Source: Ruminiclostridium herbifermentans (lineage in GTDB: Bacteria; Bacillota; Clostridia; Acetivibrionales; DSM-1351). From it: a DNA stretch of 64,000 nt. This document shows, piece after piece, positions 1 through 64,000 of the stretch. How positions within the stretch are numbered: the stretch's first letter is position 1; every line of letters starts with the position of its first letter. Below the pieces are notes generated by a model. That model saw only the letters and a list, made by a program, of their open reading frames with translations. It did not search any database and was not told the DNA's origin. The position numbers were made by a program, and so were the translations under genes. The stretch lies in the NCBI RefSeq assembly GCF_005473905.2, contig NZ_CP061336.1, positions 2,410,501 to 2,474,500 on the forward strand, written 5' to 3'.

Positions 1-1893
1 CGTTGTATTAGCTACAACATTTGTATCTGCTTTATTAGTTGCCTCAACAATAGCCCAGCCCACACCATTTTGTTCTACCATTACAGGGTCCCAGTAAATG
101 TCTCCGATACATCTTCCATCTTTTACATTCTTCAAAGCATTAAATAATTCCAGCAAAAAGTCTCTTTGACCATTTGGTGAACTTTCATAATAATTTTCAT
201 ATGCACCATTATTTTTTAGCTGTCCCTCATATCCATTAGGCAAATATTTATTAAAGTTATATCCTGTTTCCATGATTATAATATCTTTATTATATCTGGC
301 ACAAATCTTGTTACAGAAATCAACTACTTTGTTTGCTGTAATGCCCGTATAATAAGGATAATATGAAGCACCTATAATATCGTACTTTATATTGTAAGTT
401 TTACAGTTATCAAAGAACCATATGTATTTGTCAGAATTACCAGCATCGTCTAAATGAAGTATTACTTTTGTATTAGGACTTACCTCTTTTACTGCCGTAT
501 ATCCTGCATTAATAAACCTTCCTAAATTAGCAAAGTTATTGTAGCTGCCATATGGATATAGCATGCCTGCCTGTATTTCATTTCCAAGGGATACTGTTTC
601 AGGTATTGTGCCTTGTGCTGCCATTTGCTGCATAACACTTTTTGTATAGTTATAAACCAAATTTTCTAGTTTAGCTACTGCGTCTTGAGTGGATAATCCT
701 GCGATTTGTGATTTCCAATCTGTAGGAATATTCTGAGTCAAACCATTAGTCCAAAAATCACTATAATGTAAAGTAAGCTGAATAGCCATATTTGCATTTT
801 TTGCGCGCTTTGCCAATCTTAAGATATCCTCAAGGTTCAGATAATTTTCCTTTAAATAATATTTACCATCTCCGCGACCCTTTCCAGGATTATTATATAA
901 TCTAAGTCTCGCAATATTCCAACCATTATCCGCTAATAGCTTAACTGCATCCTGCTCTTTTCCGTTTGAATCATAAAACTTAGCTCCCATATCTTCTACA
1001 TAGGTTAATTCAGAAATATCTCCTCCCACGTAGAACTTCTTTTGCTGTGACTGATTGCTTTCTCTATTGATAGTAAAATCATCAAGATTTACCCAATTTT
1101 TTGCGTTGGCATCACTATAGAAGCCAATTCTAATATTACCGTCTGCACCAACTTGGACTCCTCTAACTGTAACTAAGGTCCATCCATATTGCTGTGAGTT
1201 CTCGGTATTTAAAGCATTTGTTACTGGAATAGCTGTCATGCATTTATTTTGTCCTGTTCCGTGTGCATAAAGATATGCACTGTTCTGGTTTCCACCATTT
1301 TGAACGTAGCAGGTTATATAATAGTAACCCGGCTGCAGTCCTGTAACGTCTTGATAAATATCCGATACATAATTGGATTCAGCATAACAAGATAATTGAT
1401 AACGCCCTGTACGAGATGCTCTTGAAGATGCATAAGTAGCACCTGTTGTATTTTTAGAGCCTAATGTCCATCCATTAATACTGCCATCCTCAAAGCCGGT
1501 ATTAGTAAATACTTTATTAGCAGGTTTACCTGTAGGAAGAGAATAAATTATTTTCATTAAATAGCTTTTTAGTATTGCGAAATCAATAGCATCTATCTGA
1601 CCATCAACATTTACATCAGCAGCTGATAGATTTATCCCCTGAGAATCGCTGCCTAATAAATGTTTTTTTAATAAAGCATAATCAATAGCATCAATATTTC
1701 CATCATTGTTTATGTCGCCATATGTAGTAATAGAGGTATTAGCATTTAATTGCCTTTCATTTAATGTGATAGTGGAATTTGACAATGCGCTGAATGAAGA
1801 ACTAATATCTGTTGCCTTTATATCTTGGGGTAAAACAGTCATTGAAATGAATATACTTAATGATAGTATTATTCCAAAAACTCTTCTTTTCAA
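1..1893 (-). CDS. Cellulosomal GH53 endo-beta-1,4-galactanase, dockerin at N-terminus (partial)
   Basis: Secreted enzyme predicted to cut beta-1,4-galactan side chains of pectin and dock onto a cellulosome. 631 codons are visible with no stop, so the C-terminus lies outside the window. The start is a TTG preceded by GGGAGAGG six bases upstream. Order: signal peptide (basic KRR then a hydrophobic run, residues 1-27); type I dockerin (about 60-120) with two Ca-loop repeats of the form DxNxDGxID; a carbohydrate-binding-like beta module (about 135-270) starting [12 protein letters not shown]; then the GH53 barrel with [23 protein letters not shown] (acid/base Glu) and IIMETGYN (nucleophile Glu). 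Family and catalytic residues are recognised by motif; substrate is inferred from the family. The dockerin lies before the catalytic domain, whereas it is C-terminal in many cellulosomal enzymes. Confidence 0.93.
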
Positions 1894-2038
1894 AATAATC
1901 CTCTCCCTTTTAATAAATTTGTTTAAGATGGTTAGAACTCAAATTAATATTAATATTGTAGTACTAGCTTACGGAGATTTCTGAGAAAACTTATAAAATG
2001 GATCACTCTAATGAACTGTTGAAAAACAAAATTTCTGT

Positions 2039-2328
2039 ATACCGATGAATTGTTGCAAGAAATAGTACTAAGTAGCATATATATCTATTTGCTAAGCTCG
2101 GTTAGAAATTGATGCTAGAAATAATAGGTGAAGAACAAGTATTGTAGCCGACACAGCATTAGTCAGTAGCTGTGAGTATTAACCCGAGACTGGATGCCTT
2201 GTTAATACGGTCGGCGGAAACGCTTGTTCTGAACCATAATTATTTCAGCATCAATTTCGTGAGTGAGCAATAGATATATACTGCACGGAAGTACTACATA
2301 TGCATCTTACTGTTGATATGTATTATTT
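2039..2328 (+). repeat. Family A dispersed repeat, copy A1
   Basis: Core 2061-2296 runs from AATAGTAC to AGTACTA, with related flanks (ATACCGATG on the left, ACTGTTGATATGTATTAT on the right). The ends are imperfect inverted repeats containing ATATATCTATT. Inside, GTGAAGAACAAGTATTG faces CTTGTTCT, GCCGAC faces GTCGGC, ACAGC faces GCTGT, and GTATTAA faces TTAATAC around a loop conserved in all copies (CGAGACTGGATGCCTTG here). Other copies lie near 15.5, 21.0, 40.9 and 58.4 kb, with a fragment near 5.85 kb. No ORF is present. Confidence 0.9.
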
Positions 2329-2508
2329 CTTGTTTTACAACATACTTAATCCAAGCCTTCCATTTAGCTAAGTTGTACTCACATACCAGAATAATTAATA
2401 AGCAATTAGTAGCTTTCCTGCAAACACAGTTCAATATAATTTATCACAATTTGTTAATTTAATGATACAATGATATGGAAGGCCTGTAAAGAATAATTTA
2501 TACATACA

Positions 2509-2549
2509 AAAAACACCTATTCCTTACAAATAATAAGGATAGGAGTTTT
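2509..2549 (-). terminator. Rho-independent terminator after the sulfate/siroheme cluster
   Basis: The inverted repeat AACTCCTATCCTTA / TAAGGAATAGGTGTTTT (minus-strand reading) is followed by a T-rich run, 34 bases past the stop of the precorrin-2 dehydrogenase gene. It plausibly ends the long sulfate assimilation transcript. Confidence 0.8.
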
Positions 2550-2582
2550 GGATTTACAGTAACTTTGTTAAAATTTTTGAGT

Positions 2583-3230
2583 CTAAGCATTACTGTTTCT
2601 TATGGATAATTTTGATTTATAGTTTAAAAGTATATCTAGTAGTGCTTGAGGTTTAATATTCCCTTTGTCATAAAATTCATCTAAAACCTGGGCAAGTATT
2701 TTTTCTCTTTCTTTTTTACTAAGATTACTGTGACTAACCCACAGTCTGAAATCAGCAAGAAGACTAACAATTTCTGAATAGTCCTCAGTGATATATTTTT
2801 CTGTTACCTTCCTGATTTTTTTCGCAAGTGCTGGATACTTCCCTGAAGTAGAAATTCCAATTGTTAAATCACCTCTATTTACTACAGAAGGAAAGAAAAA
2901 TGTACATTTATATGGGTTATCAACCACATTGACAGGTATATTACTTTTAACTGCATCCCTGTAAACACGCTCATTTACCATGGGTGAAGATGTAGCTGCA
3001 ACTATTAATGCTGCGGTATCAATGTCCCCTTCACTATATTCTCTTTTTATCAATTTAATTTTTTTATTAATTTCTAAGTCAATAAGTGTCGGATTAAATT
3101 CAGGAGCAATTACAGTTAAATCAGCTTTATACCTTAGCAAAACTTCAACTTTTCTTGAAGCCACCTCTCCCCCTCCAATAACAACACATTTTTTGTTATT
3201 AAGATTTATAAACAACGGGAACATACCCAA
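2583..3230 (-). CDS. Precorrin-2 dehydrogenase / sirohydrochlorin ferrochelatase (CysG N-domain, Met8/SirC type)
   Basis: NAD-dependent oxidation of precorrin-2 to sirohydrochlorin, and possibly iron insertion, to give siroheme. The 215-residue protein has the Rossmann start CVVIGGGEVASRKVEVLL at residues 15-32, the family segment VNVVDNPYKCTFFFPSVVNRG around 125, and ISTSGKYPALAKKIR around 158. It lacks the C-terminal uroporphyrinogen methyltransferase domain of full CysG, so that activity must come from another gene. It is the last gene of the sulfate cluster; its cofactor is used by the sulfite reductase at 4862-5728. The likely start is TTG, six bases after GGAG. Ferrochelatase activity is inferred only. 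Confidence 0.9.
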   Translation of the reverse strand: MGMFPLFINLNNKKCVVIGGGEVASRKVEVLLRYKADLTVIAPEFNPTLIDLEINKKIKLIKREYSEGDIDTAALIVAATSSPMVNERVYRDAVKSNIPVNVVDNPYKCTFFFPSVVNRGDLTIGISTSGKYPALAKKIRKVTEKYITEDYSEIVSLLADFRLWVSHSNLSKKEREKILAQVLDEFYDKGNIKPQALLDILLNYKSKLSIRNSNA

Positions 3231-3331
3231 CTTTTACTCCACCTCAAATCCCTTCAAAATATTTTATTTGTTAGTTACTATTCAGCCTTTTAAGTACAAT
3301 GTACAGCAAAGTTTATACTGTAACACTCATT

Positions 3332-3498
3332 GAACCATGGATGGTGAATATGGAAAGGTAGCTTATAGATGAACCAAAAACACATCACTTAAGTAAATAC
3401 CACTCACATTAGCAAAAAATGCTTGCTCTTTTTGAGACTCGCAAGTTCACCATGTAAGTACTAACTATACTTTCGAGTTATTTTTCAGCAAACCATAG
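3332..3498 (+). repeat. Family B dispersed repeat, copy B1
   Basis: The copy begins GAACCATGGATG and ends CAGCAAACCATAG. The right half carries GCTTGCTCTTTTTGAGACTC and a hairpin whose arms are ACTCGcAAGT and ACTTTCGAGT around CACCATGTAAGTACTAACTAT. The same order of blocks recurs at 21431-21602 and 5920-6034, with diverged copies near 37.5 and 43.4 kb. It fills most of the gap between hemA and the precorrin-2 dehydrogenase gene. Confidence 0.82.
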
Positions 3499-3557
3499 AT
3501 AAGTTATAACACCTCATAGACTCAGCTAATAATATTTTAAGTTTGAATAGTAACTTA

Positions 3558-4604
3558 TCATGCCTTCTTTAATAACGAGTTTCTGTATTTATACCATCTG
3601 ATAAACTCATTAATATGACAATTAATCTGAGTTTCAATATAATCCATATCCAGCTGACTATGGCCATGGTCTTTAACATTTTTCAGTTTGAACTTTTTTA
3701 ATTGATCAATATTATATAGTTCAATATTTTCATTCTTACTAATAGCCTCATCAAAATCCCTTGGTACAGCTAAATCAATAAATAATTGCTTCTTGTTAGA
3801 GTTGACAATCTCCTTTTCAAGCATATCCTGGGTTATTATATAGTGAGGACTGGACGTAGCTCCTATTACGACATCACTTTCTCTTATATAAGAATATCTG
3901 TCTTTATAATTGATTATGGTTACCTTTGATTGATTTATTTCATTTGTCAAAAGGCCATTTCTCTGAGTAATATATATTTTTGCTGCACCCAATTCCTGTA
4001 ACTTGAAGCAAATAGTCTTACCTATTTCGCCTGAGCCAATAATCAATATATTTCTATTAATCACACTCTCTCCATAAATATCTTCAATGAGAAGTACTGC
4101 TTGGCCTGCAACCGAAGTAACTTTATTCAAAAAAAGGTTTCTTGTATGAAATTTTTTTGAAGCCGTAATGGCTAGCCTTGATAAGGTATTCAAAACTGCT
4201 TTACTTGTTCCGTACTTAATGGATATCTCATAAGCACTTTTAAACTGTCCTAATATCTGTTCTTCACCAATAATCATTGAATCCATGCCGGAGGCAACTT
4301 TCATAATATGTCTGATAGCGTTAATGTCTGAATATACATAAAAGTACTTTTTAACCTCATATATATCTAAGCCCTTTAATATGCAAAACTGCTTTTCAAT
4401 GTATCCGGTATCTTCAATGGTATTTTCTGAAAAAATGTGTAACTCAGTTCTGTTGCAGGTAGAAAGCAGGGCGCACTCCATAATCCCATCAAGAGATTTA
4501 ATACTAGACAGGATATATTCATATTCATCGCTCTCAACACTGAATTTTTCGCGTATTTGTATCGGAGTTGTTTTATAATTCACCCCGATTACATATAATT
4601 CCAT
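3558..4604 (-). CDS. hemA: Glutamyl-tRNA reductase, short form
   Basis: Reduces glutamyl-tRNA(Glu) to glutamate-1-semialdehyde, the first committed step of tetrapyrrole synthesis. The catalytic domain carries LLSTCNRTELH with the nucleophile Cys at residue 50 and GEEQILGQ near 112; the NADPH domain has ILIIGSGEIGKTI near 186. The protein is 348 residues against roughly 400-430 in most of the family: it stops in the early part of the C-terminal helical dimerisation domain (NEFIRWYKYRNSLLKKA). The start is ATG after GAGGTG with nine bases between. In a sulfate cluster it probably feeds siroheme for sulfite reductase. A family B repeat begins about 60 bases after its stop. Confidence 0.93.
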   Translation of the reverse strand: MELYVIGVNYKTTPIQIREKFSVESDEYEYILSSIKSLDGIMECALLSTCNRTELHIFSENTIEDTGYIEKQFCILKGLDIYEVKKYFYVYSDINAIRHIMKVASGMDSMIIGEEQILGQFKSAYEISIKYGTSKAVLNTLSRLAITASKKFHTRNLFLNKVTSVAGQAVLLIEDIYGESVINRNILIIGSGEIGKTICFKLQELGAAKIYITQRNGLLTNEINQSKVTIINYKDRYSYIRESDVVIGATSSPHYIITQDMLEKEIVNSNKKQLFIDLAVPRDFDEAISKNENIELYNIDQLKKFKLKNVKDHGHSQLDMDYIETQINCHINEFIRWYKYRNSLLKKA

Positions 4605-4861
4605 GCAATATTCACCTCATTAATGAAACAAGGAATGATTATATAATAAATTTATTGTGATTCAAATATTCCTTCTTAATATACCTTTAATTATAACATT
4701 AAAATTCTATAGCATAAAAACTCCTATTTACTAAAACCTGATTGCTTAACTTTTTCTTAGGCTGCTTTTTGGCAATCAGAACAATTTACTGTTAATGGCA
4801 AGAAAACTCTTACTATAATTCTGCGTATTAACAGGACATCTTCTTAACTATATCTTCTTAA

Positions 4862-5728
4862 CTATGACCTTATATTTTCAAATTCTTTTTCAAGCAAATC
4901 CCAGCCAACTCTGTCAACAGTATTTCTGAAGCGCTCTCCCTGCTTAGCATGTTTTTCATAAAATTTAAGTGTAATATCTACAATCTTGAAAAGTTCCTCA
5001 GTTGAAAAAACAATTGGCAAAAGCTGTTTTGCTGTTGCTATTCTGTTTCCAAATAGCCCTCCAAAGTAAACAATAAAACCTTTAGTACCTTTTAAAGCTT
5101 TAGTTGGACAGCCTTTCACACAACGACCACAGTTATTGCAGTTTGATTGTTCATATACAAATTTTTTCTTGTTTCTATCAACAGTTATTGCTTTCCGACG
5201 ACATACTTTGCTGCATAAACCACAGAAAGTACAGCTACCCTCTTCCCATTCTGGTTTCATAGCACCCTTTACACCAAGGTCGTTTTCTTCAGCCTTCAAA
5301 CAGTTATTAGGACAAGCAGTTATTCCAATTTTAAATTTATGCGGCAACTGCTTGCCATGATATTTGCTATCAAACTCATATGCAAGAGCAGTAGAATCCA
5401 TAAGTCCATTAGAGCAAATGCTGTCACCGTGGCAGGCAGTTATAGTCCTCACTGCTGCTCCACATGCACTGGGCTCTAAACCTGCTTTAGCTAATTCCGC
5501 TTTAACTGCTTCTATATCTTCAAGCTTTATGAATGGAATTTCAATACTCTGTCTTGAGGTCATATGTACATAGTCTTTACCATATTTTTTGGCTACTTCC
5601 GAAACCTTTAAAAGTTGGTCAGCCTTAATGTGTCCTCCAACAATGTTTACTCTCAACGAAAAGTTATCCTTCTGAGCCTGAGGAATGAAACCGTTCTTTT
5701 TTAGTTCTTTATAATCTACCTTTGCCAT
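4862..5728 (-). CDS. Siroheme [4Fe-4S] sulfite reductase with built-in ferredoxin domain
   Basis: Predicted to reduce sulfite to sulfide. This 288-residue single-chain enzyme resembles small/AsrC- and Fsr-like nitrite/sulfite reductases. After the N-terminal half-ferredoxin-like domain (VHMTSRQSIEIP near 55) come siroheme-cluster cysteines in ACHGDSIC (C-x5-C) and ACPNNC (C-x3-C), then two inserted 4Fe-4S ferredoxin motifs, CTFCGLCSKVC and CNNCGRCVKGCP (about 165-210). It lies between CysN and HemA, which supports an assimilatory role; electrons probably come from ferredoxin. The start is ATG after GGAGAG. The physiological donor is not shown by the sequence. Confidence 0.9.
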   Translation of the reverse strand: MAKVDYKELKKNGFIPQAQKDNFSLRVNIVGGHIKADQLLKVSEVAKKYGKDYVHMTSRQSIEIPFIKLEDIEAVKAELAKAGLEPSACGAAVRTITACHGDSICSNGLMDSTALAYEFDSKYHGKQLPHKFKIGITACPNNCLKAEENDLGVKGAMKPEWEEGSCTFCGLCSKVCRRKAITVDRNKKKFVYEQSNCNNCGRCVKGCPTKALKGTKGFIVYFGGLFGNRIATAKQLLPIVFSTEELFKIVDITLKFYEKHAKQGERFRNTVDRVGWDLLEKEFENIRS

Positions 5729-5844
5729 AAATACTCTCCATTTCAGGCAACAAGAGTTGATTTGTTCAACTCTATTTACCTTTGATTTTATTTATATTTA
5801 AATAATAGTTACTTATTTAGTCTTTGACAATACAAAATACAGAA

Positions 5845-5905
5845 CAGATGTCTTATTACAAGAAATAGTACGCGAGTGTAATATATATATATTTTTGTTT
5901 TGCAA
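5845..5905 (+). repeat. Family A fragment (left end only), A6
   Basis: GATGTCTTATTACAAGAAAT runs into AGTACGCGAGTGTAATATAT, matching the left end of copies A2 and A5. The structured centre and right end are missing. A family B copy follows directly. Confidence 0.7.
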
Positions 5906-5919
5906 TAGTTCTTAGCATA

Positions 5920-6034
5920 CTATGATTAAGTAAATACCACCGAAATTGGCAAAAACACTTGCGTTTTTTAAGACTCGAAGTGCACCACATAAGTACCACC
6001 TATACTTTCGAGTTATTTTGTCAACAAACCCTAG
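5920..6034 (+). repeat. Family B dispersed repeat, copy B2
   Basis: Contains TTAAGTAAATACCACC, ACTTGCGTTTTTTAAGACTC, a GACTCGAAGTGCACC hairpin with TATACTTTCGAGTTA, and TCAACAAACC at its end. It lacks the first 50-60 bases present in B1 and B3. It sits between the sulfite reductase start and the CysN stop. Confidence 0.8.
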
Positions 6035-6074
6035 GCTTAATAGTATCCTATAATATTCTATCATAAAAAACTAT

Positions 6075-7883
6075 TTAAATATAATAATCTACAATTATCT
6101 CCTTCTGCTTAAGTAAATCACATACAGAATCAACAGCTTTCTTAGTTGCACCCTCAATGCTAATATTGGCATCAGGTTTAAAACTGTTAAATGGTGAATC
6201 ACCAATATTTACAATTAATATCTCATGTGGTTGATTTAATAATTTAAGCTTATTAGCTTCATAATCGTCCAAATTAAATACAGAGGTTATGAATATCTGA
6301 CCTGCATCGGTGAATATTCTTGCCAACTCACCAATTTGTCTTATTTGATTTTCTCTTGCTTCAAAGTCTGACACATTGTTAGATGCAAGACCATGAAGAA
6401 GGCTGGAAACCCCAAGATAGTAAGACTTGTAATTCATTTTGAAAAGTCTGTTTTCTAAGTACTTTCCTATATCACGAATAATTTCTTCATTTTCTTCACT
6501 TCCAGTTGTTATAACCACAAACTTAGATTTATGCCCATAAATTTCTTCTCTGTCCCTAGAAGTAATCAAACCCTTTTCCCAGAGATATTCTCTGTCTTTT
6601 ATTTGTTCTATAAGGGTATTATTGCTATCGGAGACTCCTTCTAAAATGATTCCGCCACCTGATATTTCATAATTATCTACTATTACAAACCTTCCTGTAA
6701 ATTCAATATCCGAAATAGGGTCAAATGCAATAGGCTTTGAAGTTTCCAAAATACACTCAGCCACATCATGCCTTTCAACCTGATCCTTAAAGGAATCAAT
6801 ATTTAATTCTGCTGCGTCTATTATATTTAAAATATCAACAAGCTTAACACCTATTTTCATTGTACCTATTTTCAATTTATAGTTTTTGTTTTTTACCAGC
6901 GGTGCTTTACCTACCCAAAAGATATTTACTCTAAAGCGTGAACTTATAACTGGTTGATTTTCATTCACTTTAACCATCAACTCACCGGGCTTAATATATA
7001 TCTGAGTTGTTAAGGTAAACCCAATAGCTTCATCGGCAAATGCAGTATCTCTAGGTTCTACATTAAAGCCTTCAATGCTGTTAATTGTGCTTCTTTTTTG
7101 AGAAGGGAGAAATAAAACCTCATCTCCAGTCTTAATAGTACCACTCAAAATAGTACCTGCAACTATTCTTCTATCATCATTTCCTTCTGTGAATTTGTAA
7201 ATGTCTTGCACAGGCATACGAAATGGAAGTTGGTAATTTTCTTTTTTATTTATAAAACTATCTAATTGCTCTAGAACTGTAGGCCCCTCATACCAGAATG
7301 TATTTTTAGATTTTTCAGCTACATTGTCACCATTAAAAGCACTTATTGGAATAAAGTTTAAGGGCTTTATATTAATTTTGCTCAAGAATTCTGTAAATTC
7401 TGCCTGTATATTATTAAATACATCTTTATCAAAGTTAACCAAATCCATTTTATTTACTAGGACAACAACCTGTTTGATTCCAAGCATTGAAACAATATGT
7501 CCATGGCGTTTTGAATTCTCTTTGATACCTTCTTTTGCATCAATTACCAAAAGTGCAGCTTCAGCTCTGGAGGCACCTGTTACCATGTTTTTGAGAAATT
7601 CTATATGTCCTGGTGCATCAATTATTATATAGTCTCTTTTACTTGTTTTAAAAAAGCATCTTGCTGTATCAATTGTGATTCCCTGCGACTGCTCATCCTT
7701 CAAAGCATCTAAAAGAAATGCGTATTCAAAAGGCCTTGAGTTCTTCTTACAGAATTCCTTAACTGACTCAAGCTTTCCCTCTGGAAGAGAATCTGTATCT
7801 GCAAGTAATCTGCCAATAACCGTACTTTTTCCGTGATCCACATGTCCAACAATTACTATATTCATTTGTTCTCTGTTATCCAT
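6075..7883 (-). CDS. cysN: Sulfate adenylyltransferase large (GTPase) subunit, with decayed APS-kinase tail
   Basis: GTP-driven partner of CysD in making adenosine 5'-phosphosulfate from ATP and sulfate. The EF-Tu-like GTPase has P-loop GHVDHGKS (13-20), DAPGH (about 90) and NKMD (about 145), then two beta-barrel domains up to about residue 430. Residues 453-602 resemble CysC ([24 protein letters not shown]), but the P-loop position reads TTGSEENEE and the catalytic DGDN position reads GVSS, so kinase activity is unlikely. The start codon directly follows the cysD stop. With an APS-type reductase in the same cluster, PAPS would not be needed, which fits loss of the kinase. Confidence 0.95.
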
Positions 7884-8765
7884 TTACATATACCCCCCTC
7901 TACGCAGTGTTTCTAGTCCTCCGCCATCATCCTTGTCCTGTGCACGGCCTGATCTTTCAGCTATATTTGCAAATTTTCCACTCTTTAATTCTTCTATAAT
8001 TTCACTGACATTCTTAGCTGATGAATCGACCGGTGCTGTACAAGGATAGCATCCCAAGGACCTGTAGCGTTTTCCATTGCCTTGGTCAAAATATAGTGAT
8101 GTAATAGGAATATTTTCTCTTTCGATATACTCCCAAATATTTAATTCTGTCCAATCAAGAAGAGGATGTATTCTGATATGAGTTCCAGGAGCAAAGTCTG
8201 TTTTAAATTGATTCCAAAATTCAGGTGGTTGATCTCCTACATCCCAATCATTTTCCTTATCTCTTGGTGAGAAATATCTCTCTTTTGAGCGACTGCCTTC
8301 CTCATCTGCCCTAACACCCACAATTACACCTGTATATTGCTCTCTGTTAGTATCTAGCACGTATTTTCCAGTCTTATGATCCATTACATATCTGTTCCAT
8401 TCACCTGAAAGTGTATTTTTTAATGCGTTGGATTTTAGTGATTGACAGCATGTGATTCTGTCTACTTTGCCATCAGGAAATGTATTCTTTTGTGCCAAAG
8501 CTTCGGTATTTTCGCCGTAAACCATTGTAAGCTTCCATTTTAGTGCCAGTTCATCTCTGTACTTAATCATTTCAGGTATTTTAAAATGTGTATCTATATG
8601 TACAAGTGGTATTGGTACGTGACCGAAAAAAGCCTTTCTTGCAAGCCATAATAATACGGTGCTATCCTTTCCGATAGACCAGAGCATACAAATATTTTTA
8701 AATTCTCTGTATGCCTCTCTAAGTATATGAACACTTTGCGCCTCTAATTTATCTAAATGATTCAT
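7884..8765 (-). CDS. cysD: Sulfate adenylyltransferase small subunit
   Basis: ATP-pyrophosphatase-fold subunit that forms APS from ATP and sulfate together with CysN. The 293-residue protein has [10 protein letters not shown] (PP-loop, about 31), [14 protein letters not shown] (about 52), [14 protein letters not shown] (about 150) and the C-terminal [13 protein letters not shown] typical of CysD. The start is ATG after GGGGGG. It is directly adjacent to cysN. It is separated from cysH by 364 bases carrying an imperfect tandem repeat. Confidence 0.97.
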
Positions 8766-8879
8766 AAAAACCCCCCTTTAAACGCATAAATACGTTTTTA
8801 TAATAAAATGTTAGTTGATAGCTTTGATGAAAAGCATTCGTACCAAACTTTTATATCAAAAGTTTCAGTTGCATAAGCA

Positions 8880-9113
8880 TCAAAGTTAATAGGTATCTCT
8901 TTTTCTAAGTACGATAAATACAGCAAAGGAAACATGCGAAGCTGATGAAAAGCACATATGTATGTCTTTTTCCTTGTTCGCTAAATACAGCTGTAAAACA
9001 TACTAAAATGATGAATATCACATAGGTATGTTTTTTTAAGTTCGCTAAAAACAGCAAAGGAAACACGCCGAGTTAATGGAAATCACATAGGTATGACTTT
9101 TTCGCTGTAATTA
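8880..9113. repeat. Imperfect ~66-bp tandem repeat between cysD and cysH
   Basis: The block TAGGTATGTYTTTTT, then TTCGCTAAATACAGCAAAGG, AAACAYGC and ATGRAAATCACA recurs with a spacing of about 66-67 bases (near 8890, 8958, 9023 and 9089), giving a little over three copies. No ORF or clear terminator was seen. The intervening sequence is not conserved enough, and there are too few units, for a CRISPR array. Confidence 0.75.
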
Positions 9114-9129
9114 TAAAATAGTATCAATT

Positions 9130-9855
9130 TCACTTAACAGAAGAATGTCCTCCCAAATGTAGTCCGCATTCTTTTTTGTCTGGGTCCTCCCACCACCATC
9201 TGCCGCTTCGTACATTCTCTCCTGGCTGTATTGCTCTAGTACAGGGCTGGCAGCCAATACTTCGGAATCCCTTATCGTAAAGGCTATTATAAGGTAAGTT
9301 ATGTGCTTTTATGTATTCCCATACCTTCTCTTCCGACCAGAATATAATAGGATTAATTTTATATATGGAATTTCCTTCGTCCCACTCAAATATTTCCATA
9401 TCCTGACGAGTTGGTGACTGTTCTCTTCTAAGACCGCAAATCCATCCGTCTACAGTGCTTAAAACTCTTTTTAATGGCTTAACCTTTCTAATTTCGCAAC
9501 ATTTTTTTCTAAGTTCAACGCTTTCATAAAAGAAATTCGGACCAAGCTTTGATACATATTCTTCTATATCAGCACTTTCTGGTGCATAAACCTCAAAATT
9601 GAACTTGTAACGCAGCATGGTTTCATCCATTAAGTCATAAGTCTTTTGAAAATGTCTCCCAGTATCAATAACAAAAATTCTGGCTTTAGGATTGATTTTT
9701 AATAGCATATCTGTAAGAACCTGATCCTCTATTGAAAGACTTGAGGCCAGTGCAACATTTGAAACTCCTAATTTTTCAACTATAAATCGAATAGCCTCTT
9801 CCGGTTCTTTATTTATAAATTCAGTGTTTAGTGCTTTTAGATTTAGTTCCTGCAT
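9130..9855 (-). CDS. cysH: APS reductase (4Fe-4S, thioredoxin-dependent type)
   Basis: Reduces adenylyl sulfate to sulfite and AMP. The 241-residue protein has the PP-loop-like fold start (NVALASSLSIEDQVL) and the paired cysteines that mark APS-specific, iron-sulfur reductases: CCEIRKVKPL (about 141) and GCQPC (about 203). The catalytic Cys is in KKECGLH near the C-terminus. PAPS reductases lack the CC...CxxC cluster cysteines, so APS is the expected substrate; this matches the decayed kinase domain on CysN. The start is ATG after GGGG. Confidence 0.95.
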   Translation of the reverse strand: MQELNLKALNTEFINKEPEEAIRFIVEKLGVSNVALASSLSIEDQVLTDMLLKINPKARIFVIDTGRHFQKTYDLMDETMLRYKFNFEVYAPESADIEEYVSKLGPNFFYESVELRKKCCEIRKVKPLKRVLSTVDGWICGLRREQSPTRQDMEIFEWDEGNSIYKINPIIFWSEEKVWEYIKAHNLPYNSLYDKGFRSIGCQPCTRAIQPGENVRSGRWWWEDPDKKECGLHLGGHSSVK

Positions 9856-9919
9856 TTTTATCCCCTTTCAAATTCAACTTTCATATTCAAATATGATTAA
9901 TAATTAACTTAATTTAAAA

Positions 9920-11125
9920 TTAATAAGTACAAGCATTATCAAGAAAACTTTCCAACAAAATAGCTGCCGCCCCTACTGATATGGCATCCTCTTTGAAGTA
10001 ACCGCCCCTGTTGAAAAAAATTTTGTCTTTGCTAAATTTATTAATTCTTTTATATGCGGTATCTGTGCTAATTTGATAAAATAACTCAGAGTGTTTAAGT
10101 AATGGTCCGCTTAGGATTACAATTCCTGGGTTTAATAGCTGTATGAGATTTGCAAGTCCATTTCCCATTATGGTTGCAGAATCCTCTATGACTTTCATAG
10201 CAATAGGTTCTCCTGATTCTGCAGCCTTACAAATATCAATATAGGAAAGCTGCTCAATATTATCGCTATAATTTAATGTTTTATTGCATAGTTCAGTAAA
10301 TACTTGATTTATTGAATAAATTGACGCATATGCTTCAATACATCCTACATTTCCGCAGCTGCATTTTCTCCCATTTAAATCTACAATCATATGTGCGAAG
10401 GCATCATCAGCATCGTTTATGTTTCTCACAAAAACACCTGAGGAAATAACTCCTGTTCTGATACCTATACCACAGTTTATGTAAATAACGTTCTTGATAC
10501 CCTTTCCTAATCCGTAGTATGTTTCAGCTAATACTGCTGCATTTGCTCCGTTATCTATTACAACAGGGATTCCATACCTTTCTTCAAAAATAGATTTTAA
10601 TGGTACGTCCTCCCAACCTTTTGCTCTGAAGTTATCAGGATTTAGCACTACTCCTTTTTTTCTGTCCAATGGCCCTACAGTCCCAATACCAATTCCTATA
10701 ATAGTTCCATGTTGCTTTCTGAGTTTTTCAATTACTTTATCAATCCAGCTTGATATAAGATTTACTACTATTGACGGAGTTGATTCCTTGTTCATATCAA
10801 ACTTATTTTTTTCAATGAATTGCATTTTAAAATTGATTAAAACCACCTGAGTATAAGTTCTTGATATGTCAATACCAATAATAAAATACCGATATGGATT
10901 AACATCATATAATACAGGTTTCCTGCCGCCTGTTGATTCACCTATTTCACATTTAACTATTAACTCTGCTTCTTCAAGAGGAAGCATCATTCTATTTAGG
11001 CTTGTAAGCTTTAAGCCAGATAACTCTGATAAGACAGCCTTAGTAAAAGGCTGGTTATGGAGCAGTAAACTTAATATTTTTTTTGACTCCATAGATAGGT
11101 TTTTTATTATATCGCTGATGTCCAT
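9920..11125 (-). CDS. ROK-family transcriptional regulator inside the sulfate cluster
   Basis: N-terminal winged helix (about 1-65; LLHNQPFTKAVLSELSGL) followed by a ROK sugar-kinase-like domain: GIDISRTYTQVVLINF, GIGIGTVGPLDRKKGVVLNP, VIDNGANAAVLAE, and the zinc motif CSCGNVGCIEAYAS. It is about 401 residues from an internal ATG (11125) that has GGGG nine bases upstream; a TTG five codons earlier is possible. ROK repressors normally sense sugars or phosphosugars, so its place between cysH and cysA, in the same direction, is unusual. It may control the cluster in response to an unknown ligand or may be a passenger. The ligand cannot be read from sequence. Confidence 0.88.
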   Translation of the reverse strand: MDISDIIKNLSMESKKILSLLLHNQPFTKAVLSELSGLKLTSLNRMMLPLEEAELIVKCEIGESTGGRKPVLYDVNPYRYFIIGIDISRTYTQVVLINFKMQFIEKNKFDMNKESTPSIVVNLISSWIDKVIEKLRKQHGTIIGIGIGTVGPLDRKKGVVLNPDNFRAKGWEDVPLKSIFEERYGIPVVIDNGANAAVLAETYYGLGKGIKNVIYINCGIGIRTGVISSGVFVRNINDADDAFAHMIVDLNGRKCSCGNVGCIEAYASIYSINQVFTELCNKTLNYSDNIEQLSYIDICKAAESGEPIAMKVIEDSATIMGNGLANLIQLLNPGIVILSGPLLKHSELFYQISTDTAYKRINKFSKDKIFFNRGGYFKEDAISVGAAAILLESFLDNACTY

Positions 11126-11175
11126 TTTTCTCATCCCCAACTTTTTACCAATCTAGTCAAAAGTTAATAAAAAAA

Positions 11176-12249
11176 TTAAATAATATAATCATCAGGAATA
11201 AACACTCTGAAATCCTTAGGTTTAATATATACTGTCTGCCTTTCCTTCAGCATAAGCTTTTTATATATTTCTTTACTGACTTCAGCTTCAATATATTCTC
11301 CTGTATCCTTTCTCTTCATTTCAAGGTTGACAATTGGTCCAACTGCTCGGATAAATATTATCTCTGCAGCAATAAACTCGTTTTCTTTGGGTTCAAGACT
11401 AATTTCTATATCATGAGGACGAATAAAACTTATAATATTACCGTCAGCGCTATCGGTATGCTGAGGAGAATCAAGCTTCAAATTACCAATTTCAATTTTT
11501 CCATTATGTACTCTTCCATGAAACAGATTAACATTACCTAAAAAGTTGTAAACAAACGGATTTGCAGGATTATCATATACTTCTTCTGGAGTCCCTATTT
11601 GTTCAATTTTTCCTTTATTCAAAATAACGATTCTATCTGCTACATCAAGTGCTTCTTCTTGGTCATGGGTAACAAAAACACTTGTTATTGGATATTCGTC
11701 ATGTAGCTTTCTCAGCCATCTTCTAAGGTCCTTTCTGACTTTAGCGTCAAGAGCACCAAAGGGTTCATCCAATAGAAGTACTTTAGGTTCAACAGCCAAA
11801 GCCCTAGCCAGAGCAATTCTTTGACGCTGACCACCTGATAACTGAGCAGGATAACGCTTTGCCAGTTCTTCCATTTTGACTAATTCAAGTAATTCATATA
11901 CCTTCTTTTTAATTTCTTCCTTACTTGGTCTTAACTTTGATGGTCTTACTTTTAATCCAAAAGCAATGTTTTCAAACACTGTCATATGCTTAAAAAGTGC
12001 ATAATGCTGAAATACAAAGCCAACTTTTCTATCCTGAGTACTTTTTTCTGTATTGTCTTCGCCGTCAAAGATGATACTTCCCTGATCTGAAGTTTCAAGC
12101 CCTGCTATTATCCTAAGCAACGTTGTCTTTCCAGAACCAGATGGACCAAGTAATGCTACCAGTTCGCCTGTATTTATTTTCAAATCTATATTGCTTAGAG
12201 CCTTAAAGGTATCAAAGCTTTTGGAGATATTTGAAATTTCAATACTCAT
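11176..12249 (-). CDS. cysA: Sulfate/thiosulfate ABC transporter ATPase
   Basis: Cytoplasmic ATPase of the sulfate importer. Walker A is GPSGSGKTT (about 33-41), the signature is [15 protein letters not shown] (about 140), and Walker B is [16 protein letters not shown], followed by the switch His ([16 protein letters not shown]). The C-terminal 110 residues form a TOBE-like regulatory domain ([10 protein letters not shown]). The chosen ATG has GGAGG six bases upstream; a TTG two codons earlier lies too close to that site. It is next to cysW and cysT, as in other sulfate operons. Confidence 0.96.
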
Positions 12250-12329
12250 ACTCAACCTCCTTATATGAAATGTAAATTTGGACTTTATAAATAATTAAAT
12301 AACTATAGCTTTAGAAATAATAACCCAAC

Positions 12330-13211
12330 CTATATCTTGGCTTGCTGTTTAATTTTCCAATCTGAAATATTCTTAATTATCAAATTAATAATTGCTATAA
12401 CAGTTAAAATTGTTGCAACTGCAAAAGCTGCTGAAAATTTATATTCGTTATATAAAATTTCTACCTGTAAAGGTATTGTGTTTGTAAGACCTCTAATATG
12501 CCCTGACACTACAGAAACTGCACCGAATTCGCCCGCTGCCCTGGCAGCAGTTAACATAACCCCATACAAAAGACCCCATTTAATATTTGGAAGTGTTATA
12601 TGCCAGAAGGTTTTAAAGCCACTTGCCCCTAAAGTCAAAGCAGCTTCTTCTTCAGCAGTTCCCTGAGCTTCCATTAAGGGAATTAATTCTCGTGCTACAA
12701 ATGGAAGTGTAACAAACAAAGTAGCAAGAATTATTCCCGGCGGTGCAAATATTATTTTTATTCCAAGGGTATTAAGAACTGGTGCTAGTAATCCATGACT
12801 TGTGCTAAATAAAAGAACAAATATTAAGCCTGCAACTACAGGTGAAATGGCAAAAGGCAAGTCAATTATAGTTATTAATACATTTTTGCCTCTGAATTTA
12901 AACTTTGCCACAGCCCATGCAGCAATTAATCCAAAAGCGGTGTTTATCGGAACTACAATAACTATTGTAAGCAAAGTAAGCTTTATAGCATCTAAAGCTA
13001 TTGGGTCACTTAAAGCCGCTATGTAAACCTTTGCGCCTTGCTCAAAAGCCTTCACAAATACTGAAATAAGTGGAACTATAAGCAATAATACAAAAAATAA
13101 TATTGCTAATGTTGTAAGTACAATACGAACAGCTTTAGATTCTTTTGTCGTTCTTCTTTTCAGTTGATTTTGATTTTTAATTTCTAAATTTAATGGAATG
13201 CTGCCTGCCAT
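12330..13211 (-). CDS. cysW: Sulfate ABC transporter permease CysW
   Basis: Inner-membrane permease with about six hydrophobic segments and the EAA coupling loop EEEAALTLGASGFKTFWHITLPNIKWG (about 190-215). Further family marks are AARAAGEFGAVSVVSGHIRG and the closing NLIIKNISDWKIKQ. The start is set at the ATG beginning MAGSIPLN because GGAGG lies five bases before it; a longer reading would add ten residues without a ribosome site. It pairs with CysT and CysA. Confidence 0.95.
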   Translation of the reverse strand: MAGSIPLNLEIKNQNQLKRRTTKESKAVRIVLTTLAILFFVLLLIVPLISVFVKAFEQGAKVYIAALSDPIALDAIKLTLLTIVIVVPINTAFGLIAAWAVAKFKFRGKNVLITIIDLPFAISPVVAGLIFVLLFSTSHGLLAPVLNTLGIKIIFAPPGIILATLFVTLPFVARELIPLMEAQGTAEEEAALTLGASGFKTFWHITLPNIKWGLLYGVMLTAARAAGEFGAVSVVSGHIRGLTNTIPLQVEILYNEYKFSAAFAVATILTVIAIINLIIKNISDWKIKQQAKI

Positions 13212-13273
13212 ATTTACCTCCATAAGCCTTAAAGTAGCCATAAAATATAAAATCTTATCTATTAATTTATCTA

Positions 13274-14125
13274 TTAACTTCGGTTATGTCTGTTACTAAT
13301 CCACCACTGAAAAAAATTAATTAGCAACAGCATAACAAAAGATATAATTAACATAACTGCTGCAACTGCTGTACCTCCAGCATAATCGTACTGCTCCAGC
13401 TTTGTTCTGATTAAAAGTGGTGTTATTTCGGTCTTCATAGGCATATTACCTGATATAAATACAACCGAACCGTATTCTCCTAATGCTCTTGCAAACGAAA
13501 GAGCAAACCCTGTTATAAGTGCTGGAAACAGTTCAGGTATGACTATTTTAGTAAAAGTCTGAAATCTTGAAGCACCAAGACATGCCGCAGCTTCTTCAAC
13601 CTCAGTATCGATACCTTGCAGAACAGGTTGAACTGTTCTTACTACAAAAGGAAAGCTTATAAATATTAAAGCAATTGTTATTCCTAAAGGTGTATAGGAT
13701 ATTCTTATTCCCAACGGTTCAAAAAATCTGCCTATCCACCCATTTTGTGCATAAAGTGTTGTAAGTGATATACCGGCTACAGCAGTAGGCAGTGCAAATG
13801 GCAGGTCAATCAAACCATCCATAAGCTTCTTTCCAGGAAAAGTATATCTTTCAAGTACCCATGCAATAAGTAATCCAAAGACTGTATTTATTGCTGCTGC
13901 AAAAAATGATGTACCAAAAGATACTTTTAGTGAAGCAGCCACTCTTTCACTGGTAACTATATCAATAAAATTTGATAATCCCAAACTTGAACTATTTATA
14001 AATACCATTGAAATAGGTATTAGTACTAAAAGTGTAAGATATAGTAATGCAATTCCCATTGTAATGCCAAAGCCAGGTATTACACTTTGTTGTTTTAATT
14101 TAAAGGGCTTAATTGTCAGTATCAT
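13274..14125 (-). CDS. cysT: Sulfate ABC transporter permease CysT (CysU)
   Basis: Second permease of the sulfate importer, 283 residues, with about six membrane spans and the EAA loop EVEEAAACLGASRFQTFTKIV. The ARALGEYGSVVFISGNMP motif is specific for the CysT/CysU branch. The start is ATG after GAGGTG. It lies directly between the binding protein and CysW, forming the usual sbp-cysT-cysW-cysA order. Confidence 0.96.
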   Translation of the reverse strand: MILTIKPFKLKQQSVIPGFGITMGIALLYLTLLVLIPISMVFINSSSLGLSNFIDIVTSERVAASLKVSFGTSFFAAAINTVFGLLIAWVLERYTFPGKKLMDGLIDLPFALPTAVAGISLTTLYAQNGWIGRFFEPLGIRISYTPLGITIALIFISFPFVVRTVQPVLQGIDTEVEEAAACLGASRFQTFTKIVIPELFPALITGFALSFARALGEYGSVVFISGNMPMKTEITPLLIRTKLEQYDYAGGTAVAAVMLIISFVMLLLINFFQWWISNRHNRS

Positions 14126-14186
14126 GAATTCACCTCAGATTTGTTACATGTTATCGATATATCCACTAAATGGCTATAAACTGGTT

Positions 14187-15242
14187 TTATTTTTTTATGT
14201 ATATCTGATCAAATACACCACCATCATTAAAGTGCTCTTCTTGAGCTTTGTTCCAACCACCAAATAACTCATCTATAGTAAATAGACTTACTTCGGTAAA
14301 TTGAGAAGAATATTTTTGAGCAATTTTTTCACTTCTTGGTCTGTAATAATTTTTTGCAGCAATTTCCTGGCCTTCATCACTGTACAAATATTCAAGGTAA
14401 GCTTCTGCAACCTTTCTAGTATTTTTCTTGTCAACAACTGAATCTACAACTGTAACAGGAGGCTCAGCAAGAATACTAATTGACGGAACAACTATTTCAA
14501 ATTTATCCTTTCCAAGTTCATTTATTGAAAGGAAGGCTTCATTTTCCCATGCTATAAGTACATCACCCAATCCACGTTCAACAAAAGTTGTGGTTGCTCC
14601 ACGAGCACCAGAGTCAAGAACTGGTACATTATCAAACAGGGCTTTTACGAACTCCTTAGCCTTTTCTTGATTGTTATTATTATTCTTAAGTGCATAGCCC
14701 CAAGCTGCAAGGTAGTTCCAGCGAGCTCCTCCTGAGGTTTTAGGATTTGGTGTAATTACTTGTATTCCAGGTTTTACTAGATCATCCCAATCTTTTATGT
14801 TCTTTGGATTATCCTTCCTCACAAGAAAAACAATTGTTGAAGTATATGGAGTTGAGTTATTTGGTAAACGCTTTTGCCATTCTTTATTGATTAATTCTTT
14901 ATTCTTATTAATTGAGTCAATATCATATGCAAGTGCTAATGTAACTACATCTGCCTCATTACCATCAATAACTGTTCTTGCCTGACTTCCAGAACCACCG
15001 TGTGACTGTTGTATTGTAACATCCTGTCCTGTTGTTTCTTTCCAATACTTTGTAAAAGCAGCATTGTACTCTTCATACAGTTCACGAGTAGGGTCATATG
15101 ATACGTTTAAAAGTGTAACAGAGTCGCTATTGCTTGAATTAGATGTTTTTTCGCTAACACTTCCGCAACCCGCCATTAGAGAAAAAGCTGTTATTAAGCT
15201 AATAATTATAAAACTCAACTTAATTTTTGCGTTATTGGACAT
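14187..15242 (-). CDS. sbp: Sulfate-binding lipoprotein
   Basis: Captures sulfate outside the membrane for CysTWA. The 351-residue precursor has a hydrophobic signal ending in the lipobox LMAGC (Cys about 26). Family segments include [45 protein letters not shown] and [19 protein letters not shown]. The start is ATG after AGGAGAG. It is the first gene after the strong promoter at 15399-15427, so it and the downstream genes are probably co-transcribed. Confidence 0.96.
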
Positions 15243-15398
15243 AAATATCTCTCCTTTTAAATAAATTATTGGTGTTCAGATTCAAATAAACAGAGTTTGC
15301 TGCTAATAACCAAGATTAAATCTTCTTTAGTAAATTAGTATTAATATAGATTTATTTCATAGTTTTCATACTAATCATATAGGATTTGTATAAAAGAA

Positions 15399-15427
15399 AT
15401 AATAACATCTCAAGAAAAATATGTCAA
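15399..15427 (-). promoter_or_regulatory. Sigma-A-type promoter of the sulfate assimilation cluster
   Basis: On the minus strand, TTGACA (15422-15427), a 17-base spacer and TATTAT (15399-15404). The predicted transcript begins about 150 bases before the sulfate-binding protein start. Confidence 0.82.
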
Positions 15428-15509
15428 TAGATTTTAGAAGATTATTTTATTAAATAAGCTTATAGTTGGGCAACAATCTCTAAGTTCTTTGATGGAAGTG
15501 CTGTTACTG

Positions 15510-15800
15510 AATACCGATGTCTTCATGCAAAAAATAGTACGCGAGTGTAATATATATCTAGTTGCGTAGCTCGGTTAGAATTAGGTTCTAGAAATAATAG
15601 GTGAAGAACAGGTATTGCAGCCGACATAGCTACAGGAAGTAGCTGTGAGTATTGACACGAGACAGGATGCCTTGTTAATACGGTCGGCGGAAATTCTTGT
15701 TCTTCATCACAATTATTTCAGAATCTATTTCGTGAGCAAGCAATAGATATATATTGCACGGGAGTACTATTTAAACAGTTTGCTGATGATTATACATGTA
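15510..15800 (+). repeat. Family A dispersed repeat, copy A2
   Basis: Core 15533-15771 (AATAGTAC to AGTACTATT). It keeps GCCGAC/GTCGGC, the GTATTGA/TTAATAC stem with one wobble, and the loop CGAGACAGGATGCCTTG. The inner hairpin is ATAGCTAC/GTAGCTGT, longer than in A1 but still paired. Flanks are ATACCGATGTCTTC on the left and TTTGCTGATGATTATA on the right. Confidence 0.9.
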
Positions 15801-15892
15801 TAAATTTCATTAATCTTGATAAATGCTTATTAATATCTTACGGATAAGTATTTCTTCCAGAATAAAACTATTTGCATATAAAAATTTAGAAA

Positions 15893-15929
15893 AAGCTTAG
15901 AATCCTATATACCAATGCTTTCTAAGCTT
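15893..15929 (-). terminator. Terminator downstream of the 244-residue hypothetical gene
   Basis: AAGCTTAGAA / TTCTAAGCTT inverted repeat (10 bp), followed on the minus strand by TTTCTAAATTTTT. Confidence 0.75.
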
Positions 15930-16055
15930 ACATATTCTGTAAGTATTAACAATTAAGAATTTTTATCTATTTACACGTATTTTGATGACAACCTATATAT
16001 AGCTTAAAAATACTGTCTATACATCTTTACATATTATTATTACTTAAACTTTATG

Positions 16056-16790
16056 TTAGTCTTCATCATCAAAAATATTTTGGTTGCATTCAAAGCAGGA
16101 TTTCTCTGTGCCGCAGCAAATGTAAACACTATTATTTTCTAATTTAATTTCATTATTATCTTCATTCATCAATTTATATGCATCATTGATAATTGATTTT
16201 AATATTTGTTCAATGGCATTTGGGTCTATCTCACCATTATCGTCTATTATATCAATATAACCGTACTTCTTAAGAATCATAAAAATTAAGCGAAATAAAA
16301 AATTATCTTTATTTACATATCCACTATTTTCAAATTGATTAAATAGATTGTCAATACTATCATCATAATTTTCTTGCAGCACTTCTTTTACCTGATTACG
16401 AATTCTTTCAACATACTCTCGATTTTCTTTATTTTTAGCCTTTGTCCTAAATTTCTCAGTGTTTGCTAAATCATGATTATCTTTATTATCATCATTTTTA
16501 CTATTATCATTATTGTCATTATTCTGCGAAAATTTATGGGTATTAATTTCTAAAGCTCCTTCATTAGATGTAGATGCTTTAATAGATTTTTCTTTAGACT
16601 TTTTGAGGGATTCTTCGATAGATGCTTCAATAGATTTTTCTTTTGTAAATTTATCATTTTCTATATTGATTATTACGTCATATTTCTCACTTGCTTTTGT
16701 CTTTTTGTTATGGGCTTTTCTTTTTCTAGATTTTCCAAATTTATTAAATATGCTAAATATTTTAAGTTTCCTTTTCCTTCTTTTCAACAT
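16056..16790 (-). CDS. Hypothetical highly charged protein
   Basis: No family was recognised. About 244 residues from an ATG with AGGAGCGG upstream (a longer reading of 29 extra residues has no ribosome site). Visible layout: a very basic N-terminus (MLKRRKRKLK..., residues 1-35), a Lys/Ser/Glu then Asn/Asp-rich low-complexity stretch (40-115), a more ordered acidic half (125-220; LFRLIFMILKKYGYIDIID), and a cysteine cluster near the end (YICCGTEKSCFECNQ). There is no signal peptide or clear membrane segment. The CotH remnant lies upstream in the same direction. Confidence 0.7.
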   Translation of the reverse strand: MLKRRKRKLKIFSIFNKFGKSRKRKAHNKKTKASEKYDVIINIENDKFTKEKSIEASIEESLKKSKEKSIKASTSNEGALEINTHKFSQNNDNNDNSKNDDNKDNHDLANTEKFRTKAKNKENREYVERIRNQVKEVLQENYDDSIDNLFNQFENSGYVNKDNFLFRLIFMILKKYGYIDIIDDNGEIDPNAIEQILKSIINDAYKLMNEDNNEIKLENNSVYICCGTEKSCFECNQNIFDDED

Positions 16791-16904
16791 TTTAACCGCT
16801 CCTAAAAATAGATACTTCCTTAATAATAAATTATGAACGGTTAACATAAATTGCGACAAGAAAACATTATATTCCATTTAGCATTATGAAATAAACAAAA
16901 TCCT

Positions 16905-17306
16905 CTATCTTATTGAAATTAAAAGCCATGGTTTACCTTTGTCATCTCCAACATTTAACAGATTTTGTTTTTTATCAAACTTAATTTTATAGCTAGGCTT
17001 TTCAGCATACATTGTACTATTACCACGAAGTTTAATTGACATATCCATGTCAGTCATTTCATAAATACCTTCATCATTAATTATGCTTATTTTTGCAGTT
17101 ATATTTTCAGAAGTTACTTGATTCCCGGAAGTATTTATTGAAATGATTGGCATTTCTAATTGATTGAATTGAGTGTTTAAAGTAGTTATTGCTTCTGTCG
17201 ATGTGCCTGTCTCTGCAGCTAGAGCTTTATTCTCCTGACCCAATAAAAATGGTGCTTGAACTGAAATAATTAACGATAAAACAATAGCAGCTATCTTTTT
17301 ATTCAT
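16905..17306 (-). pseudogene. Truncated CotH-like protein remnant
   Basis: 133 codons with a signal peptide (KKIAAIVLSLIISVQAPFLL, then an ALAAE cleavage site) and then a segment typical of the start of CotH-kinase domains: IKLRGNSTMYAEKPSYKIKF, and a KPWLL stretch. Full CotH family proteins run several hundred residues beyond this; here the frame ends after KPWLLISIR, and nothing downstream continues the fold. The start has a good GGGGG site, so a short secreted peptide could still be made. I call it a remnant, with the reservation that it may be expressed. Confidence 0.65.
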
Positions 17307-17450
17307 TGCAAATCCCCCTTAATATTTCATTATCATAATTGACTTAATTTATTCACTAATTCCCCTATAAATTAACCTCCTTCCTTAATTTTTTAAATTA
17401 CTGCTTATTTTATGAAAAAATTATTATAGTGAATAAATTATGAAAATAAA

Positions 17451-17500
17451 GGGACTGTTGCAAAACAATAATTTCTATTCTTTTGTTTTGCAACAGTCCC
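17451..17500 (-). terminator. Strong terminator after metH (bidirectional)
   Basis: GGGACTGTTGCAAAACAA pairs with TTGTTTTGCAACAGTCCC, an 18-bp perfect stem, followed on the minus strand by TTTATTTTC. It lies about 100 bases past the metH stop and before the CotH remnant. Confidence 0.85.
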
Positions 17501-17600
17501 CATTAACTATATTATAAATTTTGGCGATTATTATCAATAATTGATACTTATAACATAATTATCAATATATTGAATTTTATGTCTAGTGCATAAATTATTT

Positions 17601-20012
17601 TTATTCTGAAAGCCTTTTCGCCAGCTTTACAGCTTCATATGCATCTTTAGAATAACCATCTGCTCCGATTTCCTTTGCATAATCAGCATCTACAACTGCT
17701 CCGCCTATCATAAACTTGCAATTTAAATTTTGTTCCTTTGCAAGTTTTATAACTTCTCTCATTTCCACCATCGTTGTGGTCATAAGTGCGGATAAGCCTA
17801 TAATGTGTGCATTCAAGCTTTTAGCTTTATCTATAATTGTCTCAGCACTTACATCCTTTCCTAAATCATGTACTATAAAACCATAATTTCGAAGCATAAG
17901 TGCAACAATATTTTTACCAATATCATGAATGTCACCTTTTACTGTAGCCATAATTATGACCACTTCTTTTTCTTCAGCTGTTACAGCTTCCTTAAGCAGC
18001 GGTTCTACAAAAGTAAAGCCCTTTTTCATGGTTTCGGCACTTTGAATTAATTGAGGTAAAAAATACTTCTTTTCATCAAAGTACTTTCCTACTTGATTAA
18101 TTGCAGGAATCAAATGGTTATCTACAATGTCACGAGCACTAACCTTTTCTTCTAAAGCTTTTTCTATTAGTGTACCAATGATTTCAGTATCACCATTAAG
18201 TACGGCATCGAATATTCTGTCACCTATTTTTTTATCTTGGGCTTGTATTCGTACTTCCCCAGCTGTTGGCTTTGGCTGACTGCCAAAATAGGATATATAG
18301 CTTTTGCTGTTTACATCATTCATTGTAATTACGTCACAAGCCATTTTTATATTCATTAATAGTTCACTTGATGGATTTGCTATCGCCATAGTAAGCCCCT
18401 TGCTTATAGCCATAGCCAAGAAAGCTGCATTTACCCAGCTTCTCTCAGGTAAACCAAAGGATACATTTGAAAGACCAACTATTGTTCCGCAGCCAAATTC
18501 CTTGCTGCACCAATCAATCAGCTTTAATGTCTCAGCAGCAGCTTCTTGGTTTGCCGAAACTGTCATAACTAAACCATCTACTACAACATCGTTTTTTTGA
18601 TAACCAAATTCAGCTGCTTTTGCAAAAACATTTTCAACAATTACTTTTCTTTGCTCAGCTTTTTCAGGAACGCCTTCATCGCTTAGAGGAAGCAATATAA
18701 ACATAGCGCCATATTTTGCGGCAACTGGTAAAAGCTTCTCCAGTTTTACTTTTTCTTGAGAAATTGAATTAATTAATGCTCTTCCTGGATATATTCTAAG
18801 TGCTGCTTCAAGAACTTCAGGTGATGATGAATCCAAGCAAAGCGGAGCATCAATTATTGAACTCAATAAACTTACAGTGTTTAGCATTGTTGCCTTTTCA
18901 TCAATACCCGGCATACCAACATTAACATCAAGAATATTAGCCCCTTTCTCTACCTGTTCAGCAGCAAACTTTCTTATTTCGTGGGTTGAACCCTCTCTAA
19001 GCTCAGCTTGCAGTTGTTTCTTTCCAGTAGGATTAATCCTCTCTCCAACAATAGCAACGGGTTTATTTAAACCAAAGAATTCAGTTTTACGACAGGAAGT
19101 TATAGCACTATAAGGCTCAGAAGAAACAACAGCTGGCTTTAAATTTCTGCTTTCTAAATAAATCTGTTTAATATAATCAGGAGAGGTTCCACAACAGCCT
19201 CCTAATAGGTTTACTCCTGCGTCTATAAATTCTTTTATATATGAACCAAATTCCTCAGGCTTCATATCAAAAGTAGTTTTACCATTAATAAGCTTTGGTA
19301 GTCCTGCATTTGGCTTAGCCATTAAAGGCACTTTAGCATATGGCTTCATCATTGAAATAATTTTTAACATTTGCACTGGCCCTGTAGAGCAATTACAGCC
19401 AACAACATCAGCTCCAAGGCTTTGCAAGGTAATTAAGGCAGTAATTGGGTCAGTTCCAGTTAATGTTCTAAAATTCTCATCAAAACTCATACTTACACAA
19501 ACAGGCAAATCACAGCTTTCTTTTACTGCAATAAGTGCCGCTCTAGCTTCCTGTATGTCTAGCATGGTTTCTATTACAAAAAGGTCTACGCCTCCCTCTA
19601 ATAATCCTTTAACCTGTTCTTTATATATATTTACACAATCCTCGAAATCCATATCTCCCAGAGGTTTTATGAATCTGCCTGTAGAGGCCAAGTCACCTGC
19701 AACAAGGCATTTATCACCTGCAGCTTCTTTGGAGTACTTAGCTAAGCATCTGTTTAGTTCAACTGTTCTGTCCCCTATACCGAATTCATCAAGTTTAATG
19801 CGATTGCCACCAAAAGTACAGGTATATATTATGTTTGAACCTGATTCTATATATTCCTTTTGGATGCTTTTAATCACATCAGGATTCTCATAAACCCATT
19901 GTTCAGGACATACGCCTGTAGGCATACCTTTTTTTTGCAACTGTGTTCCTGTAGCACCATCAAGTATTAGTATTTTATTTGAAATTAGTTCTCTAAACGT
20001 TGCTTTATTCAT
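17601..20012 (-). CDS. metH: Cobalamin-dependent methionine synthase, without reactivation domain
   Basis: Transfers a methyl group from methyltetrahydrofolate through cobalamin to homocysteine. About 803 residues. Homocysteine domain with zinc cysteines in VGCNCS (about 205) and GGCCGTSP (about 275); pterin-binding domain from about 315 (VGERINPTGKK); B12 cap from about 590; B12 domain with DIHDIGKNIV (about 690). The fourth, AdoMet-binding reactivation domain is absent and is encoded by the preceding gene. The start is the ATG at 20012, which overlaps the end of that gene by 8 bases and has GGGGGAACAGG upstream. Confidence 0.95.
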   Translation of the reverse strand: MNKATFRELISNKILILDGATGTQLQKKGMPTGVCPEQWVYENPDVIKSIQKEYIESGSNIIYTCTFGGNRIKLDEFGIGDRTVELNRCLAKYSKEAAGDKCLVAGDLASTGRFIKPLGDMDFEDCVNIYKEQVKGLLEGGVDLFVIETMLDIQEARAALIAVKESCDLPVCVSMSFDENFRTLTGTDPITALITLQSLGADVVGCNCSTGPVQMLKIISMMKPYAKVPLMAKPNAGLPKLINGKTTFDMKPEEFGSYIKEFIDAGVNLLGGCCGTSPDYIKQIYLESRNLKPAVVSSEPYSAITSCRKTEFFGLNKPVAIVGERINPTGKKQLQAELREGSTHEIRKFAAEQVEKGANILDVNVGMPGIDEKATMLNTVSLLSSIIDAPLCLDSSSPEVLEAALRIYPGRALINSISQEKVKLEKLLPVAAKYGAMFILLPLSDEGVPEKAEQRKVIVENVFAKAAEFGYQKNDVVVDGLVMTVSANQEAAAETLKLIDWCSKEFGCGTIVGLSNVSFGLPERSWVNAAFLAMAISKGLTMAIANPSSELLMNIKMACDVITMNDVNSKSYISYFGSQPKPTAGEVRIQAQDKKIGDRIFDAVLNGDTEIIGTLIEKALEEKVSARDIVDNHLIPAINQVGKYFDEKKYFLPQLIQSAETMKKGFTFVEPLLKEAVTAEEKEVVIIMATVKGDIHDIGKNIVALMLRNYGFIVHDLGKDVSAETIIDKAKSLNAHIIGLSALMTTTMVEMREVIKLAKEQNLNCKFMIGGAVVDADYAKEIGADGYSKDAYEAVKLAKRLSE

Positions 20013-20664
20013 TATTATCCTGTTCCCCCTTATCTTCGATACCTGCAATTGCTAAAACTGATTTTTCTGGTATTAGCATGAATTTCTCCGTTAGCGAAAT
20101 GTTTAATCTTTCAAGCTGAAGCATATCAAAAATAACCTTCTGATATGATAGCGGTAAATCTCCGTAGCCGGGACTATATCTATGTTTTGTTAGTACCTTT
20201 CCTTCTCGGATTAGAATTTTTCTAAGTAGCTGTACCATCCAGTCAAGAGCCGCATCAGCAGTTTGAGAGGCTACTGAATCAATTATCAAGCCATTAGCAG
20301 CATTGCCTTTTTCTACTTCTTCAAATATCTTATCTATAACTTTTTTCCCCACAGTGGCTGCCATTAGAACAACGCTTTTACTATTTTGCAAAAGCTTTGT
20401 TAGACCTAAACTATCAATGCTAACTCCATTATCAAGGGTTATGACAGAGCCATTGATTGTTGAAATAGGAACAATTAAATATGCTCCTTCTGGCTTACAT
20501 AGGTATTGTCCCTGTCGCATACTCTCTTCAACTAATGCTATATCATGTGCATTCAGTTCAGTAATACCTTTTCGATAACCCAACCTAGTGAGAATAAGTT
20601 CTTTTTTAGGAGTGGCTGGAATGTTATCAAAATATTTAATTTTACTATATAAAGCCTCAGCCAA
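20005..20664 (-). CDS. Stand-alone methionine synthase activation domain
   Basis: Predicted to bind AdoMet and re-methylate inactive cob(II)alamin in MetH. About 219 residues; RYSPGYGDLPLSYQ (about 165) corresponds to the RxxPGY-type motif of the MetH activation domain, and the family start TRLGYRKG is present near residue 30. The likely start is TTG at 20664, eight bases after GGAG; a GTG three codons earlier overlaps that site. Translationally coupled to metH by overlap, as expected for two parts of one enzyme. Confidence 0.88.
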   Translation of the reverse strand: MAEALYSKIKYFDNIPATPKKELILTRLGYRKGITELNAHDIALVEESMRQGQYLCKPEGAYLIVPISTINGSVITLDNGVSIDSLGLTKLLQNSKSVVLMAATVGKKVIDKIFEEVEKGNAANGLIIDSVASQTADAALDWMVQLLRKILIREGKVLTKHRYSPGYGDLPLSYQKVIFDMLQLERLNISLTEKFMLIPEKSVLAIAGIEDKGEQDNNE

Positions 20665-21019
20665 ATTAGTCACTCCATTTATGGATATATTCTTGAATCA
20701 AAATACTATAGATAATTCTGAACAATTTAATTATCAACAGCGAAAGATGATTCTGTAAATTGTATTACGATAATGAAAAATGATATTAAGGTATTTTAAA
20801 TCAGTCATAAAACAAATTAGACATATTCTTTCTCATTTCATTATTTTACAATTATATATAGTTTAAGGCAATTATAATTGATTGTCAAAATATCTTTTAT
20901 ATTAAATTCAGTGTTAAGGAACCACAAAATCAGTATTCATGTTTGTTTGGAATGCTATTTTAAGCTACACTTCCACATTTACCATCATTGTTGTTAATGT
21001 GCTAGGGTATGTTGCTAAT

Positions 21020-21320
21020 CAAAAATAATATAATCAACAGCAAATTGCTTAAATAGTACTCCCGAATTATATATCTATTGCTCGCTCCCGAAGTTTGACG
21101 CTGAATTAATTGCGGTGGAGAAATAATCACTTTAAGCCCACCGTATAACCAAGGCATCCTGTCTCAGTTTAATGCTCATAGCTACTAACTTCCACTGTGT
21201 CGGCTAACAATACTTGTTCTTTACCTATTATTTCTATCATCAAGTTCTAATCGAACTTCGCAATTAGATATATATTACTACTTAGTACTATTTCTTTCAA
21301 TAATACATCGGTATACTGAA
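21020..21320 (-). repeat. Family A dispersed repeat, copy A3 (inverted)
   Basis: Core 21052-21292. Read on the minus strand it gives ATACCGATG, AATAGTAC, GAACAAGTATTG, GCCGACACAG, GAGACAGGATGCCTTGG and AGTACTATT, ending in GCTGTTGATTATATTAT. It is the most diverged of the complete copies: the closing stem is GCCGAC/GTGGGC with one mismatch. Confidence 0.88.
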
Positions 21321-21430
21321 AAGCTTATTTAATTAATACAAACTTCTCATAGCATACAAAAGTCAATGCAATTTTGGTATAATAGTATTTGATTATAAGC
21401 TAATAATACTACAATATTTGGTATACTATG

Positions 21431-21602
21431 AACCATGGATGAAGAAAGTAGTAAGGCAGCTTTTGAATTGATGAACCAAAATACATAAAATAAGTAAATA
21501 CTACCTACAAAATTAGCAAAAAACGCTTGCGTTTTTTAGACTCAAAAGTGCGCCATGTAAGTACAAATTATACTTTCTAGTTATTTCGTCAACAAGCCAT
21601 TG
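21431..21602 (+). repeat. Family B dispersed repeat, copy B3
   Basis: GAACCATGGATGAAG at the left, ACGCTTGCGTTTTTTAGACTC and a GTGCGCCATGTAAGTACAAA hairpin region, and TCGTCAACAAGCCATTG at the right. It is followed by CACCGATAGATTTTT, a block that also follows the diverged copy near 43.4 kb. Confidence 0.82.
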
Positions 21603-21674
21603 TTAAGCTTAATCACCGATAGATTTTTGCGGTGGGATAGTTGAATTATTAATAATAATGAATTGGAGTCACCT

Positions 21675-22700
21675 ATGAAAAATATTTCTGATTTTGAAAT
21701 GCCATTAGTACTACAAGATTTTTTAAATTATCTTCTAACAATTAAAGGTAAATCAGCAAATACTGTTCAAGTTTATTTTTATGACTTACGGGTTTTCTTT
21801 CGATTTTTAAAAATTCACAGAAAGCTAGTAGATAAACAAATTGAATTTGATGAAATAGATATCACAGATGTAGACATCGCTATTTTAAAAACTGTTACTT
21901 TAAGTGATTTGTACTCATTTATGTCTTTTGTAAGCAGTAACCGTGATAATACAGCTTATGCCCGTGCTAGAAAGGTTGCCAGCTTGAGAGCATTCTTCAA
22001 CTATCTTACAAACAAAGCTAAGCTAATTGATGTTAATCCTACAAGTGAGTTAGAATCACCTAAAATCATTAAAAGGCTTCCAAGATACTTGAATGTTGAA
22101 GAGAGCAAGGATTTGCTGGATTCTGTTAATATCGTGAATAGTGAGTATTCTGCACGGGATTACGCAATTCTTACTATATTTTTAAATTGTGGATTACGAC
22201 TATCTGAACTAGTTGGAATAAATTTAAGTAATATTAAAAATAACAGCCTCACTGTCATCGGTAAAGGTGACAAGGAACGCAGCATACCACTTAATAATGC
22301 CTGTTTACAAGCTATTGATGATTATATGAAGGTTCGCCCTGTTAACGGTGTAAAAGATAAAAATGCATTGTTTTTGAGTAAGCGTTTACAACGTATAAGT
22401 AAGGAGTCAGTTCAGAAAATTGTAAAAAAATATATTAAAGAAGCTGGTCTTGACCCTCAGAGATATTCAACCCATAAGCTTAGACATACTGCAGCTACTT
22501 TAATGTATAAGTATGGTAAGGTTGATATAAGAGCATTGCAGGAATTATTAGGCCATCAAAGCATTGCCACTACTGAAATATACACTCACCTAGACCAGGA
22601 ACAGCTACGAGATGCAGTAAGCAGGAATCCGCTAAATCAATTGGTATCGGAAAGCAGGAGAAATCGAAAAAGCCTTGAGGATGATATTTCTGAAGAATAA
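21675..22700 (+). CDS. Tyrosine recombinase, XerC/XerD type
   Basis: Site-specific recombinase, most likely of the chromosome-dimer-resolution type or a paralogue. 341 residues from the ATG six bases after GGAG (a TTG four codons earlier overlaps the ribosome site). SAM-like N-terminal domain (about 10-110) with SANTVQVYFYDLRVFFRFL; catalytic domain with LNCGLRLSEL (first Arg), VIGKGDKERSIPL (Lys), STHKLRHTAATLMYK (His-x-x-Arg) and LLGHQSIATTEIYTHL (His and nucleophile Tyr). All catalytic residues are present. No att site or phage genes are nearby. It converges with glyA. Confidence 0.92.
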   Translation: MKNISDFEMPLVLQDFLNYLLTIKGKSANTVQVYFYDLRVFFRFLKIHRKLVDKQIEFDEIDITDVDIAILKTVTLSDLYSFMSFVSSNRDNTAYARARKVASLRAFFNYLTNKAKLIDVNPTSELESPKIIKRLPRYLNVEESKDLLDSVNIVNSEYSARDYAILTIFLNCGLRLSELVGINLSNIKNNSLTVIGKGDKERSIPLNNACLQAIDDYMKVRPVNGVKDKNALFLSKRLQRISKESVQKIVKKYIKEAGLDPQRYSTHKLRHTAATLMYKYGKVDIRALQELLGHQSIATTEIYTHLDQEQLRDAVSRNPLNQLVSESRRNRKSLEDDISEE

Positions 22701-22740
22701 TTAAATCTAAATAAACAACTGGAATTTATTAGTACATATC

Positions 22741-22782
22741 AAAAGAGTTAGAACAAAATATTTTGCGCTAACTCTTTTTTTT
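22741..22782. terminator. Bidirectional terminator between recombinase and glyA
   Basis: AAAAGAGTTAG / CTAACTCTTTTTTTT around AACAAAATATTTTGCG; the T-run serves the plus strand and the A-run serves glyA on the minus strand. Confidence 0.85.
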
Positions 22783-22911
22783 AATATATAACTTTATAAT
22801 AAAATTATATTCAATTAACATCAGCCTTAAAGCCGACAATTTAAACAGATTGCTGTCATAGTTATAAACAACCATGTAAATCAATCATCTTATTTCTAAA
22901 TTAATCAACGA

Positions 22912-24150
22912 TTATCTATACAAAGGATATTTTCCGCAAAGTGCTTCTACTCTATTTATAATGCTGTCCTTTGAGTTATCAAAGTCAGTAATAGTAAGAT
23001 GAATGAGCTCTGCAATCTCCTTCATATCCTCTTCCTTCATACCCCTTGCTGTTACTGCAGGAGTTCCAAGTCTGATACCGCTAGTAATAAATGGACTTTG
23101 TGTATCAAAAGGTATACCATTTTTGTTACATGTAATATTAACATCATCAAGCTTTAACTGAGCTTCCTTACCAGTTATATTCATGTTTGTAAGATTTACA
23201 AGCATCAAGTGATTGTCAGTACCATCTGAAACTAGCTTGAAGCCTTTTTCAATAAGAGCTAAAGATAGTGCTTTTGCATTCTTAACTATGTTTTGCTGAT
23301 ATTCTTTAAATTCAGGTGAAAGTACTTCCTTGAAGCAAACTGCTTTAGCAGCAATAACATGCATTAATGGTCCGCCTTGTGTTCCTGGGAATACAGCACT
23401 ATTTATTTTTTTTGCGTGCTCTTCTTTGCAGAGAATCATACCGCCTCTTGGCCCTCTAAGTGTTTTATGAGTAGTTGTTGTTACAACATCTGCATAAGGA
23501 ACTGGATTTGGATGAACACCTGCTGCAACAAGACCAGCTATATGTGCCATATCAACCATTAAGATTGCTCCTACTTCATCAGCTATTTCTCTGAAAGCCT
23601 TAAAATCAAGTGTTCTTGGATATGCACTTGCACCAGCGACAATAAGCTTTGGAGAATTTTCTTTAGCGAGTTTTCTAAGTTCATCATAATCTATATAGTT
23701 ATTGTCTTCTCTAACACCATAAGGTACTACATTGTAATACTTACCTGAAATATTAGCAGGACTTCCATGACTTAAGTGACCGCCATGAGCTAAATTCATG
23801 CCTAAAAAAGTATCACCTGGGTTTAAGAATGCTAGAAATACAGCAGCATTTGCCTGCGCTCCAGAATGTGGCTGAACATTTGCATGCTCTGCCCCAAATA
23901 TTTCTTTTGCTCTGTCTATCGCTAACTGTTCAATTACATCAACATGCTCACAACCACCATAATATCTTTTTCCAGGATAACCTTCTGCATATTTATTTGT
24001 TAAAGGAGTTCCTAGAGCTTCAATTACAGCATCACTTACAAAATTCTCAGAAGCTATTAACTCTATTTTATTTCTTTGTCTATTAACCTCAAGTTCAATA
24101 GCCTCAGCTACTTGAGGATCAAATTTTTTAATTGTATCAATATTATACAC
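22912..24150 (-). CDS. glyA: Serine hydroxymethyltransferase
   Basis: PLP enzyme that interconverts serine and glycine with tetrahydrofolate, supplying one-carbon units (also for the neighbouring methionine synthase). Family marks: [11 protein letters not shown] (about 27-37), [15 protein letters not shown] (about 54), and the PLP lysine in [13 protein letters not shown] (about 225). I place the start at the GTG beginning VYNIDTIKK, five bases after GGAGG; the upstream GTG reading contains that ribosome site. Length of 412 residues is normal. Confidence 0.96.
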
Positions 24151-24166
24151 TTTTGCCTCCACTCCA

Positions 24167-24186
24167 TGCCAAAATACATTTTGACA
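24167..24186. promoter_or_regulatory. Inverted repeat in the glyA leader
   Basis: TGCCAAAATACATTTTGACA is a near-perfect dyad lying between the promoter and the ribosome site of glyA. It could bind a regulator; none is identified. Confidence 0.4.
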
Positions 24187-24213
24187 TCATTTGTTAATAA
24201 TCACATCATTAAA

Positions 24214-24243
24214 ATTATAATAAAATAGATATACTTATGTCAA
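24214..24243 (-). promoter_or_regulatory. glyA promoter
   Basis: Minus-strand TTGACA (24238-24243), 18-base spacer, TATAAT (24214-24219). Confidence 0.78.
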
Positions 24244-24327
24244 TTGAATAAGCAAATAAATATGCAAAATAGTTTGAAAATTTACATATTTATACAGACA
24301 ATTCTATTTATTTCTTATTACCAATTA

Positions 24328-25344
24328 CTATAAGCTATGCTCGTGATTGGCAGTAACATATAACTTATAAAGTTCGTCTGAGGATGGTGGTTCAATCTCT
24401 TGAACGGTACCTTCCTTTTTACTAATGAGTAATTTTTCATTTTTATTTGCAGTAACTGTTCCAATAATTGTAGCTTTAATATTGTTACTTTCCAAAATCT
24501 TCACAAGTTCTTCACCATTTGGACAGGTAATTAACATACTCCCGCTGGAAATTAATCTCAGTACATTTATATCTAATGCATTACAAATGGATTTTGTGAC
24601 TGGATCAACTGAAATATTATCTTTGTTTATAACAACTCCAACTCCAGAAGCTTCTGAAATTTCCCAGACAGCTCCTAGAACACCTCCTTCTGTAATATCA
24701 TGCATGGATGTAGCCCCAAATTTTCCAGACAGCACTCCTTCTTTAACGACACTTAATGATTTAACAAACTCTCTTGCATAGCATAAATCTTCATGGCTTA
24801 TAATGTTATTAAGTTTATGAGCAAAATCAGTGGCAATTATAGCTGCACCTTCCATCCCTGCGCTTTTAGTCATAATAATACTATCACCAGGCTTTGCTCC
24901 AGTAGATGATACAATTTTATTTTTCTGAGACTTGCCAATACATGTGGTAGAAATAATTATTTGATTTACAGCTGGTGTAACCTCAGTATGTCCGCCTACT
25001 ATTTCAACGTTTAGTTCTGCAGCAGTAACACATATCTGCTCCATTACATTTTCCAGTTCTGCTTCACTTGTTCCAACAGGACATAGAATTGTAACCATTA
25101 ATCCAAGTGGCTCAACTCCACTTGAAGCAATATCATTGCAGGATATGTGAACGGAAAGCTTTCCAATATCATTTACAGCTGCTGTGATAGGATCAGTTGA
25201 CAACACGCACGCATATTCCCCAAAATCTATTGCTGCACAATCCTCGCCAATTCCAGGTCTAAGAATTATTTCTTCTCTAAATTTATTTATTTTACTAAGA
25301 ACAATTTTATTTAAAACGTCATTTGGCACCTTACCCGATTCCAT
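24328..25344 (-). CDS. AIR synthase-related protein (PurM/HypE/ThiL superfamily)
   Basis: ATP-binding superfamily protein, 338 residues; substrate unknown. N-terminal domain with RPGIGEDCAAIDFGEYACVLSTD (about 29-51), ISCNDIASSGVEPLGLMV and EIVGGHTEV (about 118); C-terminal domain with TSMHDITEGGVLGAVWE (about 215) and LISSGSMLITC. It resembles HypE most, but the conserved C-terminal cysteine used by HypE for thiocarbamate is absent (it ends VTANHEHSL) and no hyp genes are near. The start is ATG after GGAGG. It is transcribed in the same direction as glyA, upstream of it. Confidence 0.8.
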   Translation of the reverse strand: MESGKVPNDVLNKIVLSKINKFREEIILRPGIGEDCAAIDFGEYACVLSTDPITAAVNDIGKLSVHISCNDIASSGVEPLGLMVTILCPVGTSEAELENVMEQICVTAAELNVEIVGGHTEVTPAVNQIIISTTCIGKSQKNKIVSSTGAKPGDSIIMTKSAGMEGAAIIATDFAHKLNNIISHEDLCYAREFVKSLSVVKEGVLSGKFGATSMHDITEGGVLGAVWEISEASGVGVVINKDNISVDPVTKSICNALDINVLRLISSGSMLITCPNGEELVKILESNNIKATIIGTVTANKNEKLLISKKEGTVQEIEPPSSDELYKLYVTANHEHSL

Positions 25345-25439
25345 TGCTTTCCTCCAAATTTACTCCAGAAACTACTTTGAGTAATATATTTTTCTGTTTG
25401 CCATTTATCATTAATCAAAAATTTTAAATTAATTTATGG

Positions 25440-25545
25440 CAAAACAACAAGGCAGTAAATATCCTCTCTTCTATATGATGTGGCTGTTATCGCTTTTGCT
25501 TTCTCGCGGAGAGAATACCTCTTGCCTTATTAAAATTTCGCTGAT
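25440..25545. repeat. Possible diverged family D element
   Basis: On the minus strand, TAAGGCAAGAGGTATTCTCTCC and, about 60 bases later, GAGAGGATATTTACTGCCTT form an imperfect inverted repeat that matches the AGGCGCGAAGGTATTCTC and CTGCCTCATT ends of the element at 47.06 kb. It lies in the 324-base gap between the AIR-synthase-like and DUF2225 genes, which otherwise shows nothing. Confidence 0.5.
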
Positions 25546-25668
25546 TCAAATAAAGTATTTCTACAATACATTTTTTTAGAATATATCAATAAAATCAAAA
25601 AAATTTTATTTGAATTTAGGAATTTTAAAATTTATTCAGCATTCAATAGTTAATGCCCTTAATCTTTA

Positions 25669-26352
25669 TCATGTATTTTGTTCCGCTAGCTGATCCTTAG
25701 CAAGCTGATACTGGTCTCTAGCCATATCGATTAATGATGGCTTACTTCTAGCTTCTGGAGACGCAACAATACGGCTAAACCATGTTATAGCTTCATCAAA
25801 CTTGCCTACCCTTCTAAATAACTCTGCAATTATATACATACAGGTTATTTCATCTAGCTTGTCCAACGGGAATCTCTCATTTTGATACGCATCTTTGTAA
25901 GCTTCTAATGCAAAATTAAGATACTTAATTTCATTAGCACTATGTTTTTTAAACCTATATAACCATGCTATTCTTAAGCAAACCTTAGCTATTTCACTGT
26001 TTTTAGCATTTCGTACTTTTAAGGTTAGAAGTGCTAGTTTAAAAGCTTCTATAGCCTTGTCCACATCTCGTTCTCCAGTAAAACTTCTCTTAATCCAGTT
26101 TTTACTAATATTTTCTTTTATTGCTTTAACGTCTCTTGTAAATAATCCTTCGAATTTATCTTGTAAGGCAGCATATCCACAATTATCGCATACCCATACA
26201 TCATAAAATAGTACATTAATGTTTTCATAATGCACACACATATCTGTATCTCTTGAAAGCACTTTACATGCCTTAGTTTTAACTCTTGTAACTTCTATTT
26301 CTCTATTACATGCAGGGCACATAACTTTCTTATTGTAAAGTAAATCATTCAT
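25669..26352 (-). CDS. DUF2225 protein with zinc-ribbon and TPR-like helices
   Basis: 227 residues, probably cytoplasmic; the molecular function of the family is unknown to me. N-terminal CPACNREIEV and, about 40 residues on, CDNCGYAAL form a rubredoxin-like four-Cys zinc site. A helical TPR-like region follows (about 95-220; AIEAFKLALLTLKVR, CMYIIAELFRRVGKFDEAITWFSRIV). The start is ATG after AGAGGT. It is 45 bases downstream of the VanW-family gene's stop... the two run in the same direction and may be co-transcribed. Confidence 0.82.
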   Translation of the reverse strand: MNDLLYNKKVMCPACNREIEVTRVKTKACKVLSRDTDMCVHYENINVLFYDVWVCDNCGYAALQDKFEGLFTRDVKAIKENISKNWIKRSFTGERDVDKAIEAFKLALLTLKVRNAKNSEIAKVCLRIAWLYRFKKHSANEIKYLNFALEAYKDAYQNERFPLDKLDEITCMYIIAELFRRVGKFDEAITWFSRIVASPEARSKPSLIDMARDQYQLAKDQLAEQNT

Positions 26353-26397
26353 GTCAATACCTCTAATCGTTAGTAATTTAATATATGTACTTCTATT

Positions 26398-27810
26398 TTA
26401 ATTTATCTTTAAATTATTATAACTTTTTTTATTTACAGCAAGCACTCCACGAACAGGCTTGTAAATATCCTGACTAATTTTTTCAGTATTTATCAGTAAA
26501 CCTTGGCTGTTATAAGAATCTCTATATAATACAACTTTCATTCCTTTTTTTTCTTTTGTTCTAATAACAACTTGGTTGTCTGACAGGCTATCATCAATCA
26601 CATATTCTGGATGCGGAGGCTCGTACTCTTCAATAATAACTGGCCTTAATTTAACTATAGGATCATTGATTCTTTTTCTTCCAATAATTTTTACAGTTAA
26701 ATTGCCTTTATCAACTTCTGCTACAATGCAAACAGTATAGTCTCTATTATTTTTAAATTTAAAGTCAATATATCCCTCAGATATTGTTGCATCTTGCCCA
26801 GGAGGTACATAATTAAGAGTTATTGAGTGGTTAATTCTACTAGTAACCTGCAGCATTGAAAATAGAACTGCATTGTACAAAGTTGAAGCCACTTGACATA
26901 CTCCACCACCAGTCCCTTGCACAACTGAGTTTTTCATTATAATTGGGGCTTCCATATAGCCGTGAGCTGTTGTCCTAGGTCCAAGCACTAAATCCAATGA
27001 AAATTCTTCACCTGGTAATAGTAAATAATTGTTAATTTTTTGGCATGCCAACTTAATATTACTTGCCCTACTGTAATTGTTTATATTAAAACTAGTTGTA
27101 TATGAAGCAAGCACATGCTCTAGTTCTTTAACATCTTCTAAAGTAATAGACGGTTTTACTGGTTGAACAACTAAATTTATATCTTCAAAATTTCTATTGA
27201 GTAAATATGTTTCAATCAATTTTAAATTTGTATCAACATCTAATTTTCTTCCTGTGACATCAGCTGTATAGTTTATTTTACCATAATTATAATTATAAGT
27301 GGAGGAAATACCTAAAAAATCTATATCTTTTTTTATTACCTCTAGTTTTTTTACAAGCTGATTCTTGTCATATTTATAAGATAAAATAAGGTTAATTGGT
27401 TTTCTATTTAAACTATTAATGATATTTAAACGCTGGACTATACTCCCTTTTCTTCCAATGTTATAGGCATAATTTAGCGTAGAATCAAAATCCGGCTTAT
27501 ATTTTATACTATCTAAAGGTATAGGCCATTTCTTTTCCTTATAAATTAGATAAATTATTTTGTCTTTATAATCAAATTTTTTTTCTTTCTGAAGCTTTTT
27601 AACTGCAGTTTCCTTTGATAACCCTGAAATATTTATTCCATCAACATAAATTCCATTGTAAAAATACATATATGAAATTTTTTTATAAGTTGTATATCCA
27701 AAGATAACTCCTGCAAGTAAAACTAGCGACAGTAGTACTAAAAAATAGTAATAGGATCCTCTTATTCTTCTATTTTTTTTAATAATTTTATTAATTATTT
27801 GTTTAAACAT
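26398..27810 (-). CDS. VanW-family membrane-anchored protein
   Basis: 470 residues. Basic N-terminus, one membrane segment (about 20-42; YYYFLVLLSLVLLAGVIFGY), two copies of a peptidoglycan-binding-4-like region (about 55-235), then a VanW domain: LLPGEEFSLDLVLGPRTTAHGY (about 262), VVQGTGGGVCQVASTLYNAV (about 293), NHSITLNYVPPGQDATI. It probably faces the cell wall. VanW proteins are often near vancomycin-resistance genes, but none are here, so resistance should not be assumed. No strong ribosome site is visible at the chosen start. Confidence 0.85.
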   Translation of the reverse strand: MFKQIINKIIKKNRRIRGSYYYFLVLLSLVLLAGVIFGYTTYKKISYMYFYNGIYVDGINISGLSKETAVKKLQKEKKFDYKDKIIYLIYKEKKWPIPLDSIKYKPDFDSTLNYAYNIGRKGSIVQRLNIINSLNRKPINLILSYKYDKNQLVKKLEVIKKDIDFLGISSTYNYNYGKINYTADVTGRKLDVDTNLKLIETYLLNRNFEDINLVVQPVKPSITLEDVKELEHVLASYTTSFNINNYSRASNIKLACQKINNYLLLPGEEFSLDLVLGPRTTAHGYMEAPIIMKNSVVQGTGGGVCQVASTLYNAVLFSMLQVTSRINHSITLNYVPPGQDATISEGYIDFKFKNNRDYTVCIVAEVDKGNLTVKIIGRKRINDPIVKLRPVIIEEYEPPHPEYVIDDSLSDNQVVIRTKEKKGMKVVLYRDSYNSQGLLINTEKISQDIYKPVRGVLAVNKKSYNNLKIN

Positions 27811-28129
27811 AATTTATATTCATGTTAGCATTTTCAATAAAATACTACTACATGCAATTCTCCTTCACCAGTAAAATTTATGCTCGAAAATTGAATATTG
27901 TATAACTAAAAGAGTTGATGTGCAATTATCAATTATATTAATAAATATATTTTTATATAATTGATTTTATTAATTGTGAGCAATTTTATTTTTTATTCTG
28001 AGAATTTTAAAGCATGTACTATGGTAATGAAGGCTTAAACATAATTGACTTTGGCCAAAAATGGTAACATTCTATATAAAACTTCAATAATATATACTAA
28101 ACTCTGTTTTATTATGGAGGCTTTAAATA
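27811..28129. other. Divergent promoter region, no gene
   Basis: 319 AT-rich bases between the VanW gene and the repeat-protein gene, which point away from each other. The segment TTGACTTTGGCC near 28050 and TATATA near 28074 are promoter-like, but their spacing is poor. No structured RNA was recognised. Confidence 0.45.
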
Positions 28130-29410
28130 ATGAGAAGTCATTTTAGGCGTCATCGAGGTAAAAAAAGCGAAAATTCAAAAACTGATAAATTAAATTCAGA
28201 AGTAGTTAATCAAAAAAATGCTAATTGTAAAGAAGACTTCTGCAGTTGCTTTAATTGTCATAAATGTTCAAAATATAAAAATAAATGTATGCATGGTAAA
28301 TGTAATAGCTGTACCAGTTGTTTCTGCTATAGTTTCCCGCCTTGTCTATTAAATCCTATTAGTCAAACTGACTTAAATGGTCAAGGTATTATGCTAACCC
28401 CAACTTTAAACACAGGTCCTAACATAATAACAGGTCCTAATAATCAAATAAGTCCAACGCTAGATACAGGAAATAGCATTTTAACAGGCCCAGTTCTTGA
28501 TACTGGTTCTGCTCTTATAACCGGCCCTAATGTAGATGCAGGTCCTGTTCTTGATACTGGTACTGCTATTATAACCGGTCCTAATGTAGATGCAGGTCCT
28601 GTTCTTGATACTGGTACTGGTATTATAACTGGTCCTAATGTAGATGCAGGTCCTGTTCTTGATACTGGTACTGGTATTATAACTGGTCCTAATGTAGATG
28701 CAGGTCCTGTTCTTGATACTGGTACTGCTATTATAACTGGTCCTAATGTAGATGCAGGTCCTGTTCTTGATACTGGTACTAATATCAATGCTGCTCCATC
28801 TGTTGACACTGGTACTACATTGGATACAGGCACTACTGTCAATGCTGCTCCATCTGTTGACACTGGTACTACTTTGGATACAGGCACTACTGTCAATGCT
28901 GCTCCTTCTGTTGACACTGGTACTACTTTGGATACAGGCACTACCGTCATTACTGCTCCTTCTGTTAGCACTGGTAGTACAGTGGATACGGGCACTACCG
29001 TTATTACTGCTCCTTCTGTTAACACTGGTAGTACAGTGGATACAGGCACTACTGTCAATGCTGCTCCTTCTGTTAACACTGGTAGTACAGTGGATACAGG
29101 CACTACTGTCAATGCTGCTCCTTCTGTTAACACTGGTAGTACAGTGGATACAGGCACTACTGTCAATGCTGCTCCATCTGTTGACACTGGTACTACTTTG
29201 GATACAGGCACTACCGTCATTACTGCTCCTTCTGTTGACACTGGGGCTACGGTGGAATCCGGCAATACTGTGATTAATGAGCCTTCTGTTGACACTGGCG
29301 ATGCTTTGGATGCAGATACTAATGCCATTTCTGCTCCTGTAACTGACACTGAAGTGGAATCAGGTACTACAACATCTGCATTTGATGCTGAAACTAATTA
29401 TTCAGAATAA
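28130..29410 (+). CDS. Cys-rich protein with sixteen 18-residue tandem repeats
   Basis: 426 residues; no family was recognised. There is no signal peptide. N-terminus: basic (RSHFRRHRGKK), then a cysteine-rich segment (residues 37-75; CSCFNCHKC, CNSCTSCFCY). From about residue 115, two related 18-residue units follow: six of the AGPVLDTGTAIITGPNVD type, then ten of the AAPSVDTGTTLDTGTTVN type, each 54 bases, several nearly identical in DNA. The tail is acidic. The composition (Cys-rich head, Thr/Gly/Asp/Pro repeats, no export signal) would fit a spore-coat or exosporium component; this is inference. Start: ATG nine bases after GGAGG. Confidence 0.85.
   Translation: MRSHFRRHRGKKSENSKTDKLNSEVVNQKNANCKEDFCSCFNCHKCSKYKNKCMHGKCNSCTSCFCYSFPPCLLNPISQTDLNGQGIMLTPTLNTGPNIITGPNNQISPTLDTGNSILTGPVLDTGSALITGPNVDAGPVLDTGTAIITGPNVDAGPVLDTGTGIITGPNVDAGPVLDTGTGIITGPNVDAGPVLDTGTAIITGPNVDAGPVLDTGTNINAAPSVDTGTTLDTGTTVNAAPSVDTGTTLDTGTTVNAAPSVDTGTTLDTGTTVITAPSVSTGSTVDTGTTVITAPSVNTGSTVDTGTTVNAAPSVNTGSTVDTGTTVNAAPSVNTGSTVDTGTTVNAAPSVDTGTTLDTGTTVITAPSVDTGATVESGNTVINEPSVDTGDALDADTNAISAPVTDTEVESGTTTSAFDAETNYSE
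28480..29330 (+). repeat. Intragenic 54-bp tandem repeats
   Basis: About sixteen units of 54 bases inside the Cys-rich repeat protein gene. The first six share TGATACTGGTACTG and GGTCCTAATGTAGATGCAGG; the later ten share GATACAGGCACTAC and GCTCCTTCTGTT. Near-identity of neighbouring units suggests recent slippage or unequal recombination. Confidence 0.92.
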
Positions 29411-29785
29411 TTAATAAAAATTTATGTTAAAAACATTTAAAATATTTGGTGTAAGTATATTAAGAAGCCTCTTCTAAACAGAGGCTTTTTAATATACTTT
29501 TTCAAATACTAGTTAAATATGTCGTTGTAAAACTATTCAAAAAAACAAATCACAAGTTAGATAAGTCTTTAAATACTATTCAAAATCATCAATCACAAGT
29601 TAGATAAGTCATCAAAAAAATTCAAAAACATAAATCTAATTTCTTAAAGACAAGTATATTTTATCTAATAGGCTGTTTGAAAATATATATCATATGTGAA
29701 AAAATATTTACCTTCAAATAGTATAATAAATATCTTTAATTTACTATATTTTCATCTATCATCAATCCATAGTAAGCTTTTATTC
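29411..29785. other. Convergent gap with terminator and short direct repeat
   Basis: Contains the terminator at 29454-29499 and two copies of AATCACAAGTTAGATAAGTC about 38 bases apart (near 29550 and 29589). No gene was seen. Confidence 0.6.
29454..29499. terminator. Terminator after the repeat-protein gene (likely bidirectional)
   Basis: AGTATATTAAGAAGCCTC / GAGGCTTTTTAATATACT with loop TTCTAAACA, followed by TTTTTC on the plus strand. Confidence 0.85.
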
Positions 29786-30961
29786 TTATGGTCTAACCAC
29801 AATTACTTCTGTAGTTTCAATTGCAGTTTTTATTAATGGTTCAAAATCCACTTTAGATTCTGACAGCAAAATTTTATCAAGCTTAGGCTTTGTTTGCGGG
29901 TGCTTTGCAACAAAAACAGTACAGCAATCTTCATATGGCAGTATTGAGGTTTCAAATGTATCAATTTTTCTTGCAATATCAATAACCTCTACCTTGTCCA
30001 TACCAATTAACGGCCTAAATACAGGCATATTGACTGCTGAATCAGTACAATATAAGCCATGCATAGTCTGACTTGCAACCTGTCCCATACTTTCACCAGT
30101 TACTAAAGCCATAGCATTTGAATTACGAGCTATTTGTTCAGCAATTCTCATCATAATACGTCTCATTATGATTGTTAGCTGGTCTTCTGGACATTTATCA
30201 TTTATAGCTAATTGTATTTCTGTAAAAGGAACTATGTGCAAATGAATTTTTCCGCAGTATCCAGCTAATATCTTCGCAAGATCAATTACTTTTTGTTTTG
30301 CTCTTTCGCTAGTATATGGATAACTGTAGAAGTGGATAGCTTCTAGTTCAACTCCTCTTTTCCCCATCATCCAGCCTGCAACAGGACTGTCAATACCTCC
30401 TGATAATAAAAGCATTGCTTTTCCATTTGAGCCCAATGGCATTCCGCCATGACCTTTAATAGTTTCTGAGTAAATATATGAATTCTCTCTAATCTCAATA
30501 AATAAAATAAAATCAGGATTATGAACATCTACTGTTAATCCATTTATATTTTCAAAAATATGTCCTCCAATATCATTACAAACTTCGGGGGACTGCATTG
30601 GAAATTTCTTATTACCTCTTTTGGTTTCTACTTTAAAAGTTTTATAACCATATTGATTAACTAATTCTGTTGCCATTTTTAATGCATAAGTTTTTATTTG
30701 CTCATAATCAGTTTCTATTTTCCAAACAGGACTAACAGAAACTACGCCAAATACTTTTGTGACCCTCTGCATAACCAAATCAAACTCGTAATTTTCATCT
30801 TCAGGTTCAATGTAAATTCTTCCTTGAGATTTTAATACCTTTGCTTTACCAAATTTATATATTGCGCTTTTTATATTTCCCATTAATTTCTCTTCAAAAA
30901 CTGGTCTATTTAAGCCCTTTAATATAATTTCTCCATAACGTACCAAAATAATTTTTTTCAT
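29786..30961 (-). CDS. thiI: tRNA 4-thiouridine synthase ThiI, without rhodanese domain
   Basis: Adenylates U8 of tRNA and directs sulfur insertion. 391 residues: N-terminal ferredoxin-like and THUMP domains (about 1-165; VRYGEIILKG), then PP-loop LLLSGGIDSPVAGWMM (about 184). It ends at the length of Bacillus-type ThiI, without the C-terminal rhodanese domain of E. coli. The start is the ATG at 30961, nine bases after AGGA; an ATG three codons earlier abuts the ribosome site. It lies directly downstream of a cysteine desulfurase, the expected sulfur donor. Confidence 0.95.
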   Translation of the reverse strand: MKKIILVRYGEIILKGLNRPVFEEKLMGNIKSAIYKFGKAKVLKSQGRIYIEPEDENYEFDLVMQRVTKVFGVVSVSPVWKIETDYEQIKTYALKMATELVNQYGYKTFKVETKRGNKKFPMQSPEVCNDIGGHIFENINGLTVDVHNPDFILFIEIRENSYIYSETIKGHGGMPLGSNGKAMLLLSGGIDSPVAGWMMGKRGVELEAIHFYSYPYTSERAKQKVIDLAKILAGYCGKIHLHIVPFTEIQLAINDKCPEDQLTIIMRRIMMRIAEQIARNSNAMALVTGESMGQVASQTMHGLYCTDSAVNMPVFRPLIGMDKVEVIDIARKIDTFETSILPYEDCCTVFVAKHPQTKPKLDKILLSESKVDFEPLIKTAIETTEVIVVRP

Positions 30962-31004
30962 TTTATACATTCCTTTCGTTAGTACCTTTCTTGACTAGTA
31001 CTTC

Positions 31005-32168
31005 TTAACCTTTAATTTTTCGTTTAATGCTTATTACAGGAATTATTTCTTTAAGTGCTGCAATTGTTTCATCAATATCAATGATAGAATTTGATGCTGA
31101 AAAACTAAATCTAATAGCACTATCAATGTTTTTTGATTCTAATCCCATTGCCTTCAAAACATAACTATGAGTTTTTTTATTTGATGAGCAGGCAGAACCC
31201 GTAGATACATAAATGTTTTTCTGTTCAAGATGGTGTAGTAAAACCTCAGATTTTAAATTTGAAAAAGAAACATTTATAATGTATGGTAATGCCTGATCAT
31301 AGGAATTTATTATTGCATCTTCAAATGATTCAGTTATTTTCTGTACAAAATATTCTTTTATAGAAGCAACGTGAGTATAGTTTGCATCAATATCGTTAAA
31401 AATTTTTTCGGCAGCAAGACCAAATCCACAAATTCCAGATACATTCTCCGTTCCAGAGCGTAGCGATACTTCTTGTCCTCCGCCTAATAAAACAGGCTTA
31501 ATCCGTATTCCTTTTCTAATATAAAGAGCTCCTATCCCCTTTGGTCCATGGATTTTATGAGAACTAATTGACAGAAGATCTATTTCATAGTTTTTAGGGA
31601 AAATACGTATCTTTCCAAATGCTTGAACAGCATCTACATGAAGGACTGCAGACGGACATTTAGCTTTCCTGATTTTATTAATCTCATCAATAGGCTGTAT
31701 TGCCCCAGTTTCATTATTAGTATGCATAAAACTTAGCAAAGCAGTTTCACTGCTTATTACATTTTCTAATGCATCTAGCTTAATTACACCTTTATTATCT
31801 ACAGGAATATAGTCAACTTTGTAACCATCCTTAGCAAGCTGTTTAAACACTTCTAACACAGATGGATGCTCAATTTCACTTGTAATAATATGTTTCCCTG
31901 CCCTAGGATTAGCTTTCAAGAACCCCAAAATAGCTAAATTGTTTGATTCTGTGCCTCCTGATGTAAATACAATTTCCTTTGAGTCTACTTTCAACGAATC
32001 CGATATCTGATTTCTGGCACGTTTCACCAGATTTTCAGCCTCAATTCCTTTTGTATGCAAAGATGAAGGATTTCCGTAAAAATTCCTATTAACATCATTC
32101 ATATATTCAATAACTTCGTCATAGGGCTTTGTTGTAGCACTATTATCCAAGTATATTTCACGGCTCAT
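31005..32168 (-). CDS. Cysteine desulfurase (NifS/IscS-like, ThiI partner)
   Basis: PLP enzyme releasing sulfur from cysteine as an enzyme-bound persulfide. 387 residues: YLDNSATTKP at the N-terminus, TSGGTESNNLAI (about 70), PLP lysine in SISSHKIHGPKGIGALY (about 205), catalytic Cys in VSTGSACSSNKKTHSYVL (about 328). The arrangement desulfurase-thiI, with ThiI lacking a rhodanese domain, matches the NifZ-ThiI pair of Bacillus. The start is ATG after GGGG. A general Fe-S role is also possible. Confidence 0.94.
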   Translation of the reverse strand: MSREIYLDNSATTKPYDEVIEYMNDVNRNFYGNPSSLHTKGIEAENLVKRARNQISDSLKVDSKEIVFTSGGTESNNLAILGFLKANPRAGKHIITSEIEHPSVLEVFKQLAKDGYKVDYIPVDNKGVIKLDALENVISSETALLSFMHTNNETGAIQPIDEINKIRKAKCPSAVLHVDAVQAFGKIRIFPKNYEIDLLSISSHKIHGPKGIGALYIRKGIRIKPVLLGGGQEVSLRSGTENVSGICGFGLAAEKIFNDIDANYTHVASIKEYFVQKITESFEDAIINSYDQALPYIINVSFSNLKSEVLLHHLEQKNIYVSTGSACSSNKKTHSYVLKAMGLESKNIDSAIRFSFSASNSIIDIDETIAALKEIIPVISIKRKIKG

Positions 32169-32321
32169 TAATAATCTACCCCTTCAAAATTTAACTTTTA
32201 TCTTAAACATTTAACTCATGTTTAAGCATTTAACCTCTATTTAAGCATTTATCTTCTTAAGCATTTATCTTCTGTTTAAACATTCAGCATATATAAATTA
32301 AAATAAAAAATATAACTATTT

Positions 32322-32549
32322 TCAATTGTTATTTTTTTCTTTTTCAGAAAGCTTATCTCTAAGTCTATCAATCTGTTCCTTAGTAATATTTGATGTCATA
32401 AAATCTTTTATTGAAACACTTCTGTAATCGTCAATTTCATCAATACATTGACCGCAATTATCACAATGCTTTTCAGAGTCTAAATCACAAATATCACATT
32501 CACCACAATTAATACATTCTCTATTATATAATTCACATAGATTATTCAT
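32322..32549 (-). CDS. Small cysteine-rich protein
   Basis: 75 residues; no family recognised. Eight cysteines in the first 36 residues, arranged CINCGECDIC and CDNCGQC, suggest bound zinc or a cluster; the C-terminal half is a charged helix (KEQIDRLRDKLSEKEK). The GGGAGG ribosome site lies inside a family C repeat (32553-32577), so its expression may be controlled by the structure described there. It is upstream of the cysteine desulfurase in the same direction (153-base gap) and may belong to that sulfur-transfer unit. Confidence 0.8.
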   Translation of the reverse strand: MNNLCELYNRECINCGECDICDLDSEKHCDNCGQCIDEIDDYRSVSIKDFMTSNITKEQIDRLRDKLSEKEKNNN

Positions 32550-32551
32550 AC

Positions 32552-32725
32552 TAACCTCCCACGCCTATCTTAGGCACAAAACTTTAATTAAACTATCGTG
32601 GAGGTACGCAGTAATTTTCACTGCTCCATCCGCTAAACTACAACAACCACATGGCTCGAAAATGCACAATGCTAGTACAAACTATTGTTTCGAGCCGATA
32701 ACCTCCTACGCCTGCTTTCGGCGCA
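32552..32725 (-). promoter_or_regulatory. Family C leader: two SD-bearing hairpin repeats with an anti-SD between them
   Basis: Read on the minus strand: hairpin GCGCC/GGCGT followed by AGGAGGTTAT (32698-32724), a long GGCTCGAAA/TTTCGAGCC hairpin resembling part of family B, then ACCTCCACG (32597-32605), then hairpin GCC/GGC followed by CGTGGGAGGTTAG and the ATG of the small Cys-rich protein. The middle block is complementary to both SD blocks (one bulged G with the second). The same order occurs before the MoxR gene at 63.3 kb. Confidence 0.65.
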
Positions 32726-32816
32726 AAATACAATGAAACTATAGGTTGAGATACTCTGCTTGAGTATGGATACTTCTCCTTATTGAAAGCCTCAACCACC
32801 ATCATTGTTAAAAAGC

Positions 32817-33617
32817 TTAAAGCCTACCTATTGCTTTTAATATACCATATATTAATGCTTGAGGCCTAGGGGGACATCCTGGTATATATACATCTACAGG
32901 CAATACACAATCTACGCCATTTCTGCCTGCATAGCTGTTTTTAAATATACCGCCACTGCAAGCACATGCACCTACAGCAATAACTAGTTTTGGTGAAGGT
33001 GTTGCATTATATGTCTTTATGAGTGCTTCCTCCATATTTCTGGTTACGCAGCCAGTTACCATTAACATATCAGCATGCCTAGGTGAAGCCACAAATTGAA
33101 TTCCTAAACGTTCTAAATCATTATAGGGAGATCCTAAAGCATTTAGTTCATAATCGCAGCCATTACAAGAACCAGCATCTACTTCTCTGATATTTAGGCT
33201 CTTACCATAAAACTTTTTTACTTTCTCCTTTAATTGCCTGCCTAATAACTCATAATCTAAATCCTTAACAACATCGTCTTGAACTAATAATGGTGTTGCT
33301 CTTAAAGCTGCTCTGCTTTTCTGTGCCAGTTCAAACTTGTTTGAAAGTAATACTGCTTTATTTGGACACGCATCTTCACAAAATCTGCAGAAAATGCATT
33401 CGTCAATATTTACAGCAGGCGATTTTTCTTTCTGCTTGTCATTATCAACTAAAGCAATTGCTCCAGTTGGACATGAATTAATGCACTTTGAGCACCTTTT
33501 GCATTTAGTATAATAAAATTCTGGTACACCAGTAATATATGAACTCTTTATTGGCTTTTTAGGGTAATCAACAGTAACAGTACCATGTTGAAACATCTTT
33601 TTAATTATATTATGCAT
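32817..33617 (-). CDS. Ferredoxin-fused NuoB/HyfI-like subunit of a complex I-like enzyme
   Basis: Electron-carrying subunit at the membrane face. Residues 1-100 hold two 4Fe-4S motifs (CKRCSKCINSCP, CIFCRFCEDACP), equivalent to HyfH/NuoI. From about residue 145 the 20-kDa subunit domain has the N2-type cysteines CNGC, TGCV, GACACSGG and IPGCPPRPQ. 266 residues, so two subunits that are usually separate are fused here. The start is ATG after GGAGG. It is the last gene of the six-gene operon. Confidence 0.92.
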   Translation of the reverse strand: MHNIIKKMFQHGTVTVDYPKKPIKSSYITGVPEFYYTKCKRCSKCINSCPTGAIALVDNDKQKEKSPAVNIDECIFCRFCEDACPNKAVLLSNKFELAQKSRAALRATPLLVQDDVVKDLDYELLGRQLKEKVKKFYGKSLNIREVDAGSCNGCDYELNALGSPYNDLERLGIQFVASPRHADMLMVTGCVTRNMEEALIKTYNATPSPKLVIAVGACACSGGIFKNSYAGRNGVDCVLPVDVYIPGCPPRPQALIYGILKAIGRL

Positions 33618-33693
33618 TTAATCTACCTCCAAAAGCAATAATACCAACTTCTGCATATAAATTGGTAAACTCAATTAATAACCTCACACTAAA

Positions 33694-35286
33694 TTACAAA
33701 TCATTTCCAGCATATGAAAGATTGAAACTCTTATTTATTAGTGGAAAATCAGTTAATGTATTAGTGTTAACTGCATGGCATAGTACAGGCCAATTGCAAA
33801 ATGACGGTGTCCTTACTTTATATCTTAAAATAGTATTATTTTCACCTGTCATAACAAAATGAATGTTTTCTCCTCTGGGTGACTCAGTCATACCAAAGGC
33901 ATAAGAATAAGGCTTAAGATTTCCTATGTCAATAGAAATAGAACCTTCCTCTGGCATTTTATCAAGAGCTTGTCTAATAATACTTATAGACTCAATAATT
34001 TCCTCAATTTTAACATTCATCCTGCAATTAATGTCGCAATTATTATGTTGAGGTACATTAAATTTAAGCTTTGAATATGCAGCATACGGGAATTCTTTTC
34101 TAACATCAGTATTAATACCGCTAGCTCTGCCACCAGGCCCAACAGCATTTAAATCAACAGCAATAGCATTAGATAAAATTCCAGTGTGTTCAACTCTATC
34201 AATAAACATACCATTATTTTTAACAATATTTACTGTTTCTCTAAACTCTTTATCTAAATTATTTAAGCAATCAATAATTAATTTTTCATTATTTCTTATA
34301 AAATCTTTTCTTAAACCTCCTGGTTTATTTGTATTTCTTAAGAATCTACTTCCAGTCAGCTGTTCGCATAAAACCTGTATCCAACGTCTCATCATAGCAA
34401 ATTGTCCATTTGCAAAAATATAGCCTGTATCAACACATAGACCTGAAATATCTCCAAGATGACTGCAAATGCGCTCAAACTCTGCAAATATAGTTCTAGA
34501 GTAAAGTGCTCTTTCAGGAAGATAGGTTATTCCATTAATTTTTTCAATTGCCTGACAATAAGCTAAAGAATTTGTAAAAGTCTCATCGCCCGAAATTCTT
34601 TCAGAAAACAAAAGTACTTTCATATAATTTTCATTCTCTGACAACTTTTCTAGTCCACGGTGAGTGTAATATAGCTTTGCCTCAAGATTAATTATTGGCT
34701 CTCCTGCCACACTAAACCTAAAATGTCCAGGCTCAATTATTCCTGCATGAACAGGTCCTACGGCAACTTCAAATACTCCTGTACCAGAAATACTGGTATA
34801 ACTTTGCTCCCTCTTTTCAAAATTCAATCTAGTATTTGCTTTAAAATCCTTATTTAACGGATGAACATTCAGCGGAAAATTTCCATGATGCACTAATTCT
34901 CTGCTATCTAATGAATTAACAAATGAAACTCCAAACATGTCTTGTATCTCTCTTTCATACAAGCTTGCAGCAGGAATTTCCTTTGCAATTGAGTCAATAT
35001 GCAGTGAGCTTTTTTTGTCAAGCTTAACGTATAAGGTAATTAGTGTATTAGATGACCTAACTGCAAAGGTATAATAAATAGTTATGCTATTATTAATTTG
35101 AGAGGTGTCATTACCAAATAAATCAATAAGCACACAGTCAATATTATTATAAATACTAATGCAGTCATCTTTAATAGATGCTTGTGTAACCTCTGAATAT
35201 ATCTCATTTTCATTAAGCAATTTGCTTTCAATTGCATGTGATGATAATAATCTATTTATTGCTTCAAAAATAGCTTCGGAAACCAC
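33694..35286 (-). CDS. HyfG/HycE-like large subunit lacking all NiFe cysteines
   Basis: Fused 30-kDa (about 1-160; AASLYEREIQDMFGVSF) and 49-kDa/hydrogenase-large-subunit domains, 530 residues. Where group 4 hydrogenases have RxCGxC, this protein has ERISGDE (about 228), and at the C-terminal DPCxxC position it reads SFNLSY in a complex I-like tail. It therefore cannot hold a NiFe centre of the known kind. This places it with the energy-converting hydrogenase-related (Ehr) complexes, whose reaction is not settled. The start is GTG after GGAGGG, touching the stop of the upstream gene. Confidence 0.92.
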   Translation of the reverse strand: MVSEAIFEAINRLLSSHAIESKLLNENEIYSEVTQASIKDDCISIYNNIDCVLIDLFGNDTSQINNSITIYYTFAVRSSNTLITLYVKLDKKSSLHIDSIAKEIPAASLYEREIQDMFGVSFVNSLDSRELVHHGNFPLNVHPLNKDFKANTRLNFEKREQSYTSISGTGVFEVAVGPVHAGIIEPGHFRFSVAGEPIINLEAKLYYTHRGLEKLSENENYMKVLLFSERISGDETFTNSLAYCQAIEKINGITYLPERALYSRTIFAEFERICSHLGDISGLCVDTGYIFANGQFAMMRRWIQVLCEQLTGSRFLRNTNKPGGLRKDFIRNNEKLIIDCLNNLDKEFRETVNIVKNNGMFIDRVEHTGILSNAIAVDLNAVGPGGRASGINTDVRKEFPYAAYSKLKFNVPQHNNCDINCRMNVKIEEIIESISIIRQALDKMPEEGSISIDIGNLKPYSYAFGMTESPRGENIHFVMTGENNTILRYKVRTPSFCNWPVLCHAVNTNTLTDFPLINKSFNLSYAGNDL

Positions 35287-36771
35287 TTATATCCCTCCTA
35301 AAACAATTTCAGTACAGGCATCCATTAATGACTTCAATGGGGCAGGTATATATATTCCCACAAAAATTATAATGCATAACAAAACTATAAGAACTGATGA
35401 ACTAATGAAGTCCAACTCACCTTTTTCTATTTCGGAGTTTGGGTTATTGCCATAAAACATTTTACTTATCTGTTTAACAAATCCTGCAAATATAACTGCT
35501 AAAAATAATAAAAGCAGCATAGCAATTATGTATTTTTTTGACTGTATAGCCCCTACCACTGTGCTAAATTCACTCATAAAAATACCAAATGGCGGCATAC
35601 CCGTTATTGCGAAAACACCAAGAACAAAAACTATACCTGTTACTGGCATTGTTTTAATAAGTCCACGTATGCCAGCTATTTTTTTAGTATGATACTTCAA
35701 ATAAACATTTCCAGTTGCCAAGAAAAGCATTGATTTTGTCATAGCATGATTAAAGGTATGATACATTGCTGCGAAAATACTTACTGGCGTACATATACCT
35801 AAACCTAAAGCAATAATTCCCATATGCTCGATACTAGAATATGCTAAGATTCTTTTGTAGTCTTGCTGTACTAAAACAAACATAGCAGCTGTCGCTATGG
35901 ACAATATTCCAAGTAATAAAAGCAGATTTCCTGTATAGTTATTATTTCCAAGGCATGTGTTGACAATAGATAAAACTCTTATGATACCATATATTGCAGT
36001 ATTTAAAAGCACTCCTGATAGTAGTGCACTTACAGGTGATGGTGCTTGACTATGAGCATCTGGGAGCCATGTATGCATAGGAGAAAAACCAACTTTTGTT
36101 CCAAAACCTATTAATATAAATATAAATGCTATTTTTAAAATACTTGGGTCAAGGGATGAAGCATTCTGCAGTAAGAAATTCCAGTTTAGTCCGGAAATCT
36201 TGTTTCCTACTTGCGTTATAGTTGATGAATAATAAAGTAAAATAATACCTAACATTGCAAATGCTATACCCACTGAACAAATTATTAGGTATTTCCACGC
36301 AGCTTCTATGGATCTTTTATTGTTATAAAAACCTACTAAAAAAGCAGATGCAAGGGTGGTTGCCTCAATTGCAATCCACATTACACCCATGTTTTGTGTT
36401 ATTAAGGCTAAAATCATTGCCAAAACAAATGCATTAGAGAGACTATAATAAAGTTTTAGCTTTTTTAATGTAATTACATTTCTTTTTAACTCTTCTCCAA
36501 AATAACTTATGGAAAATAATGAAACTAAAAAAAATGCCAAAGTTGTAATTAATAATATATAACCGCTTAATGAATCAATATAAAATAAATCCTTAAATAT
36601 TCCAGTGCTTGTAACTGCTTTAAACTTATTAATCTCTATTAGTGCTGCTATCGAAGAAATTAAAATTAACAATGCTCCTATTAAATTAGTTAAATGTATT
36701 ACAGTTTTATTTTTTGTTATCCATACTAACCCACCTGCTATTACAGGAATAGCTAAAAATGCAAAAATCAT
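35287..36771 (-). CDS. HyfF/NuoM-like antiporter-type membrane subunit
   Basis: Proton- or sodium-translocating subunit, about 494 residues with about 14 membrane spans. Family marks: MWIAIEATTLASAFLVGFY with the conserved Glu, FGTKVGFSPMHTWLPDAHSQAPSPVSALLSGVLLN-type loop (about 235-265), and YSSIEHMGIIALGLG. The start is placed at the ATG three bases after GGGAGG plus AAAT; a reading four codons longer overlaps that site. Second gene from the 3' end side of the Ehr-like operon. Confidence 0.92.
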   Translation of the reverse strand: MIFAFLAIPVIAGGLVWITKNKTVIHLTNLIGALLILISSIAALIEINKFKAVTSTGIFKDLFYIDSLSGYILLITTLAFFLVSLFSISYFGEELKRNVITLKKLKLYYSLSNAFVLAMILALITQNMGVMWIAIEATTLASAFLVGFYNNKRSIEAAWKYLIICSVGIAFAMLGIILLYYSSTITQVGNKISGLNWNFLLQNASSLDPSILKIAFIFILIGFGTKVGFSPMHTWLPDAHSQAPSPVSALLSGVLLNTAIYGIIRVLSIVNTCLGNNNYTGNLLLLLGILSIATAAMFVLVQQDYKRILAYSSIEHMGIIALGLGICTPVSIFAAMYHTFNHAMTKSMLFLATGNVYLKYHTKKIAGIRGLIKTMPVTGIVFVLGVFAITGMPPFGIFMSEFSTVVGAIQSKKYIIAMLLLLFLAVIFAGFVKQISKMFYGNNPNSEIEKGELDFISSSVLIVLLCIIIFVGIYIPAPLKSLMDACTEIVLGGI

Positions 36772-36791
36772 ATTTCCTCCCATTTTTAAGG

Positions 36792-37463
36792 CTAACCTTT
36801 TAAATTCTTTAGCTTATTAATATCTATTGATTCAAATGTATCATTAATCTTAAACACAAATATACCCATTATCAGAAAAGCTGTAAGTAGGTCAAAAAAC
36901 AGCCCAAATTCAACAAACATTGGCATACCTTCTGTAGTCAACATGGCAGCTAAAAACATACCATTTTCTATAACTAAGAATCCAACAATCTGACCAATTG
37001 CCTTTTTTCTGCTTATCATAAAAAACAATCCTATCATAACAACTGACATTGAATATATCAAATAATTCTTGGTATCTAGATTTGTAATTCCTTCAATACT
37101 ATATATCACATACCAGCTAAGCACGACTAACCCGCCACAAATAAGCATTGAAATAGGAATATTAATGAAAAAGTCTTTTTCAACTGTATATTCTACCTTT
37201 TGTGATGTCCTTTTTAAAACCATTGGAATTAAAATTACTTTAAACAAAACTATTAATAAAAATATTATAAAAACTTCGTCAAACTTCTTATGTACAAGCA
37301 TACCGCGAATTGATACTAAAAGTGATATTGAAGCAAGCAGTAATGATTGAAACCTAAAAGTTGATATATAGGAATTTTGTCTCTTATTTGCAATTAAAAC
37401 AAATGAAGAAATCAATATTAATATTGATAAAAGGTTTAAAGCATTGTTGTACATAATAATCAT
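36792..37463 (-). CDS. HyfE-like membrane subunit
   Basis: 223 residues with about seven hydrophobic segments. Resembles hydrogenase-4 component E (NuoK-related): FLVIENGMFLAAML with a conserved Glu near residue 166, and the closing EFGLFFDLLTAFLIMGIFVFKIND. The start is ATG five bases after AGGA. It fits between HyfC- and HyfF-like genes as in hyf operons. Confidence 0.85.
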   Translation of the reverse strand: MIIMYNNALNLLSILILISSFVLIANKRQNSYISTFRFQSLLLASISLLVSIRGMLVHKKFDEVFIIFLLIVLFKVILIPMVLKRTSQKVEYTVEKDFFINIPISMLICGGLVVLSWYVIYSIEGITNLDTKNYLIYSMSVVMIGLFFMISRKKAIGQIVGFLVIENGMFLAAMLTTEGMPMFVEFGLFFDLLTAFLIMGIFVFKINDTFESIDINKLKNLKG

Positions 37464-37493
37464 CCACGTCCTTTTTATAGATATTACAATACT

Positions 37494-37565
37494 GCAAAAA
37501 ATACTTTTGTCTTAGCGCTTGAAAATGCACTATGTAAGTACAAACTTTATTTTCATTCTGAGCAA
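37494..37565 (+). repeat. Diverged family B copy, B4
   Basis: GCAAAAAATACTTTTGTCTTAG then GCACTATGTAAGTACAAACTT matches the right half of B3; the hairpin arms are eroded (CTTGAAAATGC, TTTTCATTCTG). It lies inside the Ehr-like operon, between the HyfE- and HyfC-like genes. Confidence 0.6.
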
Positions 37566-37608
37566 ATATTATACTTAAACTACTGGTGATAACCTTTTAC
37601 ACTAATTC

Positions 37609-38559
37609 TTATTTTAGAATAAAACTAGTTAAAAAGCCTAAAACAGATACTATAAAAGCTATTGCTGCAAAATTAGGAATACTGTACAATCGAAGTTTCA
37701 CAGTATTTAATTCAACAAGTGCAACTAGTATAGTAATCACAAATATCTTTAACAAGTAGATTCCAAATCCCAAAAATATATTTGCTACATTAAATCCTAC
37801 AGGAATTAGAATATTAGCCATAAATGTCATAAAAACAAGCTGCTTAATATGTGTTCCCAACTCAATAAAAGCAAGGTGCCTTCCCGAATATTCAAGTACC
37901 ATTGCTTCATGTACCATTGTAAGTTCTAAATGAGTAGAAGGATCATCGACTGGAATTCTAGAAGATTCAGCTATTAAAACCATTAACATACTAACAAACA
38001 ATAATAGATTAATTGGCGTAAAAGCTAATTCCGTATGATTTACCATATAATTATATATTGATGAAACATTTGTGGATGCAATATCAGTTCTTGCACTTAC
38101 AGTAATAATTATAATAAATAATGCAGGTTCTGCCAATGCAGAGACCAGCATTTCTCTACTACTGCCCATTCCACCAAATGCACTACCAGTATCTAGGCCT
38201 GCTAATGCCATAAACACACGACCTGCAACAAATAAATATACAATAATTAATAAATCTGTATAGAATGTAAATCCTACAAGCTGATTTACTAATGGCAAGC
38301 AAAGTAAGGCTGTTAATGATGTTACAAAATATATATATGGAGCTACATTGTAAATCCATGATGAAGTATTTGAAACTACTAAATCTTTTTTAAATAGTTT
38401 AATCAAATTATAATATGGCTGAAAAATTGACGGTCCTATCTTATGCTGTGCTTTAGCCTTCAATACTTTAATAACACCAGTAAAAATTGGTGCAATCAAT
38501 AATATTATTATAATTTGAACAATTAATTTTAATATTGAAGTAATCATAAATATGTCCAT
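37609..38559 (-). CDS. HyfC/NuoH-like membrane subunit
   Basis: 316 residues, about eight spans; the complex I subunit that links the hydrophilic arm to the membrane arm. KAQHKIGPSIFQPYYNLIKLFKKD (about 36-58) and RIPVDDPSTHLELTMVHEAMVLEYSGRHLA (about 198-227) are diagnostic. No good ribosome site precedes the start; CATGGACATATTTATGA surrounds it and the identical 17 bases surround the miaA start, where the ribosome site is also poor. Confidence 0.92.
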   Translation of the reverse strand: MDIFMITSILKLIVQIIIILLIAPIFTGVIKVLKAKAQHKIGPSIFQPYYNLIKLFKKDLVVSNTSSWIYNVAPYIYFVTSLTALLCLPLVNQLVGFTFYTDLLIIVYLFVAGRVFMALAGLDTGSAFGGMGSSREMLVSALAEPALFIIIITVSARTDIASTNVSSIYNYMVNHTELAFTPINLLLFVSMLMVLIAESSRIPVDDPSTHLELTMVHEAMVLEYSGRHLAFIELGTHIKQLVFMTFMANILIPVGFNVANIFLGFGIYLLKIFVITILVALVELNTVKLRLYSIPNFAAIAFIVSVLGFLTSFILK

Positions 38560-38632
38560 GTCTCACATTTTATTAAACAACATAGTACATTACATGGACT
38601 GGGCACCTCCTATATAGATATTTGCATTTATT

Positions 38633-38673
38633 GCATCCTTTTATATTAAGAATAAGTTTAAGTAAAAGGATGC
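38633..38673 (-). other. Stem-loop between the HyfB- and HyfC-like genes
   Basis: GCATCCTTTTA / TAAAAGGATGC, an 11-bp perfect stem, 17 bases after the HyfB-like stop and without a following T-run. It could be a processing or partial attenuation site that sets subunit ratios. Confidence 0.55.
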
Positions 38674-38689
38674 AGACAATAAACTTTAA

Positions 38690-40756
38690 TTACGCCATAA
38701 ATGAATAGTAAAGTAACATTAATACTAAAATACTGAAGAAATAAAGCAAATAAGTATGTATGCTACCAGTTTGTATTTTAAATCTATAATTCCTGGAAAA
38801 ATTAATTATGAACTTTATAATTGGAACATAGAAATATTTCTCAAATACCTTTTCAGTTGACATGGTGTATATTCCTTTCTTTATGTAATAAGGGCCATGT
38901 CCTTCTGTAATAACTAAATCCCTATTGGGTTTAAATATTCCTCTTAGGATAATTCTGATCGATTTTGAAAAGCCTGTTGCTGAATACTGCATTTTAGGAG
39001 TAATTTTTGTAAATCCACAATCCCATGTATTATAGCGTTCCACAGAAGTTCTTTTTCGTAATGAATACACTATTAGTATAACAATGCTAGACAATACAAA
39101 TATTAAAATTGATAATAACCCAACAGATATATCTAGCTTATTCTCACCTATAGGATAATGTACAAACTTCGTCAATGACCAATCAGTAGATAATAGCTTT
39201 AAATTTAAAAACTCATAACTTATATTATCTATTATGCTGATTGTATACTTTGAAAAAATACCCAAAGCCAAACAAAGACAAGATGAAATACCAAGAGCCA
39301 CTAACATTGGCTTTTCTGGTTCTTTCACATTCTCAGCATTACTAGTTCTAGGCATACCTAAAAAAGAAATACCAAACATCTTTACAAAACAAAAAGCAAC
39401 TAAAGCACCTGTCAAAGATAAAGCAGCTGCTACAATCATAAACAAAATAATTATAGATGAATTATTAGCAAACCAAACGATACTATTTATAATAGTTTGG
39501 AAAATAATAAATTCACTTATAAAGCCATTAAAAGGAGGTACAGCAGAAATAGTCAAACATCCTATAAATATAAAGATTGATGCAATTGGCATCTTCTTTA
39601 TTAATCCGCCTAACTTCTCCATATCTTTGGTATGAGCACTATATTGTATCGCTCCAGCACCCATAAATAATAAAGATTTAAAAACTGCATGATTTAAAGT
39701 ATGTAAAAGTGTAGCTGTCAATGCCATTACAAGTAAAAAGGAATTATCAGCAGCTCTAGAAATAAGAAACATACCAATTCCACAGAATATTAGCCCCATA
39801 TTTTCAATACTCGAATAAGCCAGTAACCTTTTAATATTTATAGTAGATGCAACTGAATATGCAATTCCAAATATTGCTGAAGCAGAGCCAACTATTAACG
39901 TTATAACTCCCCACCACATTGGATTATCTGGTAATAAGTCCAAAATGACTCTTAGCAAACCATATACAGACATTTTTATCATTACACCTGACATTAATGC
40001 CGATATGTTACTAGGCGCAACAGGGTGAGCATATGGCAGCCAAATATGCATTGGTATTATTCCTGCTTTAGTTCCAAAACCTATAAGTAAAAATATAAAT
40101 ATTAAATTTGCATAGTTACTTGGAATTGAGGTATTGGCAATATTAGAAAAATCAAAGCTAAAACTTTTTGTAAAATATGCCATTAAACCAAAAGCTGCAG
40201 TTATAAAGGCTGTTCCTGCATATGTCATTATAATATATATTCTGCTAGCCCTTTGGACTTCTTTTTTTTCACTTTCATAATTAACCAAAAAGTATGAAAC
40301 CAAGGACATAATTTCCCAAAATACTAAAAATAAAAGCAAGTTACTGCTTGATACTAAAAGAATCATGGAAATAATAAAGAGATTATATAAAAGTCCAAAT
40401 ATAGAAATATTTCTTTTAAAAAAGTAATGAGACATATATGTATATGAAAACAAAGAAACTATAAATGAAATAATTGCGATGACTAAAATAAAAAAAGCAG
40501 CTAAATTATCAATTTTAAAGCTAATTGTAAGAAACGGGATATTATTTGAATATTTAAATTCTAAAGGTGTGTCCTTCAAAATTAATAATTTATAAGTCAT
40601 TAATATGCTTAAAAATCCACTAGCAATCATTGCACATGTATTAGATAATCTATTAGATAATTTGGGTATCGAGAACGTAAATAAAGAAGAGAGTCCACCA
40701 ATTAAATATATTAACACGCATATGATAAAAAAAATAATTATATTATTTGCTGTCAT
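38690..40756 (-). CDS. HyfB/NuoL-like antiporter-type membrane subunit
   Basis: Largest membrane subunit, 688 residues with about 16 spans. SNLLLFLVFWEIMSLVSYFLV, GFGTKAGIIPMHIWLPYAHP and LLAYSSIENMGLIFCGIG are antiporter-family motifs; the C-terminal extension (VERYNTWDCGFTKITPKMQY and following) is typical of HyfB. First gene of the operon, behind a good promoter at 40808-40836; the start is ATG nine bases after GGAGG. Confidence 0.93.
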   Translation of the reverse strand: MTANNIIIFFIICVLIYLIGGLSSLFTFSIPKLSNRLSNTCAMIASGFLSILMTYKLLILKDTPLEFKYSNNIPFLTISFKIDNLAAFFILVIAIISFIVSLFSYTYMSHYFFKRNISIFGLLYNLFIISMILLVSSSNLLLFLVFWEIMSLVSYFLVNYESEKKEVQRASRIYIIMTYAGTAFITAAFGLMAYFTKSFSFDFSNIANTSIPSNYANLIFIFLLIGFGTKAGIIPMHIWLPYAHPVAPSNISALMSGVMIKMSVYGLLRVILDLLPDNPMWWGVITLIVGSASAIFGIAYSVASTINIKRLLAYSSIENMGLIFCGIGMFLISRAADNSFLLVMALTATLLHTLNHAVFKSLLFMGAGAIQYSAHTKDMEKLGGLIKKMPIASIFIFIGCLTISAVPPFNGFISEFIIFQTIINSIVWFANNSSIIILFMIVAAALSLTGALVAFCFVKMFGISFLGMPRTSNAENVKEPEKPMLVALGISSCLCLALGIFSKYTISIIDNISYEFLNLKLLSTDWSLTKFVHYPIGENKLDISVGLLSILIFVLSSIVILIVYSLRKRTSVERYNTWDCGFTKITPKMQYSATGFSKSIRIILRGIFKPNRDLVITEGHGPYYIKKGIYTMSTEKVFEKYFYVPIIKFIINFSRNYRFKIQTGSIHTYLLYFFSILVLMLLYYSFMA

Positions 40757-40807
40757 GAAACGAAACCTCCAAGCAAAGCAACTAAGTTCTTTTCTAGCAC
40801 AGCATAT

Positions 40808-40836
40808 ATAATACTACCCCATTCTGTAAATGTCAA
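40808..40836 (-). promoter_or_regulatory. Promoter of the Ehr-like operon
   Basis: Minus-strand TTGACA (40831-40836), 17-base spacer, TATTAT (40808-40813), about 50 bases before the HyfB-like start. Confidence 0.8.
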
Positions 40837-40919
40837 ATATTCAGCTACTTTAATCCTGATATAAAATTTTATATCATTACTATTCAGGCTTTAACAATAC
40901 AATAAACAGAAACAATAAA

Positions 40920-41127
40920 CTACTTAAATAGTACGGACGCAGCAATATATATCTATTGCTTGTTCACGAATTTGCAGCTGAAATAATTACGGTGAATAAA
41001 CAAGTACTTCCGCCGACCATATTACCAAGGCATCCTGTCTCGGGTTAAGACTCACAGCTACTGACCTTAGCTGTGTCGGCTAATACTTGTTCTTCACATA
41101 ATATTTCTAAAATTCTAAACTTAAAGT
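40920..41127 (-). repeat. Family A dispersed repeat, copy A4 (inverted, end-truncated)
   Basis: From AATAGTAC at 40927 through CGAGACAGGATGCCTTGG and GCCGACACAGC to GAAGAACAAGTATT. The outer arm expected beyond 41110 is missing: the element runs into the stop codon of the LysM gene (41128). Read on the minus strand the centre keeps GCCGAC/GTCGGC exactly. Confidence 0.85.
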
Positions 41128-41427
41128 TCATTCTATACTAGTATCATCAGAAGGAATTAAAATTGCAGTATTTTCAAGTATAAGGCTTGACTCTAAATTG
41201 TTAATTTTCTTCAAATTATATATATATTCTCTAATGTTTTGGTTGCTTCCATATTTTTCAGCTATAGACCAAAGAGTATCCCCTGAATTAACTATTATAG
41301 ACTGATACTGAGGTTCTTTATATCCTGAAACTGCATTTGTATAAATCAATATAAATGTAATAAGTGATAGTATAAATATAAAGCTAAAAAATCTTTTTTT
41401 GTTTTTTAAGATATATTTTTTCTTCAT
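41128..41427 (-). CDS. LysM cell-division suppressor-like protein (YneA type)
   Basis: 99 residues: short basic N-terminus, one membrane segment (FFSFIFILSLITFILIY), then a LysM domain (IVNSGDTLWSIAEKYG ... ILIPSDD). Small size, anchor plus LysM, and divergence from lexA with LexA boxes in between match YneA, which delays division during the SOS response. The start is the ATG at 41427 with GGAG eight bases upstream. The 3' end abuts a truncated family A repeat, so the last codons might derive from that event. Confidence 0.82.
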   Translation of the reverse strand: MKKKYILKNKKRFFSFIFILSLITFILIYTNAVSGYKEPQYQSIIVNSGDTLWSIAEKYGSNQNIREYIYNLKKINNLESSLILENTAILIPSDDTSIE

Positions 41428-41439
41428 TTTAACCACTCC

Positions 41440-41451
41440 AAACATATGTTC
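41440..41451. promoter_or_regulatory. LexA box 1
   Basis: GAACATATGTTT (minus strand), one mismatch to the Gram-positive GAAC-N4-GTTC core; just upstream of the LysM gene start. Confidence 0.7.
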
Positions 41452-41470
41452 TATACTAAATACATGATAC

Positions 41471-41484
41471 AGAACATGTGTTCT
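41471..41484. promoter_or_regulatory. LexA box 2
   Basis: AGAACATGTGTTCT is a perfect GAAC-N4-GTTC operator with symmetric flanks. Confidence 0.85.
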
Positions 41485-41521
41485 CTTGTCAATAGTTTTA
41501 GAAATTTTTATAAGATTTTTT

Positions 41522-41535
41522 CGAACATTAGTTTG
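41522..41535. promoter_or_regulatory. LexA box 3
   Basis: CGAACATTAGTTTG matches GAAC-N4-GTTC with one change and overlaps the -35 of the putative lexA promoter, the position expected for autorepression. Confidence 0.72.
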
Positions 41536-41560
41536 ATTTCATAATTTATTGTGTTATACT
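41533..41560 (+). promoter_or_regulatory. Putative lexA promoter
   Basis: TTGATT (41533-41538), 16-base spacer, TATACT (41555-41560). This implies a leader of about 210 nt before the lexA start. Confidence 0.62.
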
Positions 41561-41754
41561 TGTTATAAAGTTCATTATCTGCAAATATTAAAATACAACT
41601 ACGCTTATTTAATTACTTAACCTTCGATTTGAAGATATTGAAATTTATCAGTGGAAATCAGGTATTACAATTGAATATTAAACATAAAATTATGTGCAGA
41701 TTAATGCAGATCAATAAAGAGAAGTTTCTTTGTAAAGAATTTATTATAATTTTG

Positions 41755-41779
41755 CCCAAAGTGGGTGTGGGAGGTTATT
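41755..41779 (+). promoter_or_regulatory. Family C-like hairpin and SD of lexA
   Basis: CCCAAAGTGGG hairpin directly followed by TGTGGGAGGTTATT and the ATG. Same plan as the family C blocks at 32.55 and 63.38 kb (small hairpin, GTGGRAGGTTA), but no anti-SD was found in the lexA leader. Confidence 0.5.
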
Positions 41780-42433
41780 ATGTCAAAGAAAAGTTCAGAT
41801 AAACAACAAGAAATACTTGAATACGTATCAAAATGTGTTAATGAAAATGGATATCCACCATCAGTTAGAGAAATATGCGCTGCTGTTGGTTTCAAGTCTA
41901 CCTCTACTGTCCATGCATATCTTCAAAAGTTAACTGATAGCGGTGTTCTGCAAAAGAACCCAACAAAACCTAGAGCCATTAAAATTGTAGACAATTCAAA
42001 TTTACAAGTAAAAGAATCTACTGAAAATTATAATAAAGGCTTTTATACTTCCCGTGAGATGGTTGATGTACCTATAGTGGGTAAAGTTGCTGCTGGTCAA
42101 CCCATTTTGGCTGTTGAAAATATCACAGACACTTTTCCTCTTCCAGTTGATTTTGTTCAAAATGGTGATGCTTTCATGCTGAGAGTACAAGGCGACAGTA
42201 TGATTGAAGCTGGTATATTAAATAATGATTTAGTTTTAGTTAGACAGCAATCTTCAGCAAATAATGGTGATATTGTTGTAGCATTACTTGGAGACGAAGC
42301 TACTTGTAAGACTTTTTTCAAGGAGAAAGATCATATCCGTTTGCAGCCTGAAAATAGCAGTATGGAACCCATTATTGTAAGAGATAATTTTTCTATTTTA
42401 GGTAAGGTAATTGGAGTATTTAGACGCATGTAA
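41780..42433 (+). CDS. lexA: SOS repressor LexA
   Basis: Represses DNA-damage genes and cleaves itself when RecA is activated. 217 residues from the ATG after GGGAGG. Winged helix (1-66; SVREICAAVGFKSTSTVHAYLQKL), cleavage site Ala105-Gly106 in VAAGQP, catalytic Ser140 (QGDSM) and Lys177 (EATCKTF), all in place. Divergent from a YneA-like gene; three LexA boxes lie between. Confidence 0.97.
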   Translation: MSKKSSDKQQEILEYVSKCVNENGYPPSVREICAAVGFKSTSTVHAYLQKLTDSGVLQKNPTKPRAIKIVDNSNLQVKESTENYNKGFYTSREMVDVPIVGKVAAGQPILAVENITDTFPLPVDFVQNGDAFMLRVQGDSMIEAGILNNDLVLVRQQSSANNGDIVVALLGDEATCKTFFKEKDHIRLQPENSSMEPIIVRDNFSILGKVIGVFRRM

Positions 42434-42440
42434 AAATAAA

Positions 42441-42489
42441 GCTGTCACAAAATTAGCATACTACTTTGATTGCTTTCTTTTGTGACAGC
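42441..42489. terminator. Terminator between convergent lexA and hfq
   Basis: GCTGTCACAAAA / TTTTGTGACAGC stem followed by ACTATTTTTAT. Confidence 0.82.
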
Positions 42490-42610
42490 ACTATTTTTAT
42501 ATTATTCAGCTCAATCTATTTCACAAATTAGTTAAATTAACTTTAATTTTATTCACTGCAATTATATTTATATACAAAAATTGAGTTTTTATCTATACAT
42601 AAATTAAGAC

Positions 42611-42853
42611 TTACTCTTTTATTTGTTCATTAAATATTAAGTTTACCATTTTCATAGGAGTTATTGTAGATATTGCATGCTTATAAACCAACTGCTGCTT
42701 CCCATCGCTATCTAAAACAACAGTAAAGTTATCAAAGCCCTTAACCATTCCTTTTAGCTGAAATCCGTTTGTTAAGTATATCGTAACAGCTATATGCTCT
42801 TTCCTGACCTGATTCAAAAAAATGTCCTGCAAGTTAATCGTACTTTTTACCAA
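42611..42853 (-). CDS. hfq: RNA chaperone Hfq
   Basis: Hexameric Sm-like protein helping small RNAs pair with mRNAs. 80 residues from a TTG seven bases after AGGAG (the GTG three codons earlier sits inside that site). [29 protein letters not shown] and [10 protein letters not shown] (the YKHAI Sm2 motif) are diagnostic. Located downstream of miaA in the same direction, as in many bacteria, but with a 640-base gap between them. Confidence 0.96.
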
Positions 42854-43498
42854 AGTATCCACTCCTTTGTTTTATATATTAGTTTCATATAGTATCCATA
42901 CTCTGTAATAATAAGCAAACTGCAATAAGCGGAAGCATGGATTAATGATTTTTTATTAATGCTTAAGCCTTTATCTATGTAGTATACATAGCGTAAGGCA
43001 TGCAATCTGTTTTCAACTATTCAATGTTTCATTATTACTTCAGCAAAATAAGAAACTTAAGTTTTAAATTTTTATCGATTTTAATTTCTGTAAATTTTAA
43101 TTTCGATAGATTTTATTTTTCTATCAATGCAATTGAGAAAATATCATAATCATTTTACTAGAATATTCCAGCATTTGCAATAAGAATATTGTACTAGCTA
43201 AATCCAAACACAAGTTAGAAAGCATCATAATTCTTTATTTCTTTATCTGCATACAATGCTGGTAATAATCCGGGTAATATGTATTAAAACATTCCTAGAT
43301 ATTAAACTCCAACTACATAGTTGGAAACTGTAGCAGAAATTGCCCTGTGAATCGAAAATATTTAACTAAGACTCCAACTATATAGTTAGGAAATAACTTA
43401 AAGTGCACAATGTACTACCCAACCATACATCTGAGTTATTATAGCATTAAACCATTGATAATTTCCTGCACCGATAGACTTTTATTTGTGAAGCTAAT
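42854..43498. other. miaA-hfq gap with dyads and a degenerate repeat
   Basis: No gene is seen. Features: two similar small dyads, CTCCAACTACATAGTTGGAA (near 43307) and ACTCCAACTATATAGTTAGG (near 43371), then a degenerate family B copy (about 43390-43480; AAGTGCACAATGTACTACC, CTGAGTTATT, CACCGATAGACTTTT). Confidence 0.5.
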
Positions 43499-44428
43499 TC
43501 AATTTGTACAAATGTAATTTGAAACGTCTTCAATAATATTATGATTATTTCCATAATCATCTATATTAAACCATTTGATGTCTTTAATTCTTCTAAACCA
43601 AGTTAATTGTCTTTTAGCATATCTTCTCGAATCTCGTTTTATAATTTCAACTGCTTCTTCCAAACTATTTTTACCTTCTAGATAAGCTAATATCTCTTTA
43701 TATCCAATTCCCTGCATAGCTGTTATTGATTCAGAAAAACCATTATCAACAAGGGCTTTAACCTCTTCAACAAGTCCATTTTTCAGCATTATATCTACTC
43801 TCTTATTTATTCTTTCATACAAATACTGCCTATCCATTGTTAAGCCAATTAGCATGAATTTATATTTTGGTGGTACTCTTTTTGACATTTCATTATGATA
43901 GGAAATAGGCTTTTGAGTCTGGTAATAAACCTCTAAAGCACGTATAACACGTTTTACATTATTGGGATGAATATTTTTTGCTGCCTCTTCATCAACCTGC
44001 TTTAGCTTATCATGTAAATACTCAGCCCCAAATTCTTCAGCTTCTTTTTTTAATTTTTCACGAAGTTCCCAATCACACTGGCTTTCACTAAAATTAATAT
44101 TATCTATAAGTGAACTAATGTATAGTCCTGTACCACCAACAATAATTGGTAGTTTGCCCTTAGCTATAATTTCTTCAATATATTTTTCAGCTAGTTCTTT
44201 GAATTTCACGACATTAAATTCTTCATTAGGTAATACCTCATCAATCAAATAATGCTTAATTCCTTGCATTTCATCTGTAGTTGGCTTTGCTGTGCCAATA
44301 TCCATATGTTTATATATTTGCATCGAATCTGCTGATATTATTTCTCCATTCAATTTTTTAGCAAGTTCAATTGATAAGTTAGTTTTACCAGAAGCAGTAG
44401 GTCCTACAATTACAATTACACGGTTCAT
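43499..44428 (-). CDS. miaA: tRNA dimethylallyltransferase
   Basis: Adds the isopentenyl group to A37 of tRNAs; MiaB (50833-52266) methylthiolates the product. About 309 residues: P-loop VIVGPTASGKTNLS at the N-terminus, EIISADSMQIYKHMDIGTAKP (about 34), VGGTGLYISSLID (about 98), and the C-terminal RRYAKRQLTWFRRI. The start is taken at MNRVIVIVG by family length; ATGs 4 and 13 codons earlier are possible because no strong ribosome site is visible. Confidence 0.95.
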   Translation of the reverse strand: MNRVIVIVGPTASGKTNLSIELAKKLNGEIISADSMQIYKHMDIGTAKPTTDEMQGIKHYLIDEVLPNEEFNVVKFKELAEKYIEEIIAKGKLPIIVGGTGLYISSLIDNINFSESQCDWELREKLKKEAEEFGAEYLHDKLKQVDEEAAKNIHPNNVKRVIRALEVYYQTQKPISYHNEMSKRVPPKYKFMLIGLTMDRQYLYERINKRVDIMLKNGLVEEVKALVDNGFSESITAMQGIGYKEILAYLEGKNSLEEAVEIIKRDSRRYAKRQLTWFRRIKDIKWFNIDDYGNNHNIIEDVSNYICTN

Positions 44429-44628
44429 AAATATGTCCATGCCCAACACTTCACACAAGAATATCAAATAAATGGTTCTTCTTTTACAGAAATGTTTTGG
44501 GCTAAGAAAACTCCTTTTCTATTTATAATTTATTCAAATATGTTTAGTAATCCCTATATTTTTATCAGAAAACAGAAACTTTGTCATGATGATTGTAAAA
44601 AATTTTATTTCATCATATAATCCTTTAA

Positions 44629-46989
44629 TTATATAATCCTTTTAAACATTTTTTCTATTTCATATTTTGTTAAGCGTACTATTGTGGGACGGCCATGGGG
44701 GCAAGTATACCTCCTGCCTGTGTTAGCCAGTTCAGTCAATAGCTGATGAACTTCTTTATCATCAAGCTTCTTGTTTGCTTTTATTGCCGCTTTACACGCT
44801 ATGGTGTGAATCATTTCGTCTGCAACTGGCGTATTAACAGGCTTAACAGACTCCTGAATTTTATCGGCTAATTCCAGAAATATCTCTTTTGGTGAATATC
44901 CCTCCATTAGATATGGTATACCCCTTAATATAATTGAATTGTTTCCAAAATCCTCAAAAACAAAACCTATTTTATTAAACAGTTCAATATTAGATTTTAT
45001 TGATTCAAGTTCAAAGGCTTGAAGCTGAATTACAACAGGTTCAAGCAACAATTGAGTTGTATTTTCCTGTGTCTCAAATTTAGTTTTTAGCTTTTCAAAT
45101 ATTATTCTTTCATGTGCAGCATGCTGATCAACCAAAACTAGTTCATTACCATTTTGAAGTATTATGTAGGTTGAAAAAGCTTGTCCTATATATTTCATAT
45201 CTGCTAACTCAAGCTGTGTTTTTTCAGAGTCAGAATCAGATAAAGTATCAGTATTATATGTTTCTTCATTATATGTTTTTTTAATATATGTTTTTTTAAT
45301 GTCATCTCTGATTTCAGAATTATAATCTTTATGCTCTTTTTCTATGGAAACTAAAGAATTAGTTCTGTCATTTTCGGTTAATAAGCTTTGATTAGAATTA
45401 TCTTTCGAAGTAATATCAGATATCCCATCTGTATTATTTTCAGCTTCACTTTTTAAATCCTTACATACTAATGTATCTATAGAATTGTAACTGTTTTTAT
45501 CACAATTTTCTGAAATTTTATTATCATTACAGGTCATATCTTGATTAACATTGTAATTACCAGAGATATATTGCGAAGCATTAGCAATTATTTCTCTATG
45601 ACCAGCGTTTTCTTTTTCGGTACTTTCAGACACATCCTTTACATTTTTTATTATATCCTTCTTTGCCAGAGGCTCTAAAGCTTTAGTAAACATCCTTATT
45701 TCATGAGATTTGTCTATAACATTATTTGAAATGTCATTTAAAGCCGCAGCTTTTTCTTTTGGCGCAGCAAACTCACTATACTGTGGCTGAATATACTTTT
45801 TTTGTTCAATTGCAGGTGTGTCTGTTGAAATTTGAGGCTTTGATTGAGTTGCTATGGTACCTGCAGTAAAATCATCAGCCTCATTCATAGTATACTTTTG
45901 TTTTATAAGCTGTTCCTGTATATATTCCTTTTTAGTATATGTAATTTTTATTTTAAACAGTTCTCTGTCCTTTGCAGGCACTGAAACAGGATTAAATAAG
46001 CTGCTTGAGTTAAGTGCCTTTGAAACTGCCATATATATTGCTCTTGATAAATAACTTTCATCTGCAAACCTTACGTCCATTTTTGCAGGATGTACATTTG
46101 CATCAACTAACCCAGGATTAAGTTCAATATTCAAAACGAAAAATGGAAATTTATTTTTCATAAGAATACTGGAATATGCTTGTTCTACCGCATATGAAAC
46201 CGTTCTGCTTTTAACATATCGTTTATTTATATAAAGTGATTGATAATTTCTGTTAGCTCTAGCTGACTCAGGTTTTCCCACATAACCAGAAATTTTAAAT
46301 CTTTCGTCTTGATAATCAACCTCTAAGAGTTCCTTTAAAATTTCTTTTCCGTATACGCTAAAAATTGCACTTTTTAAATCATTATTTCCTGGGGTATGAA
46401 CCAAGGTTGATTTTCCGCTTGTTAATTTAAAAGCTATATTAGGATTTCCTAACGCTATTCTAGAAATAGTATCAGATATATACGTAGCTTCAGTGGAATC
46501 CTTTTTTAAAAATTTATATCTTGCTGGTGTGTTAAAAAACAAATCCTTTACAATAAAGGTTGTGCCGACAGGACATCCTGTCTGCCTTACTTCTTTAAAA
46601 ACACCGCCAACAACATGAACGTACATTCCATAAGTGCTGCTTGCAGTTTTAGTTTGTAGTTCTACAGAAGAAACGGCAGCAATACTTGCTAATGCTTCTC
46701 CCCTAAAACCCATTGTAATTATAGAATCTAAATCTTCCGCCCTTTTAATTTTACTAGTAGCATGTCTCTCAAAAGCAATTTCAACATCATCCTCATCCAT
46801 ACCGCTGCCATTATCAGTAACCTTAATGTAGGATATTCCACCATTCTTAATATCTACTGAAATACTTGTTGCACCGGCATCAATAGAATTCTCAACTAAC
46901 TCTTTAATAACAGAAGCCGGCCTTTCAACCACTTCTCCTGCTGCTATTTTATTTGATGTATTTTCATCCAGCACAATAATCTTTCCCAC
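44629..46989 (-). CDS. mutL: DNA mismatch repair protein MutL, long linker
   Basis: GHKL ATPase and nicking endonuclease of mismatch repair. 786 residues. N-terminal ATPase: IAAGEVVERPASVIKELVEN, DNGSGMD, TMGFRGEALASI, TRTGxxxV-like loop segments; C-terminal dimerisation/endonuclease region with QLELADMKYIGQ, LVDQHAAHERI and CPHGRPT. Between about 340 and 590 is a long linker rich in Asn, Ser, Asp, Glu and Lys, which makes the protein about 150 residues longer than most MutLs. The start is GTG at 46989, nine bases after AAAGG. It follows mutS in one unit. Confidence 0.95.
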   Translation of the reverse strand: MGKIIVLDENTSNKIAAGEVVERPASVIKELVENSIDAGATSISVDIKNGGISYIKVTDNGSGMDEDDVEIAFERHATSKIKRAEDLDSIITMGFRGEALASIAAVSSVELQTKTASSTYGMYVHVVGGVFKEVRQTGCPVGTTFIVKDLFFNTPARYKFLKKDSTEATYISDTISRIALGNPNIAFKLTSGKSTLVHTPGNNDLKSAIFSVYGKEILKELLEVDYQDERFKISGYVGKPESARANRNYQSLYINKRYVKSRTVSYAVEQAYSSILMKNKFPFFVLNIELNPGLVDANVHPAKMDVRFADESYLSRAIYMAVSKALNSSSLFNPVSVPAKDRELFKIKITYTKKEYIQEQLIKQKYTMNEADDFTAGTIATQSKPQISTDTPAIEQKKYIQPQYSEFAAPKEKAAALNDISNNVIDKSHEIRMFTKALEPLAKKDIIKNVKDVSESTEKENAGHREIIANASQYISGNYNVNQDMTCNDNKISENCDKNSYNSIDTLVCKDLKSEAENNTDGISDITSKDNSNQSLLTENDRTNSLVSIEKEHKDYNSEIRDDIKKTYIKKTYNEETYNTDTLSDSDSEKTQLELADMKYIGQAFSTYIILQNGNELVLVDQHAAHERIIFEKLKTKFETQENTTQLLLEPVVIQLQAFELESIKSNIELFNKIGFVFEDFGNNSIILRGIPYLMEGYSPKEIFLELADKIQESVKPVNTPVADEMIHTIACKAAIKANKKLDDKEVHQLLTELANTGRRYTCPHGRPTIVRLTKYEIEKMFKRII

Positions 46990-47030
46990 TAATGTCACCC
47001 TTTCTGTATAGCGATACTAGAACGCAGATT

Positions 47031-47149
47031 GTAGAAATTTTCACTACTTAAGCGGTGTTTGAATGAGGCGCGAAGGTATTCTCATAATCTGAAAACCAAA
47101 ATGCTATGCGCCACATATAAATGTAGATTACAATTCCCTGCCTCATTAA
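47031..47149. repeat. Family D element between mutS and mutL, copy D2
   Basis: TTTTCACTACTTAAGCGGTG then TGAATGAGGCGCGAAGG ... CCCTGCCTCATTAA; AATGAGGC and GCCTCATT make an inverted repeat about 88 bases across. Related sequence recurs at 47178-47230, 49928-50040 and 57525-58130. Confidence 0.7.
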
Positions 47150-47177
47150 ACGCATGGATTCAATAGTAAATTTCTCT

Positions 47178-47230
47178 ATTGCAGAAAAACTTAATTTTCT
47201 TTAGCGGCTTTTCAATGAGGCGCAAGGATT
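47178..47230. repeat. Partial family D copy touching the mutS stop, D3
   Basis: ATTGCAGAAAAACTTAATTT then GCGGCTTTTCAATGAGGCGC matches the left part of D2; it ends two bases before the mutS stop codon. Confidence 0.6.
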
Positions 47231-47232
47231 TG

Positions 47233-49848
47233 TTATGCATTCATCTTCCTCTGCAAATCGTACAAAATATTCATTGCATCAATAGGCGTTAATCTAGATA
47301 AGTCAATTTTCTTTATTTCCTCTAACACTTCATTATTCTGTGATGCTTTTGCCGCAGCTGCAAACAAGTCCATCTGACCCTCAAACTGCTTTTTTGTCTT
47401 ATGGTGTCTTCCATTTTTGTTAACATCAGCTGCGTCTAACTCAATTAGTATTTCTTTAGCTCTGTCTATTACTTCTAAAGGAACACCAGCAAGCCTTGCA
47501 ACCTGAATTCCATAGCTGCCGTCAGCACCGCCTCTGATAATCTTACGAAGAAATATAACATCCTCGCCCTTTTCCTTTACTGTAATGCAATAATTTTTAA
47601 TGCCAGATAGCTTCCCTTCCAGTTCAGTTAATTCATGGTAGTGGGTTGCAAAAAGTGTCCTGCACCCTAATTTTTCTTTGTTTACTATATATTCTATAAC
47701 AGCCCATGCAATACTGAGTCCATCAAAGGTGCTGGTTCCTCTTCCTATTTCATCAAGTATAAGCAGACTATTCTTAGTTGCATTCTTTAGAATATTTGCA
47801 ACTTCAGACATTTCAACCATAAATGTACTTTGACCAGAAGCCAAATCATCAGAAGCTCCTACTCTTGTAAATATTCTATCCACTAAACCTATTTTAGCAG
47901 TAGTTGCAGGCACAAAGCTTCCAATTTGTGCCATGAGCACAATTAAAGCTGTCTGTCTCATATAAGTGGACTTTCCTGCCATGTTTGGGCCTGTGATAAT
48001 GGCAAGTCTGTCATCTTCCTTATCTAGCACTGTGTCATTGGGCACAAAGCTACTTTTATCAACCATTTTTTCAACCACAGGATGCCTGCCGTCAACAATT
48101 TGTATTTCATCACCGTCAGTTACTTCAGGCATACAATAATTCTCTCTGTCTGCAACTTCGGCTAAGGATGCTAGTGCATCAAGCTCAGCTAATGCCTTTG
48201 CTGTCAATTTGATTCTTGTTATTTGGGCAGCTATAGCTTCTTTGATCTCAACAAATAAGTTGTATTCAAGCTGAACTATTTTTTCCTCTGCACCTAGAAT
48301 TGTTTCTTCTATCTCCTTTAACTCAGGAGTTATATATCTTTCACAGTTTGCAAGAGTTTGCTTGCGAATATACTCCGCTGGTACTAGCGAAAAATATGAT
48401 TTTGTTACTTCTATAAAATAACCAAAAACCTTATTAAATCCAACCTTAAGGTTCTTGATACCTGTCTTTTCTCTTTCAGCAGCTTCTATAGCAGCTATCC
48501 AGTCCTTACCTTGTGTAGATGCTGTTCTTAGCTTGTCCACTTCATCATTGTAGCCAGCTTTAATTATGCCACCCTCTTTAATTGTGATGGGCGGTTCGTC
48601 TATTATAGAAGCTTCTATCAAATTTCTGACATCATCAAGAGAATCTAATTGTTCAAAGCAGTATTTGTTATAAGGTGCTTCGAAATCCTTCAAAATATCC
48701 TTTATGTAAGGAATCTGATTTATTGAATTTTTAAGAGCAATCAGATCTCTGCAATTTACGCTGCCAAGTACTACTTTGCCCATTAGCCTCTCTATATCGT
48801 ATACTCTTTTCAAGAGTTCTCTGGTTTCAACACGTGCCATAAATTTATTCTTGAATTCATCAACTGCATTTAAGCGCAGCTTTATATCTTCTAAATTTAC
48901 AAGAGGCTGTTCAATCCATTTTCTAATAAGCCTACCGCCCATAGAAGTCATGGTTTTATCAAGCACCCACAGTAATGAACCCTTTTTTGACTTTTCTCTC
49001 ATGGTTTCAGTTAACTCTAAGTTTCTGCGTGTAGCAGCATCTAAAACCATATATTCCTCAATGTTGTATGAATTAAAATTCTGTATATGACTAAGACTTA
49101 CCTTTTGAGTTGTTACTAAGTATCTTAATAAAGCACCAGAAGCATTTACAGAAATATCATACTCGGTTAAATTCACTTTAAAATCAGTAAAATGGGACTT
49201 TAGAATTTCGTTTGATGATCCGTATTCAAACAAGCTGTCTTCCAATTCTGTTATGTATATATTAAATCTTACATTTATTTGGGCTAAAAATTCAGTATCC
49301 TTATTAAACTCACTGTTTACAACCAATTCAGAAGGTAAATATTTAGCTATTTCATCAAGAAGCTTGCCTTTGGTATTTCCCCAAGTAATTCTAGTAGCAT
49401 TAAATTCACCGGTAGTTATATCAACAGCAGCTATCCCATAAAAATTCCCATTTTTACATATTGACATAAGATAATTATTTTTTCTGTCATCAAGCATTGC
49501 AATATCTGTAACAGTACCTGGTGTTACTACCTTGATTACATCTCTTTTAACTAGACCCTTTGCAACAGAAGCATCTTCTACCTGTTCACATATAGCAACC
49601 TTAAAGCCCTTTGAAATAAGCCTTGCCACATAGCCATCTGCTGAATGAAAAGGGACACCGCACATGGGAGCCCTTTCATCTAAACCACAATCTTTTCCTG
49701 TCAAAGTTATTTCTAGTTCTCTTGATGCTATCTCTGCATCAGAAAAGAACATTTCATAGAAATCCCCTAACCGAAAAAATAAAATACAATCCTTATATTG
49801 TTCTTTTATATCAAGATACTGTTGCATCATCGGAGTAACAGTAGCCAT
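47233..49848 (-). CDS. mutS: DNA mismatch repair protein MutS
   Basis: Recognises mismatches and loops and recruits MutL. 871 residues from the ATG (MATVTPMMQQYLDIKEQY) with AGGTGG upstream; a 31-codon longer reading lacks a ribosome site. Mismatch-binding FFRLGDFYEMF (Phe-x-Glu) near residue 37; ATPase GPNMAGKSTYMRQ (about 620), DEIGRGTSTFDGLSIAWA and the ATHYHELTEL segment. Followed by mutL after 243 bases of family D repeat sequence. Confidence 0.97.
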   Translation of the reverse strand: MATVTPMMQQYLDIKEQYKDCILFFRLGDFYEMFFSDAEIASRELEITLTGKDCGLDERAPMCGVPFHSADGYVARLISKGFKVAICEQVEDASVAKGLVKRDVIKVVTPGTVTDIAMLDDRKNNYLMSICKNGNFYGIAAVDITTGEFNATRITWGNTKGKLLDEIAKYLPSELVVNSEFNKDTEFLAQINVRFNIYITELEDSLFEYGSSNEILKSHFTDFKVNLTEYDISVNASGALLRYLVTTQKVSLSHIQNFNSYNIEEYMVLDAATRRNLELTETMREKSKKGSLLWVLDKTMTSMGGRLIRKWIEQPLVNLEDIKLRLNAVDEFKNKFMARVETRELLKRVYDIERLMGKVVLGSVNCRDLIALKNSINQIPYIKDILKDFEAPYNKYCFEQLDSLDDVRNLIEASIIDEPPITIKEGGIIKAGYNDEVDKLRTASTQGKDWIAAIEAAEREKTGIKNLKVGFNKVFGYFIEVTKSYFSLVPAEYIRKQTLANCERYITPELKEIEETILGAEEKIVQLEYNLFVEIKEAIAAQITRIKLTAKALAELDALASLAEVADRENYCMPEVTDGDEIQIVDGRHPVVEKMVDKSSFVPNDTVLDKEDDRLAIITGPNMAGKSTYMRQTALIVLMAQIGSFVPATTAKIGLVDRIFTRVGASDDLASGQSTFMVEMSEVANILKNATKNSLLILDEIGRGTSTFDGLSIAWAVIEYIVNKEKLGCRTLFATHYHELTELEGKLSGIKNYCITVKEKGEDVIFLRKIIRGGADGSYGIQVARLAGVPLEVIDRAKEILIELDAADVNKNGRHHKTKKQFEGQMDLFAAAAKASQNNEVLEEIKKIDLSRLTPIDAMNILYDLQRKMNA

Positions 49849-49927
49849 AAAACCCCACCTATCTCGTAAAGTATATGATGTAATGAGAATTTTTTTAAAC
49901 AGTAAAATTTTATTTTGATTCTTGGCG

Positions 49928-50040
49928 TTATAATGAGGCAAAAAATGTACTACACTTTATAAGTGATAAATACCGTTTTGCTTCAGTCGACGAGAATATC
50001 TCCGTAGCTCATTGAAACACCACTTGAGTAATTATTTTTC
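49928..50040. repeat. Family D copy upstream of mutS, D4 (inverted)
   Basis: Minus-strand reading gives AATTACTCAAGTGGTGTTTC, CAATGAGCTACGGAGATATTCTC and ends TTTTTTGCCTCATTATAAC, parallel to D2 with diverged centre. Confidence 0.62.
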
Positions 50041-50130
50041 TTAATTCGAAAAATTTCATCGAAAATTTTCATCTAAAAAATTCATCGAAAATTTCAATCG
50101 AAAACTCAATTTTGAATTAAGGTGCTTTTA

Positions 50131-50517
50131 TTAACCTTTACAGCCGCCACCACAGGTTTTGCATTTATCATCTGTGCAGCCACTTTCACCTGTTATTGAG
50201 TAGACAATAATATCATTTACTTTTTTCATTAATGCCTCTAAATTTGCCTTTGAAACAAGATAATTATTAGTTATTTCATAATCATTAATTTCCTGCTGCT
50301 TTTCCAATAATTTTATTTTAGCTTTGTCAATTGCCTCTGCTCCTGCGTTTTCACGTGTAGCCTTAACCATTTCTATTTGAAGCTGCTTATATTCCTTCAT
50401 AAGTTTATTTGACTTTTCGTCTGCTTTCATTGCCGCTTCAGCGCTGTTATATGCTTTCATTTCCTTTGACTCTGCCATCATTAATCCAAGTTCTCTTGCC
50501 TTTTCTGTAATATCCAT
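50131..50517 (-). CDS. YlbF/YmcA-family protein with Cys-rich tail
   Basis: 128 residues, mostly coiled helices (EAAMKADEKSNKLMKEYKQLQIEMVKA), with a C-terminal CTDDKCKTCGGGCKG. In Bacillus the YlbF, YmcA and YaaT proteins form the Fe-S Ric/Y-complex that affects mRNA maturation, competence and sporulation; the cysteine tail would suit cluster binding. It lies downstream of miaB, the place of ymcA in Bacillus. The start is the ATG eight bases after AAAGG. Which paralogue it is remains open. Confidence 0.85.
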   Translation of the reverse strand: MDITEKARELGLMMAESKEMKAYNSAEAAMKADEKSNKLMKEYKQLQIEMVKATRENAGAEAIDKAKIKLLEKQQEINDYEITNNYLVSKANLEALMKKVNDIIVYSITGESGCTDDKCKTCGGGCKG

Positions 50518-50832
50518 TATGATCACCTTTCTATTTCCATTTTAAGGATTATTTTTATTATTCTTATATTATTAATTCAACTTTACATTGATAAGTTTAA
50601 CACCTACGCTTTTTAAGCTGATATTAACTTTAATATTTTATGAAAATACTTCATAAACTTCGTACATAGTTCTATATGTTGAATAAGTCAAATTTCCATA
50701 TAGACAATATTATTTCAAACTGAACTTTACTTATAAGTTACTCCTTTGAAAGCCAATTGATTCTTTAAAAAATTGAAATTTAACATTGAACAGTTATTTC
50801 AATATATTCTTATTTAAAATAATCTTTTTTAA
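50518..50832. other. Gap between miaB and the YlbF-family gene
   Basis: 315 AT-rich bases; no ORF, repeat family member or convincing terminator was recognised. Confidence 0.4.
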
Positions 50833-52266
50833 CTAATCAAGGGTTCCATTTAACGACCATGTCTGTATTCCATCAATTCTGACCTTTATCAGCTTTCCAA
50901 CTAAATCAGGACTTCCTTTAAAATTAACAATTTTATTTTGTCTTGTTCTGCCAGTATAAGTGGTTTTGCTGTTTTTACTAAGCCCCTCTACAAGTACTTC
51001 CACTTCTTTTCCCAGAAGTTCATTATTAATCTGAAGACTTATGGAATTTTGTAACTCCAATAATCTATCAAATCTATCTTTCATAACCTCTTCAGGAACT
51101 TGATTTGGATTCTTTGCTGCCGGCGTACCAGTCCTCTTTGAGTATAGGAAAGTATATGCCATATCATATTTTGCCTTAGAAACAACATCTAATGTTTCTG
51201 CAAAGTCCTCTTCAGTTTCGCCAGGAAATCCAACTATAATATCAGTAGTCAAGCCAATATCAGGTATATGCTCTTTAACCTTTGCAATTAAACTCAAATA
51301 CTGTTCTTTTGAATATTTTCTATTCATGTCCTCAAGAATTTTAGAACTTCCAGCCTGAACAGGCAAATGTAAATGCTCGCAAACCTTTTCACAGTCACGA
51401 ATGGCATAAATCAAATCATCTGATAAGTCTTTAGGATGAGAAGTCATAAATCTGATTCGTTCGATACCATCAATTTTATTTAACTCCCTTAATAGGTTGG
51501 CAAAGGTGTAATCTCCTTCTAAATCCTTACCATAGGAATTTACATTTTGACCTAATAAAGTTATTTCTTTACATCCATCCTCAGCCAATTTTATTACTTC
51601 GTTTCTTATTTCATCAATTCCCCTGCTGCGTTCTCTTCCTCTGACATATGGCACAATACAATAGGAGCAGAAATTATTACAGCCATACATAACAGTTACC
51701 CAAGCTTTGAGTTTATCTTTTCTGCTAATAGGCATGTTTTCAGCAATTGAACCTGTTGAATCCCAAACATCAATAACCATTTTATCAGACGCAATTGCAG
51801 TATTGAGTAATTCAGGAAGTTTATATAAATTGTGTGTGCCGAATATTATGTCAACATGTCGGTACACCTTTTTTATATGCGCAACAACTTCTGGCTGCTG
51901 CATCATACAGCCGCATATAGCAATAATAAGATTTGGATTTACTTCTTTCAACTTTTTTAAAGCTCCTAGATGTCCATAAACCTTTTGCTCGGCATTTTCG
52001 CGAACACAACAAGTGTTGAATATAATTAAGTCACTGTCTGAACGATCATCACATTCAGAATATCCCATTTCGGAAAGCATTCCTGCAAGACGTTCCGAAT
52101 CATTTTCATTCATTTGACAACCAAAAGTTTCAATGTTGTATCTAATTGGTTTACCTAACTTTATAGTTAAATCTTGTACATATTGCTTAATAGCTTCTAT
52201 ATATTTGTACTGCGCGTTAATTTCTTCTGCAGATACTTTTGTTGTAACTCTTTTTCCTTCGCTCAA
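50833..52266 (-). CDS. miaB: tRNA-2-methylthio-N6-dimethylallyladenosine synthase
   Basis: Radical-SAM methylthiotransferase acting on i6A37 of tRNA, the product of MiaA. 477 residues: UPF0004 domain with [15 protein letters not shown] (about 47) and two further conserved cysteines ([18 protein letters not shown]), radical-SAM [15 protein letters not shown] (about 195), and a C-terminal TRAM domain (about 410-475). The start is TTG seven bases after GGAGG. Confidence 0.96.
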
Positions 52267-52321
52267 AACTATTCCTCCATAGTTTAACGTTAATTAAATA
52301 ATATCATAACATACAGAAGCT

Positions 52322-52339
52322 ATTATAACATAAAATCAT
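52322..52339 (-). promoter_or_regulatory. Extended -10 promoter of miaB
   Basis: Minus-strand TATGTTATAAT (TGnTATAAT type), about 55 bases before the miaB start; the -35 is weak. Confidence 0.5.
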
Positions 52340-52482
52340 GTAATTTAAATATTATTATTATTTTACCAACTTAATTTAATATATTAATAAAAATCCTCTA
52401 AAAAATACCCAATATATGTAAATGGGATAATTTTTATCCTTTCTTGCGCACTTAACACATAATGGGATTGAGTTGACTTTCT

Positions 52483-52992
52483 TTATAAATACATTTTATA
52501 TTTTTCTAAAAGAACCTCAACTCCAGCATATACAAAAGTACTTACCTCATTGGTAGTAAGAAATCCATATTTTTTATAAAAGTTAACAGCTCTATAGTTT
52601 TCTTTAATAACCCATAAATAGCAGCTTTTGCAGCCATGCTGCTTTAACCTGTTTATTGCAAATCTGGTCAATTCATAACCTTGCTTTTTCGACCAGTATT
52701 CAGGTAATACATACAATGAAATAATCTCGCCTTCATCACAATTTGGGCAATCTAGCTTTGTCATTTCTTTTCCATAGCTAATTGTACCAGTAATCCTTCC
52801 ATCTTGCTCAAAAACTGCAGCTTCATGAATATTATGTTCAATTACTCTTGTAAATAGTTCTACCCAGCCGTCATCTGAAATATTATTAAGATATTCTATT
52901 GGAATAAATTTATCATATGCGCCTTTCCATGTTCTAGCATGTACATAGCTCATTGCTTCTACATCGTGAATACTTGCTAAACGTACGCCCAT
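52483..52992 (-). CDS. GNAT-family N-acetyltransferase
   Basis: Acetyl-CoA-dependent acetyltransferase of unknown substrate, 169 residues from the ATG beginning MGVRLASIHDVEAM, which has GAGGGG upstream; a longer reading of 46 residues has no ribosome site. Core: IISLYVLPEYWSKKQGYELTRFAI (acetyl-CoA motif A, about 90) and LWVIKENYRAVNFYKKYGF (motif B, about 122). CPNCDEG just before motif A is an extra Cys pair. Monocistronic by position. Confidence 0.87.
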   Translation of the reverse strand: MGVRLASIHDVEAMSYVHARTWKGAYDKFIPIEYLNNISDDGWVELFTRVIEHNIHEAAVFEQDGRITGTISYGKEMTKLDCPNCDEGEIISLYVLPEYWSKKQGYELTRFAINRLKQHGCKSCYLWVIKENYRAVNFYKKYGFLTTNEVSTFVYAGVEVLLEKYKMYL

Positions 52993-53508
52993 AGTTATTT
53001 CACCCCTCAATACTCCATCTGTTGTTAAACTTATCAGACAATAAAGGTAATATTTATTAAAGTATATATATTTTAACATTAGTTTCATATTGTTCCTAGT
53101 TAAAATATATTTGCTTTTAATTATTATCAATCTACGATTACTATTTCGCTTTATAAATTAACTCATAACAGAATTGGATTTATTTTCTTTTTGGTATATA
53201 ATTATTTCTATCCTATTTCTAACCTCAATGCTTTTAATTATAAATTATTATTTGGAGTAATTTATAAGACATTCAATTTAATTGGTTTAAATCATTTTAC
53301 TAATTTATTTTGAACAGAGTTTTTAGGAGTACGTCGTAATACTTGCTAGGCGAGTACAACTTAGTAAAATGGGATAAAATGTGACCGCCAGCAATTATCA
53401 TGGCCGTATTTTAGTACTGCCTTAAATTAACCATTGACACGATAGATTTATTATATGAATCGAGTTGTGTTACTTATAATATTAATAATAAATTATAAGG
53501 AGAAAACT
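52993..53508. other. Divergent gap with a possible degenerate family B end
   Basis: No gene is supported. Near 53325-53450 there are a small hairpin TACTTGCTAGGCGAGTA and the block AACCATTGACACGATAGATT, which resembles the sequence following family B copies at 21.6 and 43.46 kb. The rest is AT-rich. Confidence 0.4.
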
Positions 53509-53946
53509 ATGGAAAAAGATATTAAAAAGTTCTTTGAAAAAGACAGATTTGCTCATTATGTTGGAATTGAACTTGTAAAAGTCGAATCAGGCTATGCTGT
53601 TACCAGCCTAAAATTAGAAGATAAACATTTGAATGGCATGAATTCTGTTCAAGGAGGTGCTATATTTACTTTGGCAGATTTTGCTTTTGCCGCAGCAACA
53701 AACTCTAATGGACTTGCTACTGTAGGAATCAATTGCAGTATCACTTACTTTAAGGCTCCACAAGGAAAAGTTATTACAGCCTATGCTAAAGAGACCTCTG
53801 CTGAAAAGAAAATTTGCGGCTGCGATGTTGAGGTTCTAGATGAGGATGGAACACTTGTAGCAAAATTTAGCGGAACTGGATATAGAATTAATAAAACTAT
53901 TGATTTTAAAGAAGGAACATTAAAAAATATTGCTTCTAAAAGCTGA
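53509..53946 (+). CDS. PaaI-type hotdog thioesterase
   Basis: Predicted acyl-CoA thioesterase, 145 residues; substrate unknown. HLNGMNSVQGGAIFTLADFAFAAATN (about 42-67) is the hotdog active-site helix with its GG turn; the catalytic-acid position (Asp in LADF) is present. The start is the ATG six bases after AAGGAG; an upstream in-frame ATG 18 codons earlier has no ribosome site. Convergent with ylzJ. Confidence 0.88.
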   Translation: MEKDIKKFFEKDRFAHYVGIELVKVESGYAVTSLKLEDKHLNGMNSVQGGAIFTLADFAFAAATNSNGLATVGINCSITYFKAPQGKVITAYAKETSAEKKICGCDVEVLDEDGTLVAKFSGTGYRINKTIDFKEGTLKNIASKS

Positions 53947-54467
53947 AGCTTCCCACGACAAATCGGTGGAAATAATATGTTTAAGCAATGGTGGAATTTT
54001 TCAGCTAAGCAAAGTATGAATATCCTTTACAATTAGGTCAGTTTTCTATGAATCTATTCCCTCAAACAATGCTCTAAAAAGTAACAAATGCTTGTAAAAT
54101 TATTAGTTCCACTATAGTTGTCCCGTCCCTTCGGATACTTATAGTGGAACTTTTTTTCTTCTAATGATGCTTCTCCATTACTCTTTACTAATACTCTATT
54201 CCATAGTAAAGAATCTGTTTGAATTTAATAGTTTCAAGTAAAATTTATTACTAATATTTTTTAGTAACAAACAAATAAATACCTTTCTTCAAATAATCAA
54301 ATATTATAACCACATACTACCAAGGTATTGCAAAAACTAGTTACCTCACTGATTTAATATCAAACAATTACAAAAGCATGTAATAGTTTTTTGATAGTAG
54401 TTATCCTCAAAATTTAATATAATATTGATAAATTAAAGTTCTTCATGCTATGTTAAATAACTGATGT
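53947..54467. other. Convergent gap with terminator
   Basis: Holds the terminator at 54105-54158; the rest is AT-rich with no supported gene or repeat. Confidence 0.5.
54105..54158. terminator. Terminator between the thioesterase and ylzJ
   Basis: AGTTCCACTATA / TATAGTGGAACT stem followed by TTTTTTT on the plus strand. Confidence 0.87.
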
Positions 54468-54695
54468 TTAGGGATTATACTGTACTGTAGAGCCAGGCTG
54501 CAACTTAGGATTTAGAAAGTCTTTAGGATTTGTACTCAATATTCTCTCTATCCTTAATTCTGAATTATTTGTCCTAGAAACCTGTACCATGACTCCATCA
54601 ACATTCATTTCACAAAAGTTAGTATTTGTAGAAAGTCCATCAATACCTCGGTCTCCAAAAACAAAACTTGTATCATAAATAGAATAAAATATCAT
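54468..54695 (-). CDS. ylzJ: YlzJ-like protein
   Basis: 75 residues, function unknown. [12 protein letters not shown] at the start, [29 protein letters not shown] in the middle, and position directly after tepA (4-base ATGA overlap) match YlzJ of Bacillus and other spore formers. Confidence 0.8.
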
Positions 54696-55435
54696 TGTAT
54701 AAGACCTCCTGAAGTAGAATCGGCCTTTTTCTTTTTATTTTCTTCTATTAGTTCATTAAGTTTTGCAATTGCATCTGACAAACCGCCAACAGCATCAATT
54801 AAGCCCGTTTGAACAGCTTCCTCACCAAACAAAACAACACCAACATCATTGGCTAATTCTCCTGTTTTTAGCATAAGTTCCTTAAATTTTTCTTTTGTAA
54901 TCTTTGAATGACTGCATACAAACTTGACAACTCTCTCCTGCATCTTATTAAAATACTCGTATGTTTGAGGAACTCCTATAACCATGCCATTAAGCCTAAT
55001 AGGATGTATTGTCATCGTTGCTGAACTTGCTATAAAACAGTAATCAGCTGAAACTGCCATAGGAACTCCGATACTGTGTCCACCACCTAATACTATAGAA
55101 ACTGTAGGCTTAGATAAACTTGCTATCATTTCTGATATTGCCAGCCCTGCCTCAACATCTCCCCCCACAGTATTTAGTACCAATAATAAACCTTCAATTT
55201 GCTTACTTTCTTCAATAGCAACCAGCTGAGGAATAACATGCTCATACTTTGTAGTCTTATTATGTGGTGGCAAAAGAATATGTCCTTCAATTTGTCCTAT
55301 TATAGACAAACAATGTATATTACTTTCTTCATGAGGTAAATTTGTTGTACCTAATTCCTTTATTTGTTCAATTTCACTATTTTCTTTTTCATTTTCTTCA
55401 TGCTGTGTATCTGATGTTTGTATATTATTATTCAA
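54692..55435 (-). CDS. tepA: ClpP-like protease TepA (translocation-enhancing protein)
   Basis: 247 residues. ClpP/crotonase-like fold: [34 protein letters not shown] (about 68-101), [21 protein letters not shown] with the candidate nucleophile Ser (about 119), and [13 protein letters not shown]. In Bacillus, TepA is linked to sporulation and processing of spore proteins and lies beside ylzJ as here. The start codon is TTG with GAGG eleven bases upstream. Confidence 0.9.
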
Positions 55436-55843
55436 TTTATTTGTACCTCTTTTTTATTTTTTATAGTTATTTATCTTATTAAAATTTTGCTTTTATATTA
55501 TGCTACTAAGGTTACTTTGCTATTCAAGTTGAACTATATACAAAGTAATGTTAGCTAAAAATGATATCAATGCTTGATTTTCTGCTATAATGTATATCAA
55601 AATATAAATCTTAAAAGTAATAGCATTTCATTATATTAGTATATATTTTTTATCAAAATAAATACACAAAAGACATGTTAAAAATACTTATTTTAATTAT
55701 GATATCATTACAAAATTACACGATTTCCACTAAAGCAAATAGTTCTTCCAATAAAAATAGCCTATATTCTTAAATACATATATTACATGTGTATTAGATA
55801 TAAGCTTTTTATTTAATCTAAAACAATTTAAAATTATTAATTA
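55436..55843. other. Gap between spoVFB and tepA
   Basis: About 400 bases of very AT-rich sequence (long A/T runs); no gene, terminator or member of families A-D was recognised. In Bacillus, asd, dapG and dapA occupy this place; they are absent. Confidence 0.5.
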
Positions 55844-56434
55844 TTAGATATTTTTACCAATAAGTACTGGCTGCATTTGAATACTTTGTAATGCATTTTG
55901 AACTGCAAACAAAATCTGATCAAAATCTGCAACTAAAGAGGTACATTTTTTTATTGGATCATCCTGACCAAATGGAACCATATATATATTTTTCATATTA
56001 AGTAAAGTTCCTATATTTTTAGCATTTGCGCCTAACCCGTCATTTGTTGAAACTGCTACAACAACAGGACGCATATTTCTTAAGTGTGCTTTACATGCCA
56101 TAGTAACTGGTCCATCTGTTATTGCATTTGCTATTTTGGCTATAGTATTACCTGTGCATGGTGCAATTACTAATATATCTAGTAAACCTTTAGGACCTAT
56201 TGGCTCAGCCTCAACAATTGAATTAATAGGTTTCTTGCCAGTTATTTGTATTAATTTTTTTTTCAAATCTTCTGCTGTTCCAAATCTTGTATCAAATTTA
56301 TCTACAGATTCAGAAATAATAGGTACGACATCTGCACCTTCTTTTACTAAAACTTCAATTTGTGGAATCACTTTAGAAAAGGTGCAAAATGAACCTGTAA
56401 TTGCAAATCCAACTCTTACTCCTTCAAGTAGCAT
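55844..56434 (-). CDS. spoVFB: Dipicolinate synthase subunit B
   Basis: Flavoprotein-like subunit of dipicolinic acid synthase, 196 residues: VGFAITGSFCTFSKVIPQ at the start, DILVIAPCTGNTIAKIANAITDGPVTMACKAHLR (about 88-121), RPVVVAVSTNDGLGANAKNI. Dipicolinate is the main small molecule of the spore core. The start lies two bases after the spoVFA stop, and its ribosome site is inside the end of spoVFA. Expected in the mother cell under late sigma factors. Confidence 0.95.
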   Translation of the reverse strand: MLLEGVRVGFAITGSFCTFSKVIPQIEVLVKEGADVVPIISESVDKFDTRFGTAEDLKKKLIQITGKKPINSIVEAEPIGPKGLLDILVIAPCTGNTIAKIANAITDGPVTMACKAHLRNMRPVVVAVSTNDGLGANAKNIGTLLNMKNIYMVPFGQDDPIKKCTSLVADFDQILFAVQNALQSIQMQPVLIGKNI

Positions 56435-56436
56435 TG

Positions 56437-57309
56437 CTATACCCCCAACTCTTCGATAATATTGTAAGCGGTGTCCTTAATAAATTCTGCAGCTGTTACA
56501 GGAGCAACTTTACCTGGAAGTGAGAGCGCCCATATTGCTTTTAAGCCAAGTTCCTTAGCTTTTTCAAAATCTACCCCACCTGGTTTTGAAGCTAAATCTA
56601 TAATTAAACAATTAGGGTTTAAAGCTTTTAATATTTCATTATTTAATATAATAGATGGTATAGTATTGAAAAGAACATTTATTGATTTAACAGTATTAGC
56701 TAACTCACTTAATAGTACTGGCTTATAGCCATAGTTTCTTATCCAGGCCAAATCAGAGTATTTTCTTGCTTCTACATATACATTTGCCCCCATTCCTGTT
56801 AGTACTTTAGCTAAAGTTTTGCCTATTCTGCCAAAGCCAAGTATTAGAGCATTGCTATTATGTAAAGTAGTGGGCATTTCTTCTAATGCGATTTGAATTG
56901 CTCCCTCTGCTGTTGGAATTGCATTTAACACTGCCATTTCTTCTCTTTCCAATAAATCAACTGTATAAACATTATAAACCTGTGCCATATGGCTGATTTT
57001 CTCACTTATTCGTCCAGCTATAAACAATTGGTTCTTGTTTATACATTTAAATACTTCGTTAATATATATTTTATCCGTATGAAATGGTGCATTTATAAAT
57101 ACATTATCATTTGAAAATGGTATAGGTCCAATTACAACATCAGTATCGTTAATTGCATCCGAAATAGTATTACTTTGTTTTAATTTTATTTCGAAGCCTG
57201 CATTACTAAAGCCATATATATTAACAGATTTGCCTTCAGCAGCAATCAACTCAGCCAATTTTACACTTCTTAAGTCTCCACCTATAATGCTAAATTTTTT
57301 GTCTCCCAC
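56437..57309 (-). CDS. spoVFA: Dipicolinate synthase subunit A
   Basis: Oxidoreductase-like subunit, 290 residues: N-terminal SIIGGDLRSVKLAELIAAEG, TAEGAIQIALEEMPTTLH (about 132) and the NAD(P)-binding ALILGFGRIGKTLAKVL (about 153), then LIIDLASKPGGVDFEKAKELG. The start is GTG after GGAGGAC. Upstream lies the family D tandem array; a clear sigma-K promoter was not identified. Confidence 0.95.
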   Translation of the reverse strand: MGDKKFSIIGGDLRSVKLAELIAAEGKSVNIYGFSNAGFEIKLKQSNTISDAINDTDVVIGPIPFSNDNVFINAPFHTDKIYINEVFKCINKNQLFIAGRISEKISHMAQVYNVYTVDLLEREEMAVLNAIPTAEGAIQIALEEMPTTLHNSNALILGFGRIGKTLAKVLTGMGANVYVEARKYSDLAWIRNYGYKPVLLSELANTVKSINVLFNTIPSIILNNEILKALNPNCLIIDLASKPGGVDFEKAKELGLKAIWALSLPGKVAPVTAAEFIKDTAYNIIEELGV

Positions 57310-57524
57310 TTAAAGTCCTCCTCATCTTATAATTTGCTCTAGAAAATTTGCTTCGCTCAGTGCTTTAGTATAACCTCAATTTCTTAGTTGGTTTGGAACC
57401 AATCCAATTTCCTTTCGTATAAACGTTTTGTGTTTGCCCTGCTCCATTCTTAATGCTATTCACTCTTTGTAAATAATGCAAAATAGTAATTTTTCGAATA
57501 GTAAAAAAATTTCATTACATATGT

Positions 57525-58130
57525 GGTATTTTATTGAAGCCTTAAAATATTTGCATCACATTACAACTAGTGACTTCAAAAATAGTTTTAAAGCTACTTA
57601 TGATAGTGAAAAGCGTTTTCTTGCCTCGCTATAATACCTAAATTCAGTATGTATTTTTTCGATTGTAGAAAACTTTCATTACATTTACGGTATTTCATCG
57701 AGGCATTAAGATCTCTGCACCACATTAAAACTAAGTAGCTTCTAAAATACTTCTAAAGCAACTTATAAAGTTGGAAAGTATTTTCTGGCCTCGCTATAAT
57801 ACCTAAATTCAGTATGTATTTTTTCGGTTGTAGAAAACTTTCATTACATTTACGGTATTTCATCGAGGCATTAAAATCTCTGCACCACATTAAAACTAAG
57901 TAGCTTCTAAAGTACTTCTAAAGCAACTTATAAAGTTGGAAAGTATTTTCTGGCCTCGCTATAATACCTAAATTCAGTATGTATTTTTTCGATTGTAGAA
58001 AACTTTCATTACATTTACGGTATTTCATCGAGGCATTAAAATCTCTGCACCACATTAAAACTAAGTAGCTTCTAAAGCTACTTATAGTAGTGGAAATCGT
58101 TTTCTTGCCTCAATATAATTAAATTTATAC
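57525..58130. repeat. Four-unit 165-bp tandem array of family D
   Basis: Units begin GGTATTTCATCGAGGC at 57525 (diverged), 57689, 57854 and 58019, so the period is 164, 165 and 165 bases. Each carries CTCTGCACCACATTAAAACT, GGAAAGTATTTTCTGGCCTC and CTAAATTCAGTATGTATTTT. GCCTCG and CGAGGC make an inverted repeat across each junction. Units two and three are almost identical; the first and the incomplete fourth differ more and share the ending GTTTTCTTGCCTC. Confidence 0.93.
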
Positions 58131-58389
58131 CAATTATGACGACTAATATATCTTATGTACTTATTAAATACCAAGTGCCTGTACAAGTTTTATATCACCT
58201 ATATTTAAAATAAGATTTTTTGATTTAAAGAATAATTTTTATAGAATAATTTAATTACGTCGGCGACGAAGTGTAAATTAAGAAGAGAGATATTTCATAG
58301 CTTTAATATAAAAGTCATATCCAAACTTTTAGAAATGCGGGAAGTTTTATTGTATTTTTATATAAAAGGGGTTATTAAAAAAACATTTT

Positions 58390-58680
58390 ATATACTTATG
58401 TCTTGTTGCAAAAAATAGTACGCGAGTGCAATATATATATAATTGCGATGCTCGGTTAGAAATTGATGCTAAAAAAGTAGGTGAAGAACAAGTATTGTAT
58501 CCGACACAGCATTAGTCAGTAGCTGTGAGTATTAACTCGAGACAGGGTGCCTTGTTAATACGGTCGGCGGAATTGCTTGTTCTTCACCGCTATTATTTCA
58601 GTGTCAATTTCGTGAGTAAGCAATATATATTGCTACGTCTGTACTATTTGTCAGTTTACTGTTGATTATATTTTTCCTTA
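58390..58680 (+). repeat. Family A dispersed repeat, copy A5
   Basis: Core 58413-58647. It keeps the full inner structure: GAAGAACAAGTATTG/CTTGTTCTTC, CCGACACAGC, GTATTAA/TTAATAC and loop CGAGACAGGGTGCCTTG. The outer arms AATAGTACGCGAGTGCAATA and TATTGCTACGTCTGTACTATT pair imperfectly. It ends about 30 bases past the stop of the M16 peptidase gene. Confidence 0.9.
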
Positions 58681-58710
58681 TTTTGAATCAACCTCTTAAA
58701 TGTCTATACT

Positions 58711-59952
58711 TTATAAAACTATTTCATTTTTTAGATTGCCTACTGCCGATAAGCTAATCCTTCCATTTTTAAATATGCTTTCAATAATTTCATATACATC
58801 ATCAATTTTAATGTTATCCATCTTTGAAATTACTTCCTCAGGAGTTTCAATTTTTTTAAGCATTAATTCAGACTTGCCTATACTGTTCATTCTGCTTCCA
58901 ATACTCTCTAGTCCCAATAGATAACTGCCCTTTAATTGCTCTTTTGACTTATCTAGTTCATCTTGTGTTATACCATTTTTGATCAATAGTTTAATTTCTT
59001 TTTTTGTAAGGTCAATAACTTTTTGTAAATATTCTGGATTCATACCGGCATAAATCATAAATAGCCCTGCACCCATATATGTTGATGGATATGAATATAT
59101 TGAGTAAACTAGTCCTTTTTTTTCTCTAATATTTTGAAATAGTCTAGAACTCATACCACCACCAAATATGTTATTTAGAGCAAGCAAAGGATATATTCTG
59201 TCATCTCCATGCTGCACTCCATCTAATCCCATACATAAGTGTACCTGTTCTGTTTCTTTACGACGAATATCTACATCTACTAAATAATCTACAGGAGAGT
59301 AATTTAAATTAAACTGTTTATCATATTTCCAGTCGCCAAAATATTTTGTAACATAATCTACCAATTGGCCTTCATCAAAATTACCAGCAACAGAAATAAC
59401 AGTGTTATATGGGGTGTAATAATCATTCATATACTGCTTAATCATTTTTTTATTAAATTTATTTATACAGTTTTGAGTTCCAAGTATAGGATAACCTAAA
59501 GAATTTCCACGCCAAACCATTTCTGAAAATATATCATGTACTAACTCCTCAGGAGTATCCTCATACATGCTAATTTCTTCAATTACTACTTTCTTCTCAG
59601 TATTTATATCCGAATTATCAAATTTTGAATTAAAATACATATCAGACAATACATCTAAAGCAATATTAAGATGAGTGTCAAGTGTCTTTGTATAGTAGCA
59701 AGTACACTCCTTACCAGTAAAAGCATTTATTTGTCCGCCTATAGCATCAATAGTAGCTGCTATTTCTCGTGCTGAACGATTTATTGTTCCTTTGAAAAGC
59801 ATATGTTCAATAAAATGTGAAATTCCATTGTTATTTAAATTTTCACTTCTAGAACCAGTCCCAACCCATATTCCAACAGATACAGATCTCACATATGGAA
59901 TGTTTTCATATACAAGTCGTACTCCATTATCTAATACTTTCTTTTTGAACAT
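58711..59952 (-). CDS. M16-family zinc peptidase (YmxG/MlpA type)
   Basis: 413 residues, pitrilysin/processing-peptidase fold of two homologous halves. Zinc site HFIEHMLFKG (HxxEH at 46-50) with the downstream Glu in the TEKKVVIEEISMYEDTPEE segment (about 122); second-half marker GGGMSSRLFQNIREKKGLVYSI (about 265). Position after pnp and before spoVF equals mlpA/ymxG in Bacillus. No signal peptide, so it acts in the cytoplasm. The start is ATG after GGAGG. Confidence 0.93.
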   Translation of the reverse strand: MFKKKVLDNGVRLVYENIPYVRSVSVGIWVGTGSRSENLNNNGISHFIEHMLFKGTINRSAREIAATIDAIGGQINAFTGKECTCYYTKTLDTHLNIALDVLSDMYFNSKFDNSDINTEKKVVIEEISMYEDTPEELVHDIFSEMVWRGNSLGYPILGTQNCINKFNKKMIKQYMNDYYTPYNTVISVAGNFDEGQLVDYVTKYFGDWKYDKQFNLNYSPVDYLVDVDIRRKETEQVHLCMGLDGVQHGDDRIYPLLALNNIFGGGMSSRLFQNIREKKGLVYSIYSYPSTYMGAGLFMIYAGMNPEYLQKVIDLTKKEIKLLIKNGITQDELDKSKEQLKGSYLLGLESIGSRMNSIGKSELMLKKIETPEEVISKMDNIKIDDVYEIIESIFKNGRISLSAVGNLKNEIVL

Positions 59953-60058
59953 TTAATCCTCCGTAGTTCTATTTTTTATTACACTTTCTATTTGTCAAGC
60001 TTTTCAATCAAGCAATGTATAAACACTGTCCTTGTAAAGGAGATGTGTTTAATAATAA

Positions 60059-60087
60059 TTGGGGCGTAAACAACAGTCTACGCCCAA
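60059..60087 (-). terminator. Terminator after pnp
   Basis: TTGGGCGTA / TACGCCCCAA around GACTGTTGTT, followed on the minus strand by TTATTATT. Confidence 0.72.
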
Positions 60088-60117
60088 TAATAGATAGTAT
60101 AAAAATAACCTTAAAAT

Positions 60118-62214
60118 CTAGTTGTTTTCTGATAAAGCGTCTTTGTGAGAAAGATTGATTCTTCCCTGCTTATCTATTTCCATTACCTTAACAAGCAATT
60201 CATCACCTATATTTACAACATCTTCAACTTTATCAACTCTCTTAGAATCAAGCTTTGAAATATGAACAAGCCCATCTTTTCCCGGCAGTATTTCAACAAA
60301 GGCACCAAAAGTAGTAATTCTTACAACTTTTCCCATGTATATCTCACCAGGTTCAATATCCTTTGCAATACCCTGTATTATTCTCAATGCCTTTTGTGCT
60401 GCATCAGCATCAGATGTTAGTATATATACTCTGCCATCATCTTCAATATCAATTTTAACACCAGTTTCTGCAATGATTTTGTTAATCATTTTTCCACTAG
60501 GTCCAATAACATCTCTAATTTTCTCAGGATTTATATAAGTTGTAATAATTTTTGGAGCATATTGAGATAACTCTTTTTTAGGAGCAGGAATAGCCTTCAA
60601 AATAACATCATTAATTATCTGCAGACGTCCTTTCCTAGTAAGTTCAAAAGCTTGGCGAATTATTTCGTAGCTTAATCCGTCAACTTTTATATCCATTTGT
60701 ATTGAAGTAATTCCTTCAGTTGTTCCTGCAACCTTGAAATCCATATCTCCAAAGAAATCCTCTATACCTTGGATATCCATAAATGTAACAAAATTATCTG
60801 GATTGTCTTCATCAGTAACTAATCCAGCAGAAATACCTGCAACTGGTGCTTTTATAGGAACACCTGCATCCATTAACGCTAATGTACTTCCGCAAACACT
60901 TCCTTGTGAAGTAGATCCATTTGACATTAAGACCTCAGAAACTAGTCTGAAAGCATAAGGAAATTCTTTTTCAGATGGAAGTACTGGAACCAAGGATCTT
61001 TCTGCTAATGCACCATGCCCTATTTCTCTACGTCCAGGTCCTCTTGAAGTCTTTGCTTCTCCAACACTATAGCCTGGGAAATTATAATGATGCATGTATC
61101 TCTTTGTTTCTTCTGTATCTATACCATCCATCTTCTGAACATCACCCATTGCTCCAAGGGTACAAGTAGTTAATACTTGTGTTTGACCCCTTTGGAATAG
61201 ACCTGAACCATGAGTTCTTGGAAGTATACCTACTTCAGCACTTAGTGGTCTAATTTCATCAAGGCGTCTTCCATCGACACGTCTTCCTTCTTTTAAAATA
61301 TATTCACGTACTACTTTCTTTTGAAGCTTGTACATACATTCATTTATTTTAGCCTGCATATCAGGATATTGTTCAGCAAGAGCAGCTTGAATTTCTTCTG
61401 TTAAAGCTGTTACTTTTAAATCTCTTTCCTGCTTATCAACTGCTAACACAGCTGTACGCATTTTTTCATAACCCAATTCCATTACAACTGCAAATAAATC
61501 TTCAGGTACTGCTGCTGACTCATATTGGAATTTTGGCTTACCTACTTCTTTTACTATATTATCAATAAATTCACAAATTTCCTTAATTACTTCATGACCT
61601 TTTTTGCAAGCATCAAGCATTACATCATCAGGAACCATTTCTGCTCCTGCTTCAATCATAACAATTTTTTCCTTTGAGGCTGCAAGTGTAACATACATTT
61701 TGCTCTTTTCACGCTGTTCTTCATTTGGATTAATAATTACTTCACCGTCTATTAATCCTAAAACAATACCAGCAGTTGGTCCATTAAAAGGTATATCAGA
61801 TATACATAATGCTATTGAAGCACCAATCATAGATGCTACTTCAGGCGAATTGTCCTGTTCAACTGACATAACAGTACTAATGACAGTTACATCATTTCTT
61901 AAATCCTTTGGAAATAGTGGTCTGATTTGTCGGTCAATTACTCTTGATGTAAGAATAGCCTTATCTGTAGGCTTTCCTTCTCTTTTTGTGAAACCACCAG
62001 GAATCTTACCTACTGAATATAATCGTTCTTCATAATCAACACTAAGTGGAAAGAAATCAATACCTTCTCTTGGTGCCTGTGACGCTGTAGCAGTACATAA
62101 TACTACTGTATCACCATATTTTACAAGTGCCGCTCCATTTGCTAATTGAGCTAACTTTCCTGTTTCAACAGTAAGGGTTCTTCCAGCTAGTTCCATACTA
62201 AATGTTCTAAACAT
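60118..62214 (-). CDS. pnp: Polyribonucleotide nucleotidyltransferase (PNPase)
   Basis: Phosphorolytic 3'-5' exoribonuclease of mRNA decay. 698 residues: two RNase PH domains (about 1-210 and 310-545; [42 protein letters not shown]), a linker helix region, a KH domain ([20 protein letters not shown], about 565) and an S1 domain ([20 protein letters not shown], about 622). The start is ATG after GGAGGAG. Directly downstream of rpsO; a long stem-loop lies 44 bases before the start. Confidence 0.97.
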
Positions 62215-62257
62215 GTTACTCCTCCTATGTTTTATAGTTCTTATAAGCTATTTAAAA

Positions 62258-62332
62258 ACTATAGACATGTAGCATGTAGATTCTGCGTCAAATCGAAATT
62301 TGGCGTACAATCTACCTTCTACCGTCCATAGT
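62258..62332 (-). promoter_or_regulatory. Long stem-loop in the pnp leader, candidate RNase III/autoregulation site
   Basis: ACTATaGAC, GTAG, GTAGATT and GCGtCAAAT on one side face ATTTGgCG, AATCTAC, CTAC and GTCcATAGT on the other, giving about 28 pairs with small symmetric internal loops and a tiny CGA loop. E. coli pnp is autoregulated through an RNase III-cut leader hairpin in the same place; equivalence here is inferred from position and shape only. Confidence 0.6.
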
Positions 62333-62454
62333 TATATGCTGTTATACTTTAGTCTTGTTAGTATTATTTCAATAATCTGCTTATCTTATAATTTTGAATT
62401 TTATTAAATATTTCCACATACACAAAACCCTTATTATAACATAGAGCATTAAAA

Positions 62455-62477
62455 TAGGCAAGCTGTAAGCCTGCCTA
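62455..62477 (-). terminator. Stem-loop after rpsO, partial terminator
   Basis: TAGGCAgGC / GCtTGCCTA followed on the minus strand by TTTTAATG, 12 bases past the rpsO stop. A leaky terminator here would allow read-through into pnp. Confidence 0.65.
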
Positions 62478-62488
62478 CTTCAAAATCA

Positions 62489-62752
62489 TTATTTTCTTAG
62501 ACCTAGCTTTTCATTAATTGCACGATATCTTTCAATATCAGTTTTCATAAGATAGTTCTGTAAACCTCTTCTAGCACCAACCATCTTAAGAAGACCTCTT
62601 CTTGAATGGTGATCCTTCTTGTGAATTCTCAAGTGTTCATTGAGGTGGTTGATTCTTTCTGTAAGAATAGCAATCTGAACCTCTGGTGAACCAGTATCAC
62701 CTTCGTGCAACTGATACTTTGCAATAATTTCTTGTTTTGTTTCCTTAACCAT
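62489..62752 (-). CDS. rpsO: Ribosomal protein S15
   Basis: 87 residues, normal length. [35 protein letters not shown] and [21 protein letters not shown] are the universal S15 motifs. Binds 16S rRNA early in 30S assembly and in many bacteria represses its own mRNA. The start is ATG after GGAGG. Own promoter at 62902-62930 and a hairpin in the leader. Confidence 0.98.
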
Positions 62753-62784
62753 GTTTTACCTCCAAAATAATAATATTTTAATCG

Positions 62785-62831
62785 CCATAAACCAGGTAAT
62801 TGGACGGAGAACCCAAAAACGTAGTTTATGG
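62785..62831 (-). promoter_or_regulatory. Hairpin in the rpsO leader, candidate S15 autoregulatory element
   Basis: CCATAAAC / GTTTATGG closes a 47-base structure containing GGGTTCTCCGTCC, about 32 bases before the rpsO start. Leaders that bind S15 are known in several phyla with different folds; assignment is by position only. Confidence 0.45.
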
Positions 62832-62901
62832 TTAAAGCACTAAGAAATAATATTAAATGTATAAGGATTTAACATATTCCTAATGCAATTTGTACTCAAG
62901 T

Positions 62902-62930
62902 ATCTTAGCACATTTTTTGATTATTGTAAA
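62902..62930 (-). promoter_or_regulatory. rpsO promoter
   Basis: Minus-strand TTTACA (62925-62930), 17-base spacer, TAAGAT (62902-62907); implies a leader of about 145 nt. Confidence 0.72.
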
Positions 62931-63082
62931 TAAATAGTTTTATTAAAATTTAGAAGCAACGCAATAATTACCACTTGATATTGCAGTTATTTTAGTAAAA
63001 AACTAATTTTAATTCTACCACACTAAAAGATTTTTATGTGCTAAGTTCAAGTTATTATATAGTACCATTTTATTTCTAATTA

Positions 63083-63162
63083 TATTATTGTTTGTATATT
63101 ATTGTTTGTATATTATTGTTTGTAAATTATTGTTATTAAATACCTGTTTGTATATTATTGCC
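63083..63162. repeat. Short AT-rich tandem repeat (14-bp unit)
   Basis: TATTATTGTTTGTA is repeated three times in a row and then in altered form up to about 63162. It lies upstream of the MoxR gene leader. Confidence 0.8.
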
Positions 63163-63280
63163 TTTTTGTAAATATATTTGTAAAAGTGAATATTTTATAT
63201 GGTATAAATATCAATAGTTTATTATAATTAGCATGTGTTAATTAGTATTCATAACTTAAATTAATACTCAACATATATTT

Positions 63281-63400
63281 TTGCCGTAAGTCGGCGTGGA
63301 GGTTAGCTTAAATATACTATTCCATAGTATTAAAAAAGTTGCGTACCTCCACGATGCTATATCAAATTTTTTTGCCGTAAGTCGGCGTGGAGGTTATTAT
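63281..63400 (+). promoter_or_regulatory. Family C leader of the MoxR gene: tandem SD hairpins with perfect anti-SD
   Basis: Hairpin GCCGTAAGTCGGC followed by GTGGAGGTTA occurs twice (63283-63305 and 63376-63398). The second copy is the ribosome site of the MoxR gene. Between them, ACCTCCACG (63345-63353) is an exact 9-base complement of CGTGGAGGT in both copies. The block can pair with the upstream copy (freeing the real SD) or with the SD itself (blocking it), but not both. Confidence 0.7.
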
Positions 63401-64000
63401 GAATGAAAATTCTGTTCTTTTAAGAAAAATTGCTGATAATGTTGAAAAAGTTATTGTCGGAAAAAGAAATGCAATAGAACTAACCCTGATAGCTCTAATT
63501 TCCAATGGTCATATTTTGTTAGAGGATGTTCCTGGTGTTGGTAAAACCAGTCTTGTATCGGCATTAGCTAAATCTATTTCTGCTTCATTCTCTAGAATAC
63601 AATTTACTCCAGACGTTCTCCCTTCTGACATAACAGGATTTTCTATTTATAATCAGAAAAAAGGTGAGTTTGAATACAGACCCGGTAGTGCTATGTGTCA
63701 GATATTATTAGCTGATGAAATTAACAGAACCTCTCCAAAAACCCAATCAAGTTTGTTAGAAATTATGGAAGAAAAGCAAGTTACTGTTGACGGCACTACA
63801 TACAAGCTTCCGAAACCTTTTATGGTTTTAGCAACGCAAAATCCTATAGATTATATAGGTACTTATCCACTTCCAGAAGCACAAATGGATCGTTTCTTTC
63901 TGAAAATATCACTAGGCTATCCAGAAGCAGGTGAAGAAGCATATATATTAACTAGATTCTTACAGGACAATCCATTAGAGACATTAAAACCTGTTGCTGA
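63401..64000 (+). CDS. MoxR-family AAA+ ATPase (partial)
   Basis: First 200 codons; the gene runs off the window. Walker A DVPGVGKTSL (about 43), Walker B ILLADEINRTSPKTQS (about 103), VLATQNPIDYIGTYPLPEAQMDRF with sensor residues (about 147). MoxR ATPases usually act with a DUF58/VWA-domain protein encoded just downstream, to mature or insert target proteins; that partner would lie beyond 64000. The ATG is three bases after the GGAGGTTA of a family C repeat. Confidence 0.93.

Follow-up and report, generated by a model that had tools for sequence, protein, structure and literature searches.

Some relatives of the energy-converting-hydrogenase-related (Ehr) complex encoded in the window, i.e. 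the whole 64,000-nucleotide stretch of Ruminiclostridium herbifermentans DNA analysed here, have lost their iron-sulfur clusters as well as their NiFe ligands. In these cluster-less relatives, the remodelled pocket of the large subunit and key ion-channel residues persist. This loss is new here. It casts doubt on the unspoken premise of an obligatory electron acceptor. Ehr is already a published class, of which the window complex is another member. The papers, as far as available to us, describe complexes that lack NiFe ligands, have antiporter- or complex-I-like subunits and are of unknown function, with points varying by paper; this agrees with an earlier sequence-only reading of the window, which held that such complexes are known and their acceptor is not. 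Published examples, in the same parts of the literature, include Geobacter GSU0739-45 and complexes of Nitrospira, ammonia-oxidising archaea, CPR bacteria and Margulis-/Saganbacteria, and coupling of a redox reaction to charge translocation is a suspicion in that literature. Within the portions searched, no statement was found that Ehr lack iron-sulfur clusters; the papers that founded the class, Marreiros 2013 and Coppi 2005, may contain one.

Assignment of the window operon to the Ehr class

Six minus-strand ORFs at 32817-40756, with coordinates checked, follow a hyfB-C-E-F-G-I style gene order. The sequence-only reading had proposed this operon to the exact position, and the Pfam and NCBIfam assignments are concordant for each of the six genes. 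The features are as follows.

40808..40836, minus strand: promoter-like TTGACA-17-TATTAT, about 50 bases 5' of hyfB, weak
38690..40756, minus strand: hyfB-like large antiporter subunit, 688 aa (Proton_antipo_M, E 9.9e-53)
37609..38559, minus strand: hyfC/NuoH-like membrane anchor, 316 aa (NADHdh PF00146, E 4.5e-37)
36792..37463, minus strand: hyfE/NuoK-like subunit, 223 aa (NCBIfam hydrogenase 4 membrane subunit, E 6.7e-30, under cut-off)
35287..36783, minus strand: hyfF-like antiporter subunit, 498 aa (PF00361)
33694..35286, minus strand: large subunit, 30-kDa and 49-kDa domains fused, 530 aa, GTG start (PF00329 and PF00346)
34582..34602, minus strand: former RxCGxC, residues 229-235 ERISGDE, with S232 and E235 for Cys
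33700..33735, minus strand: former DPCxxC, residues 518-529 NKSFNLSYAGND, with S524 and G527 for Cys
32817..33617, minus strand: small subunit, N-terminal 2x[4Fe-4S] ferredoxin domain and 20-kDa subunit, 266 aa (PF01058, E 8.2e-34; Fer4)
33366..33503, minus strand: ferredoxin-domain cysteines C39-C84, clusters I and II, 8/8 Cys
33156..33167, minus strand: proximal cluster ligands C151xxC154 (proximal cluster 4/4 Cys)
32964-32966 and 32874-32876, minus strand: proximal ligands C218 and C248

The membrane arm comprises two PF00361 antiporter-like subunits together with the NuoH-like and HyfE-like subunits. Antiporter lysines and glutamates are conserved, as are the acidic residues of the NuoH-like subunit (E144, E198, E212, E223 and E283). 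The hyfB and hyfF products score 630.6 and 495.8 bits with the NCBIfam models of hydrogenase 4 subunits B and F, under the cut-offs of 667 and 610, respectively. We regard the promoter call upstream of hyfB as weak because the region holds 64 promoter-like sites against a shuffle mean of 63.9. The flanking ORFs tested (22912-49941) match SHMT, AIR-synthase-like, DUF2225, VanW, ThiI, NifS-like, YneA, LexA, Hfq, MiaA, MutL and MutS, and two have no Pfam family. None of them is a formate dehydrogenase, NADH-module or hyp maturation gene, all of which had been reported absent from the neighbourhood, and none is HycB.

In the large-subunit tree, the protein falls within an Ehr clade (76 rows, SH-aLRT 100) with HycE as its sister, and this supports the proposed Ehr-like, non-hydrogenase character. 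The window complex is accordingly classed, by homology, as an Ehr complex of the formate-hydrogenlyase branch. It shares with published Ehr, as described in the portions available, a group-4-related large subunit without NiFe ligands and antiporter- or complex-I-like subunits; it differs in that its small subunit fuses both ferredoxin clusters to the 20-kDa domain and that no formate dehydrogenase adjoins. HyfB-C-E-F-G-I style subunits are common to E. coli formate hydrogenlyase-1 (7z0s/7z0t) and hydrogenase-4 (Hyf), and 7z0s_E is the closest solved chain to the predicted large-subunit model (523 residues, Z 49.5, rmsd 2.0). Unlike these enzymes, the window large subunit has 0/4 NiFe cysteines, and neither HycB/FdhF nor maturation genes adjoin the operon. 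HycE carries a C-terminal extension, which the window large subunit lacks. An Ech-like group-4 large subunit in the same genome (C1:4511-4512 kb) belongs to the same superfamily and is 32% identical, yet it retains CGIC and DPCISC. The presence of NuoH-like and 49/20-kDa subunits also sets the operon apart from Mrp antiporters, which the available part of PMC7684303 defines by having no membrane-anchored peripheral arm.

A conserved polar pocket in place of the NiFe site

When aligned to E. coli HycE (7z0s_E, E 2.5e-74), the large subunit has RISGDET opposite RVCGICG and NLSYAG opposite DPCYSC, both gap-free, so that the four NiFe cysteines correspond to S232, E235, S524 and G527. The claim that all four are replaced stands; the proposed partner of DPCxxC, SFNLSY, was two residues off. 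The replaced motifs are present in 20/20 orthologs found in a set of 60 related genomes and are therefore neither chance nor sequencing error. Scanning with two peptide patterns, GPVHAGII and EPGHFRFS, gave at least 581 loci, of which the best 80 are the named loci used here; the conservation of residues 177-192 in this set is partly built in by the patterns, while positions 232-235, 522-529 and the small subunit played no part in the scan. The Cys-less members (n=68) have S232 in 67, G233 in 68, D234 in 60, N522 in 57, S524 in 68, Y525 in 68, G527 in 67 and D529 in 68 cases. These eight residues form a conserved, polar, remodelled pocket, which retains H180, E185, R471 and D513. The AF2 model of the large subunit has a mean pLDDT of 92.8, with residues 181-184 below 50.

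Judged from these replacements, the window complex cannot be an ordinary NiFe hydrogenase. The conserved D234, N522, S524, Y525 and D529 could in principle hold a hard metal ion, and one group in the same clade retains all four cysteines, which would fit a complex that is a hydrogenase still, or another metalloenzyme with new pocket ligands. We consider this very improbable. An alternative cysteine set, named beforehand as evidence against the Ehr-like reading, was searched for by sequence conservation among the Cys-less members, and none was found: C244 alone is Cys in over half of them (61/68), and it is also Cys in 7/11 Cys-bearing members. A single Cys-less clade for the NiFe loss is not rejected (AU p 0.47), with the tree backbone poorly settled.

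A degenerate relic of a hydrogenase operon can be practically dismissed, even though a 2026 Geobacter paper, in the part available, terms its Ehr already nonfunctional (PMC13194489). The dN/dS values of the six genes (0.042-0.103) resemble those of thiI, nifS, lexA and miaA (0.047-0.097), and the six genes are under purifying selection. Because these values are like those of housekeeping neighbours and the motifs occur in all orthologs found, the operon is not a relic. In addition, the window and every one of the 10 other same-genus genomes in the 60-genome set encode an intact large subunit, and the replaced motif is conserved across bacteria and archaea.

Comparison with sulfur- and quinone-reducing relatives

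MBS (6u8y) is likewise a complex-I-family complex that has lost its NiFe site. A sulfane/polysulfide reductase of this kind, working directly from the proximal cluster, would be in line with the shared superfamily and with the cysteine desulfurase-like and ThiI genes adjoining the operon, but it appears improbable. The window motif has the CxxC spacing of hydrogenases with four proximal cysteines and 0/4 NiFe cysteines, whereas MBS, according to the part of PMC7684303 available, has a shortened proximal motif in which three Cys coordinate the cluster, and retains two of the NiFe cysteines. The same source portion gives MBS as lacking the equivalent of MbhL E21, which is kept in the window as E185. 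Furthermore, nifS and thiI are not found beside more distant orthologs. MBH (6cfw) shares the CxxC-type proximal cluster and the E21/E185 equivalence, and differs from the window complex in that the latter has lost the NiFe ligands and has a HyfB/HyfE-type membrane arm.

The large subunit is homologous to the 49-kDa subunit of complex I, and the 49-kDa and 20-kDa subunits resemble their window counterparts in predicted fold (large subunit Z ~46) and in having no NiFe cysteines. A genome locus with UbiA, polyprenyl-synthase, Ndh2-like and ApbE-like genes, named by eye except for UbiA, could make quinone from a scavenged precursor. A quinone reductase as in complex I is nevertheless hardly to be expected, since the quinone His/Tyr pair is missing: the Nqo4 ligands His38 and Tyr87 align with I184 and G233, which occur in 20/20 orthologs and in 68/68 Cys-less members, the latter count being partly built in for I184, which lies within a scan pattern. 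An NADH module does not adjoin the operon, neither MenD nor MqnC scores over the cut-off in the genome, and CPR bacteria have members of the family as well. To our knowledge, CPR bacteria usually have no quinones. The broader counter-argument that the organism has no quinone was rejected, as UbiA stands beside polyprenyl-synthase- and Ndh2-like genes.

Iron-sulfur cysteines of the window complex and proposed ferredoxin-driven ion pumping

The small subunit holds the cysteines expected of an intact three-cluster chain, as claimed from the sequence before: all 12 are present (C39, 42, 45, 84; C49, 74, 77, 80; C151, 154, 218, 248). The 8/8 ferredoxin-domain and 4/4 proximal cysteines also occur in 14/14 orthologs examined, of the 20 found, and all 12 in 15/15 window-lineage rows. 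Because the window type retains the whole iron-sulfur chain, ferredoxin-driven pumping is the best reading, and we give a ferredoxin-driven ion pump, with an acceptor that we do not name, an even chance of being correct. Reduced ferredoxin would deliver electrons to clusters I and II of the fused ferredoxin domain, from where they would pass to the proximal cluster. Their arrival at the former NiFe pocket, or hand-over there to a small polar acceptor, may then move the beta1-beta2 loop (GPVHAGIIEPGHF) and NuoH, and this motion would drive H+ or Na+ translocation via the HyfB/HyfF/HyfE arm.

Besides the 12 retained cysteines, avoidance between Ehr and Rnf in the 60 related genomes counts for the ferredoxin-driven pump. 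Nothing above cut-off matched RnfC in the window genome, so a second ferredoxin-oxidising pump beside Ech would make sense. Ehr and Rnf are both present in 3 of the 60 genomes, Ehr alone in 18, Rnf alone in 32 and neither in 7; G046, with RnfC in two pieces each under cut-off, was scored Rnf-negative. Counted per genus, the numbers are 3, 6, 18 and 5, respectively (Fisher p 0.035). Partial RnfC-like matches under cut-off are present in G004 and G010, two genomes of the same genus. Across 391 genomes of the class, 10 have a clear full-length Ehr-type match (E <= 1.8e-89), with weaker or partial matches such as G337 left out. The three matches outside the genus (G163, G379 and G124) all come with Rnf. 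Ehr as a substitute for Rnf is thus supported among the 60 related genomes and fails class-wide (3/3 outside the genus Rnf-positive), and this failure counts against the ferredoxin-driven pump.

The lack of a recurrent partner also counts against it: across the 80 named loci (best 80 of at least 581), any given non-Ehr neighbour is found in 8 at most. The 8-locus neighbour cluster resembles ABC-transporter ATPases. In 14 relatives, no additional gene family accompanies the six genes other than by shared synteny. We rejected a formate dehydrogenase partner: none lies in the flanks tested, none accompanies the operon in the 14 relatives beyond synteny, and the limit of 8 loci holds for every non-Ehr cluster; many of the 80 loci are short contigs, from which a distant formate dehydrogenase gene would escape. 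ThiI, NifS, LexA and YneA were also rejected as partners. They stay syntenic within the genus and in a few close lineages, beyond which the arrangement breaks, and we therefore read the adjacency as shared ancestry, not function.

Cluster loss in Ehr relatives

A third point against the ferredoxin-driven pump is that the same pocket and key membrane-arm residues occur in relatives without a recognisable redox centre. Thirteen of 71 Ehr small subunits, from archaea, CPR bacteria and others, have at most one of four proximal-cluster cysteines and no ferredoxin domain. In 150 genomes of one archaeal order, 19/19 Ehr small subunits found have 0/4 proximal cysteines (one of these rows is already counted among the 13), and 11/11 other NuoB-like rows examined retain four. 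Erosion over the 71 small subunits is nested from the outside inwards, i.e. cluster I, then II, then the proximal cluster, with CPR row L179 as an exception. None of the genes seen inside the 13 cluster-poor operons, some of which end at a contig edge, has CxxCxxCxxxC. The four membrane subunits have 55 conserved charged or His positions, of which 37 show no change in any cluster-less row. As pocket and membrane residues persist without a recognisable redox centre, the conservation of the pocket cannot, in all members, be due to electron delivery. In the small-subunit tree, a single change suffices for the cluster-less members. The large-subunit tree splits them, and forcing them together lowers lnL by 22.8 but is not formally rejected (AU p 0.077; 16 rows, small subunit unseen in 4).

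The main rival to ferredoxin-driven pumping is an ion transporter, redox-gated or redox-independent, without a terminal electron acceptor, which we hold to be possible though doubtful. It may be a multi-subunit antiporter or, as tentatively, a ligand-driven pump, whose pocket would bind a ligand or form a proton or conformational relay. Such a transporter would account for the depth and nested order of the cluster loss, the CxxCxxCxxxC gene not being seen in the 13 operons, the unchanged membrane positions, the fold kept in the model and the absence of a partner above 8 of the best 80 loci. However, the window lineage retains its 12 cysteines throughout, the function of the redox-less lineages may have changed, a cofactor without a Cys motif, e.g. 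flavin, is possible in the cluster-less complexes, L179 departs from the loss order, and no ligand is known. In a broader picture, Cys-less Ehr would not be oxidoreductases that lack an acceptor; they would be ion-translocating machines whose hydrogenase-like arm has turned into a ligand- or redox-sensing gate; the window chain would be a dead-end ferredoxin sensor, and the archaeal and CPR relatives would have shed every cluster and would run without electrons. We rate this, too, as somewhat unlikely.

Implications for the Ehr family

Ehr are spread over bacteria and archaea, with nitrifiers, methanogens, CPR bacteria and Clostridia among their hosts, and no function is established in the parts of the literature covered. 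Ccel_1686-1691 is probably the ortholog of the window operon. Table 6 of PMC3561251, in the part available, places these genes in the ferredoxin-dependent hydrogenase column. Surveys that score the operon in this way overstate hydrogen-producing capacity. The series runs stepwise from four-Cys members to Cys-less ones whose iron-sulfur chain is complete, such as the window complex, and on to members in which no redox centre is recognisable. It amounts to a natural experiment that separates the roles of the pocket and the ion channels from electron transfer. The search for a 'missing acceptor' thereby becomes a testable either/or question and, if the gate reading of Cys-less Ehr is true, there would be complex-I-family complexes that need no redox chemistry.

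The Ehr operon and its surroundings

The window carries a new member of the energy-converting-hydrogenase-related (Ehr) complexes, a published kind to which the parts of the literature covered assign no function. ORF calls together with Pfam and NCBIfam searches delimited its operon, and two ORFs in the flanks tested (22912-49941) had no Pfam match.

32817-40756 (-): six-gene Ehr block
32325-32549 (-): 75-aa ORF separating the Ehr operon from a cysteine desulfurase gene, no Pfam match; common to 6 of the 15 loci compared
28130-29410 (+): 426-aa ORF, no Pfam match; in only 2 of the 15 loci compared, where some fetched stretches may end short of it

Transcription runs from a HyfB-like antiporter through a NuoH/HyfC-like anchor, a HyfE-like subunit and a HyfF-like antiporter to the large subunit, in which the 30- and 49-kDa domains are fused, and the 20-kDa small subunit with its fused ferredoxin domain. 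The flanks are housekeeping genes, with SHMT, AIR-synthase-like, DUF2225, VanW, ThiI and NifS-like genes on one side and YneA, LexA, Hfq, MiaA, MutL and MutS on the other. The host genome (4.82 Mb, single contig) also encodes one Ech-like large subunit.

The former NiFe pocket

Among solved chains, the large subunit comes closest to HycE from the formate hydrogenlyase of E. coli, on which an AlphaFold2 model (mean pLDDT 92.8; residues 181-184 below 50) superposed over 523 residues with Z 49.5 and rmsd 2.0. RVCGICG of HycE aligns opposite RISGDET and DPCYSC opposite NLSYAG, which puts S232, E235, S524 and G527 at the four ligand positions. The sequence-only reading had every NiFe ligand lost; this alignment bears out the replacement of all four cysteines, but the second motif had been placed two residues off.

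A scan of named genomes returned at least 581 relatives, of which the best 80 were kept; dropping L035, which repeats a contig already included, and adding the window gave 80 Ehr large subunits. Within this set from the best 80 of at least 581, cysteine occupies none of the four positions in 68 members, all four in 11 and one in a single member (L103). The Cys-less members have S-G-D and N-L-S-Y-x-G-x-D in common, and among these 68 of the best 80 the pocket residues are kept as S232 (67), G233 (68), D234 (60), N522 (57), S524 (68), Y525 (68), G527 (67) and D529 (68). A conserved alternative cysteine set, which the sequence-only reading named as a finding that would refute it, was not found by conservation in the same large subunits. 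In all 68 Cys-less and 11 Cys-bearing members of this set, the large subunit ends at the position of the last residue of the window's own large subunit. A C-terminal tail is present in two Mbh-like rows; its absence is not diagnostic, because Ech-like rows lack it as well.

Cys-bearing members read CGxC (one CAxC) and ELCYxC. ELCYxC instead of DPCxxC, with four cysteines, was seen at L039, L040, L042, L043, L045, L049, L051, L098, L101, L110 and L113; these Ehr-clade members, close to the Cys-less branch, are possibly true hydrogenases or carry another metal site. In the Methanomassiliicoccus bin of L044, a second, Cys-bearing hydrogenase-like operon (9077-14169; large, small, NuoH, antiporter and Fe-S genes) lies directly downstream of the Cys-less Ehr operon.

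The large-subunit tree comprised 84 sequences with motif columns excluded, after 28 of 110 rows were removed as near-duplicates and HycE and the host's Ech-like protein were added. HycE comes out as sister of the Ehr clade (76 rows, SH-aLRT 100), and the window's large subunit groups with order relatives and named Bacillota in a clade of 16 rows. One single Cys-less clade was not rejected (p 0.47).

Two other chemistries were considered, with the roles of complex-I His38/Tyr87 and MbhL E21 and the MBS features taken from the available part of PMC7684303. Quinone chemistry fails specific sequence tests, as His38 and Tyr87 align with I184 and G233. MBS-like chemistry likewise fails specific sequence tests; MbhL E21 aligns with E185.

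Conservation and gene neighbourhood

The 60 related genomes, counting the host, comprise 58 from its order and two from its class; 21 of them have an ortholog, including all 10 other genomes of the genus. The 20 other orthologs are 52-87% identical and all carry the replaced motifs (20/20). Compared with the closest relative, the six genes have dN/dS values of 0.042-0.103, and thiI, nifS, lexA and miaA of 0.047-0.097, with dS > 1, near saturation. Given this likeness to housekeeping genes and the motifs replaced throughout, we rejected the operon as a relic. The small-subunit Fe-S cysteines had been read as intact, and indeed 12 of 12 are present in the window and kept in the 14 orthologs (of 20) with neighbourhood fetched.

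Where synteny breaks among 14 relatives, only the six-gene block holds together, and no non-Ehr gene cluster recurs in more than 8 of 80 loci (from the best 80 of at least 581). A formate dehydrogenase-Ehr hypothesis has been published (PMC6349859, available part); no sign of such a link was seen in the window lineage across the flanks, these 80 loci and the 14 relatives.

No RnfC scored above cut-off in the host genome. Rnf is present in 3 of 21 Ehr-positive versus 32 of 39 Ehr-negative genomes of the 60; by genus, 3 have both, 6 Ehr only, 18 Rnf only and 5 neither (p 0.035). Ehr/Rnf avoidance as a general rule was rejected, as it holds among these 60 genomes but fails class-wide. Elsewhere in the host genome, a locus (L139, G000:C1:3488000-3504000) resembles flavin-based extracellular electron transfer, with UbiA by family search and, by eye, ApbE-like, FMN-binding lipoprotein-like, Gx-transporter-like, NusG-II-like, polyprenyl-synthase-like and NADH dehydrogenase-2-like genes. 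Neither MenD nor MqnC scored above cut-off in this genome; quinone from a scavenged precursor is possible.

Stepwise erosion of the iron-sulfur chain

Of the 79 loci L036-L114, 70 yielded a small subunit (the other nine, mostly cut at contig ends, were not counted), giving 71 rows with the window; Ech-like and HycG controls, with four proximal cysteines each, were kept apart. In this set from the best 80 of at least 581 relatives, clusters I, II and proximal are all present in 15/71 rows, the window included, cluster II and proximal in 13/71, and the proximal cluster only in 23/71, while 13/71 have at most one of four proximal cysteines and no ferredoxin domain. Partial states make up 7/71 (L044, L064, L089, L100, L101, L107 and L108). 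Throughout these 71 rows, loss of cluster II always goes with an incomplete cluster I, and a ferredoxin cluster is never retained where the proximal cluster is missing. In this set the redox chain is eroded stepwise. L179, from the CPR sample, breaks this outside-in order: its proximal ligands are replaced (D, A, D, N) and its CxxCxxCxxxC motif is kept.

Three operons with a domain-free small subunit (L041, L044 and L046) have a separate ferredoxin gene. No CxxCxxCxxxC gene was seen inside the 13 cluster-less operons, some of whose loci end at contig ends; at L085 such an ORF is encoded beyond the operon, on the opposite strand.

Cluster-less members

The 13 cluster-less rows come from CPR and other bins (L050, L066, L069, L074, L081, L085, L090 and L093) and from archaea and a Chloroflexota bin (L080, L083, L094, L096 and L099). 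C151 is replaced by D/T/S, C154 by T/A/S/E (still C in seven), C218 by D/G and C248 by D/N. Their small subunits form two clades (SH-aLRT 99 each), and one change suffices for the cluster-less state on that tree; on the large-subunit tree they stand apart, a single origin being not formally rejected (p 0.077).

The state recurs in wider samples. In 150 genomes from the order of L094's Methanoregula bin (E < 1e-60), the small subunit occurs in 19, that bin included, and lacks all four cysteines in 19/19; other NuoB-like rows in these genomes have four in 11/11 examined. In 18 of these 19 genomes the large subunit was located next to it, with a C-terminus of like kind, NKSx[ND]LSYxGxDL. A sample of 379 CPR-phylum genomes gave 14 matches. 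Ten have 0-1 proximal cysteines (three of these genomes are already among the 13), three have all four, and one is a fragment of the 0-1 type.

All four cluster-less proteins scanned match PF01058, and the L083 model (mean pLDDT 90.8) retains the 20-kDa fold, with 7zm7_K as best match (Z 21.2, rmsd 1.4, 132 residues). Key residues of the membrane arm are kept: HyfB E148, K230, H237, K309 and K360 and HyfF E140, K230, H237 and K350 are intact in 13/13 cluster-less rows, and NuoH E144, E198, R201, E212, E223 and E283 in 12/12. Altogether 37 of 55 conserved charged or His positions are unchanged in every row; variable ones include HyfF E405 (6/13) and HyfE E185 (6/12). In the Altiarchaeales bin of L099, a second set of membrane-arm genes (15859-20897) lies just downstream of the cluster-less operon.

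Function of the window type

The window type is the complete end of the redox-chain series, and its intact Fe-S chain favours ferredoxin-driven ion translocation; we give a redox-driven pump an even chance. A gated or redox-independent transporter seems unlikely, yet it would fit the pocket common to the window and its cluster-less relatives, whose conservation in all of them electron transfer cannot explain, and neither gene neighbourhood nor the parts of the literature covered suggest an electron acceptor. The cluster-less lineages bear only indirectly on the window type, as they may have changed function or may hold a cofactor without a Cys motif. Whole Ehr branches without Fe-S clusters were not found stated in the portions of literature searched, the founding Ehr papers lying outside that search, and we make no claim of priority for this loss.
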